This document shows, in pieces, positions 1 to 64,000 of a stretch of DNA of 64,000 bases. Each line of letters starts with the position of its first letter. Position 1 is the first letter of the stretch. Under the pieces are notes generated by a model. It saw only the letters and a list, made by a program, of their open reading frames with translations, was not told where the DNA came from and did not search any database. Source of the stretch: Scatophagus argus (Eukaryota; Chordata; Actinopteri; Scatophagidae); the NCBI RefSeq assembly GCF_020382885.2, contig NC_058494.1, forward strand, positions 11,798,001-11,862,000. Reading direction: 5' to 3'. The translations under genes were made by a program, and so were the position numbers.

Positions 1-263
1 GCTGCTTTCTACTTTTCTCTCTTTTTTTGTGACTTCAAGCATAACATATTAGGAAAAAAACTTAAAGGCAAACTCGTCTACCTGCTATCTTTGGCATATC
101 TACCTGTGTTTAAAAAATCTGCTTATAAACCACAGCAACTAGAAAAAAGGCACCACCATCTTAAGAGATTACTTTAAAAATGGAGTGAGAAAAAGAATAA
201 TTTCAGAGCTGATTCGTGTTGTTACGTAGCTTCTCTCTCTTACCTGTCCTCCCTCCTCTTCAG

Positions 264-1903
<1,640 letters not shown>

Positions 1904-4900
1904 GAGACACAGTGGAGAGTGCGTTTGTGTGTGACATGAGAACATGTGTAACTGTGTGCAGGACTTTTTGATAGACTTTTGCTGTCACTGCAGCATGTTG
2001 ACAGGCTCACTCAGAGCCTGATCCTTGAGTCTTTGACCAGCCTGCAGTCTTCCTCTCTTCTCACTGCTCCTCACATTCTTCTCTTATCGATATCTGTTTG
2101 AACAGCTGCTAGAGAGTCGTCCCGTCATTTATTTTCTCCTCATCCTTTTTTGTTTTGTTTTGGTGTAGTTTGTGTGAAATAGAGAGAGCAAATTAAAAGC
2201 TGTTAAGAGAGGCAGCATTTTGTCAACAGCTGTGTGTTTGCATTCATGAAATCCAATCAAATCAGAAGTTTATCCACTTACAGTTCAACATCGAACAAAA
2301 GTGTTTCTTTTGAAAATTCTTCGTAGACATTTGAGAACAATTAGTCACTGTTTGTATTGCAATTTAAACTGACAGAACTGATCATTGACATGCTACTGAA
2401 TCTCGAACACTGCAGATAGCCATACCTTGCCCTTTGTAGCCATCTTAACCTCAACCAATACATCTTCCAGTCCTCATGGCTGCAGAGTTGGTGTGCTTCA
2501 TCTTGAAGCGCCACAAATTCATCCTACCTCAGTGTGTATTATGTGATATTTGAATGGTTTCATTCCAAAATGTTTCATATTCTCTAACGGAAAATTAATT
2601 TAATTCAAATTCGGAATAGAAAATGTTTAGTTCTTATAGCAATGTTTTCCAGTTAGTTTGTCGTACCAGCAGTCATTTTGTAACTTTAAAACCATAAAAA
2701 TGTGAATATATCATTTTGAAATGGAACTCATGCAGACTGACTTGGATGTGGGTCTGATGTTTTGTGGCGTTTTTGGAGTTGAGCTTTCAGTGGCTTGGTT
2801 AAAGATTAGGGACAGACTCTGGTTAAGAAGAATCTTTTTTTCCCCTCACTGACTGCAGTGTGGCCACAGGGCTTCTAAACGTGTTCATCTGTATGTTTCT
2901 GCATGTACGTACAATTGTGTGCTTGTATGCAAGGAAGGTAGACATTTTAGAGATGAATTTCCCATCACCTCTACTAGCACAATATTGCATATTTGAAGCT
3001 GCAGAGATGATTGAACCTCACTTTTTGAGTCTGGCTCATGTTCATTTTCTTTCATTTACACATTTGCCTTCAGCAGTTCCAAAGTATGCATGTTTTTTTG
3101 TTTTTTTTTGTTAAATTTCATTTTAATCAACCCAGCATAACCCAGCACACTTTCTGTCTGATTATATGTGAAAAGGGCACAACTGTCCATGGAACCAGGC
3201 TTGATAAGAAGCTATTCAAAGGCAGGCATCTATTTTCAGCCACATGATGGTCAATTTTAAAAGGCAGAAGTATTTCTTTCTCTCCATCATGTCACTTTAG
3301 TGCACTTTACAAACTGAGCAGTGATGGCAGGAGTGCTTTCTTCACATTAGATAAAAATGTATGTTTCATGTTGTGTGTTTCATTTGCTATACAACTACAT
3401 TAGAAATATACAGAGTAAGAAGTATCTATACACGTGTAATTTTTGAGTATATATGTACAAATACATAGCTATTTTGTATATTGTTGCTTGTTCTTTCTGT
3501 TCAGTTTAAATGCAAGCATGTTGGTGTCTGTCACAGACCTATTTGCATTCTCAGGTGAAGTTGTCCTTTGTTTTGTTTGTTTTGTTTTTTTTTTTATTTT
3601 ACATTTATTAGGGTCGTATGTGAGGAGTGGCAGAACTGGTTTCAGTGAAAACTATTTCACAGGCCCTGTCTTTAACCCGTGACGAAATGTAAAAGTCAGT
3701 TTAAAGTGATCTTTTCTTTTAATCAGTCACTTTCATGTATTAACACAAACAAACTTTCATAGGAGAACATGTATGGCCATATTTGCTCCTCTGGAGGTCT
3801 GTGTCACTGATGAATACCGAACAGCACAGTTGACAATATTATTTCATATGCATGGTGGAGGTGGGATCCAGAGAATCTGGAGAGATCTCTGAATGCTGAT
3901 AGTGACCTCAAAAAAATCAGAGCTGCAAATGTTGGAGATTGACTGCTGCTGAACTCCTGGGTGCTACATGGTGAAAATGTTGAGCAAAAATAAAATGTTA
4001 CTAAAAGCCAGAGAAGCAACAGTGAGGACCACTTCCACGACTAGAGTCTCAATCCAAAGAAAACCCTCTGCATGAATGGATGCTCAAGAGATGATGCCTA
4101 TTTATTTGCATAATAATTATTCTTAGAAAATGTTTTGACTTGGAAAAAATTGGTTAAATGTTCTTTTGGTATGTATGCTGCCTGCATTTATTTGTAACCA
4201 TGAACAGTTTGTTTGCTGGTACTCAGAAATAGAAACTCAGAGGTTTTTTTTTTTTTTTTCTCCTTTTTGTGGTCATCATTAGCTAAAACAGACAACCAGA
4301 ACGGAGTACATTGAAATTGTCTTTGTAGAGTTGCAGTGAATTTATTTGATTTTATCTTTAATAACCTGACTCAGAGGCAGAAAAGAAATGCATTACAATT
4401 TTTTTGCACATATTATGCATACTTGGGCTCCAAGTTATAATCAGACACTTCCTTCTATTTACCAAATAGTTAATGGACTGATTTTTTTTAAAAAATATAC
4501 ATACATACACATGCGTTCTTGATATGCACACATATATTTGTCCACTTCTGTTCTTTGTTACTTTTTGTTGGCTCCAAGTTTTCTGGCTGGTTCAGTCTTC
4601 AGTGCAGAAGTTGTGGGGATTGAGTACTTCCAGATGAGGGGAAATCACATTTGGTTAAACAGCCAAATTGGTCATACGTCATTGCCAATTTACACGTAGT
4701 TGTTCATTTTTATTCAAGCTTAAAACATCTTTGATAAAGATATTTTTTTATCTCTAATTGATCTGATAATTGAATATATTGAGAGACATTTCTTGTCAGA
4801 AATCAAGTACTTTGTTGAGTTTAATTGTTTAATTAATTACAAACTACAACTATCTGTGTAATGTTCAGCAAACTTTCTCCCTACACTTAAAAGTACAAAC

Positions 4901-5140
4901 ATGTGAATGAGCTTTGGTTGGATTCAGAACAAAACAGAAGAAACTGCACCATGTTTTATTTCTTTTTATTTCCTATCTGTTTTGTATTTATTATTACAGT
5001 ATACGTGTTCATGGTTTTTCCACATCAGCTGCTCTGTGAGCTTGTAACTGACACCTGTACATAAGGACAATAAAGAAGCAAAGTAATACACTTATTGTAT
5101 CCTTACAGAAAGCTGAGCAATAAAACTATGCTGTTTGGAC
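1904..5140 (+). other. smurf2: smurf2 3' UTR with two candidate poly(A) signals
   Basis: About 3.2 kb of AT-rich non-coding DNA follows the smurf2 stop, with no convincing coding region. Canonical AATAAA hexamers lie at 5069-5074 and 5119-5124, preceded by a GU/AU-rich tract. This gives a 3' UTR of about 3.2 kb, plausible for the gene. An earlier AATTAAA-type signal near 2190 could give a short isoform. The exact cleavage site is inferred. Confidence 0.6.
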
Positions 5141-6582
5141 CTCACAGCATCAAGTTTTATAGAACCATGTGTGTTACTGTCTCTGCCCCCCCGGGTGAAG
5201 GTTTAAAGGATAAAAGGGAAAACGTCTAAACATCTTCCAGTTTTGTTTGGCATATTTCATATTCCCTTTTCCATGTTTTCTGAAAAAATTCATTGAAACT
5301 GTAAATTACGTGGAGTCTATCGATAACATGATTAACAGTGAATGCGGCGATACAAAAACACCCCATTATAAGTAAAGGTTATGCTTTCAAACTTCTAAGT
5401 ATTATAATCACGACAAGCTTTTAAACATATTCTACATTTGTTGTCTACTGATGTACATGGTAGTTAGTGTACTAGAAGCTAATGTTACCTGCTATTTCCT
5501 GCGTAGTTGAACGACGGGACATGAACCTGCCTACACCGTGTTCGCCTTCATGTTAAGAGATGCATGTTTCATTAAAGTTTAAACAAAAAAAACCTAAAAA
5601 CAAAACAAACAAAAAAAACAAAAACATTCTGAGTTACGGCAGCCAGTAGGAGCCAAAAAAGTCCAAACAGGAAAAATAAGATCTTCACTTTGGTTTAGCC
5701 TTTCTTTTTAGCCTTAATTCATCACTTTCAAGATAAAAAACACAACACCCCATACATGCTGCAAATGGAAGTAAGAAGGCACAGAAGAAAGACCTTCGGG
5801 GACTCCTGAACCGCGTTTAGAGAAAGCCAGTAAGCTCCCATCGGAGGAGACCGGGACGGGACTCGGAGAGCGAGTGAGGGAGGAGAAGAGAACATCGGCC
5901 CGGTTTAACGAGCCAGGAAAAAATAGCGGGACAAGAATGGCTTCAAAACGGACACCGAGATGGTTTTGATTCTCCTAAACGTATAAGTAAAACACCAGTA
6001 AGGTTAGAAACACATGTATCAACACCCAAAACAGGTAGAAATATCCAAAACATGTAGAAAAAAAATGTTTTGAGTGCCTTCTTCTCAGCATGCGCTTAAC
6101 ATAGAAAAACATCTGAGAGAAGCAAGAAATGACTCGTTAAACCAGAACGACTTGAGTGGTTAGCAGTCGCTAAAGTGCATTTAATAAAATGTATTCTAAA
6201 GGTGATTTATTGTAACTGTCGTGCAGTGCTGCTAATATTAAAGTTGCGTACCTTTACTCAAACACAGTGGATTATTTAAAGGCAGAATGCGTATGATTTT
6301 CCTACAAAACAAAGTATAGACTCAAACAAAAATAATCCCTCTCAATCATCATTCATGACCCACTAGAAGTGTGTGGCGGCGTCAGTTTCTGTCGCCTGCC
6401 ATCATCCTGAATTATCACTCCGTTTCATTCCTCAATCAGCTCAGTGGGGTGGAGGGATTGTGGTCTGGACCCAGTCCTCTGTATCTGCCGAGCCGCTGTC
6501 CTCTGCGTGTGTTTACTTATTGTGCTGTGTTCGCGGCCAGGTGCCGGATCGTGAATACGCATCCAACAGGAAAGCTACGGAC
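5141..6582. other. Intergenic spacer and 5' region of the Cys-rich gene
   Basis: No coding exon recognised. The segment from about 6480 is richer in CpG and runs into the ATG at 6583 (context ACATGGCGGA), so the promoter and 5' UTR of the downstream gene probably lie here. A roughly 66-bp stretch at 6315-6380 recurs at 7272-7337 (see the repeat entry). Confidence 0.4.
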
Positions 6583-7337
6583 ATGGCGGACACAGCGCCG
6601 AAGAAACGCCAGTATAGCGAGGCAAAACGCCAGGCGGACAAAGCTCGCTCCAAAACGAGAGTGAATCTGGGTCTGGCGTTCAGCCGCTGGAGGGAAATGA
6701 AGCAGAGCCTGGGGATGAGGAGCGACGCGGAGTTTGCCTTCTTTCTCATGGACAGGTAGGTTGAGCAGTGACACACAGAGACTGTTTCCATTTTGTTTGA
6801 CTTTGTTCTCACATACTACTACAGCTAAGGGGGAAATGTTGTACCTTTTACTCCACTACAGTCTGCAGTGTCAGTCATCTGATTGGATAATCAATTAATC
6901 AACTTTTGACTCATTTAATCTGTAGGACCAGTTGCACCATAAGTATTAATAGACCCAAGTGTTTTTTACCTTGTGTGCACAAGTTGTTTGGCCTGTGGGA
7001 CAGTTAGTATCTGCATAGCAAAGGCAGGACATGCTCATGGAGACTCCTAAGCCTCCGTCTGGTAAGGGGAAGCTTTGTTTTTGTTGGTTTGTCTGTTTTG
7101 TTTTGTCTTTTGTTTTGTAATATATACTCTGAAATGGGTGCTTGATACTTTAAGTACATGATGATGAAAATACTTTACTGTCGTTTCACTTCAGTCACTT
7201 TCCAAAGTCTGGACATGCATTTGAGCCTTTTTTAAGGCTTGCAGGCAATTAAAAAAAAAGAAAAAAAAGGGATAGTCTAGACTCATAAAAGTAATTTCTC
7301 CCAGTCATCACGTATGACCCACTAGAAGTGTGTGGTG
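6315..7337 (+). repeat. Pair of about 66-bp direct repeats 0.96 kb apart
   Basis: Positions 6315-6380 and 7272-7337 share the core tgacccactagaagtgtgtg and similar flanks (tagactca...aa.taat..ctc.c). The first copy is just upstream of the first coding exon and the second is in the following intron. Together they bracket exon 1, which suggests an old local duplication or two copies of a dispersed element. Function unknown. Confidence 0.6.
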
Positions 7338-9366
7338 GCCTTTACAGAGACCCTGCATTCATGAACAAGGTTTATTACAAATTCATATTATATAAGCTCA
7401 TCTTGGGTTTTTATATAAAAACATAAAAATGCCAAGTATCAAGGAGCTATTAGATAAATGTAGTAGTACTCTAATGGAGTAGAAGTGGAAAGCAAGGCAA
7501 GTACAATAGAAGTACAGTATCAGTAACAGTGTGGCTAAGTGTGCTGAGTTTTACTTTCCACCACTGCTGGAATTATAACTTAAGAATCCAACTAATAAAT
7601 ATGCAGAAAAAAGCTAAATTGGTCATTGAATTATCAATAATAAATTAATACACAGGTACTGTGTACTTGTGACTCTAGACATCCTGGGTCACCGGATGTG
7701 ATTTTAAAAAAAAATATATGATGTCCAAAGCTCAGCAAAAATCAGTTACTACAGACTCTTAAATCACAGGAAGGAGAAAGAGTAAGAAGAAAAAGTCACA
7801 GTAAGACAATAACAATGACTGCAAGTGCAGCAATAACCAAGTGGAAACATGTTAAGAAACAATGTGCCACTATGAATTTATTATTTTTTTCAGATTATAT
7901 TACAGATTCATAATACTTAATATGTCAGCATACATAAATGTATCTCTGTGTCTGTCAATGAACCAGCCAGCTAACGGCCATATTTAATGTCTGTAGTTAT
8001 CTTTGGCCCAAGCCAGAGAAGCGACCTGAACGACCAGCACTTGAAAGAAGTTCTTCAACTGAAACCTGGTGAGGAGGCCTGTGTTTGTTTTATCTCATTT
8101 AAAACTACAATATATGAATAATGGTATAAGATGTTAGTCCCACAGCCTGATGAAGTACACACACGCAAAGCAAGAACTGAATGTGTACCCTCGTGTTTTT
8201 TTGTTTGGTGTTTGTTTAGTCAAACTGCAGATTATGAAAACCCACTGATGATGAGTTCACCAAGTGAAGTTGAGGAAGAAACTTGTGCTGCATCTTCTGT
8301 CCAGTCATCAGAAAATGGAAAGGTGAACGTGACTCTGACCCGTTTATTATGTAGAACTGGAAGGATTAGTCGCTGGCACCGAAAATCAATCAGCAAGTAT
8401 TTTCACAATCAGTCAATTGTTTCTTTAATTTTTTAAACAAAAACACCAAACGTTCTCTGGTTCCAGCATCTCTACTGCGTGAATTGGTTGCTTTTTTTTT
8501 GTTTGATATAAGGAATAACTGAGAAGCTTTGGGTTTTGGTCTGTTGGTCGGGCAAAATTAGCAATTTGGTCTCCTCCTGGGGGGCCACCATAGGACCTTG
8601 TGTACAGTAATAAAGGGCGAGAGATGAATAATTTTTGATCCCATTTGTGCCATGAATTACACATACAATGTTGCTGTTCCTTGTCCCATTTCAAGGAGTC
8701 AGGGATAAAAGATGCTGCTTGTCAAAGATTGAAATGTCAGAACGAGTGGATGCCAACTAACCAGTCAGAAAACAAAGACAACAGAGGTGAGTCATCTTTC
8801 CATCAGCACAATCCTTCTCTCTTCTTTAAGATTCCAAGTAAATTGTTTATAAGAAAGGTGAAGTAACAGCTGATGTCTGTAAAGTGGATCCACACACGGA
8901 TATTCAAGAAGACAAGGATGAAGAATTCAGCGCCTCATTAACTGTGGGAGATGGATGCTACCTGGTGGATTTGGGGAGGTAAGCAGATTTTAACGTCAAT
9001 AATCAATTATATGTAGCTGCATCATTTTGGTACTTATTTTACACTGAAATAATGTTGAAACAGAACTAACCATTCTGTTGATGCATATCTTCTGACCCCC
9101 TCAGCTCCTCAGAGTTCATCGTTGATGAAGAGTGCATCCTTCAGCTGTTCAAGTCGTGCCGGCAGTGTCACAGACAATGTACAGTTAGGAAACACGTCAG
9201 AGGACTAAAGCTCGTGGTTCACCAGACGTGCTGTTTCTGTCAGAGCCACAGTCAATGGACAAACCTGCCAGACGACGACGACGGTGATTTCCAGATAAAT
9301 GGAAAAGATGCAGCATGTGAACGGAACAACTCGGCAACTCGGTCACCAAGCAGTAATATTAGCTGA
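6583..9366 (+). CDS. Small Cys-rich (putative zinc-binding) nuclear-type protein, copy 1
   Basis: Six exons with consistent phases: 6583-6755, 7997-8068, 8220-8322, 8696-8786, 8870-8978 and 9105-9366; 269 aa. The N-terminus (residues 1-57) is basic, MADTAPKKRQYSEAKR, followed by a FSRWREMKQSLGM motif. I recall this module at the start of many uncharacterised teleost proteins. The middle is acidic and Ser-rich. The last exon carries VDEECILQLFKSC followed by C-x2-C-x3-C-x16-C-x2-C, an HxRG between the Cys clusters, and QW. This is probably a Zn-binding module, found in fish proteins related to transposases. No transposase domain follows and the protein ends about 30 residues after the module. 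The acceptor of exon 5 (gtaacag) has a weak pyrimidine tract. Function unknown; a domesticated transposon N-terminus is a guess. Confidence 0.72.
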
Positions 9367-10429
9367 GATATTGTCACGTCTGAAATGACGCTCTAACAGA
9401 CACTGGTTAAAATTTTTATTTTTCAGTTTTTTTAGACAGTGTATTGAGCATCGGTCCTTGTGGTATTCTGTTGCCTCTGTGTAGTTGTTTGCGGCTGTTA
9501 TTTCTTGATGCCACCACATACATCAAGGAGCCACCTGATGAAAGTAAAAGGGTGGTTGTCCCAGTTTGCCACATTTCTTTGTTAGAGGATACCTGCAATA
9601 TTTTTTAAGATGGAAACTATTTACACATTTTTGTGTCTAAGTGACTAATGGGGTCAACAGTTTTTGAAACTGCAGCTGCAGTGGTATCATTCAATTCCCC
9701 CAGAGAATTGTGCACTGTCAAAGTGATTGTTTACGCCACTAAAGTAGTTATTCTAAGTGCCTCCACAGAGACCGTTTTGTTAAAGAATAACATCCTTTTT
9801 GTTTAATAAGAAACAGCCAGTATCGCTCTCGCCAAAGCCATCAAACTCACTGCAGAAACAGTAGTTATGTCACTGTGGAACAGACTTCATTCAAATCGGA
9901 CAGAAACAGTTATTTATAATGTGAATAACCGGGAGGGGAACCAGAGGGACGGTGGACATCAGGGAAGATTGTTGGAACAATCATGGGAGTTTTTACCTTA
10001 GTTTTATTTTGTTTTTGTCTGGTTTATTTAAGTTACCCCGCACCAATCCAAAGACATATTGTCCAGTTACTATCTACTAGTAGACCAGGTGACCCGATCG
10101 GAAATCTGGTGCACCGGACGTGATGTCATCTCGCTGTGTTAAACAAATATGGCGCCTTTAGCGCCGCTAAAATCAATTATTGCCCATTGTTAGCACACTC
10201 AACCGTTAAGAAGAGCGTTAGACGAGAGGAGGAGCAGCGACAATAAGCATACAGTGATCAAACTATGCAGTAAGACAAGAATATCCCTCGCTGCTGCACT
10301 TACAAGGTGACAAAATGGTGCCGCAGGTCTGTATCTTTATAAATGATCAGCCATGATATGACGTTAATGTGGTGCACAAACGAGCTGCCAGTCTTCTGTC
10401 TAACTAACTGCCCTGTTTAATGTCTGTAG
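9367..10429. other. Spacer between the two Cys-rich copies
   Basis: No exon with splice and frame support seen. A GC-richer, CpG-containing stretch at about 10080-10300, with AAATATGGCGCC at 10145-10156, could be a remnant promoter of the second copy, but the ATG there opens only a very short frame. The remainder is AT-rich and unremarkable. Confidence 0.35.
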
Positions 10430-12206
10430 TTATCTTCAGACCAAGTCAGAGAGACTACCTGAACGGCCAGTCCTTAAAAGTTCATGAGCTCAAACCTGGT
10501 GGTTTACCTGTGAGTAAATGTGTCAGTTTTATGTCGATTAAAACTACAATACAATGATGAGTAACGATGACGATGGTGATGAATTTGTTTTGTGTTTATT
10601 TAACGAAAGTATGGATTTCGAAAATCCGTTTATGATGAGTTCGCCAAGTGAAGCTGAGCAGGAAGCTTGTGCTGCTCCGTCTGTCCAGGCATCTGAAAAC
10701 GAAAAGGTAAATGTGACTCTGACACATCACCCACGTACAGCTGAAAAGATTAGTCACTTCATCACTATGTTGGCAGTCAGTTTTATTTATTCTAATGTGT
10801 GTGTTTGACGCCGTCTTTTTCTTGTGTATGCACCACTTCACAGTCTCACCGTGCAGGCTTTTCTAATTGAAACACTGCACGAGAAAGCATCGACCGTCAA
10901 TGACTTGAATTTTAAAAATGTGCTTGCAGGATTATAACCTCAGCTATTCTGCTTTATTATTTGAGTTAAATTTACTATTATTTACTTAGAATAATCTGTA
11001 TTTGTGAAGCTGTAGTGTATGTAATGTGCTCAATAAATGAAATCATGTTGCCTGTTTTAACTAAGCTTTGTGCTGATAGGCTGTTCTTTGTCCCATTTTA
11101 AGGAGTCAGTGAAACAAGATGCTGCTTGGCAAAGATTGAAAAGTCAAAATGAGTGTACGACAACTAACCAGTCAGAAAATGGAGGTGAGTTTTTGTTATT
11201 TTAAATGGTTGGAAAACATATCAGAAGACTAAAGCTTGTGGTTTGCCATACGTGCCCTGTGCCCCCCCTTTCCCCCATTAGCAGATGGGATATAGGACAA
11301 AATAACACTCAAAGTACTCTTTGAAAACTTTTACCAAAAGATTGTTTATATCACTTTAGGTCTTATTACACTGAAGTTTGATTTTTCTTTTATTAGTCAT
11401 TTGATGCTACATAAAGTGAAAATGGGTTGAAATGTCATGGCTGACGGCTAAGGCCTGTTAGCGAGCAGGCTGCCGAGTTATCAGTGCTGTGCAGACTCTG
11501 GATCCAAATGATGTCAACCATGTCCCATATCTGTGGATATTTTAGGTTTATTTTTGTACAGTGAGAGGATGTGGAGAAGTGTCATTTGTCAGTCAGTGGT
11601 CCTTCTATAGCATGTTCTCCAGCTAAAACAACTCTTTTGAGATTGCAAGTAAATTGTGTACTGGAAAGTTGAAGTAATACCTGGTATCTTTAAAATGGAT
11701 CCACACACAGACATTCAAGAAGACGAGGATGAAGAATTCAGCATTTCAGTAAGTGTGGGGGATGGACGCTACCTGGTGGATTTGGGCAGGTAGGCCGATG
11801 TTTATACCAATCAAAGCTAGTTTAAAATTTATGTTGTTAAGCTTACATCACCAGCTTTACATATACATGCATTATTTTGTCACTCTTTTTACATTGAAAT
11901 AATGTTGAAACGAGTCATTCTATTCAGACATCTTTTCTGACTCTAAGCTCCTCAGAGTTCATCGTTGATGAAGAGTGCATCCTTCAGCTGTTCAAGTCGT
12001 GCCGGCAGTGCCACAGACAATGTACAGTTAGGAAACACGTCAGAGGACTAAAGCTCGTGGTTCACCAGACGTGCTGCTTCTGTCAGAGCCACAGTCAATG
12101 GACAAACCTGCCAGACGACGACGATGGTGATTTCCAGGTAAATGGAAAAGATGCAGCATGTGAACAGAACAACTCGGCAACGTCACCAAACAGTAATAAT
12201 GGCTGA
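10430..12206 (+). pseudogene. Tandem partial copy of the Cys-rich gene (exons 2-6), decayed
   Basis: Blocks homologous to exons 2-6 of the upstream gene lie at 10430-10498, about 10610-10706, 11103-11184, about 11695-11789 and 11948-12206. Exon 1 has no counterpart. Exon 2 carries an in-frame TGA (...AAA AGT TCA TGA) if read in the upstream gene's phase. The exon 3 acceptor changed from TTTAG to TTTAA, and the exon 5 acceptor from AACAG to AATAC. The final Cys-rich exon is intact, still ending in a stop, and almost identical to copy 1, unlike exon 4. An ATG at 11695 could start a short protein of acidic linker plus Cys module if transcribed from a local promoter, so a reduced functional gene is not excluded. 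Pseudogene is the better reading. Confidence 0.6.
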
Positions 12207-13428
12207 GACGATCTCATATATATGGAGGTGATTAGGTTTGCCATGTGATTGGATCTCACTAGTTGTTAATGCTGTCTGTACAACAAAAACTGTATTCTGG
12301 GGGGGGGGGGGGGGATGCAGAGCAAGTTGAAAAGTCATCCAGCTACATGAAGCAAGCAGCCAGTACTGAACATGTGAGTCACGATAATTAAAAAATGGAT
12401 AACCTTTTTTCTTGTCTACAGAACAACTTGTTTTATCATTGCAGACCCAGCTGCAGCAAATCTGAAACTAGCAATCAGTTAATACAGGCAAAACTCACAG
12501 AGCATAGTTTTCCTCTTTAGTTTAAAAGACTTGATTTACAACTGAAATCTGCATCTCAGGCAAATAAACTGTTAACTGTGACCCACCCAGAGGAGATGAA
12601 TGAACCAACACTCAAAAAATGTTGATGGGGCATTTACTCATTAAATACAATGTTCAATATCAGTAGAGTGTTTTAACATTGCAACCCATTGCAATTGCAT
12701 TGGTTTAAAACAACCATGTTGTAAGTTCTAGCTGAGTCAAACATATGCAACAGGGCCGAGGAAAAGGTGAAGACACGAAAGACTGATTATCATCGCCCCT
12801 GATGATTGGACAACACCAGGTTAATTAAAAATCAAATGGCATTAAAGTTCAAAAATAAATAATCCACCAGCATGGTTAAAACATTAGAGACATTGCACAT
12901 ACAGGGAGAAAAAGGGAAGCTAAAAAAATCAGTCAGTGTGTGACATTCATACTTATTAACTTTGCATTTGTGGTCCCTGTTTGGCAAGAGGAAGAACATT
13001 TTCATTAGTTGTCTGCTACAATATCCACACACAAAGACTGCACAGTGAGGGAGCCACTTTAAAACATTCTTAGGTATCAAGTACTATAACCCATGGAAGA
13101 AGGGGACTTGGTCCAAGGTGTCATTAAGTTCAGGTATAGCAGCTGAGGTTAGAAGAAGAGTTAGCTAAATAAACTAGCAGCTACATTTTGTCAGAGTTCA
13201 TTGGGTTCACTGATAATCAATAATCTGGACTTCTTGAAGATTTTACAAAGTGAATTTCCTCTTCCTGTGCAAATCAATTAAGGAAGATCACGAGGAGACA
13301 GTACTGTTCAGCCGAATGTCGTACCCCTAGTTGTGAATGGCAGAATCAGTTTTGCAGCATGTTCCTCTGATGTAAATCCAGCCTTGACTGAGTGGAGCTT
13401 AAAACAGCTCTTTGTCTTGCTTCTCTGG
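12207..13428. other. Spacer between the Cys-rich copy and the cep95 3' end
   Basis: No exon seen. A run of 16 G lies at 12299-12314 (possible quadruplex or assembly-error site). The part nearest 13429 should contain the cep95 3' UTR, but I could not find a clear poly(A) hexamer on the minus strand. Confidence 0.4.
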
Positions 13429-16400
13429 TCAGTGCAGATAGCTAGTGTTGTACTGGAAGGAAGCCATCTGGACCCGATTGCGCAACCTCTGGACCTCCAG
13501 ATCTTGAAAATAATCATCTTCGTCATTCTGGATGATGATCTTCTGCAGTTCACCAATCTCACGCTCCATCCTGGAACGCAGCTCTCGCTTCATCTTCAGC
13601 AGAGCCTATGAACAGTGGGAATGGGGATTGATCTTCACTAAAACTGCTTAACCGTTCATGAAATGTTTCGGAAACAAAGTGAATTGTCTGAACAGTTCTG
13701 CTCGGCACTAATAAAGGCCTTTCTTAAAATCTTGATATACACTTAGGTTAAGAACTGTACAGAATCTGACCCACAAAGACTCCATGATCCATTTAAACTA
13801 ACAAAATGGAACTGATCCAACAGTAGCTGGACTTCTGCCAAAGAAAGTGGTAAACAGTAAGTAAAAGACCTCACCTGAAGCACAATAAAACTTGGGTGGG
13901 TGATTTGTTGCGTTTAAATTGACTGAAGTCATTCTTCTCAGTTTTTGGGCTTAGGGCCAGGTCTGCCCACAGATTTCCACAAGTGATGCAAATTTGATGA
14001 ATTCTCAAAATGTGGCCATGACTGCAGCGTTATAGCAAAGCACCATTGTTCAAGTCCTTAAAACTGATTACATTTTGCAGTGCTTGAAACTTTTCACAGA
14101 GGAAATCAGAATATAAATTCATCATATAATCCACCATTTCCTGTGTCATGACATCCACCAGGCACAGTAAGAATTGAGACTTCACAGGTTGGACTTCAAA
14201 GTCAAGTTCAAATCAATTTGAACAAATTAGTTCAAATTAATTTGTTTTAACTGATGATTATGAGTGGTATACTTTCTTCAATTTTCCCAATTTTTTTTTT
14301 TTTTTTCAATTTTTTTATTTATTCAAGTATGAATTTCAAATAAAGAGACAACTCTAATTCAAAGCGTTGCAAACATTTTACCTTTTCTTGAGCTTTTTTC
14401 CGAACCTGGATCTCCTGTCGCTCTTGTGCAAGCTTTTCAGCTAGTAGTGAAAACTGAAAGACAGTACGTATGTTATGAGCAGACTGTGAAGGCCATAATA
14501 TTTACATATATACACATACATATATATAAACACACATATACATACATACACACATACATGTAATTTGTTCACAATACTTGAAGGTGTGACTACTTAAACT
14601 GCGTGTGAGAGTGTGTGTCCTACTTGGTCTTTGTAGTAGTTCTCCATGGATTTGATATAATCCTGGTGTCGCCTCTGATGTTCCAGCCGCTGCTCCCTAG
14701 CATAGGCTCTCTGCTCTCGTAACCGGACTTTCTGTAGCTCCAAACCTTCCTCAAACAGCTGCCGAAACATCTACACACACAGCCATACTTGGGTTATCAC
14801 ATCACTCAAAAGACTAACAGCTGATAATCACACAGAATCACACTTGTAATTTACACACTTGTGATCTACATATACCAGATCAACTTAAACCAACCAACCA
14901 AGACAAAATCAGACTTTTTAGAAGACAAGATTATGGGGATGGTCGAGGTTCACTGAAGCCAGGCAACACGCATTTATACAGTGGATCAGTGGATTAAATA
15001 TTGGGTTGATATACAAGGCCAAATGCAGCTTGGGAATGTGCTGCCACTGCAAATTGTTTATAAACCTCATGCAACTGTACACCACAGACATGGACTGCAA
15101 TACCCCTACATCACCAGCAAGAAAATCACATACATCAAGTTTAGAGATAAGATTGTTTCCACATCAAAGTAATTTTTTACTTAACTACGTGTACATGGTT
15201 TTCTGCTCTTAAGATGAAAATAGATTATATGTTTTATAAATGAGCCTGTGGTCTGTAATTCAAGCACTAGTATTGCATTCATCTGCATCTCTTGAATTCC
15301 TCTCAAACACCCACACAAATATTTAGGTGCGGAGACATTAAGGAACCACTGACTCCATGGAGTCCTTGTGTTTGAGGGAGGCTTGAAAATTGCCAAAAAT
15401 GTTCTTCTAAAATGCTGCTTTTCTCTGTTTTATAACAGAAAATGTAATTTATTTGGACTGTAAACTGAGTTCTTGGTCAAGCAACATAAAAAGGATGGAA
15501 CGACAAATAATCTAATAGTCATTAACAAAAAGAAATAATAATCTAAGTAATCATAAGTCACAGTCTTAGTCCCGGAACTGAAGCACAAAGTTATCACTAC
15601 CCACCCTTTCTTCCTTGGTGCGTGCCCTCATCAGGCGGGCACGATGCTGGACGTGGTAGTCGTTGTAGTATTTCTTGGCGCGTGCTACCTGCTGTCTCTG
15701 TTCCCTCAGTCTGTTCTGGGTTGACTTCTGCTGCTGGATGCGTTCTTTGAAGTCCCTCTGGAAAATAAATATTTGAGCTCGCATGTGGCCCGCTTGGTTC
15801 GACAAATACTGGTGTCTGCAGCCGGCAGGTAAAGTCTACGTGTGGTGCATGCCACTTTGTGCACGAAGCTACGCACTCAGATTAATTTTAAGTGTTCATC
15901 TTTTGAGCGTGTTGATGCTCACCAGACGCTTGTTGTGGTCCTTTTCTTTGCGGATTATCTCCACCAACAGGTCATGTTTCCTCTGGGCTTCCTCCACCTG
16001 GCAGACAAGAAATGCATTTTACATATCCATCCACAAATCATGAGTTCCAGGAGTCAAAGGGAACAAACGTCAAAGCAAAACAAGCAGTGCATTTTAGTGC
16101 TGTTGGCCACTTGGTTGTGACTTGTAACAGTCCAGGTAACAGCCAGGTAACAGTCCTACCTGGCTGGAGAGTTTGTTGTGACGCTGGCTATGGGAAGACG
16201 ACAGTGCATGGAGTCTATCCACCTGCTGCATCTGCTGCTCCCACATCCGACCCAGGGCATGAGGGGAGATGTGAAGATGAGGCAACTCTTCCAAGAGCAC
16301 AGGCAGGAGCTCATTCTCTTTTACTTTCACTGCAGAGAGAGAAAGACACACAAACCAGAGCATTACAGATATAAGATATGATGTGCAATTTCTGTCTACT

Positions 16401-19400
16401 GAAGGTATGTCACTACTGGAGAGATGGTCTTTTCATAAAACTTTTTATCTTGAAAGACAAATATTTTTTAAAATTGCTGCTACATGACCAGAGAAGAGGC
16501 CGTAGTATTTCTATGGTAGCCTGTTGCTTTCCAAGACAACTCCCAAGCCCTTCCTGTTGGACAGCCTGACCAGAGCTCCAGGCATATTAGTTGGCAGCCT
16601 GACTCAAACAAATAAGGATCTGCAAAGAAATGATGTTCTTCTTCTATAATTACATCGATGGACATTTTTTCATTTGGCTGAAGGTAACAGACACGGTGAG
16701 TCACTGCGTGTGGGCTGAGCTCATACTGTTGTGTGCGAGCAACAGGTAAATACATATATCTGCGCATGTGCAAGCATTCGAGCCCGTGCACCTGGTTATT
16801 ACTGGGTGCGTGCTGAAGCTTTTAGTTTAGTGGCTACTGCAGACTTGCAGTTAAGTCCATTTAGTTTTCGTCTTAAAAGGCAGGAAATAACCTCTATTCA
16901 AATCAGTTTGGGATCTCGGCGCTTCCTGTGAGTTGCAGTACGCCGGACAAGCTGCATGCAGGCACTTCGTTCTGGAGAATACAGTGAGGCTGTTCTGCTG
17001 TAAAAATGCTCTGAGGACTGAAAAACCCGAATTTCCATCGTCGTGGGACGATTAAATTTAGTGTAATTCTACAAATGACTTCTGGGGGTCAGCAAACTGC
17101 GTCTAGTCTTCCGCAAATTCAAGAAGAAGAACAACGCTTCCATATCCCGACTTGCTAGTCAGCGTCTGTTTTTGTTCACAAAAATAAAATAAATAAAAAT
17201 CTTTGGGGGGGACGGCGTACTGGATTGAGTTATCTCCAGTTCCCAGTAAAGGACCAAGAGCGTTGTAAGCAGCGGCCGAGGGCAGTGAATGAGCCTAAAT
17301 ATGGAGAGAACACCGCTGCGGAACGTATTCAATACCTACGAGTTTGTGGTCTCCATTTCAAAGCAGAGGACTATGAACGCTATGCCCTGGTGTACGTAAA
17401 TCAGAAAAGACCGAAAAGAAGCTGCCGTTCCGTCTGTTGTCCTGGACGGAGAGGAGCCGGGGCCTCGTCCTGCTCCGTCACTCGCAGCCGAAAGCCATCG
17501 CGCACAGGTGAGACTGTCACGGAGAGTTTTGACTGTGTTGCTGTTATCTGAGTTGACAACTTATGATACAGTGATGCTGCCCAACGTTACGCTTACACTA
17601 AAGGCGTTGTGTGGTATCAGCTGCAAGACACCAGGGCAGTCATGGAGAGACCAGCAGGCCAGGTCACAAACACAGGTGAGTCAGTAAATTGTCTTCACTT
17701 TCTGGTTTGCATGTGCACGTGGGATTAATTAATGATATCATAGGTGCTTTAAGTAGCCATAGCTGCGCATTATGGTCATGCGTAAATGTGCTGTGGGATT
17801 CATGAGGACACCTTGTCAACACAGATAATCAGTGAACCACACTGTTGACAGGTGTAGAGACACAAAGGTATTTTTATACAAACTGATGATCAAGGGAACC
17901 TCTTTGTCTGTTAATGGCAAACAGTGCACAGTGCACTTTTGTGTGCAAAATATGGACAAACGTTTCAGACCAAGCACTTCATAGACATGCTCAGCGTGAT
18001 ACAGCAGATAATTCACAAGTGACAGCAGTAACTGTTAGTCAAAACAAAACAACGATTGCTTCAGAGTCGTAGAATGGCTTGCATGTTTTTAATTAAGATC
18101 TACACTGAGCAATCCACAAAAGGAAGCATTTTTGACCTACGTCACTCAAGCATCTCACAAAACAGATATGCCAGGTGACAGAAATGTTCAGTAGTTTATG
18201 TTGTAAACTTAAAATCAGTGTCAATTGGGACTGATCAAGGTCTACACAGATGTGGTATTTTGATATAATATGATCAGTGCAGGTTTGCTTCAGTTTACGA
18301 CTCAGAGGACCAGAGGTTTGCTTGTAAACACTTTTGGTCTGATAAGTTTAGGATGTTCAGCATGGTTAATACAGTTTGTCTGGCTGCTAATGTTGAAGAA
18401 GTTGTCCAATAGAGTTCACTCAGTTGTTTGTGGTTTTAACTTTGTTTGAAAGTATACTTCAATTACCTTTTCTTCTCTTGTGGTTAATTAATCCAACTTT
18501 TATCTAAAAACATCCTTCTGACTGACCACACTGATGTTAATTCACAGGCAATCACATGAATGTACCAGAGACATGCGCTGCAACCATGGAGAAGTAAGTC
18601 TGCAAAAAACCTGTGCTGAACCATGTATCATTAAAACAAGGCAGACAGTTACACAATATTACAGTATAGTATACAGTAGATTAATTCAGGGTGTTGTATG
18701 GGTGTTAAGACAATGTATCCATTCAGAAAACTTATATGCTTCTGCCTCAGGTCATGCTTCATACAACCTCAGCTCCCTTTTCTGTCCCATAACAGACCAA
18801 CTCTGCAGCATGTTGTTGATGAGGAGGCAATCCTACAGCTGATGAAGAACTGCCCAATGTGCAATAGAGCGTGCCGCTGCAGCAAACACACTCGCGGACC
18901 TTACTTTATAGTCTACCAGAGCTGTTACTTCTGCCATTATCAGCGCAAGTGGGCCAGCCAACCTGAAGCTAAAAATATGAACACCTACAAGACACACAAA
19001 ACACCTAAAAGGAAACTTCAGTCAAAGGACAAGGTGTCTCTAAATACCAAGGCTCAGTCATCGCAGCTTAAGACTGGCACTTGCTCAGACTCAAACAACC
19101 CTGAGTGAACCCGGTGTCAACACTGATTTTGATGACTCAATCACAGGAATGCGGATTTTGGCACCAACTCAGATTGAGATGTGCCTTTAGGGGGGATCAT
19201 TATTATGCAGATGAAGTTGCTTGATGAAGACTGCCAATTCTGTGCAACTTTCTGTAGCGATGAAGCTTCAGTCCACACACTAACATTTAATTTGCTTATA
19301 ATTAAAACACAGAGTAAAATGATCAAAGAGGGGATGGGCATAGTTTTGCTTTGCACTCACAATATAGTAAGGAGAAATTGTGTTGAGGAAACAAGTTTTT

Positions 19401-22400
19401 GAATAATAATCATAATTATGATATTTACATTTAGCCATAATCCTCAAGCACTGCTATATGACTACTAAATGAATAAGAAGGCTATGTGGTGATTATTAAT
19501 CAGTCATTAACCTACTTGATGGAGCTTTCTTGGGGGCCTCCTGCCATTTGCGGCCTGGTGTGGTTTGTGTGTTAGGTTGTGACTTCTGCTGGGCCTTCGT
19601 TAAGGCGGCTTGAGAAACATCCCCTAGAATGGCCTCTCTGTACTGTCGCTCCTAAACAGAGAAAGAAAGACAGACAAACACTAATCTGTTGGTAAAATGG
19701 GGTGAATTGCTCAATAGTCACAAGCACTCAGTATTAAAGAGTAATGTTTCCTATTTTGCCCATGTTCCTTCGAACTTCAAGGTACTTGTTTAATACTTAG
19801 CAGCTGAGATATCCCCTTTGCCATTTTATAAGTTTATGCTAACTTTATTTGTGAAGTTGATGTTGACAGATTAAAGAAACCTTTCCTTCAGTTCCTTCAA
19901 CATACCAACAAATAAGGCGTATTTTATACTTTGATAGTGAAAGATAGTGAAAGTTATTGAGGGAAAAACATACTGAGGAAAAGCTATATGATGAATGCAT
20001 ATTTGAGCAAATGTGCTTCCACAAATTGACTTGCTTTGTGCTGCATACTGTAGTTTTCGTTTTTTTGTTTTTTTGCCATTAGTCCCAAGGTTGTGACTAA
20101 TTTATTTTCTAGCATTCACAATTATTTAGTATTCACAAGATATCAGATAAATTATTATACTGTTGTAATTTATGCCTGTAAAATGCCTTGGTTAAAGTAA
20201 AATTGATAAATTGATCAAAGTGTTAAAGTCACTAATTTCCAAGGAAGTACAGACCCAAGCAACCATGGACAAGAATAGACCTATGAAACAAACAGCACAT
20301 GTACCAACTGAGACTTTCGAGCAGTGGCCCTAGTACAGAAATGAAATGGACACAACACAGCCACAGCATCTTGCGAATGCACTGACTAATATACCGTCCA
20401 ATAGTGAGGTTTATTTATTTATTCTTTTTTTTCATGATGAGGATCAAATCAGTGAGAAACAGACAAAAGGTCTGCTCCAACATTCTTCATTGGGGATGTG
20501 GTGTGGAAAATGGAAGGGAAAGGCTGTGAGGGGGGGTCCTCATCGTACTGATGACTTACGGCTTCCTGAGCTTTGAGCCGTGCCTTGTCTAGATCTGCCC
20601 GCTCTTTGTCTTCGTATTTCTTTAACTCCTTCTTATAGGCCTTATTCTGCAGATACTGAAAGGGAGAGGAAGTTTAATTTTATTATCTTTTAAAATTATT
20701 TTTAATTAATTAAGCAAATATACAATGTGCCTCTTGTCGACAGTACGTGCACCTCATTACATTATATGCACTACATTTTAAAAGGGAAACCACTAAAAAC
20801 AGTGACTGACTATGTATACCTTGTTGTGTTTCCTGTGAGACGGTCTATGGTGCACCTCTTCTTGCCTTGAATGATCCAAAGTTGTGAGATTTTGTTGTTT
20901 GCCATCATCCAGATTCAAGGCCTCTGCCGTGGTGTCTTCTAACTGTCCCTGCAGGAAGCGTCGAACTGGTGGAGGTGAGGGAGACAAGGAGCGTGTCCGG
21001 TGGGTGGATTCAGCCTCAGGTGTACCTGAAACTAAAACAAATTTACAGTTCTATGCAATTATTTTCAGCGTCAGTGCACTACTTACATAAATTGTGTTAA
21101 AAGTGGTCTAAGTCTAAATAAAAAATAAACTTGATTTAACCAAAATCTGTCACAGCATGAGATCCAAAACAGGTATTTTTTTTGTTAATGATTTAGAAAA
21201 TTTCTTGAAAGCAATTGTGAAAATTAATAGACATCTGTAGCTTCCTGACAGGTTAAAATTCAAATTATCTGTACTGTAATTAAAGAGCCATTTTACAAAC
21301 TCTGTATTTCTCTGTGGCTGCAGATTGATTTAGCTAAAATGTGCATACCTGTTTGTTGTCTGGGAGTCTTGCGACACTCCATGATGCCATCACTGTGGTG
21401 AGACTGCTTGTCCTCTTCTCTGACTTCAGTGGACTCTCCACTTTCACTCAGAACTCGTTTAAGCATCTGCAGGAATCGCACATTCAACGTTGTTGCAAGC
21501 ATAAAGAAAGGACAATACACAGGCACAAAATGTTAATACTTCCTCCCTCTCTTCAAACAAAAACAGTTATGCTTGGGTGAGAAACAATATATGTACACAC
21601 ACCTGATCAAGTTCCTCAAGTCGATGGGAGAGTTTCTCAGATATGTGATGCAGTTCCTCTTCTGCTTGCTTGTTCCTCTGTCTGCGGTACGACAGAGGCT
21701 CCCGAAAGCTGTCCTCCTCCAGCCTGTTCCTGCTGAGAAAGATGCCATACAGCTGAGACAGACAATCAGAAAACTGACCCTGACTACATTATATTCACGT
21801 AAAGCAACTTCTATGAGGACGTTCCTTCTTCTACAGCTTTCAACTTGAACTCCACCTCTCTTACCGTAAGCCTGCCCTATTATTGTGGCTTATTCTTCTG
21901 TCTGAGTGTATTCGTGTGCAACTCAGATCCTCCTCATCTTGTTCTTCCTCTTCAGTGTCTGTTGGAGAAGGGGATGCGGCTGCCATCTCATCCTGCAGGG
22001 TGAGGAAAAGGACATCTGGCTGGGTGCGGAATAAAACCCTCCTGGGGCCCCCGTTGGTTGGCTGAGATTAGGCAAAAGAGAGAATACAATTCATCTGGTT
22101 AAAGGTGTAATATGTAGAATATTTCAGTTGCTGTTTATGAACACGTATTTCAAAATTGGCAGCTTGCCTGCGGTTGAGAGAGAGCAGCTGTGGTCAAGAG
22201 AATGTTATCTTGCGCAGCGGTTATGTTCTAAAACACAAATAAACACACACACACACCTTTGCATATCCCTACAGATGTTGAGTGAATACAGTGCAGCTTT
22301 CACCCTTTTCCTGTGTGCCTCTGCTCAGCACACCTGCCTGTGGGGTGCTCACACAGACATGAATCTTTTCATGACAGAGAGATGGAGACAGTAAACTCGG

Positions 22401-25400
22401 TCGCTACGTTTTGATAGAGTGCTGACCGCCTTGTGCTGTTATTGACTGGAGGCTACATACCACTGCACATGCTAACAAAGTGCTAAGAGAAAAAGAAAAT
22501 ACAGGTAGAGGACAGGGTCTCTGCATCTGACACGCCTCTACAGAATCATAAGTGATGACTGAGAGAAATGACTTTAGTATTTAATCCCATGCAAAGAAGA
22601 TTCAGAAACTAGACCCTGGCAGATAAATTAGTGTGATATTCTAATTTATTTTCCATTCAATTTTAACTTGTGCACAAATCTGTTCAATAAGACAGGTTGT
22701 AAATGAGCAAACTGACTTAAACTCTGTTGATAAACTAGCTTATACAATAAGCTAGTTTATCAACTTGTGTCCACCCAGTAATAATAGCAATATAATACAC
22801 AGGTCTAAACCTGACCTTGCCAATATTAGATCTGAGATTGCTGTATAACAAGTTAAGACTTGTTGCCCTCTTACCTCCAGTGCCTCCCCCTCCACTTCTG
22901 TCCTGGCTCTTTGCTGCATGGACAAAAACTCCTCACTCACAGCTGGAAATTAAACAAAATGTGACATCAGGAACTAAGTTAAACTTCACTCCTTTGGGGG
23001 ATTTTCACTTGTCAGTTGTCACCAGCGTGACGACTGATGCTATCAGATGCTGCAGATCAAGGGTGCTATTTGTTTGCGGCCCTGCAGATCGAACGTCTGT
23101 CACCTTCACAGCTATGATTTCTCTCTAATGCTAGCAGGCATTTTAATCTCATGATATGTGCTGTAGAGTTAAAGAAATCAGTCAGTTAAACCATTTGTCA
23201 CTTTGTTCTGGTAAAATTGTTTTACTCACTAGGAGACTGTAAAAGTGGGGGGGACTGTAGCCCATTGGTGACAACTGTCTCAGCTGGTGGTCTAGAGGTC
23301 TGTGGGAGGAAGAGACGTAAAACAAGAAAAATGCATGAAGAGAAAAAAAATGTCTTTCTGGGTTAGAAAATGGTACTTAAGGACTTAACACGTAGGAGAA
23401 AATGTAAAATAAACAAATAATCAATTAATTAATTAAATTACAATATATTATATTAACATATTATCTTGGTTTTGCTGAGTTGTCCAAAATAAGAACTTGG
23501 TCAACATTAATTTGACAGCATACATACATAGATAGGATGCACAAGCCTGGCTATACCTCATTTTATTATCTAACAAAGTGTGTGTGGTGGTTTCGGTACA
23601 TAAAATAATAATGATGACCATTATCATTTATTGTTGGTCACGTTTGTAGGCCAGTGAGTAGCTGACCCATAAAACAAGCCCAAATATAGAAATGCGTTTC
23701 ATCATTTTAAATGGCCCTTCAGAGGTTTGATAAATAAGTTTTAGTGCAGTTATGAAGAAAAGTCAGGAAGTCTGAAAAGTAACTTTATCTCAGCCCTTTG
23801 AATGAGTCAGCATACATTTATCCTTCCTGTATTGTCTAGGAACCACTAAAATAGAAAGTGTATGTGAGTGTGAAAGACAGAGAGACAGCTCATTGCCCCT
23901 AGAACTTCAGGAGGATAATGTTCGCATGTCCTTGCAAATTGCATGCAAATAACAGGTAAACTCACTGTAAAACAAGTGAAGTTCAACATGCTGTATCTAC
24001 AAGCTACCTCTGTAGGGACAGGAGCAGATTCTTCCCCTGCATGTCCTTGGTTGAAGCCATCAGCTGTGGGAGGTTGGCTGGGTGATTGTGGGTCTGTGTC
24101 AGGTCTGTGGGGGGTGTGGCTCTGGTTGGGTGGCTGCAATGCGATGGCTGAGTGCAGCGGTTCAGCCAGTGGAGTGCCCTGGGCATCCAAAGGACCAACG
24201 GCGGTGACTGCATCTGCTGAGGTTTGGGGACAGACAGCAGGTCCCGTCAGATTAATTACCAGATTTATTGAAAGAGTTATTACAGTTACAAGTTAAAATC
24301 TTAAACAATTCATTATAATAAATCAATCAAAATATAGATGATACTTGGAGGCATCAAGATGTAATAGTGCAGACACACGCATGTAATCGTTTTGGTTTGT
24401 GTGGACACGGTTATGGACTGATTACTGATGTTAAATTGTCTGAGAATGTCTTTGTGGATTGCAGCAAAGCCACATTCCAGGTCAAGTCATTTCTGTATAC
24501 TGTGACTTTAATCAGTGTATAAAGCAACATGTTTAAAACAAAAGAGCAAGAACATTTTGTGAAAGCCAAAGGAACATAAATATCTGACATGTTGAAAAAA
24601 AAAAAAACAAAAAAACAAAAAAACTTGGATGACATTGTATAGACAGCTAGGCCAAAATACAGTACAGTAAGTGTGATGAGGACAAGTAAATATGTCCTTG
24701 AATTCTTACTTACTTTCTTGCTTGGCTGTAAATGTACGTGCCGAGACTCCCAGCCCAATGAGCTCACTAGCTGATCCCATCTCCTCAGCATTCCAAGAAT
24801 GGAGGGAATGTTTGCTGGAGCGGACAGTGGACCTGAACAATAAGATATAATATCAGTTATCAAAACTACTAAACATTAAAATGATAGATAGTTACCTTGA
24901 TATACTTGCTTAATTCATCAAACCACAATATGCTCACTCAAAACTGTGAGATTTAAAACATGTAACTGAGTGCAGACCTCCAAAGACATAAAAATCATTA
25001 CACCTGCATGTTAAAACGTATTCTGTGAGTTTTCCAGATCTAAGCCATTAGCTAAGATTGGTGTTGCAGCAGTGCTTAACAGAAGAACTGCATAGCTGAC
25101 AAAAGCCATGGCAACCACCAGACTAAAAATACAAAGCAGCATTAGGTTTTAGGTAAACAGTAATAGTATTTAGTACAAAATCATCACAACAATAAAAGGT
25201 TAGCATCCAAGATACAACCATGTTTAAAACATTAAAAAAAAGTATTAACTGCAACGCAATTCCTCATGTGGCACAGATTTGTTTTTCTACGAGAAGCTCT
25301 TACTCTCCACTGGAAGTTGAGGCCTCTCCATCCAGTTTAGTCTTCTTGTGCTTTGTGGCATCGCAATTTGTTGGCTCCTTGGCTTCATCCGGAACATCCT

Positions 25401-26996
25401 GACTGAGACCTTCATTCAGTTCCTCTGAGAAAAGACACGAACAACACAAATGACCCATGGGGAGGAAACAGAAAAGCTATGAAAGAACTAACGTCAAGGA
25501 GAAAGCAGTAATTGTGATTACAGCATGTAATGACCTCCATGGAATTTTAAAAAGGAACAAAGACATGTAACTTTTATTTCATCAGAAGTCTGACCAACAA
25601 CAGAGTCCATCATGTCATTTTTAAACACAAAACTCAGCCAATACAGCAGTTATAAACTAAACTAGGTGCTAAAAATAGAGGAACTTGACCCTGTTGCACA
25701 CTGAAGATGGACACTTCATTGTACCAGTGTCACCACAGCTCAGAATAACAAACATTTCAGCATCCAACATTACCCACAAGTTTGATTAAGCCTTTTGTAC
25801 ACTCACATCATTTGTAAGTGTAGATACAGCAATTAACTAGTAATTGCTATTTGGCAGTGATTTGAGGGATGGCCCACTCACACAAAGGCATGCTCAGTTC
25901 TGCAAAATGGCCAGCTGGTCTTAAACTGGGTTTAGGACACATTATGTCCAGTTCATGATGAAGGACAGACAGTCAGTCTCACTTCAATAGAGCCTTGTGT
26001 CTCAGCCAGTAAAAAAAAAGACAGAAGAAGAATAATTAGCAGCCCCGGCAAAATAAGAACACCAGATGCTAAAGGCTGTTGTGAAATTGGCAACTGAGGC
26101 ACTGTTCTCCAAAGTTCTGCAAAGCTATTTATTTATGCGAGCAGTGTATTAATGGCAAAGGTTAAATATGTTTGGATGACTGATATCTGATACAAGTCCT
26201 GATAATCTGATATTTATTTTCAGTACATGTTCAAGTAAAATGAATACATATTTTATTGTTCACTGTTGTTAGTGTTCTGTAACATTAGCACGGCTTCAGC
26301 TTGTGGAGTTACTACAGCAGAAATCTTTCTCAAATCTTTACGTTAGGTTTAGATTTATTGGGCAGCTTTAAAATGTGTGATTAAAAATGATAAAGGTAAA
26401 CATTAGGGATATTAACGACAGACATTTTGTTTGTAAAAACAGTGTCTAGATCCACATCTTTGTAAATGCCTTTGGTAAAAAATAAAGTGAAGCTGATGAG
26501 GGAAAAGTGACAAGTTCTTCTTCTGCCTACCACCATTCTGCGACTCCTCACTTATCTCTTCCTTGAGATATTCCAGGAGGCCATCGAAGATTTCCAGGAG
26601 GTTCTTGATAGACTTTTTGTCCCCTCTGACAATATTTTCTCCTGTGAACACACAACTTTTGTCAGCATTACACTCAGTACTCATCTTTTTTACTGCTGAA
26701 GAAAAACAAATTATTGCTCTGGTATTTCTACACAAGTGAACTGATGGTGAAATTTTGCACCCTCTCAAGTGGCTCCAAATCAAAGAAGATGTTTGTAACA
26801 GTAAATTACCATTGTTCTTCACTTATATATTCAGATGAGTTGATCATTACTACTTCTATCAGTGTAAATGCTTATTATACCTGTAATGTGTGAGAGGCTG
26901 ATCTGAAGGTAATCCAGGGACAGTGAATCAATCACAGACTGAGTATTATGGACATCAGCCTCTTGACTGCATGGTGCTGCAATGTAATCTACAACA

Positions 26997-27030
<34 letters not shown>

Positions 27031-28607
27031 AATGTGAATAGCCAGAGCACGAATGAAACTAGCATGTACGCACTATATAAGCACACGCTTCCTGGAACAT
27101 TTTAGACCTTTAACGTACAACATGCCATTAGAAGACTGTTAATGTCGCTGAGCTCTTTCCTGCATTGTTAAGTACAGGAAAGAGCTCAACAACTTTAACA
27201 GTCTCCTAATGGCATATTTGATGGCCTTAGGAAGCATTCCTGACATACTAAGCACACTCAGGAGATCATGCTTAGAGGCCTTCTGATTGGAATTTAAGTG
27301 ACCTTGTTTGGGCCAAAAAAAATCAAGATTATTTTCATAATCAAATGTTTTACTGATTATTTGCTATATAAATTAATCACTTGTTCTATAAAAACTTACA
27401 TGAAGAAAAACTGAATTGAATTCAGTAAAACTGCTTGTTTTCTCAGTTTTTCCCATTTTACTGTGGCATAACATAAATCATTACAGATGAAAAATTAAAT
27501 CCAGAGAATATTTGCATGTGTGTTTCAAAAAATAAACTACTTTGGAACATAGTTGCATGCTATTCTTTTTGATGACTGAATAATCAATTGAGGTCTGTAG
27601 CTCGCCATTACCTGGGACTTTCTCCCCCAAGATGTTCTCATACAGGGTGATGAAAACATTTGCATCACAGTCAGTCAGTTTCTTCAGTCTGAGGTTTACG
27701 TGACACTTGGTGAGTAGATCATTTGCCACATCTACCCAATCTGTAAAAAAAATAAATAAATAAAAAAAATGGGGGGGGGGTGTGCCTTGATCAATTCCAA
27801 AAGTAAAATCCATTACAGAACTTTGAATTTAATATCTATAAAGTATTCATATAGAACAATAAATGTTGAGAGCAGTGAAAGAGTTAAAACAAGAAATGTT
27901 CTACTTCATTACTGAGTTTTTGCGTAATACTTCCTTAAAGCAGGAGACATCAGTGTGCCATGTATGAAGAATAAATTTACTTTTTGAGAGGCTCATTTTG
28001 ATGACATTCACTGGTTATTTATCCACAAACCACGTTCAATGCTTCCTCCAGGGGCGATAACGTTAATTTAATCATGAATGCCTTACCGCGGCAAACTTAA
28101 GTTTGAGAGCGGGGAGTCCTCTCTCAATGCCTCATACACACCAACTGCTTAGCTGCTACACAAGCTACTGTTAAAAAACTACTAGTTTTGATGACATATA
28201 TTAAGTTTTTACCGTGTAATATAGGTGGTCATGAATCTGGGATTACAATACAACAAGCACAGTAGTGTATAAAGCTACCTGCTCTCTTATAGTCACGTCT
28301 AACGTGTGTTACCGCAACTTCAGGTCACCGGTTGAGTTAACATAAAAGTAGCTAGCTATCGTTGCTAATTCGGGTTGTTGGTTATCGGACACATCATCAG
28401 AGAACGTTACACTGTGGGCTCTAACATGTAGTTAGTCAGACATGTACAAGTGATGGTCGGCTCGGCGACAACAAGAAAAGGACAATAACATAGTAGCTAA
28501 CGTTAGCTGCAAGTCTACAAGTTAGCGTAAACTACGTGTCGTTAGCTTTCTAGACACTGGATCACAGTCTCGGCTGCCTTACCTCTCTCCTCCTCCTGGG
28601 TTCCCAT
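13429..28607 (-). CDS. cep95: cep95, centrosomal protein 95 (CCDC45), complete
   Basis: Twenty-one coding exons in frame: 28583-28607, 27612-27740, 26881-26988, 26531-26641, 25304-25424, 24714-24832, 24008-24216, 23230-23299, 22875-22942, 21865-22061, 21603-21732, 21349-21466, 20820-21031, 20560-20655, 19516-19651, 16160-16329, 15923-15997, 15605-15757, 14624-14770, 14382-14453 and 13429-13605. They total 2643 nt (880 aa); human CEP95 is about 820 aa. The protein localises to centrosomes and spindle poles. Residues about 9-125 match the CEP95 N-terminal calponin-homology-like region ([42 protein letters not shown]). The middle (about 150-500) is low-complexity Ser/Pro/Glu. From about 540 to the end it is charged and coiled-coil, with [20 protein letters not shown] and C-terminal [10 protein letters not shown]. 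Alternative acceptors 3 nt apart at 21729/21732 and 24213/24216 allow micro-variants. The tail-to-tail order with smurf2 supports orthology. Confidence 0.95.
17240..19108 (+). CDS. THAP-like protein with C-terminal Cys-rich module, nested antisense in a cep95 intron (5' end unresolved)
   Basis: Plus-strand gene wholly inside the cep95 intron between 16329 and 19516. A THAP-like exon begins after acceptor CTCCAG at 17239: FPVKDQER then [12 protein letters not shown], which gives the C-x2-H-F half of a C2CH zinc finger. The usual Trp is replaced in KQR. The first Cys pair must lie in an upstream exon I could not identify; the frame is open upstream but has no ATG. In THAP1 an intron also falls just before the FP, which supports this border. 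Further exons are 17572-17675 (or from an internal acceptor about 17606), 18548-18593 and 18796-19108. The last encodes [13 protein letters not shown] and C-x2-C-x3-C-x16-C-x2-C, the same module as at 9.1 and 11.9 kb, then a Lys/Ser-rich tail and TGA. The join after the donor at 17508 keeps frame only with the internal acceptor. DNA-binding role inferred. Confidence 0.6.
22726..22764. repeat. Perfect 18-bp inverted repeat with 3-nt loop
   Basis: gttgataaactagcttat, loop aca, then its exact reverse complement, in a cep95 intron. AT-rich, too short for a typical miRNA precursor. It may be a solo foldback remnant or simply a cruciform-prone site. Confidence 0.7.
27122..27215. repeat. 94-nt imperfect hairpin in a cep95 intron
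   Basis: The left arm begins atgccattag.agactgtta and includes gagctctttcctg. The right arm has caggaaagagctc and taacagtct.ctaatggcat. The arms are about 40 nt with few bulges around a loop of about 12 nt. The length is compatible with a pre-miRNA or a tiny foldback transposon. No known miRNA seed recognised. Confidence 0.6.
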
Positions 28608-30374
28608 GAAACAGCTGTCGACAAGAGACGACTGGACTCAAAACCCGCTCACTAGCTGTACAATGATCTTGTCTACCCTAGAACCCCGAAGAATTAGGGT
28701 CGATTTTGATGTTATTGTAGGTTTCAGTAACAGGGAGACGGAACTATCATTTAAAACTGAAGCCTTGTTTGATTGGACGATACGCTCGTTCTTTGTTTCC
28801 GGAAGTTCCATGTGATGGGTGCCTACCGCCCTCTACTGGTAACTGATCATAATACCGGCAACAGTAAAGTGTAGAGTACAATTCCTAACAAGTTAATTTA
28901 GCATTCATAAAAAAATTGTATTGTTGCTCAGACAAATAAGAATACATGCTCGCACTGTTTTGTTAACATTTTTGGAATTTTTGAAATTCAGCTCAGTAGA
29001 ATATCAGAGCTGAAAACCTTCACAACCACTTCTTAGTGGTTGTGAACCACTCTCCTCACTCACTGATTAAGGGGTATTATAAAGTATTACAGCCTAACAC
29101 CAATAGTACAAACAACACCAGCTGAACCCCTCACATGAAACCTAATGATAACAGCCATACTTTTTTGGCGATGTTAACTCTTCTCGGGGATAAATAAAGG
29201 AAATCTGATTTACTCTCTTCTGAGTAAAGGTGAAACAGATGTGCATATTTTTTGAACTGCAGACAAATTTAATTTAGATTTAAATGTTTTGCTTTGAGAT
29301 TGGATTCCATAATCCTGGTATGAATTTGTACCTCATCTACAACATATATATATATATTTGTTTTCCTTTTGACTCATCAACTTTAATAGTAGAAAATTAA
29401 AACGTAGACTTAACATTTAATCATACAGATCAAAAGGTATCCATTCACTTTCAAGTGCCAAAATGTACAATACCATAAAAGGCCTTTTTCATAGCAGACA
29501 TTTTATGATTTCCTTCCCCTTATAATTTCCTGAAAATTTCCCTTACAAGGTTTTCTGTTATTTTGTCCCTTAGTTTGTGGCTTACATCCCCCATACTCAG
29601 CAATTGATGAAATAGGATATGTCATAAGTTAAGTTGTCCTTAAAAGAAGAAGTAGGCCCTGGGGCAACAAGTGAGCTGCAAGAGTGTGACAGCCTCTCAA
29701 ATAAGAATCTGTTTCTCTAAAGCAGAAGTGAAAATGAAAGGTCAGGACCATAACTCTACGTGCAGGGTATTTAATTAAAGGCTGAACTTCACAGAGCTGT
29801 CACAGTTATGAGATATAAATCTGTGTGGTAGAAGTTTTCTATTGGCAACATCAACACAGCTACACAAAGTGCCCTATTTGAACATGTCAGAAGGGATACA
29901 CAACAGTGACCTACAGTGAGTGATGAACCTGACAGATAATTTTGGATGTTGCATGTGAAGTTGTAAGCCACTTTATTTTGAGGACTGGAAGAGTCAGACT
30001 GAAATTAGTTCATCTGTGATTGAGTTTTTTTACAGCAGCAGACTCCAGAACTGTTTCATAAGACATTTAGGTTACTGATGTATGGCATCAAATAATAATC
30101 TGTTAGACAAGAGAAGTAAGTGGCAAGCAAAAACTCTTCAGTGGAGTTTAAGTTCTTAAGATTGATATCAGTGTTATGTAACTGCCCAGTTTATCTAGAG
30201 CTGCAGTTTCACATTATGGTAATATTAACATATCTTGATAGTTTGGAAAGCTTGACTGCTTAAGCATCACACCATGTGTCATCCAAATTTCCTTTATAAA
30301 TAAAATAGATGTTAAAGTTATGCTTTACGCTCATACAGACTCCTGAAAATAAAGGTGCTTAAATTATGTAACAG
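28608..30374. other. Upstream flank of cep95; no gene seen
   Basis: The CpG-containing segment around the cep95 first exon (about 28400-28800) is the likely promoter. Beyond it the DNA is AT-rich with a short TA run at about 29344-29357. I see no ddx5 exon, although as I recall DDX5 lies head-to-head with CEP95 in mammals. Confidence 0.45.
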
Positions 30375-31322
30375 CAAGCATATTGCTTGATATGAGATGC
30401 TACAGTCTATAATGTTTTAGTGTGTTCTCATGAAAATTATGAAGTTATGAAAATTCAGAAACTCCTTCCATGACACACGTCTGGCATAAGATTTCCTTCA
30501 GATCTCTGTATCTTTTCTGACAGTTGCACTAAAAGTTGGCTGGTCTAAGCTGCTCTCAAAGTCTCCTTTTTCACCTGTGGCATATCTATTTCTGTCCCTT
30601 TTTGTGCAACACTATGAAGTCCTTTCATGAAAAACTGTCTCAAAATATGCAAGGTTACACCAATACTGTATGACAGTCTGCTTTCACTTCCCCTTCAAGT
30701 GTGGCTTTTCTGAAAAGCTATATGTTTCGATTACTAGTTTTGCTGTCTTTGTCTAACCAGAGCTAAACTCGGACTTGAAGCATGTTTCTCTAGAACTGCC
30801 AACTGGAACTGGAAAGTCTTTTGGACGAGAGGTGAAATGCAACCTAAAGATATCCGCTTCTAGCACTTCAGCTACTGATTTGAATGTGTAAGGGTTTGTG
30901 TGAAACTGAGAGGGCAACAGAACATTTCAAAGCAAACTGAATTATATCTTCATTAAGCAAAAGTTGAGTTTCATAGGCTTTTAACGCTCAGCAAGGCTCC
31001 AGTTTGATCCATATTACCAAATATAGATCAAACACCTGAATAAAACGGCAATACAGAAAATCAACTGTACAATCAGAAATAAAAAACTACTGTGTTCCAC
31101 ATGATGGGAAGATGATTGTTCCCTGCTTACTCTGTTCAAAATGCTAAGTAACATTTTGAGTTAATAGTACTTGTTGCGCTAAATATAATGTAGCATGCTT
31201 TTCACTCTTACATCTTTATTTTACTCAGTCTTACTCCTTTATTTCTACTTCCGTAATTGACTACATAATCTCACTTTAAGGTCAACTCAGTAGCTGCTGC
31301 TCTTAAATTGTTTTGTCAAAAA
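30375..31322. repeat. Diverged duplicate of lectin-gene-1 intron/upstream DNA (probable gene relic)
   Basis: 30375-31125 is collinear with 37696-38501, inside the intron of the first lectin gene. Shared words include catattgctt.atatgagatgctac, aagatttccttcagatctctgta and gatgggaagatgattgttccctg. A second block, 31268-31322, matches 39938-39990 (ggtca..tcagtagctg.tg). Between these blocks the lectin locus contains its first coding exon (38908-39058) and a transposon; both are absent here. This fits a duplicated lectin gene whose exons were lost. No intact exon found. Confidence 0.65.
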
Positions 31323-31599
31323 TATATATATATTTTTTTTCATCTTCATATTGCAGATGGACAATGACCTGAAACATATAGCAACGGCAAGCCAACTAAC
31401 CACTCAAACTGTATACATTTATACACATACTGTCTATTTGGTCTTTTTTCTTCTAAGACCTTCAAAAGAATTAGTAACCAAAGTGGCGATGTATTCTGTG
31501 TTGCACTTTGAGCTGGTATACAAGTATATTATGTTATAATATAGAATATAAACATAAACAATATACATATACACCATTATTGTATTTGTAACATTAATA

Positions 31600-32040
31600 A
31601 TTTGATATTTCTTTGGGCGCGACCAGGACGGATAGGATCAGGAATGAGTACATTAGAGGAACAGCTCATGCGAGATGTTTCAGAGATAAAGTTAGAGAGG
31701 CCAGGTCGAGATGGTCTGGACATGTTCAGAATCAGAATCAGAATCAGAATTCCTTTATTAATCCCTGGAGGGAAATTCTTGTTTTTACAGACATTGCACA
31801 TGCAGTATTCAGTATTCAGTTCAGAGGAGGCATAATGAATATATTGGTCGAAGGATGCTGATGTTAGAGCTGTCAGGCAGGGGGTTAGAGGAACACCAAA
31901 GAAGAGGTTTATGGATGTAGTGAAGGAGGACATGAAGATAGTTGGTGTGAGGGAAGAGGATACAGAGGATAGAGCGAGATGGAAGCAGATGATTCACTGT
32001 GGGGGAACAGAAAAGGAAAGGGAAAAGGAAAAGAAGATGT
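31600..32040 (+). mobile_element. RTE-like LINE 3' fragment, interrupted
   Basis: Broken plus-strand reading resembling the extreme C-terminus of RTE/BovB-like reverse transcriptases: RDKVREARSRWSGHVQ, then NEYIGRRMLMLEL, followed downstream by FMDVVKEDMKIVGVREED and RWKQMIH in another frame. Stops and frameshifts are present, and a 95-bp insert splits it at 31731-31825. A dead fragment. Confidence 0.7.
31731..31825 (-). mobile_element. Short 5'-truncated LINE tail inserted into the RTE fragment, with 7-bp TSD
   Basis: GTTCAGA occurs at 31724-31730 and again at 31819-31825. Between them is a (AGAATC)n start followed by the common teleost LINE 3' end tttattaatccctggaggga and acagacattgcac. 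Removing the insert rejoins ...CATGTTCAGAGGAGGCAT... in the host reading frame. The same tail ends the longer LINE fragment at 41405, so the strand is taken as minus. Confidence 0.75.
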
Positions 32041-33377
32041 AACAATCAGATGATCTTTGTGGCATGAAAGATGATCCTGTTTAAACATAAAAAAATAAAT
32101 ATAAAAATATGAAAAACAGGTATTGGCCTTTGCACAGTATCAGTACTGTGCACAGAACAATCAGTGCAGCACTCATAGATTTACAAAAGCTACAGTATAT
32201 GTACATGTACAGTACTTTTATCTCTGCATGTTTTTTAAAAACACAAAAGCCTTTAATGAATCAAAAGAAGATTAAATGACTATAGAAATTAAGTGTAGAT
32301 GGAATTAGTCTAATTCTAACATATTAACTGTGACACGTCAAAATTTCTCCTGTGATAAAAGCTTATCAAAGCATGCAAACTACCCACATATGTTCTATGT
32401 CTAAAACAAATGTGAGAAAAGTATCTGGTACGAAAAGTGAGTCGATTCATATAACTTCCACAAAAATGTGTTCCCCTGATGAGAAATGTATAGTAGGCTG
32501 TGTGAACCGATGAGTACTGATACTTTTGACAAGTATCTACCATAGCTAATAATAGCAAGTGGATGACAAATCCAGAAACGGATCATGCAAAAATTGGACA
32601 GACTGCAAAAGGTCAGTTACTTACAGGATGTGCTGACCTGAAATGTCCAAGGATCAGTTGGCTAATATCTCAGTATTCCATGCATCTTTTTAGTGACTGA
32701 GATACGTGACCACCAGTTTATACAGAATTACAGTAATTAAAGAAGGCATACATCGATTTAAATTCAATCATAACTGAACTGTCAGTTAAGGAGGAACAAA
32801 AAACTTTTACTTTCATTATTTGCAACCAAAGCAGTGACCCATGTTGGATATTTATTTCTATGGATGTTAACAGGTCACTTTCCCTGCAGTGCAGTAACCA
32901 TATCAGGTTACATTAACACTAATGTAGCAAGTCTGAAAATGCTGTTTATACCTGAAATTGATGTGCATGCACACATTACCATATTCTGATTGTCTAAGGC
33001 AACGCTGAAATGTCAAACAACAAGAAACGGCTAAATCTCTTCTCCTTGTCAGCTGCAAAATGCTCTTATTAACCTGAGTTTCATGTACTGTCTGGTGGGT
33101 TTGGATCCGCTGGAAGGACGTTCTGTGTCTCATCGGGTAGGGTGGGTCAACCATTAATGTGAAGATCGGTGAGTCGGTTCAGTCTGCATGTTGAAGTGTT
33201 CTTTGGCTCTGTTTTTGTCCATAAATTGCACCTGATGACTTTACCATTGGTGTGTGCTTTCTGTCTTTGGAGAGAAAATACTGCATTGCTCCTGATGAGC
33301 AGGTCCACATGTTGCTTGACACCCTCTACTGTAAGTCTATCAGTGTGTGCTGAAAAGAGCTTTGAGTGTTAAGTCTT
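32041..33377. other. Spacer; 3' flank of lectin gene 1
   Basis: No exon recognised. The part close to 33378 is presumably the 3' UTR of the minus-strand lectin gene, but I see no decisive poly(A) signal. Confidence 0.35.
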
Positions 33378-36300
33378 TTAATTTATTTGCAATTTCTTTT
33401 CACAGACCCAGGAGAGTGAAAGGGAACAGTCTTCATCGTTCCAGCTATTTTCATCATTAAAACTCTTTATATTCCCACAGTTTTCTTGTCTTTTACCGTT
33501 GGGCTCCCCTGAACTCCAGTAGCTGAAATTTAAAAAAAGAAAAAAGCTTTTTGTAAGAGAGTACATGCCAAGAATCACAAGGCAATTATTTGATATAGTT
33601 AAACAAAATGTGTTAACTTGTTGGTCATTCGAGTCCCATCCACCCATTTCCATGTCCCTTCGTTCTCCAAGTCAGTCAGGCCAATCCACATGTACGTCTT
33701 GAATTTGTTAGCAAAATCCTTGTTAAAAAAGACACAAACAATATTCTTATTGTTTATTCTTACTTATACTTTCATGTTAGGTTTATTTTTCAAAGACTCT
33801 CTCTCTCACACACACACAGAGCTGTGTTTCCATCACTACTGGGGACATTACATAGACTTACATTCATTTCCTGGAGGCTCAACCACCACCTAATCAAAAC
33901 AACAAACATAACTTGCACAGTCCTAACCCTTACCTTAACCTAACCCTAATGTCACCCTAACATTTATTGATTTACACTGCCGCAACTACAGGAATACGCG
34001 CCCACACACACACACGCACACACACACACACACACACACACCTGTTCTTCTTTGCTGTTGATAATCATCAGATCTGCACCTCGTTGAAGACAGTCATCTC
34101 TGCTTTGTTGCCAGGTTTTCTTGGAAGGAAAAGCACGATAGAAACTACCTCTGAAATACTCCCATTCTTCTTGAGCATAGAGAGAAACAGAAAGAACCGT
34201 AATATTTAATACAACAACACCAATAAACAAATGGCCCTGCCACAAACCAAAGAGAAATCTGTACCTTTGCCATATCATATGAACAAGGATTGACAAGTGA
34301 CAAGGATTTAACTTTACCATCACACCTCCCAGTCATTCCTCTGTAGCACTTCCACCTCCAGTGTGTCTTCTCTGTTACATTAAATCTCTCATTTCAACAC
34401 CTTTCATTGCTTACATTACAATTCCATCCCTATTACTATTACAATTCTTCACAAAAGAGTATGAGGAGCTGCTCCTTCACATAGAGTTAAGCTGGCAATG
34501 CAGTTCAGCTCCCATCTACAAGCACAATAGCTCAGTGTAATCTTTTCAGCAGCCAGCAGTCCCACCACGATTTCCTCAGAAACTGCATTCTTTAGTTACC
34601 TTGATGCATTCTCAGAAGATCATTTCTGTCTTTGGCCAGGGCTTCAAATCGTTCTTGCAGCTGGTCTTTCTCTCTTGACAGCTGGTTGTAACTGGTCTGT
34701 AACCGGTCTTTCTCTCTTGACAGCTGGTTGTAACTGGTCTGTAACCGGTCTTTCTCTCTTGACAGCTGGTTGTAACTGGTCTGTAACCGGTCTTTCTCTC
34801 TTGACAGCTGGTTGTAACTGGTCTGTAACTGGTCTTTCTCTCTTGACAGCTGGTTGTAACTGGTCTGTAACTGGTCTTTCTCTCTTGACAGCTGGTTGTA
34901 ACTGGTCTGTAACTGGTCTTTCTCTCTTGACAGCTGGTTGTAACTGGTCTGTAACTGGTCTTTCTCTCTTGACAGCTGGTTGTAACTGGTCTGTAACTGG
35001 TCTTTCTCTCTTGACAGCTGGTTGTAACTGGTCTGTAACTGGTCTTTCTCTCTTGACAGCTGGTTGTAACTGGTCTGTAACTGGTCTTTCTGTAAAGTCA
35101 GCTTGTTTTCTAACTGGTTTCTCTCCCTGATAAGGTTGCTGTAGTTTGTCTGTAACTCATCCATTTCTTTAGTCAGGTTGTTATAGCTGGTGTGTAACAG
35201 GGCCATCTTCTCCTTCTGCTCAGAGTTGGTAACTGTGTTTGACACATACACAAAACAAAAACAAAAAACAAAGAAACACTGTCAACATGTCAACAAGAAT
35301 TATCTTCTTTGGGCTTTATCAGCATGCTATCAAAGTGCATATATCCAAGAAAGAAAGATAGCAAAATTTTTATTTTAATTTATATTTTAATTTAATTTTT
35401 AATTTTAATTTTATCAGTCCCAAGCTGGGAAATTACATCTCTGCATTTAACCCATCACTGATTTAATGAATGCAATGAAACACACAGGAGCAGTGGGTTG
35501 CATCTATCATGCGCCTGGGGAGCATACTGGGGGTTAAGTGCCTTGCTCAAGGGCACATCAGCCAGCTAATGGAAGGGGGAGGGGGGCATATGATGTCAGT
35601 TTTATCTTTGTGTTTTTCAAATTTTTACTTTGTTTTGTAATAAAGGGTTTTACTGTTTTCAGTAATTTATAACAGCATGGCCTGTACCAATTAACAGTCA
35701 GTCAGTTAATAGTCAGTTAGTCAGTTAATTAGAAAATCAGAAATTATTGACAAAGATGACATCATTTATAACTTCTTTAACCTATTTTAAATGTGTAATA
35801 ACAAATATAATATTTGTTTGGTGACACTAGAAGAAAAGCCACTGGATTGTCAAAATCAGATGGCTTCATTCCCCTGGGATGGACAGACATGAAATATGTT
35901 GAATAAATCTGAAAGAATTCCCACAGTTATACCATCCGTGTGAAGTGATCATATTGTCCTAAGAATAGCACAGAAGAAAAGCTCTCATACTGCCACCAAA
36001 TGAAATGACACTGTGTAATGTGCTTCCAGTCATTCATACTGTGAGAATAAGTGACTTCAGTGTTTCCCTGAAAAAAAGGAAAGAATAAAAAAGAAAGCAA
36101 ACAAACAATGATCCAACGACTGTTCCATGCAAGCACCCAGTAGCAGTGGCAGATCAATACAGTCTGGTATCATATTCCATAAATGTATATGCTAGGAATA
36201 TGACAAACAAGCAAAAATGTTAATCAGCATCACTTGCTTAGTGATTTATCATCATGCTAACTAAATACACACATATTAATATGGAAACCGTGATTATGAG

Positions 36301-39058
36301 TCCAGTCAGGAGCAGAAGACACAGCACACTCAGAAACACCACAGTCCCTCTGTTGGGACTCTTGTTTTCTTGTTTTCTGTCTCCAGCACCTGGAATTAGA
36401 GGACAGTATCTGTAATGTGTTTTGTTTCAGTATCAAATCAAATACAATTTTATCAAGCCTTTTACTTTTACTTGATAATAGGGGTGGGCATTGGCAAGGA
36501 CTCCATGATACGATACATATCACAATACATTTGGTACCATACGATACTATCACAATATATTGCGATACTGAATTTATTGTGATATATTGCGATATTCAAC
36601 ATAGTTCAATGAAAATGTAAAACTAGAGTTTAATTATCAGTTGCTGTGTACAATCTGGATAGTCTTACGTCTTATCAAAACTGAATTAAATCAACATAAC
36701 TCAGAGTAACTCTATTTATAACTCAATTTATTTTAATATGATATTGAAAAACATCTGGGAGGTAGATTCCATTGTAACAAAAATATTACTCTTACATAAA
36801 CTGAACAAACTGAACCAGTGGACACACTGATGTCAAAAACAAAGTGCATAGTATTTATAAAACTATAAATAAACTGACTTAAACTATAAGTTCTAGTTTA
36901 TTTATAGTTTATTTAGGGTTGTCAAAACATTAACGCGTTGCATTAACGCCATAATTAATTAATGATGCGTAATAATAAATTTTATTACGCAGTTATTTTT
37001 ATTATAATTATTATTTTCAAAGTCCGTTGCTCACTAGCTATCCAATCGTTGCTCACTTGCTCACTAAAAAAAACTGCGTTAATGTGCGATAAAATAAAAA
37101 ATAATAATTGGTGGCGTTGAATGCCATAATAACGCATTGACCAGCACAGTCCTAATGCATTAGCGCGCTACCGTTTTGACAGCCCTAAGTTTGTTTATAG
37201 TTTTAAACTATAGTTTAAGTGAATCGTTGCGATAAGTTCGCAAATTCGTCGTGTTCCCACAATATTTAACACAAGTCTGACACAGTTTGCAAATGGCATT
37301 TCCCATGTCCATACTTTGGTACCTGGTTTTCTATAGAATCCAAAGTGTGCCCACACACCTGCTTTAAAATGTGAGAGAGCCACTCTTAACTTTTCCGCTG
37401 TCTCAGCCATGTTGGACTTTCTCTAAAGCTTGCCCTTAGTGACCACCGGACCGCCACTACCCATCAAGGCAGCAAGCAATACGGCGATATCTACAGGATT
37501 GGAGATTGTATTTGTGTTTGGCTGATGTTGGCTGATGTTTTATTAATTTTATTTTATTAAAAATCGATTTTTGGAGTCAGAAATTGATGTAGTATATCGT
37601 GAAAAGAATTATCGCGATACATTGCCATAACAATATTTTTGCAAACCCCTACTTTACACACAGATCAAGATAGAGAAAAAGCACAAAGTGTAAAGCAGGC
37701 ATATTGCTTCATATGAGATGCTACATTGTATAATCTTAATGTTTTCTTCTGAAGGTTATGAAGTTATAAAAACTGAACATGTCTGACATAAGATTTCCTT
37801 CAGATCTCTGTAGCTTTTCTGACAGTTGCACCAACCTGTTATCAGTTGGGTGTGCAGAGGCGAGAAAGTTAGCTGGTCTAAGCTGCTCTCAAGGTTTCCA
37901 CTACATGAATGGGCAAAACCCCCATAGAAACTCTTCAAAATCCTTTAGAGAGCCTTCCCAGAAGAGCGGAAGCTGCCACAGTGGGACCAACTTAATGTTA
38001 ACCATGTCTATGCGCTTAGAATACGATGTCACTAAAATCCTTGTTGGTGTAATGGTCAGGCGTCCTAGTACTTGTGTCTGTATAGTGTGTGCACTTTATT
38101 TAAATGAATATTGCAACTTCTTCATATGACGGCCAGTTTCATCAACACTTTTGAGAAGGCATAACCACAGCATAACCCAGCCCTTGAGTCTGCTTCTTGG
38201 AAACTACTAACTGGAGAGTCTAAGGGTTTATGGAAAATTGAAAGCGCAACACAACATTTCTGTATTTCATTTCTTACTAACGGTTATGAACAGTCAACCC
38301 ACAAGGCAAATATCCCCTTCAGCAAACTGAATTATATGTTCATGAAACAGAAAGTTTAGGTTCATTGGTTTTTGATTCTCAGCAAGGCCTCAGTTTGTTC
38401 CATATTACCAAATCAACGAAAACAGCAATACAGAAAAACAAACTATAAATGTAAAACTACCGTGTTTCACATCTTCATGATGGGAAGATGATTGTTCCCT
38501 GATCAAACAGCATAATAATGAAAATCAATTTCATAATTTGTGATAGTAATTCCCAGTAGCTGAATCTAAGTACTGAATGGCATCACTGCAGGATTCAATA
38601 CAAGCAGGTTTGATCTCTAACCCAAAGAAGAGAAAAAAAAAAAAGAAAATATAAAATGAGAAAGAAGAGCGTGTGAACTTCTTTTGTCTCTTTGACTTTT
38701 ACTTCACATTAGAATAGCTTGTCACACAGGGCATTAAAGTCTTTGTTTTCTCCCAGACAAGGTCCTTCAGAACATAAAGTCTATTTGTGTGTGTTGATAT
38801 TTAAGGAACACATGTAAACACATGTAAATACATTCATTTCATAAATCAGCAGTCAACGTCTTATTATAGTATGCACATATAAGAATTTGTCTGCATGTGT
38901 TCATTACCGGAAAGTGGAGGTTCAGCTTTGTTTGGCTCCAGTGTGTGGATCCTTTCTTCATTTGCATAAATACTTTCTGAGCATTTTCGTGAACTCGTCC
39001 TCTTGCCTGGATTACCCAATGGTCTTTGTACGTTAACATAGATATCAAATTGATCCAT
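33378..39058 (-). CDS. C-type lectin receptor 1, type II membrane protein with 14-residue repeat neck (424 aa)
   Basis: Six exons in frame: 38908-39058 (cytoplasmic, MDQFDIYVNVQ...), 36273-36389 (transmembrane, TVVFLSVLCLLLLTGLI), 34600-35232 (neck), 34042-34169, 33618-33718 and 33378-33522 (lectin domain, ending CEKKLQIN). The tail has YVNV, a Y-x-N motif of Grb2-SH2 type, and SIYANE. The neck exon encodes three diverged and ten near-identical 14-mers KDQLQTSYNQLSRE, two heptads each, predicted to be a long coiled-coil stalk. The lectin domain shows WIGLTD, WKWVDGT, GEPN and WND, so Ca2+-dependent mannose/fucose-type binding is predicted. The four core Cys (DCLQRGA, NCG, EDC, WVC) are present; the extra N-terminal Cys pair of long-form domains is absent. 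First of a tandem array on this strand. CD209/CLEC4-like is the nearest class; exact orthology unclear. Confidence 0.88.
33788..34041. repeat. CA/GT microsatellites beside the lectin-domain exon donor
   Basis: A short (CA)n lies at about 33806-33820. A longer interrupted (CA)n at about 34000-34041 runs directly into the splice donor of the exon at 34042, so the donor GT is the first unit of the (GT)n tract on the minus strand. A degenerate ctaaccct-rich stretch lies at about 33925-33960. Confidence 0.8.
34681..35100 (-). repeat. Coding 42-bp minisatellite, ten units
   Basis: Ten head-to-tail 42-bp units, each giving KD(Q/R)LQTSYNQLSRE. Across units I see a single variable base (C or T), giving Arg in the three units nearest the lectin domain and Gln in the other seven; the last 12 bases of the tenth unit diverge. 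The unit is a multiple of three, so unit gain or loss keeps frame and changes stalk length. Confidence 0.95.
35375..35590. repeat. Teleost LINE 3'-end fragment
   Basis: Contains the widely dispersed words gggaaattacatctctgcat, ttaacccatcactg, gagcagtgggttgc and tgccttgctcaagggcac, which I recognise as a recurrent fish retroposon tail. Lies in the intron between the neck and transmembrane exons of lectin gene 1. Confidence 0.55.
36478..37651. mobile_element. Degenerate DNA transposon (GGGGTGGGCA-ended), hosting a second element
   Basis: Starts taggggtgggca and ends tgcaaacccctac, an imperfect inverted terminus of about 12 bp. It has the typical internal ATCGATTT and repeated gcgatat/cacaatat words of a very common fish element, probably hAT-related. 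No transposase frame remains. I could not identify a clean target duplication. Confidence 0.55.
36914..37187. mobile_element. 274-bp hAT-like MITE nested in the larger element
   Basis: Termini tagggttgtcaaaac and gttttgacagcccta are inverted repeats with one mismatch. The flanking octamers AGTTTATT (36906-36913) and AGTTTGTT (37188-37195) form an 8-bp target duplication with one mismatch. The interior is rich in attaacgc words. Non-coding. Confidence 0.75.
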
Positions 39059-40979
39059 GATGTTCAACTGTAGTGATGGTTTAGTAAGGTCCTGAGCGGC
39101 CTGAGGACATCGATGCTTGTGAAAATCGCTGTGCTGTTTTAAAGAGAGGGTGTTCCCAACACTCTCAAGGGACTGCACTTAACAAGAGCTGAGCCATTTC
39201 AGCCACTTCTGCAAAATCTATTTTGGTTATCATGCTGCTCAAAATCATTTTACATGTGGGTACAAAAATACAAGTACAGTAGGATTTAGAAGTACCATTA
39301 AATGTATTCTCTTCATATAACTAATGCCATTGCTCAATGCAACTGACAATTCTCTGGCAGCAGTACATTATTTTTAAGATTAACACACTTCGGTTCAGTA
39401 TGCTTTTTAACTTTTTTAATTAATAGTACTTCTGCAGAGACTACACTGTGTGGACAATAGTATTGGGACAACTGACCATTTCATCAACAGGAACTTTGAT
39501 GACATTGCATTCTAAATACAGGGATATTAATATGCCCTATAACCGCTGCCACACTACTAGGAAGGCTTAACAAGATGTTCATGTATTCCTTGGGAATTTT
39601 TGTCCATTCATGTAGTAAAACCATAGTGATACCTGGCTTGCAATCTTTGATCCCAAATGTATTTGATGGATTTTGAAGTCAGGGCTCTGTGTGGGCCAGT
39701 CAACGTCTTCCACACCAAACTCACCCAACATGTCTTTACTGACCTTGCTTTGTGCAGTGGGGCATAATCAAGCTGGAACAGAAAAGGACCTTCACCAAAC
39801 TGGTGAAATAAAATTTCCCTTTGCTGGAAGTAAGAGGCCTAGCCCAACCCCTACAATACAACCCTGTACCACACCTGAATTTAACAATAAAGATGTGTGT
39901 CCCATTACATACTCTTTCACATTTCCATAATTGCGAAAAACAATCTCACCATAAGGTCATTTCAGTAGCTGTTGTGATTGTTTTGTTAAATATGCTGTTT
40001 TTAGAAAGAATAATGGGTGAAGCTACAGTGAGATTCACATTAGAGAAAACATTTCTTTTTCTTTGTTCAGAGTCTGAATATGTCTGTAAAATACTGATAG
40101 CAGGCATGGCTGAACTGACCACTGACTTTATTATTATTGACTTGCTAATATAAACGAATGAATGAATAAATAATGGAATAAAATGACCTTTATTTAATAA
40201 TTTTATAGCAAACAATTATATATAGCATACAAGGAAATCTTATATGTTATACAATATATATAGTGTATCTATGGATAATCAAATGGCTCCGCAAGCAAAT
40301 GCATATATGTTTAAATGTTTAAGCAACCAGCAAATCACTAAATATGCTTTGGTGAGAGTAGAGATTCATGGAGTTGCTTCACAGTTTGGGTAGCATGAAA
40401 CAACTGTAATCGTTTCTTCCTTGGTGTCAGATACAACAAATAGGTGAAGAAATGAAACCTGTTTGAACTGAAGACACCTTCATATCAGCCTGGTTAGAAA
40501 CAATTAAAATCATTCTCTTCTTTTCGGGTACACCAGGCCAGTCTCTCATAGTCTTCAGATTTGAATTTCTATCACATACATGCACTGTGTATCATATAAA
40601 TCATGTCATCAACCTGTATTTTTTATACACATATATTAGATACACACATTGCAACAACACTTCAGAGTAACAACTGGTCCCTGGGTCAGAGCATCAGGTC
40701 AACACTGTTTTTGCAATTTGTAATTCTGGGGAAAAAGCACATAAGGTTTTATATGACTAACAGTTTCAGTGAGTTATTTTGGTCTCTGGCATGGCACAAT
40801 TAAAGTACTGAAACGTATGCTTAATTTATATACATATATGTCTGTTTGCGAAGGTTAATCCATTTGTGTCTGTGCTAAAGAACCACTTTTATCCTCAGCC
40901 TGGCCATAATCAGTACTTCAGTTGTTGTCAGTTTGGCTGTTGAATTACAGATTACAGATTACAGATTACAGATCCATAA
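39059..40979. other. Spacer between lectin genes 1 and 2
   Basis: Upstream region of lectin gene 1 and 3' flank of lectin gene 2. Apart from the transposon remnant at about 39430-39900, it is AT-rich and I recognise no exon. Confidence 0.4.
39430..39900. mobile_element. DNA-transposon remnant of the GTATTGGGACA teleost family
   Basis: Begins ctacactgtgtggacaatag tattgggaca, a terminus common in fish genomes, and continues with caacaggaactttgatgaca and cattctaaata. No intact transposase or opposite terminus identified. It interrupts sequence collinear with 31268-31322, so it postdates that duplication or was lost there. Confidence 0.5.
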
Positions 40980-40990
40980 TTACAGATCCA
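40945..40990 (-). repeat. Heptamer tandem (GATTACA) at the stop codon of lectin gene 2
   Basis: Four adjacent GATTACA-type units on the plus strand followed by further ATTACAGATCC copies that overlap the TAA stop. The pattern could shift the stop by slippage, since the unit is not a multiple of three. Confidence 0.7.
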
Positions 40991-43900
40991 CTGTCTTTTC
41001 ACAGATCCAGATATTTTGAGTTTCACATGGTTTATCATTCCAGCTGTTTTCATTGTCAAAGAACTTTATTTCTCCACAGTCTTCATCACTGCCTTTATGA
41101 CTGTTAGGCTCATTCGTGCCCCAGTAGCTGAAAACCCAAACACAAAGAATATGTGATACTAGTTTCTGATGTTGATGCAAATGTATTGCGACTGATTTAG
41201 AAATAATGTGCACGAACCTTGTGGTCAGCGGAGTCCCATCCACCCATTTCCACGTTCCCTCCTTGTCTCGATCAGTCAGTCCAATCCAAATGAGCCTCCG
41301 AAAGCGCCTTGTGAATTCCTTGTTTACAGAGAGAAACAAACAACCATATTCACAAATGCAACATGAAGTAACTGTAATCCTCTACCTTGGTTACCTCCGT
41401 CTCTCTCTCACTTTCAAAATCAGAATCAGAATTCCTCTTTTATCCTTCTTTTTTGTACAGACATTGCACTTGCAATTTTCCTGACCAAGAAAGAAACTGA
41501 AAAATATAAAAACAGGATAAAAACTAAAATAAGTATAAATTTAACATCTAAAATAACAGGTATTTACATGTGTCTGTACATATATACATTTCCAGGGAAA
41601 AATACCGTTACAGTGCAGAGTTTAACAGTTTGATGAAACTGAACTGACTGAATGAGCTCCTGTAGTTAATCAGCACATTGTGGAGAGGGTGAGAAGGAAA
41701 GTCCAGTATTGTCCTTATTTTGGACAACATCCTCCTGTCAGACACCACTGTCAGAGAGTCCAGTTCCTGTCCCACAACATGGCTGGCCTTCTTGATGATT
41801 CTGTTGAGTCTGTTAGTGTCTCCCACCCTCAGGCAGCTGCCCCAGCAGGCAACAGCGCATGTGATGGCACTGGACACCACCGACTCATAGAACATCCTCA
41901 GTGCTGTCCTGCAGATGTTGAAGGACCTCAGTCGCCTCAGAAAATAGAGCTCTGGCCCTTTCTGTAAACAGTGTCCACGTTTTTGCACCAGTCCAGTTTG
42001 TGGTCCAAGTACACCCCCAGATACTTGTATTCCTCCACCACCTCCACAGTGGCCCCTTTGATGTTGATAGGGGTCACTGGATCCTTAGTCCTCCTCAGGT
42101 CCACCACCAGTTCCTTGGTCTTAGGTCGTAGGTGGTTTTTCCCGCTCCATGTGACAAAGTTGGAGCATGGTGCGGGAACCCCCTCTCCCCGGTGGAGCCC
42201 CAGTGATGCTGATCACTGCGTCTGACATGCAGCACTTTAGGCGTACGTACTGTGGACTGCCAGTCAGATAGTCTGCGATCGAGGACACCAGTGGGGCAAC
42301 CACCTGCATCGCTGTCAGCTTCTCAGCCAACAGAGCCGGCCCGATGGTGTCAAATGCACTTGAGAAATCAAAGAACACGATACTCATAGTGCTTGTCGAC
42401 TTGTCCAGGTTACGGATACACACACACGCGCAAACACACACACGCACACACACACCTGTTCTTCTTTGCTGTTGATAATCACTAGGTCTGCTCCTCTCTG
42501 CTGACAGTCAATCCTGCTTTCTTGCCAGGATTCCTTTTGTGAAGAAATGTAATAGAAACTGTTGTTGAAATACACCCATCCTTGACGAGAATATTCAGCT
42601 GTTAAAAAAGAAAAAGAAAAAGATCTAGTGATGTGGGTGTCTTCCTTTGTAGCATCTCTAAGGAGTGTATAGCCATTTACTAAATGATTTGTAACACTGT
42701 AATGTAGTTGTGTGACTTGTGCAGGACCATTTTACCTCCTTATTAACATCCATGAAGACATATTTTGCACTATTACAGCAATGTTTTAATAAATCTTTAT
42801 TCATTTCCTGTATACATCAGGCTTCACTTCTGGGGAGTGTTTACAGATAGTTGCTGACAAATATATTGTGAAACATTTACATGCGCTTATAGATCAACCA
42901 AGTACACTATAAACCATTTATTCAATGTTTATATTTTACTTATAAATGCTAAATACTGGGACTTAAGTGTTGCTATGCTGTGCATGTGGTCATCATCTCC
43001 ACAGCTTAACAGGATGGAGTGGTTCACTTAATATTTCCAGCGAAGTTAAAAGAAAAAAAAATTGTCTTTGTGTTTTGTTTTTTTTTTACAGTAACAGCAC
43101 TGGTGTACAGGATGTGGCTGCTGGCTGTGTTGCACAACCAATTATAGAGATGCTAAAGTAGTTAAATATTTATTTTTGCGTGGTAATTTCCTTTTATCCA
43201 CTCCTGATGTTATCACAGCAGCTTCTCTCTTTATCATGGTCACACTTCTTATTATTGAGGGGCTTAAAGGAAAAGAAAATGTTGCATGACTTAGACAAAC
43301 ATAGAAGACAGAATTCATTTTTAGTGTGAGATGGCAGAATCATTGAAACACATATAAAATGAGCATAATAAATGTTTAACATAGTCAAACACACGAAGTT
43401 TGAAAATAGAAACATAAATTCATTGTAAGACTCACTGAAGATGGCCAGCTTTCTCTTCAACTCGCCCCTCTCTTTGGTCACGTTTTTAAAAATGGCCTCA
43501 GTATGGGATGTTCCATCTTCAGAGCCATCTGAGAGAGCAGATTTACAGTCTTTTTTATTAAAACTGCAGTTCATTCATCATTTCAGATTGCCATTACTTA
43601 GCATGGTTATCTGGGCAAAAATCTGTTTAACAGCAAGCAAAATCTAACATAACTATTTGGAAATGTTACAAATAAGGTTTTGAAGAACATGATGATGATG
43701 AGTTTTAGTGAGCTTGATTTGATTTAAGACCATAATGAAAATGTAAAAAGCTGGAAACTATTGGAAAGCACTGTCGCCTCATAGCAAGAGGGTTCCAGGT
43801 TCGAATCCCGGTCTGGGACCTTCTGTGTGGAGTTTGCATGTTCTCCCTGTGCCTGCGTGGGTTTTCTCCGGGTACTCCGGCTTTGCCCCTAGGTGTGAGT

Positions 43901-45186
43901 GTGAGAGTGTGTGGTTGTCTGTGTGTTGGCCCTGCGATTGACTGTCGACCAGTCCAGGGTGTACCCTGCCTCTCGCCCGTAGTCAGCTGGGATAGGCTCC
44001 AGCTCCCCCGCTACCCTGACGGATAAGCGGTATAGAAAACGGATGGATGGATGGATGGATGTTTCATTGTCAATTTATGCAGTGTAGTTTATAAGTACAG
44101 CCTAGACTGGTTTTGTAATATGATGTGCTGTGAGAAACATAGAGGGCAACTGTCATAGCTTGAAACTGTGGTGGTAGCAGTTCCACATTCTGGTCTTACA
44201 TTAATAATCAGAAGAGTGAGACATGGTTGAACTCACAGAGAGTCAGACGCAGTGAAATGTTGAGAGCAGCTTGTAAGATACACAGGAGTCCAAAGCTCAC
44301 GGCAACAACTCTGTACACATTTGCCCCTGTGTGCAGAAATCAAACAGGCATACACTTGCAAAGACATTGTTTGTTGTTGATATTGTTATTACCTATCAAA
44401 CCAAGTTCATGTTACTTTTTCTACGCTGCTTCAGTTGATGAAAACAAGTGTTGACTTCATTTGTGATTTGTTACCACATTAGGTGTCTTTGAGTCATTTT
44501 TATTGACACATCTATGATATAAATGGCTAAAACTAATCAGACAAATTAATTCCATTCTTATCTAGCACCACATATAATTATGTGAGAATGTGGATGAAAG
44601 ATAAAAGTGGTGATAAGAAACAAATGCAGTTTGGAGTCTTGGTAGGTTTCTTTCATGCTTTTTAAAATCTCAGTCTTTGTTCTGTCTTTCGCAGATAGCC
44701 TGATACGGTACACAGGTCATTGCATTTGGTTGCGGTTCTTTTGTGTGCATAAAACTCTCTAAAATAAAAATAGATAGATAAGATAGAAATCTCTGTAAGT
44801 GTCAAATTTGGCTTCTGTGTGGTTCAACTAGCAAAACTGTGGCAATAGCATGTAAAACAAACAGCATTAAAATGAAAAACACAAACTGAACAAAATATGT
44901 TTATAATTATTTGAGATATCCTCACAAATTTACAACTGTGTGTTAAAAAGCAAAAATATTTTCCATGTATAATTTAGTTATATCCTTTCTAAATAGCTTG
45001 TTCCTAAAGAACAACTGAGCAAAAAATAAAAAATGAAAAGAAAGCATGCTCAAGACCTCAGTGTGCTTCAAGGATCTTCTTACCTAAACGTCTTTTTCGA
45101 TTGTTGCTTAAAGTTCCAACGTCGTCATAGAAGTGATAGCCATTTATTTCTTCTGACATGTTCAGATACATGTCTGAAGTAGCCAT
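40980..45186 (-). CDS. C-type lectin receptor 2, type II membrane protein (225 aa)
   Basis: Six exons in frame: 45084-45186 (cytoplasmic, [13 protein letters not shown]), 44237-44326 (transmembrane, [20 protein letters not shown]), 43436-43528 (short neck), 42456-42598, 41218-41318 and 40980-41127 (lectin domain, ending CEKTVDL). YLNM in the tail fits both Y-x-N and Y-x-x-M SH2-binding patterns. The membrane segment carries polar Q/N and an Arg near its outer end, as in genes 3, 4 and 6. The lectin domain has WIGLTD, WKWVDGT, NEPN and SWNDKPC, keeping the EPN/WND Ca2+-sugar site. The intron between the first two lectin exons holds a LINE fragment, and the neck/transmembrane intron holds a SINE. 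Ligand unknown. Confidence 0.88.
41405..42420 (-). mobile_element. CR1/L2-like LINE reverse-transcriptase fragment, frameshifted
   Basis: Minus-strand RT remains in three frames: [16 protein letters not shown]...[11 protein letters not shown] (near 42150-42400), [16 protein letters not shown]...[14 protein letters not shown] (about 41970-42120), and [23 protein letters not shown]...LNRIIKKAS (about 41608-41950). The block that should carry the catalytic YADD is deleted after GAPPG. The 3' end carries the acagacattgcac tail and (ATTCTG)n, as at 31731. It sits in the intron between two lectin-domain exons of lectin gene 2. Inactive. Confidence 0.8.
43770..44062 (+). mobile_element. tRNA-derived fish SINE with (GGAT)n tail
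   Basis: Contains ggttcgaatccc, a pol III B-box, then the conserved teleost body gtgtggagtttgcatgttct and tgcgtgggttttctccgggt. It ends gataagcggtatagaaaacg followed by (GGAT)n at about 44041-44060. Located in an intron of lectin gene 2. A decayed relative lies at about 47850-48085. Confidence 0.75.
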
Positions 45187-46363
45187 GTGAAAAACATCTG
45201 CATTTATTTTCACCCTCAAAAGATTTAACAAGATTCTGCCTTGTTGCATTCGCTATGATGGTGTATCTTGCCCGTCACATTTCCAAAGTGGTGCGTAGCT
45301 ACTGTAATCAGCATTTCTGTTTTCTGTTTTATCTTTGTGAGATCTATGACACCCCCGTGGCTTACAGTCTTCATTTGGGTAACTTGCAGGTTGAGTCACT
45401 CATATGAAAATACAAAATCTTCTTAACAGTTTATGAAGAATTAAACTTTCAGTAAGTGTTCTAACACTTGGTGCTAAAGCTGTTCTATTAATTAAGATTC
45501 TCAACAACCATTGGAGGTTCGTTTGAACTCTGAGAACACTAGTTAGTGGAAGGTGGTGTTTTAACACTGGGAGATTCATATGTAGTTTAAAGAAGAGGAC
45601 AAAGAAAATGACAACAAGGTGATGAATTAATTTAATTGGCACTTTTCAAGCAAGAAACCTAAAATTCTTATAGAAATATGAGACATCAAATGCAAAAACA
45701 AGGCAAACACATACAACATAAAAGAAGTAAGCATAATAATATTTACACCCAGAGAAATAAACCTACATCTGTATCATAAAACATTAAAAATGATAAAAGG
45801 GAATTCTGTGATTTTGTTTTGCTATGTTGAGGCTTCCATGTTGTTATGGTATGTTTGTTGTCATCGATAATAAACATGAGGTTGGGGTTGCGTAAAGAAG
45901 ATGGTCATGCCAAACAAAACAAAATGTCGACTCTCAGTTTGAAACAGGAAACAGCAAATCCGATGTGTTGTTGACCCATCCTTCCAACCCAAAGTTTGAC
46001 TTTACATGAATACTGCTAATAACCATACCCCCAATAACAATAGCTGAGAAGTTGTTGTTGTTGTTTTTGTTTATATTGACATATCATATAGCCAACAGTG
46101 GCTTATTTGCCCATCGAGCAGTTACAGAGCAAAATTATTGTTCATTCAGAGTCAAGTTTTTGGCTCCCTATGTATGTAAATCCAAATTTTACTCTCTTCT
46201 ATCTCTGTTTTTGGTCTTTTCTAACTTCTGAAGGAAATATCTGGCTTTCAGTTATTTATGCAGAATGTGGAATGTTTCAGTGCTGCCTTTACAGTTTAGC
46301 TGAAAGTGGTAAATCCATCATCTTGTCATGTTCTCAAAATGCAGTAGCTGTCATGGTGGTGAG
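45187..46363. other. Spacer between lectin genes 2 and 3
   Basis: AT-rich with no recognised exon or clear transposon. It should include the gene 2 promoter and gene 3 3' UTR. Confidence 0.4.
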
Positions 46364-49300
46364 TTAGAGCTCCATTTTCTTTTTGCAGATCCAGAAGTTT
46401 TTATTTTCACATGCTGCATCATTCCAGTATCCATTTATACTGTGTGTTATTTCTACACAGTCTTCATTTCCTCTATGATTGTTAGGTTCATGGGATTGCC
46501 AGAAACTGAAATGAAAAACAGAAATTAGAAACAAACGAGGAAGTATTTAATCACCAGAAACGCATAAGATATGGCCATGTTAAAGTTCAAACAGCAATTA
46601 AAATCAATGCTTTGTTGTATGTGATGTAGTCATTTCATAGATATTCTAGACCGACAAAAGCTGTGTTATGTTATGCTCTGAAAGAACCTTAAATCCCATT
46701 AGTTTCAGCACTTTAATTAATCTGAATGAAAGAGAAATGTGTGAACCTCGTTGTCAGCGCAGTGCCATCCACCCATGTCCACTCTGCCGCTGCCTCTCTC
46801 TTTGACAGTCCAATCCACATTATCTTCTGGTACTGACTGGCAAATTCCTAATCAATTGATAATTTAGCAGTCTATTTAGTGGTGTGTTCATTTAATATTA
46901 TATATAAACACACACACACACACACATACCTGTTCTCCTTTGCTGTTGATAATCACCAAATCTCCTCCTCTTTGCAGACAGTCATCTCTACTCTCTTGCC
47001 AGGTTTTCTTGATTGAAGAAATGTAATATAAACTACTGTTGAAGTCCACCCACCCATGTTGGAAATAGACAGCTTTGACTGAGGACAAAGCAAACAAACA
47101 AACAGAAAAAATCCTCAATATCTCTGTATCAAAAAGAATAAACAAATTAATCTCAGACAACAAAAGTGCAGGTCATATTAACGCTGTTAACAAATGATAA
47201 ATATTTACACACTGTAAATATCACATATGAACGAGTACACCTAGTGTGTGTGGCAAACAGGAATGTCTTTGATCACAAGAGTAAGAGAACGGAACAGGAT
47301 TTTGAGGATTTTTCTTCATCATGAGCATGGCTATTGACACCTTGACACATATACAGTGTGTATATATTTTGTTTTAATATTTAATACATTTTATCTTACT
47401 TGCATGCATGTATATATATATTTTGTTTCTATTGTGTATTTTGCTTTTAGTATTTAATACTAAATTATACAAAATTATAGTTTCTATCCAATTTTTTTAT
47501 TTTATGCTTGCTATTTGTTTGTTCCTGTACATATTTTGTCTTGTGATGCTGCAATACTTGAATTTGCCCTCTGGGAATCAAGAATGGATTATCTTATTTG
47601 CATACTTACTTGATTTTACCTTTTTATCAAATATATCCTAAAAGCAGTCTATTCACCTCACACTTACCAAAGTTAGTCAGCTTGATCTTCAGTTCCTCTT
47701 GCTCCTCAGTACAGCTTTTTAATATGCCCTTAATGTCCAGTGTCTTATCTGCAAAAACAGAAAGACTTATCAAAGTTTGTCCCCAAATTATGGGACTATT
47801 TAATTTAATACAATATGAAATTTGTATTTTCATCTAATGTGGGATGGAGGTGACAATGGAGGTGACAATGGTCAGTACTGTTGCCTCACAGCCAGAGGGT
47901 TCTGCTCTAGCTTCCTACAGAGACATACAGGTTAAGTTGACTGATGAACGGAAGCATGAATGGATGTTTGTTGCCATGTGTCAGCCCTGTGATGAACTGT
48001 TGACCTGTCCAGGGTGAATCCTGCCTCTTGCCCAGTTGGGACCTGCTGCAGCACTAAAGAATAAGTGGTGATAGATAATAGGTGTATGGATAGTTGAATA
48101 GTTCCATTAGGCAACTGGATGTGAAGTTTTTCTAGAAGACATTTTGCCTCTCATCCATGAAGCTTCTTCAGTTCTAACTGATGGTGGGGAGTACTGGTAT
48201 ATATATATATACTGTGGGTGTGACAAAAGGCAATTGGAAACAAAGGTGCCTCAGGTCCCTCCTATTGAGTGGGCCGGTAGGGTCACCTGGGGAAGTGTTA
48301 ATGGTTGTGAGGGGGTTCTGATGTGTCATTGAAATCCCCGTCAGAGTGGTTTTGGTCACATGCCTCTTTGATGTGTGAACCTAGTGGGAACGGGTGAGAA
48401 ATGAATTTTTTGGGTGTTATAAGTGGGTGACACGTGGTGTCTTAGACCACCTGCTCTGTTGACTGATGTTTTTTCTAGGTTTTTCCAGGTTGACAAAGAT
48501 GTTCCCAATTGCCTTTTGTCACACCCACAGTATATATATTCGAGTACTCCCCACCATCAGTTAGAAGAAAAACTTCACATCCAGTTGCCTAATGGAACTA
48601 TTCAACCTTGACCATAACCTGGATGACTCTGAATCTCCATAGATATGATGTATGGATAATAGATAGATAGATAGACAGATGGATAGATACTTTATTGATC
48701 CCGAGGGAAATTCAAGTGATGATTTAATCTATCGGTAACAGATAATGTAGTTTAATGTAGTTAAATCATAAAAAGATGCCATTAGGGGGTAAACTGACTT
48801 TATGTACATAGAACTAAAAGCAGGTTTACAATTTGAATGTTTTGACTTGGGTTCAGTTGTTACTTGAAAAAAATTCATGGCACGAGTTTTGTGTGATAAC
48901 AAGCTCCGAATTCTGCTGAATCAACTTTGAACATCATCCCACCACAAGTTTTGATGAAACGCCAAACAGGAAAGAAACTGCAACGTGAGTGAATGTTACT
49001 GAATTGTAAAACACATGAATGAGCCCAACAAGACCAAGTTGTATTGAAGTAATACTATCATTAATGAAGCAATCTGCATGCCACTTGAAAGCTATATTTA
49101 GACTAAAAAAAACAAAACAAACTGTTGTTACTCCTTAAGCCCTGTAGTCTTCTTAAATTATACAATTATACTGTAACACTGTACTGCAACACCACATTGT
49201 AAAGCCTGTTTTTATGCGGATGGAACAATTTTAATTGTAATTGGCTTTTCTCTTAATCTGACCACTACAAACCTACAGTATCCTTTAGATACATTTCATG

Positions 49301-51067
49301 CATAATTTTACGTGGGTATTAAATATAAAACATCATTTCAAAACTGGAATATGCTATCCTCATCTATAGGAAGACAATAGCTCTTGTCACCTTAGCTGTC
49401 TCCACTAGTGATTCTGCATTAAAGTGTTTTGTAGGTTCCTATATTTCTCACTCCAAATGTCAGCCTAGCAACATCCTCATAGTTTTTGATTGAGAAATCC
49501 AACTTTAACAAGTAAGTGTCAAGTTCAGGAGTACATACATGTGTATTTTGTTCAGACTTCCTCACACTTTTGGCCACAAAGTCATTGTGATTATACTGGC
49601 TTTCATTTATGACAGTGAATCATCATAACAGAACTTTAGACACTAACTGGGATTTTTTGAGATGACATAAGTGTCAACACCTTGGACTCACACCCTTTTT
49701 TAACTCTGATTATTAGTGTAGTTTAATCATCATACTTACCAAAGTTGATGCGCTTCAAAATGTCGTCAGTCAGATTTTTACAAGTGGCATCGATACCTGG
49801 TGTAGAGGCTAACATCATTTGCAACAGAATCAGATTTTGTCCCCAGGAGACAATTGAATTTAACACAGATTTACACAGAAAGCTGCACCTCTAGTGGTCA
49901 TGATCAATTTCTCTCACTGGTGTTAGAATAATAATATTTATTATTATAGTAATATAGTAATGCAATATAGTAATGCAATAATTCAAGAGAACTCACAGAG
50001 AGCAAGACGCAGGCAAATGTTTAGGGCAGCTTGTGAGATACACAAAAGACCCAAGAAACAAATGCTCACAGCAGTGCATCCATACAGTTTTTGTCCTGTG
50101 TGTGGAAAACATAAGTGCACACACACATACACACACACACACACACATACACACACACACACACACGCACAGTGTGTTACAATATTTTTGTAGCACTTCT
50201 TCAAGATTGCACTGTGTAGTTACTTCACATTTTCTCCCTTTATCTTTGTACAGCATGTGTTTTCTAATTTATTTCCTGTTCCTCTTGTGTTTATAAATAC
50301 CATAGTTATCTGATTGCTGGTGTGTTTTGGAAGAAGATTAAAAAGGAAGTGACTGCTGTAGTCACCCGGTTGTCTTCGGCTTGCGGCAGTTATGACGTGA
50401 CTTTAATTGACAACTTAAACTTGTTTTGGAAACCAAAAGTCTTTTCTGATTCTGATTCTGATTCTGAAGACAACTTTATTTGAGGGATGACCTTCATCCA
50501 AATAATGCTGATTTGGATTTGGGTTTGTGGCATATTCTGCGGATATAGAGTCTGAAATTACAAACACTGGCATGGTGTCAATTTGCTTGTCCAAGCATTT
50601 TATTTTCAGGTCTGTTTTTTTGTGAGAACTGCATCAAAGTAAGTAAATAAATAAATAAAAGCATTCAAAATTAAGTTGAAAATAAGTAACGTGAAAAACG
50701 TACAAGATGACGTAATGTATAAAATAAAGATCTAAAATACTGACATAAAAGACCAAAATAACATTTTCACTTCTACACTTTGAATGTGAAAAAAACAAAT
50801 AGATTCTTTGGAGATTATTTCTTAAACTTTTAAATGACAGTGTGCCTTGTATGGTCCAATAGATTTGTATATTCAAAGCAAGATGGTTTTAATGGTTACA
50901 TGGTTAAAACAACCTAACACTGAAAGAATTTTTGTCTCACCAGGTGCTGCAGTAGCCACTTTATGGCTTTCACCAGTGTAGCTCTGCAAGGCAATGCTCC
51001 TGGATGGAGCAGCAGGGAGATTTCCAGTTTCAATAGCGATCTCTGATTCGTCTTCATGTTTAGCCAT
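46364..51067 (-). CDS. C-type lectin receptor 3, type II membrane protein with two neck exons (251 aa)
   Basis: Seven exons in frame: 50941-51067 (cytoplasmic, [16 protein letters not shown]), 49997-50095 (transmembrane, [15 protein letters not shown]), 49740-49796 and 47668-47748 (two short neck exons), 46930-47078, 46747-46847 and 46364-46505 (lectin domain, ending CKKKMEL). The tail aligns with lectin gene 6 (EIAMDYVNLPEA against [12 protein letters not shown]), so the tyrosine of the Y-x-N motif is replaced by Thr. The lectin domain keeps HEPN and YWNDAAC; the middle exon has [13 protein letters not shown] in place of the usual [10 protein letters not shown]. The neck contains CKNLTDD, with a Cys that could link chains. 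The first lectin exon uses a donor set in a GT tract. Non-signalling or adaptor-dependent is inferred. Confidence 0.87.
47850..48085 (+). mobile_element. Decayed copy of the tRNA-derived SINE
   Basis: Follows the 43770 element in order (tgttgcctcacagc.agagggtt, ctgttgacctgtccagggtg, aatcctgcctcttgcccag, aataagtgg) with many substitutions and a deletion. Lies in an intron of lectin gene 3. Confidence 0.65.
48093..48607. mobile_element. Inverted-repeat (foldback) element, about 515 bp
   Basis: Left outer arm 48093-48133 pairs with 48565-48606 (attaggcaactggatgtgaa and its complement). Left inner arm 48172-48236 pairs with 48505-48566 (actgatggtggggagtact and gtgggtgtgacaaaaggcaa). The left arm carries about 40 bp more, containing catccatgaagcttcttcag. 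The arms total over 100 bp with few mismatches. The unpaired centre has no coding frame I recognise. Confidence 0.75.
48655..48716. repeat. (GATA)n plus retroposon tail tttattgatcccgaggga
   Basis: A GATA-type microsatellite joined to a very common fish LINE 3' end. A second example is at about 54988-55035. Confidence 0.6.
50105..50167. repeat. (CA)n microsatellite, interrupted
   Basis: CA repeat with two ATAC interruptions, just upstream (minus-strand sense) of the transmembrane exon of lectin gene 3. The antisense Cys/Val-rich frames it creates are not genes. Confidence 0.9.
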
Positions 51068-52940
51068 ATTTTACCTGTTGGAGTGTGATGGAAGTTACTG
51101 TTGGTGGCTTCTTCTTAGACTGGTTCATTCTGTGATCTGCTTCTCCTTTTGTATATTGCTTTCCCAGCAAGGCACTCTTGCTTACTTCCTCATTTTTAAG
51201 TATTTTTTTTTAATCAATAATCACATTTTTTCCTGTTGAAAATGCATTTGTAATTGGTAATTGTGAGGTAGCTCAGAGTCCAGTCTGAAAACAATTCTCA
51301 GTGCATCACAAGGCTCATACAATCTCTTACTGTATGACCATATTGTTGACAATACTTTGAACTGATACTAAATAAGTCAAAGTTGAGATCAGGTCAAAGT
51401 TTGAAGTGGGGAAGATGTGGTCACTAGAGGACAGCTGAGGCAACAAAAAAACCTCCTGAAATACTGTAAGAAATGTTCTTCATTTTGAGGACCACTAGAT
51501 TACGGTACATGTTGAAAGTTGAACTGAAGTACGCGTAACTGACCTGACTCAAAGCCATTTCCAAAACCTTGAGACAATTCCATTTGGAATTTCAAAATTA
51601 TTTTTGGCTAACCCCTGACCTTTTGACATTTTTAGACAACACAGAATGATTTCTGTCATTGAACACAAAATAAATCATTACTGCTTTCTAAAAGAGATGC
51701 TGGCAAACAGTGAGAATCAATCAGTTCATACAACAGAAGTCTCTTAAAGACTTAGTTAAGGCTGCCATTTAGATTAACTAACATGAACAGGCATCTCGTA
51801 TAGTTCAGTTGTCTTTTTCTGCCATCTACTGCATGTGGTAGGATTTTGATTTTTTTTTTAAAATTATGATAGAAAACATAATAATAAATGACAATAAAAC
51901 ATATTTAACTAAATATATTTTGCACACTATACAGTATTCTCAAAAAGAGAAGGTTGGATGATACATTTTCAATCATGTCAGAAAGCAAAGTACACACATT
52001 TCAAGAGCAACCATCTGCCATGATGGAGTGAAAATTTGATTGTCAAACATAAGGTGGGAGCAAAGGTTTTCTTATGGGTTTTGTAAAAACATGTCTGGAT
52101 ATACTGTACTGTCACCATGCACTGTTATCATTTAACTGCAGAATAGAATATCAGCTTGCTCAGGTTTTTGTAACTGTAATCTCTAATTACATTTATCTTT
52201 GTTCCTGCAGAAGTGTTTGAAGCAAAAGAGACCAATGTGTGAGATGAATTTGCAATAAATGTTTGTTTATTTATTTAAAATATTTTGAAGCAATAGTCCT
52301 CATCAGAATGGCAGAAATGAGACCACATCGCAGCAGTGCTATATAGCAGCAGTAACTAATATCCCTGTCTGGAAACAGGTTTGGGCACACACTGCATTCC
52401 AGTAATAATCACAAATCTACCCCCTCCTGCCTCTTTTCAGCACCTTACAGTCACAATGTTTACAGTACCTTACTATGTCTATAGCTTTAATTTATGTATA
52501 TATAATTTTCACTATGCATATGTATTTTAATTTCATACTGCACTACTGTTCACATGTATATACCTTTCATTTCATATTGCACTATTTGTTTACAATTTTC
52601 GATATATATTTCCTCTTGTTGCCTGAGATGTCCTGTGACGTTTCTGCCTTTGTTATCTGCCATGTTGTTTTTGCTATTTATTGTTTAAATTATTTTTTGT
52701 GGTGTACAGTGGCTGTCGAGAGCACCTCCCCTCAGTCTTAATGCTAATGTATGATCAACATTCTGGGTTTCCTTCCTCGTCAATGTATTCTGGTGATGGG
52801 GCTCTAAAAATTTTTTGGGGAAATGTGGGCTTAACGTGGATGTAAGACCAAAGCAGAAAGAAAAGTGTGTTTTCAGTTTGGCTTACTGTGGTTGTAATTC
52901 TACTGAAAAAGTGATTATCCTGGTAAATTTGGATGCTCAG
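51068..52940. other. Spacer between lectin genes 3 and 4
   Basis: No exon recognised. AT-rich, with short T/A tracts only. Confidence 0.4.
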
Positions 52941-55514
52941 TTATAGAGGAACTTTCTTTTCACAGATCCAGAAAATTGAAAAATCACACGGCTTATCATT
53001 CCAGTTGTTTTCCATTTTATGGTATCTTATTTCTCCACAGTCTTCCTCTTTGAGTTCAAAGCTGTTAGGCTCATCATTCATCCAGTAGCTGAAACCCAAA
53101 ATCAAATAATGCATGATTTGTAAAGGACACAACCCAAGAAACATTTCATCGACCAAATCATGCAGGGTTTTACTGATATAAATGATAAAGCTGTATGAAA
53201 AATGCCTAAACCTTGTGGTCAGTGGAGTCCCATCAACCCATTTCCATGTCCCCTCTGTCTCTCTGTCAGTCAGTCCAATCCACAAGTTATCCTTCAACTG
53301 TCTTGTGAATTTCTTTATACAAAGTGAAACAGCAATCAATAAAACCATGAAATTAAACAAATTTGAATTCATCCTCGACCACAACTTGACTTGCTTTCAT
53401 TCAATATTTTTTTGGTTTCCATCTCAAACATTAATTGATTAGTATAGGTATAGGTACACACACCTGTTCTTCTTTGCTGTTGATAATCATCAGGTCTGCA
53501 CCTCTTTGCAGACAGTCATCTCTACTCTCTTGCCAGGTTTTCTTGATTGAAGAAATATAATATAAACTATTGCCGAAGTACACCCATCCTTGTTGGGAAT
53601 AGTTTGCTTTAATTGAGCACAAAAAACAAACAAACAAACAAAAAAAATCAATAACAACAATATTTCAGTGACAAAGTACTAGAGTAAAAGTACTAAAGTA
53701 AAGAGTACTATTATCCATTGGCGGTGCTCAAACTAGAAGTGTGTGAGGCTAACAGGAAGCCTGAAACTGATACTGGTTGATTAGAAGTTGCCACACTTAG
53801 TATTTATTTAAAAACTATTGGCAGAATATACTCAGAAAGAAAATTATTTACAGAATATTTTTTTGAATTTTTCTTCATCGTGAGCATCGTGTCACATTTC
53901 ACATGAATGATACTCGGAAAAAGTCACCTGTATCAGATACTCATTTCAGCTGAGTACTCGCTTAGCTGAACTGAATAAACAATGGTTAAATGATCAGATG
54001 AAAACAGAATTAAGGAGAATTGGATGCTTAATTTACTTCACTTCACTTCTTTATCATTTATATCCTAAATAGCAGCCATGCAAGCAGCTCTGTGAGGCTG
54101 TAATCAGGCATAGCAGTGCTAGCAGCGAAATGCTAATGTGGTCACAATGACTACAATTACCCTGTTCACCATCGTGTGTGTGTGTGTACACCTGATAATT
54201 ACCAAAGTCAGTCAGCTTGATCTTCAGTTCATCTCGCTCCTCTGTGAGGATTTTTAATTTGGTCTCAATGTCTTGTGTCTTCCTGTCTGCAAAAGCAGAA
54301 AGACTGATCAAAGTATCAAAAAATGTCCACAAATTACAAGATAATTTACTTTAATACAATATGAAAATCATATTTTCAACCACAGACTTACAGTGGTAAG
54401 TACTACTTCCTCACCTGCTGAATGGGAGCATTCAATCAACAATCATCAGTTAGTTATTATTATGTTTTCCGATTGCTTCTGATTCTAAACATCACAAAAA
54501 AACTTTTGTGTATGCACTGCATGCGATTTGTGCTTGTAAAGTTATCATATTTGCACACAGATTGAAGAGACTAGGTTGACAAAACATACATGCAAAGGGA
54601 CAAAACAGAAAAAAATAATCATCCTCATCAATATGACAATACATGTGCAGCTTTTAGTAAAAAATACAGCTGTTATAAGTCAGAAAATGAAATGAAATAA
54701 AAAACAAAACCAAATGCAGAAATACTACAAGTCATACAGAACTCAAAGAACATTAGTTAAAAAGGTTTTTCTTTTGATAGACATTAAATAATTATGTTTT
54801 TGATTGCATGAGTTGAACTGGTAAATGAGAGATCAGCAAATATCTCAATTGCGCAATCAGAATATTTAAGAGGAAAAAACAACTTCAGTCTTTGATTTCT
54901 CAGTAATAGGTGTGTTCTCTCTTTGCAGAGTGTTTCTATATTTGGTTGTTATGATTTATTAATGCTGTACATGTACTGTCAAATAAATGAAGATAGATAG
55001 ATAGATACTTTATTGATCCAGAGGAAAATTCGAGATGTTTACTCCATTTGCTTGTGTCATGTCAATTTGCATGTGATTTCTTCTGTGTTGGGCTTTATAG
55101 AGTAATCAAAATTTAAATAGAACAAAAAAGAAACACAAGTTGAAAGAACAATATCAAATGACTCACAGAGGGCAAGACGCAGTGAAATGTTAAGAGCAGC
55201 TTGTAGGACACACAAGAGTCCAAAACTCACAGCAACCACTCTGCAGAGTTTTTCTCCTGAATCAAAACATGCATGCAACATTTCTGCTGTTAATGAGCAG
55301 CCAGGCTTGATATTGTGATCTTTGAAACAAGAAACTGTCGAGCCATTTTTGCTTCACTTCTTGTACACTGTCTTTGGATAACTTCATATGTAGTCCATAA
55401 CCTAAGTATGGTATTTTCTGTAGCAATGTAATTTTTGTAAGCATGACAGTGTCAGCCTTAAAGTTACTTACTCCTGGATGAAGGATCAGACAGGTTTTCA
55501 TCTTTCGGAGTCAT
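52941..55514 (-). CDS. C-type lectin receptor 4, type II membrane protein with minimal tail (202 aa)
   Basis: Six exons in frame: 55472-55514 (short cytoplasmic start [14 protein letters not shown]), 55167-55256 (transmembrane, [20 protein letters not shown]), 54203-54286 (neck, [14 protein letters not shown]), 53464-53606, 53212-53312 and 52941-53088 (lectin domain, ending CEKKVPL). The tail has no tyrosine. The lectin domain keeps WIGLTD, WKWVDGT, DEPN and NNWNDKPC. The acceptor of the first lectin exon (CAATTAAAG) is weak; related genes use CAG there. The donor GTGTGTACC is the remnant of a GT tract. Closest paralogue by neck sequence is gene 3. Function as a soluble-tail or adaptor-coupled binder is inferred. 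Confidence 0.86.
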
Positions 55515-56597
55515 CTCAGTTTCCTCGTTAAAGATGATCTTAATTAATGGTGATCGCAAATTCCTGACACATGACAAGCTGTGTAATGGTGTTTTCTGAG
55601 AACTGCACTGATAAATAAACAGCTTCTTCTTTTCAGTTTACCACAGGAAATGACTTCTCTTCCTTCTTTCAGGAACGTATCGCCCACCCATTTTCTTTTG
55701 AAGGTTTTCCTCAGCTTTCAGCCTTTTCATAGATGAAAAAGATTTAACTTTATCATTAATTCAACATCAGCAAATATATATTAACTATATATGCAGCCAA
55801 AAATGAATATAAAGTCTTTCTGGTGAATTTCTAACAATGAAATTATCCCAATTTAGAGCTAACCATTGTTTTATAATCCATCACCATCTCATAACAACTC
55901 CGTCAACTATAACTACATCACATTGAGAGATGGCCAAGCCAGTAAGCAATCTTTGGGGTGGCAGCATCATGATACAATGTAAAAAAAAAAAAAAAAAAAA
56001 ATAGAAAACATTTGTCTGGACATGACAAAAATAATCCATCAATACATATTTCAAATTAAATTTTAATTGTAAAATTAGTTATTAATGAAATGCTTTGTTA
56101 ATATGCATGACACTTGTGGTTTTCTATATAGTATTAGTATTATACCTTTTAATATAGTATTGTCTATCCAACCATTTATCATTTATCACTGTTAAAGCTA
56201 ATACATTTTATGTTACAAGGGCTGTCATCTATGGTATCATTTTAAGCTCATGTCTATCCATTGTCTGTCTAACTTCATATGAAGCTGTTCAGTTCTGGTG
56301 TTGATTGTTGTTGGTAGTACAACACAAATTTAGGCATAAATTTGACCTCTGCACTGAAGGACTAACATTAACAACTTCCTCCCTATTTCCAGTAGCTCCA
56401 GTAGACAAGTTGTCCAGTAGACAAGAGCCATTAAAAACAGCTCCTGCTACTGGTGAGTATAAAGGGGGTGCAAAGTGACAGCATTCTGCATTTTAACAAT
56501 TGAGTCCGTGTTTAATTCATGTCTTTGTTTCCACCGGGCTGCATCTCTGCCTCCCTCTGAGAAGAAACTAACATAGAAGCTAACAGTGCTTGTAGAG
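55515..56597. other. Spacer upstream of lectin gene 4
   Basis: Contains a run of about 22 A at 55980-56001. No exon or recognisable element up to the hAT target-site duplication. Confidence 0.4.
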
Positions 56598-57309
56598 CAG
56601 TGCTTCTCAAATAGTGGGGCGCGTGTGACCCTGGGGAACATGCTTTTTTTGCCGTACTAGAATAAAGTGTAATTGCACATCCACTACAGTAGTTGGCAGT
56701 GGCGCTCTCATTGTCAGAGTGTGTGCAGGGAGTATTAGCTTTATGGTGTAGCGGTTTTTTTTGCACCGAGCAGGCGATATGAAGTGCAGTAAACGAACCC
56801 TTAAGAGACAAGAAGAAGACATTTTTAAAAGGGATGAAAAGAAAGGCGGACAGAGACGAAGATAATGAGACAAAAGTAACTCACCCGGAAGCTAAGACGA
56901 GGAAATGTGATGAAGCATATGTAGCGCTTGGCTTCACTACAGTGACTACAGTGGGAGACGAAAGACCGGTGTGTTTACTGTGTCTAAAAATGTTGGCAGC
57001 GGACAGCATGAAGCCAAATAAATTAAGGCGCCACTTGAAGACATTACATCCCAATCATGCTGATAAGCCGCTGGAGTTTTTTCAGCGAAAACGTGCCGAA
57101 TATTGCTAACAATCATCCCGCTTTGTGAATGCTACTTCAGTAAACCAGCGAGCACTGTTAGCATCATATTGTTGCATGTTCTTAAATATTATTACATATT
57201 ATTATTACTATTATTTATAGTCGCGGCGGAGAGTGGGTGGTGGGGTGGGGGGCGCGAATTGTTTTCTTCTTGCTGGGGGGGCGCAACAGAAAATAATTGA
57301 GAAGCACTG
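56598..57309 (+). mobile_element. Complete-ended, internally deleted hAT transposon
   Basis: Perfect 13-bp terminal inverted repeats CAGTGCTTCTCAA (56598-56610) and TTGAGAAGCACTG (57297-57309) are flanked by a perfect 8-bp target duplication TTGTAGAG (56590-56597 and 57310-57317). These are the defining marks of hAT elements. At 712 bp it is far too short for a full transposase (usually 600 aa or more) but keeps its N-terminal reading frame. Perfect termini suggest a fairly recent insertion. Confidence 0.95.
56834..57109 (+). CDS. BED-type zinc finger fragment of a hAT transposase (91 aa)
   Basis: Intact ATG-to-stop frame inside the hAT element, starting MKRKADRDEDNETKV and ending FFQRKRAEYC. 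Residues about 48-75 have C-x2-C (VCLLCLKM) and H-x4-H (RRHLKTLH), as in BED fingers of ZBED5/FAM200/SCAND3-like hAT proteins. The dimerisation and catalytic DDE parts are deleted. If transcribed it could bind the element's ends without transposing, acting as a repressor; this is inference. Confidence 0.7.
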   Translation: MKRKADRDEDNETKVTHPEAKTRKCDEAYVALGFTTVTTVGDERPVCLLCLKMLAADSMKPNKLRRHLKTLHPNHADKPLEFFQRKRAEYC

Positions 57310-57679
57310 TTGTAGAGACAGCTACTTGCTTTTTTTCCACTTCTTGTTGTGCCTTGTTCATTGTTCATAAATCAGTCGTGAGGGGAATGCGTAGCTGTAG
57401 CAGCATTATAGACCCATCTCTAACGTATCCTGTATCACTGTATCAATCATACAGTGTCTAGCAGAGAGGAAGAAGTTACATGCACAAAATAAAAGATCTC
57501 ATGACCTTGGGTAAAATACCAAATGACCAGCACTGAATCTTTGCACCACCACATTGACAAACTCAATGACAATGGAGGCCCAGACACATTTGTCTGGTAT
57601 TACATTTTAATGTAACAAAAAATTAACACAGTTTGCAAGCTCCTTCACTCTGCCAACTTGCAGTAGGTAGCAGTATATC

Positions 57680-58291
57680 TCACAAAAATGACCAAAGCAT
57701 CTCTGCAGACCTACAGGTCACCTGGATTCAAAGATGACTATTGAGATAGAGCTGAAAAAGAGGCGACTGAGAAACACCAAACGATACTTCACCAATGAGG
57801 CAGATGACAAGGTAGTGATCACTGCATTGAGAAAACCTAAAACTGGAAGATTTTTCAGTGTTGTGGAGGACGGTGGCATTCACTCTGTGGAGGACCCATT
57901 TAAGACAACGGGGGAAGCAAAATATAAGTTTGGAGTGCTTCTGAACTTCCACAAGTTAAAGAAGACTCACTCAGAGATCAGTGTGCTGAGCATGAAAAAC
58001 ACTCACCTGTGAAGAGAAGGCTGATACTGGAGAGAGCTAGCCAGTGAAATGCAAAGCCATCCAGGGCTTCCCAAAAATGACAGTACTGTGGCTAGTTATG
58101 CCCAAATCTTGGGGTCAGCCTCATTAAAATCTACCTCTATGGCCTCAAAAAGTCTGAACAAGATGGGAATGCAGAGCATCATTCATCAGATTGCCAAGCA
58201 GATTTTACATGATGAAGTTATAAATGAGTTTGCCTTCAGGAGGACAAAAAGAGAAAGATTCAGAGGAATAAAGGTCAAACAGGACACATAA
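57680..58291 (+). pseudogene. Unrecognised coding-like remnant with frame breaks
   Basis: Two consecutive open stretches on the plus strand, 57734-58012 (MTIEIELKKRRLRNTKRYF..., 92 codons) and 58049-58291 (MQSHPGLPKNDSTVASYAQ..., 80 codons), preceded by MTKASLQTYRSPGFKDDY ending in a stop. The composition looks protein-coding (charged, no low complexity), but there are stops between the pieces and no splice sites joining them. A processed pseudogene or decayed transposon frame is possible. I do not recognise the family. Confidence 0.4.
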
Positions 58292-58846
58292 CATCACAGA
58301 TCTAAATGAGGGGGTACTCCTTTATGCATAACATTTCAGAGGGGCAATTGCACAAATTTTCTTTTCAAAGCATGAAATTATCAGTAAGCATAAACATATA
58401 TTTATCCCTAGGCAATAACTCATTATAAAAAGGCCACTTCCATTGTGAAGCTATCTTTTAAGCTAAGCTAAAATAAACATAAAATGAATAATATATTTTA
58501 TGGTTTGTACACTTTTCTTTCCTTGAGATATATATATATTCATCATTCATTTTATCACATGCAAAATTTTATTATACATTTGATGTCACAAACATTAACT
58601 AGCCTATAACTAATAAATAGACCTCCTGACAGCATACAACGTACTGCATTTACACATGACACACTCACAACTTACAAACATCCAAAACTGTTTCCATCTG
58701 TAAACTCCAAAAGGTCCTGAATATCTTGATTCTCAGCAAAGACACTTGGTATAGCACCTCAACTCCTTTTTCAGTGCAGTTTGGCAAAGCAGTTTAGCAT
58801 CAGCTTTTCAGCATTGAGTAATCCCACAACAATCTCCTCAGAAAAT

Positions 58847-59885
58847 CTAGTCATTTGTGTTGTTGTGTATCTGTTCTTTTGCACTGATGAGGTTGTTGTA
58901 TCTGGTCTGTAATGCATCTCTTTCTTTCGTCAGGTTGTTGTACTTGTTTTGTAACAAGGCCATCTCCTTTTTGCACTCAGAGTTGCCCTTGGTAACTGTG
59001 TATGCGACACAAACAAACAAACAAACACTGTCAACCAGTTTTGATCTTCCTAGGGCTTTATCAGCAGGCTAAAAAGTAACTCACAGATAAAAATCAGAAT
59101 GATGAGTCCAGCGATGAGAAGAAGACACAGCAGAGCCAGAAACAATGCAGAAGCTCTGCAGGAACTCCTCTTTACATCCGTAACCCCTGAAGGTGGATAC
59201 AATCTTATGTCATTTGTTTGTTTGCATTTCAGTGTCAGATCAAATAAAATCAAATCAGTGTTTGTGTTGTTACTTCTCATAACACAACACATTGCAGTGA
59301 ATCAGTGAACTGATCTGTGCTCAGGTGTTCGGATAGCGTTACCACAAGTAAGGAGATGTGTAATTCTAATGATATTCAAAGTGACAAAAGTAACCCATTG
59401 AAACCATTCAATAGTATGGAACATATGTTTTTGTATGAGTCAACAAAAATGTGTATTCACACATGCATTTGTTTAGCTTTGTATATTTCTTTAAGAGTGC
59501 AAAGCTTCTACTGTTCTTGAAGTAAAACCATTAAAACAGTTGTTTGTCACTTGGTGTTTGTCTCTTTCTTCACTTTATAGTTTCACATCCAAGTTATTTT
59601 TCCTCAACACATCTGTGTCTGTCTGTCTGTTTGAGTGTCAAAATGTAGTGTACATGTAATCTTTGTATGTGTTTGTATGTGTGTATTACCTGAGAGTGCA
59701 GGCTCAGTGTTGATTGGCACCAGAGAGCAGCTTAGCACATTTTCATAAATATTTTCGGAAGTTTGCATTTCCCTTCTCCTCGAGCAAGGATTACCCATCT
59801 CTGCATTGACATTGGTGTTCACAGCGGATCCATGATGCATAGCCATACAAACAGTACACTTCGGTCTGGTTGTGCCTGAAGCCAT
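58847..59885 (-). pseudogene. Truncated lectin-receptor gene 5: tail, membrane segment and neck but no lectin domain (148 aa)
   Basis: Three exons in frame: 59690-59885 (cytoplasmic, MASGTTRPKCTVCM; an ATG at 59897 is also in frame), 59085-59186 (transmembrane, ALFLALLCLLLIAGLIILI) and 58847-58995 (neck, KEMALLQNKYNNLTKERDAL, then TAG). Closest paralogue is gene 1 (same membrane and neck type, IYENV in the tail). Where gene 1 has the neck-exon donor CAAG/GTAACT, this copy reads CAAATGACT, so the GT is lost and translation runs into a stop. The adjacent intron sequence still resembles gene 1 for about 150 bp. No lectin-domain exon occurs before gene 4. It could still encode a membrane-anchored stalk with an intact tail, so pseudogene is a judgement. 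Confidence 0.75.
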
Positions 59886-60832
59886 CAAAGTCTGCAATGT
59901 GCTTTCAGAATTACAAATTATTGTCCTGAACTTTGTTCAGAGTAACACTTTCTCTGCGTTTTGTATTTACTGATGCGACCACAGACTTAACAGGAAGGCG
60001 GAGAGTGGTGCTGTGAAATATTTTAGGTGACCACCATGACCTATTTGACCTAAAAGTTGCAGCTGCATGAAGGTGCTTTCCATTTGGTTAGTGCCAAGCA
60101 GCAAAATCTCCTGAATTTCACATTTACAACATTTGTTTATCTGTCTGTAGACTGAAAGATAGATGTGATTAGAAGGTCAGTAATCACAAATGCAGTCATT
60201 TGGACTTTTGATAATGTTGTAATGCACTGGTAACTTTATGACATTTTTGACATAACATAAAAAGTGTAATGGCAGTTAACCTTCAGTTTTTCTACACCAC
60301 CACCACAGTTGTCAGTACATTTTGATTTTGATTAAAAAAGTGTCCAGTATTCAATACCCTTTCCCAGTACCACACAATACATTTGTGAATCTTTCCATGA
60401 TATCTTACTGTTTCATTTGAGTCATTTATTCTGCAAGGGCAAACCTCCTTAGATTTTAACTGTAACCTTCACACTTATATTCTGCCAAATGTCCATATCA
60501 CTCACATGAAAAACAAAGGTTTAATATTATATTTGGACAGTAATTCTTTTAACAAATAAATCACTTAAATCATCACTTCAGCAGAAGGCTGAATATAGAC
60601 ATATGTCAAAAAATATCACTCAGTTATACTCTAAATTTCTGTGGAAATAATACTTTCACAATATACATCATCAGTGGCTTTTATCCCCTAAAGTCATGTG
60701 TACACCTTAGACACTCATATATACAAAGTCAGATGATTGTGAACGACTATCACCAGAATTTACTGTACTGCACTGTGTGCAATGGGAATTTGTGCACTCA
60801 GATATCAGCTTTGCAGTGCTACATATACTGAA
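59886..60832. other. Spacer between lectin genes 5 and 6
   Basis: AT-rich. No exon or mobile element recognised. Confidence 0.4.
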
Positions 60833-63694
60833 TTATAAAGCTATTATCTTTTCACAGATCCAGAAATTTTGGTCTTCACATGGTATATCATTCCAGCTGT
60901 TTTCCACATCGTGGAACTTTAATTCCACACAGTCTTCATTTTTGCCTTCGTAACTGTTGGGCTCCCCAGGGTTCCAGTAGCTGAAACCAAAAAACAAATA
61001 ATATTTAAACAAAGAACACAACCCTAGATGCATTTAATGGTCAAAAACAGGCTGTAATATTTAAGTCTAATTAAAATATACTTTGTGATTCCGTATAGAT
61101 TCATCAATCTAAAATAAACATCTAAAGTTTCAGCATTTATAGAATTTGATTAAAAGTGTAATGTGTGTACCTTGTGGTCAATGGAGTGCCATCCACCCAT
61201 TTCCACATCCCTTCGGTTTCAATGTCTGTCAGTCCTATCCATGTGAGCCTGTCGAATTTTCTTGTGAAGTCCTTATTTACAGAGAAAATTTACAGTCATC
61301 AGCAACAATAGAAATGGAACTTATTTCAGTTCATCTTACATTCCTTCTCTTAATAGCTCAAATCTCATGTTTTTCTCATTCATGCATTAATATGCACACC
61401 TGTTCTTCTTTGCTGTTGATAATCATCAGATCTGCACCTCTTTGCAGACAGTAATCTCTACTGTCATGCCAAGATTTCTTGGTAGAAGAAATATAATAGA
61501 GACTGAGACTGAAATACACCCATCCATCTTGGAAATAGTGATCTGTTATGGAGCAAAGAATATCTTAATATCTCAGAAATTAACACGTAAAATACAGAAG
61601 AGCCTGGAGTTTGCCTCTGGAATTATTATTTATTCACTTATTTGTTTATCTGTTTATTTGCTTATTAAGTAAAAATTAAAAAAAAAAAAAAGAATGGTAA
61701 AAGTAACCACTCCATGACCTCCATACTGAATTGAATTTAATTCATTTATAAATGACATTCACCGGTGTGCCTGTTACACTTAATACCCACTTTATTAGGT
61801 ATACCTGCACAACCTAATACAATCTAATATATCTGTTCTACTATTAAGTCTAATTTATATTTATTATTTATAATATCTGATATACTCTATGCAGTTTCCA
61901 GTTTTGGCCAAACGTTTCGTTATGTGCAAGCCAGCGTTAATGGTGTGATGATTATATCCTCATACTTACCAGATTCAATGAGTTTTTGCCACAGCTTGTT
62001 ATTCTTTTCAGTCAAGTTTTTGCAGCAGGTCTTTACATCTGTTGTCTTGCTGTCAGATCTGTCTGAAAGAGCATTATACACCAACAGTTCTGACCACCTG
62101 AACTCAGAGCAACATGGATTTCAAGATCTTACTGAAGGACACTTTGACATTTGGATAAAAACTACAGACACCAGCCTGTATGTGTGATTTGAGTCTGGTC
62201 TCAAATGTCATTAAGCTTTTTCTAAACTTAACCAAATAGTTTTTGTTCCTCAATTTAACCAAGTGTCATTTTATGTTTAACACATCACAGGCTTTGCACA
62301 TTACAGTCAGACTCTAAAGAGTACCTTGTATCAAGACTGTAATTATAATATAAATTGGGTGGGATAGATATGCCTTGATATTTAAATATATACAAATGTC
62401 CACTGCAACATATTGATAGAAAAAATGCTATACTATGGCAGGCAACCACACATAATCAGAACTAAACTCGCCATTATTATTACTATTTTTGTTATGATGT
62501 GAACTCTTCGCATTGGGAGACATTTAAGTTCAGAGACCTTTACTTTGAAATTTTATTTTAAAAATTACAGCTCTGTTTCCACTTACTTCTCTTTCCTTTA
62601 ATCCTCCGCTTGTTTTTTAAGTCAATGTGGTTTCAGTGTGATATAGTGATAATGGTTACTACAGCAGTTGAGTTCATTTTATGGTCATCGAATGCTTTTA
62701 GTCAGTACTGGCTACCAATAACATTTCACAGCTATACAAACCAGAAGAAAAAATGCCTACATCTCTTGTTGCAGCTTTCACTTATTAATTCATCATGTCA
62801 TTGTCATTGTGAGCGAGAGGAAGGGTGAAACATTTGTAAGTTTTTTGGGCAGCCTCAGAAAAAAAAAACAAAACATAAAGTAAGTTGAGAATAGTGAGAA
62901 AATGAGTACCAATCAAATGACAGAAGAATACAGTACTGTGATCAAGTGATCCACACACATACATGGAAACCTCTCACAGAAAGTGACTGTCATTCATCAG
63001 TCAACAATCTTCTGCTGTTGTAATACTAGAGAATTTCAAAAAACTCCGGGGAAACGCAATTTAAAATGACTCACAGAGAGTAAGACGCAGGGAAATGTTG
63101 AGAGCAGCTTGTAGGATACACAAGAGTCCAAAGCTCACACCAACCAGTCTGAACAGTTTCTTCCCTGAGTGCAGAAATCAGACAGACATGAACATAAATT
63201 GTGTGTCCATGAGCAAGTTTACAAAGTTATGCGATCGTTTTTGCTCTGTTGGCCTCTGTTGGGAGACCACTGGGTTTTACAACAACACAAATCCTAAAGG
63301 AAACCCCCTTTTAGAACTGAATCATGTGACTTAAACTGAGTTAAACCATGATATGGCACCAGGATATGGCAAGTGATGAATTAACTAACATCACATGAAA
63401 GCAGGTCAGTATTTTCACATGTACACTAAAAACAACGGAGAAATTGCATCTTCTTTATCTTATGACTTTTTTCTTGAACTTTAAAGCATATCTTTTAAAG
63501 TTATTTCTTATTCCATATAGTGTTTATGGTTGACATGATTAAAAGTGTTAAACTGTCTCACCAGGCACTGCAGCAGTCACTCCATCGGCCTTACCAGAAC
63601 AACTCTTCAGAACATTGCTCCTGGCTGATGCCTCAGGTAGATTCACGTAGTCCATCGCAATCTCACCTTGCTCTTTATGTACAAGCCTCACCAT
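60833..63694 (-). CDS. C-type lectin receptor 6, type II membrane protein (235 aa)
   Basis: Six exons in frame: 63562-63694 (cytoplasmic, MVRLVHKEQGEIAMDYVNLP), 63075-63164 (transmembrane, [20 protein letters not shown]), 61970-62062 (neck with CCKNLTEKNN), 61400-61542, 61171-61271 and 60833-60980 (lectin domain, ending CEKIIAL). The tail has DYVNL, both Y-x-N and Y-x-x-L. The lectin domain keeps WIGLTD, WKWVDGT, GEPN and SWNDIPC, and the core Cys pairs. It is the tyrosine-bearing counterpart of gene 3, whose tail is its closest match. The 5' flank reaches the window end. Cell type and ligand unknown. Confidence 0.88.
61780..61870. repeat. Short dispersed-repeat fragment (ACTTTATTAGGTATACCTG)
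   Basis: cactttattaggtatacctg and caacctaatacaatc match a short motif common in fish and amphibian genomes. Lies in an intron of lectin gene 6. Family not assigned. Confidence 0.45.
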
Positions 63695-64000
63695 GTTTTA
63701 TCCACTGACAAGAGTGTGATAGTGTGTTGATAGAGAATGTGCTTTTTAAGAATAACGTTGATTTGTAATCAACTTCTTCTTTTAGATTTTTTTCCATTTG
63801 CTAAGAATGCACCACATTTTTGATGTTCCTCATTTTCACTTGACTTAAACACCCACTCTAATCTAAAGCCTTTGACCACTGCTCCACCCACAAGGAAAGG
63901 AAATATATGAACATATATCCAAATACATGCAGAATATATGTTGCATGTATGCCATATTTAGGGTCATATATGTGCATGTATGTGGACATATAGGAAATAT

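Follow-up and report, generated by a model that had tools for sequence, protein, structure and literature searches.

How the stalk of a membrane lectin comes to be built of near-identical repeat units, and what the number of those units means for the receptor, are questions raised by one gene in the DNA analyzed here (the window: 64,000 nucleotides, C2:11798001–11862000). The source is probably a fish, to judge from genome size, the types of lectin and published work. An earlier note on this DNA had described a lectin receptor with a neck of ten near-identical repeats from a coding minisatellite, expanded or homogenized very recently. We asked how far the array, the gene around it and its relatives elsewhere in the assembly bear this out.

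Results

An array of 42-bp units that differ at one base

TRF analysis of the 64-kb window returned 27 rows, among which one 42-bp tandem array is outstanding: it lies on the minus strand at 34661–35091, with 10.3 copies, 99% matches and a score of 841, compared with 87 for the runner-up. A chance repeat can be rejected on this score and on shuffling. At a TRF threshold of 50, 25 of 30 dinucleotide-preserving shuffles of the window contained no array, and the best scores in the remaining five ranged from 52 to 69. The borders given previously, 34681–35100, enclose most of the array, but are shifted; 35092–35100 lies outside it, and 34661–34680 had been missed.

34661..35091, minus strand: coding minisatellite, 42-bp unit x 10.3, each unit encoding 14 residues, LQTSYNQLSREKD[Q/R] (TRF, unit listing)
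34703..34828, minus strand: three adjoining Arg-type (CGG) units, numbers 7–9 of 10 from the membrane side (unit listing)
35092..35200, minus strand: diverged membrane-side neck ahead of the array, comprising two 14-mers and most of an 11-residue piece
34619..34660, minus strand: diverged lectin-side 14-mer, LQERFEALAKDRND, 3' of the array

TRF and a listing of the units agree with the earlier note that there are ten full 42-bp units differing at one base. The single variable column reads CAG or CGG, encoding Gln or Arg, in the best registers, which were 12 out of 45. Starting at the membrane, the order is six units of Gln type, three of Arg type and one of Gln type. The Arg-type units are therefore clustered, as had been claimed, but not at the lectin-proximal end, where the unit is Gln-type. 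Nor can a directional spread of the Arg type be upheld, because its block is internal (units 7–9) and one contiguous variant block gives no direction; decay of CGG to CAG, a common CpG-type change, is an alternative. Each unit further contains a 12-bp internal repeat, AGACCAGTTACA, whose two copies are 31 bases apart, or 11 the other way round the unit.

On both sides, the array gives way abruptly to diverged sequence, in keeping with the diverged flanking 14-mers already reported. Two membrane-side 14-mers (DNA identity to the array unit 29/42 and 29/42) and an 11-residue piece precede the array, and one lectin-side 14-mer (18/42) follows it. The 11-residue piece, located between the membrane-side 14-mers and the array, is three residues short of a unit and represents a possible coiled-coil stutter.

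The array lies within one exon of an intact lectin gene

Using splice signals, phases and paralogues, we assembled a model in which six exons join in phase across five GT/AG introns to yield an intact 424-residue frame on the minus strand.

38908..39058, minus strand: exon 1, start codon and cytoplasmic tail MDQFDIYVNVQ...SIYANEE..., in-phase GT donor; similar exon at 59.6–59.9 kb
36273..36389, minus strand: exon 2, transmembrane (TM) segment, Kyte-Doolittle 2.8 over 21 residues; similar duplicate exon at 59086–59169
34600..35232, minus strand: neck exon, 633 nt, phase 1-1, AG acceptor and GT donor; codes for a 210-residue predicted continuous helix
34042..34169, minus strand: CRD exon 1, assigned by paralogue similarity and splice phase; without a Pfam match on its own
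33618..33718, minus strand: CRD exon 2, WIGL motif; Pfam PF00059 Lectin_C, E 5.6e-7
33378..33522, minus strand: CRD exon 3, EPN and WND motifs and stop; Pfam PF00059 Lectin_C, E 1.7e-4

The 633-nt neck exon postulated earlier is thus modeled at 34600–35232, bounded by AG and GT and in phase 1 on either side, and the near-identical, in-frame tandem units all fall inside it, as in a coding VNTR. Because the protein has a single hydrophobic segment (21 residues from residue 67, mean Kyte-Doolittle 2.8; the next best in the protein is -0.37), we read it as a putative type II membrane lectin, with an N-terminal tail, one TM segment, a neck and a C-terminal CTLD, a topology suggested by the order of these parts. 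The cytoplasmic tail bears IYVNV and IYANE; YxN motifs are able to bind Grb2-type SH2 domains.

The assignment as a lectin receptor stands, more precisely one of C-type, with Lectin_C recognized on two of the three CRD exons and the joined CRD matching 228 distinct solved sequences at E <= 0.001. DC-SIGN (E 3.2e-25), mincle, langerin and DC-SIGNR are among the best 60 of these 228, which are ranked by summed domains and topped by multi-domain proteins of the mannose-receptor kind. In NCBIfam, the tail and TM segment had no match, and the CRD had only a polycystin-domain match far under the cut-off. The CRD translation contains EPN, WND and the four core cysteines. It is without the extra N-terminal cysteine pair of long-form CRDs, having Phe (GSFY) where relatives on C12 and in the right flank (L013) have Cys (ISCY/DGCY); four further lectin genes in the window likewise are without this pair. 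EPN/WND is given as a mannose-type motif in the available text of PMC11084180, which also records inhibition by galactose for an EPN/WYD CRD. On the strength of its EPN/WND motifs, the CRD of the array gene would be of mannose type.

The neck is a predicted continuous helix

AlphaFold2 modeled the 210-residue translation of the neck exon (single chain, no alignment) as one helix spanning residues 2–209, with a mean pLDDT of 94.7. In a heptad register counted from the first 14-mer on, position d is Leu in 28 of 29 cases and position a is occupied mainly by Tyr (12 of 28) or Lys (10 of 28), residues that would not make a strong coiled-coil core there. The 14-mers flanking the array, and those of a truncated duplicate described below, still have Leu in position d, and their first a position is Tyr or Phe. 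Searches with the neck returned generic coiled coils only from the PDB (best E 0.015; 23 sequences at E <= 1) and 72 families at E <= 1 from Pfam, the best 25 of which are coiled-coil-like or unrelated; as these matches are generic, neither search names a family.

The unit corresponds to two heptads, as the earlier note had stated: 42 bp make 14 codons, such that gain or loss of a unit preserves both the reading frame and the phase of the coiled coil. A helix extends by about 0.15 nm per residue. By arithmetic, this makes about 2.1 nm for a unit and about 31 nm for the neck. The stalk would most likely form a parallel coiled coil and hold several mannose-type CRDs off the membrane.

Two lectins elsewhere in the assembly share the period and lack the array

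We searched the whole assembly (570.7 Mb, 48 contigs) for similar necks; the counts that follow are lower bounds. The array DNA found at least three matches, two in its own neck and one, a 74% match, at C12:21.93 Mb; no second near-identical copy turned up among them. With the neck protein as the query, at least ten matches at E <= 1e-5 were obtained in four places: five in the array gene itself, three at C12:21.93 Mb, one in the duplicate within the window and one at C2:5.64 Mb. The C12 neck, in turn, found at least four matches at E <= 1e-5, confined to C12 and the array gene and without the neck at C2:5.64 Mb.

The open frames bearing the two remote necks comprise 244 residues (C12:21.93 Mb) and 275 residues (C2:5.64 Mb), and CRD exons lie downstream of both. 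Protein autocorrelation at a shift of 14 reaches 0.26 in the former (background 0.05, sd 0.02) and 0.25 in the latter (background 0.06, sd 0.01), where the background is taken at shifts not divisible by 7, those divisible by it being raised in general. In both necks, the value at 14 exceeds those at 7 and 21; that of the C12 neck peaks at a shift of 28 (0.29).

Like the array gene, then, these two lectins have necks of 14-residue units in an LQxSYN-like pattern, with CRD exons after them. Unlike it, their units are diverged and form no near-identical DNA array: the best 84-bp window at a shift of 42 is identical at 84/84 positions in the array, versus 50/84 at C12:21.93 Mb and 43/84 at C2:5.64 Mb. 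Near-identical DNA is peculiar to the array gene among the lectin genes compared, a comparison that covers the necks of these two genes; a genome-wide search, scoring 150 of 170 candidates, gave at least 41 matches to CRD exons. To judge from these sequences, the 14-residue neck unit is old in this lectin group and predates the minisatellite. Collections of viral and prokaryotic contigs contained no relative of the array, a result of little weight given that they hold viruses and prokaryotes only.

The lectin cluster and a truncated duplicate

The window contains five CRD-bearing lectin genes, all on the minus strand (33378–63697). The CRDs of the four paralogues of the array gene are found at 41.0–42.6, 46.4–47.1, 52.9–53.6 and 60.8–61.5 kb. 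These paralogues have another TM type than the array gene and short neck-like frames, and a repeat common to all lectins of the cluster was rejected for the window on the latter ground. Their coordinates below give the extent of similar open frames.

40983..44339, minus strand: paralogous lectin gene 2, short neck-like frame, other TM type
46367..51070, minus strand: paralogous lectin gene 3, short neck-like frames
52944..55353, minus strand: paralogous lectin gene 4, short neck-like frame
60836..63697, minus strand: paralogous lectin gene 5, short neck-like frame
58784..59936, minus strand: truncated duplicate of the 5' half of the array gene, with exon 1, TM segment and membrane-side neck

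The duplicate keeps two 14-mers. In local DNA alignment, it matches the array gene up to 35103/58860 and resumes at 34596/58858, at 69% identity in each piece; the second piece spans 75 bases (E 2.9e-6). Judged by this alignment, the duplicate appears to be without the array, the lectin-side flank and the donor (34597–35102). Two global alignments of the neck exon with the duplicate aligned the membrane side and showed no resumption after the array, placing the remainder within the array or in end gaps. No CRD was detected between the duplicate and the next gene with the CRD exons of the array gene as queries (E <= 1). The duplicate resembles a relic, one in which an array may once have existed and been lost.

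Several other features of the region deserve mention. A GT-repeat tract is located at, or within a few bases of, the CRD exon 1 donor in three of the five genes (the array gene and genes 2 and 3; 34041, 42455 and 46929, running downwards), and the other two read GTGTGTGTACC and GTGTGCATA. A reverse-transcriptase-like frame at 42121–42507 on the minus strand (Pfam RVT_1, E 2.2e-4, under the Pfam cut-off) lies within, or next to, the gene 2 intron that separates CRD exons 1 and 2. Outside the cluster, the window holds an open frame at 178–795 with a HECT ubiquitin-ligase match (E 2.5e-18, profile 93–185 of 306 over 128 residues), a weak THAP-domain match at 17159–17551 (E 3.3e-4, under the Pfam cut-off) and a DUF5745 match at 26412–26822 (E 9.7e-7).

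To the right of the window, L006/L007 and L013 contain further lectin CRD exons on the plus strand; those third CRD exons that were seen have QPD in place of EPN. At L013 2995–3291, on this side and at a distance of about 100 kb, two tandem duplications overlap in the neck exon of another lectin, one of 105 bp (2.1 copies, 90%) and one of 84 bp (1.9 copies, 87%), and each unit is a whole number of heptads. Survival of heptad-in-phase duplications alone is a testable idea, for which two cases are too few to serve as proof.

Origin of the array

We consider it probable that the array encodes the stalk of an intact type II lectin of the teleost DC-SIGN/CD209-like (group II) kind in which one unit was recently multiplied or the units were homogenized. 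The recent expansion or homogenization put forward in the earlier note fits, and has its strongest evidence in, the contrast between 84/84 identity here and the diverged necks of the same period in two paralogues, because these relatives show that the protein tolerates diverged units. As we envisage it, the necks of this group are composed of 14-residue, two-heptad helical units, and in the array gene one such unit would have been multiplied, or existing units homogenized, to about ten copies. Unequal exchange or slippage could then add or remove units, each worth about 2 nm of helix, with the protein left unbroken, and the 12-bp internal repeat may aid mispairing. We infer a recent expansion and would expect unit number to set the length of the stalk. 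A star-tree estimate from the one change in 420 sites gives an age of 0.4–2.4 million years (upper limits 2.2–13 million years) at assumed rates of 6e-9 to 1e-9; it ignores homogenization, and we do not rely on it.

Among the alternatives, the one that fares best holds that a long array is ancestral to the group and has been kept uniform by repeated gene conversion. Such concerted evolution would likewise yield identical units, and the long 14-mer necks at C12:21.93 Mb and C2:5.64 Mb indicate that a long neck may be old. Those same two necks, however, have not been homogenized, and the other four CRD genes of the window have short neck-like frames only; we regard this history as possible, if rather doubtful. 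A different concern is that the copy number reflects a repeat collapsed or over-expanded in assembly. Tandem repeats can be misjudged in assemblies, and the accessible part of PMC6868369 offers one example in which short-read assemblies showed fewer copies than those from long reads. Here, however, the array measures 431 bp within a 28.76-Mb contig of an assembly of 48 contigs and 570.7 Mb, which suggests spanning long reads, and its units are arranged in a structured order between clean flanks, leaving an artefact improbable. Strong purifying selection on the coiled coil, which would make the units identical in an array that is not young, accords with the structural constraint visible at positions d and a of the flanking and duplicate 14-mers, yet we give it very little credence and largely reject it as a sole cause, given that codons are identical as well, with a single variable column in ten units, and that the necks at C12:21.93 Mb and C2:5.64 Mb tolerate wide divergence.

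Discussion

It is plausible, as the earlier note had supposed, that unit number may vary between alleles, a view formed from a single assembly. As a circumstantial point, the available text of PMC11346364 places two CD209E entries within the 30 most polymorphic genes of diversity-peak regions in the fish Lates japonicus; this portion of the paper contains nothing on necks. More speculatively, and with considerable reserve, we suggest that the locus may be a convergent, still-polymorphic neck VNTR of the DC-SIGNR type outside mammals, belonging to a family of fish lectins whose stalks are lengthened time and again by duplications in phase with the heptads (of 42 bp here, and of 84 and 105 bp in the lectin about 100 kb away), and in which length and Arg/Gln order vary between individuals under pathogen-driven selection.

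The interest of the locus hinges on such copy-number variation. If unit number does vary, this would be a second, independently evolved pathogen-receptor stalk tuned by a coding VNTR, and the contested question posed by DC-SIGNR, whether neck length affects the outcome of infection, could be put to the test in an animal that offers large families and controlled challenges. As a model of how copy number translates into stalk length and stability, the in-phase unit of two heptads would also be cleaner than the 23-residue unit of primates.

Similar repeats of the LQTSYN type are common among the predicted fish lectins of public protein databases, and specialists may have seen such necks. Within the portions of the literature on fish lectins, necks and minisatellites at our disposal, we found no report of the array. 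The Fugu lectins DC-SIGN-F1 to F8 and XLCMCL resemble the array gene as DC-SIGN-related group II lectins of fish, four of them in a tandem cluster (PMC514892, as far as its available text extends). Among fish lectins, XLCMCL, whose name stands for eXtra Large Coiled coil region containing Membrane C-type Lectin, comes nearest, by name only, to the long predicted helical neck found here. Unlike the array gene, the Fugu lectins are described in that part of the paper without repeat units or a minisatellite, and one-to-one orthology with mammalian CD209 could not be established for them.

The CD209/DC-SIGN proteins of tongue sole and largemouth bass likewise place a coiled coil before the CRD, and both have been found experimentally to bind microbes or microbial sugars (available sections of PMC5618497 and PMC11084180). 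Their coiled coils are short in comparison (residues 65–122 and 100–139), with no repeats reported in those sections, and the largemouth bass CRD is long-form with EPN/WYD, as opposed to EPN/WND without the extra cysteines in the array gene (PMC11084180, same sections).

The closest parallel is with the primate receptors DC-SIGN (CD209) and DC-SIGNR/L-SIGN (CLEC4M), a likeness in principle, with a different unit, that the earlier note had rightly drawn. These are type II group II lectins with a mannose-type EPN CRD and a helical neck coded by repeats; as in the array gene, their units are near-identical, and variant units have Arg at a surface position. The unit differs: 42 bp and 14 residues, exactly two heptads, in the array gene, versus 69 bp and 23 residues in DC-SIGN and DC-SIGNR. 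The array gene CRD also differs from theirs in being without the extra N-terminal cysteine pair. For CLEC4M, the accessible text of PMC3261175 describes a coding VNTR with a 69-bp unit and eight unit haplotypes. According to the available portion of PMC5275740, how stable the tetramer is in model necks of the primate receptors depends on the number of units, a fully stable coiled coil in those of DC-SIGNR type takes no fewer than five 23-residue units, and surface Arg stabilizes the helix through an in-chain salt bridge. The Arg of units 7–9 is at position c, three residues after Glu at g, and by analogy might stiffen the lectin-proximal stalk; the Arg units are nearer the CRD in the array gene, whereas the stable units of DC-SIGN are near the membrane (PMC5275740, same portion). 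Since the 23-residue neck repeats are confined to primates in that account, the array has an independent origin, and its neck is best read as a separate counterpart, in phase with the heptads, of the DC-SIGN/DC-SIGNR neck repeat.
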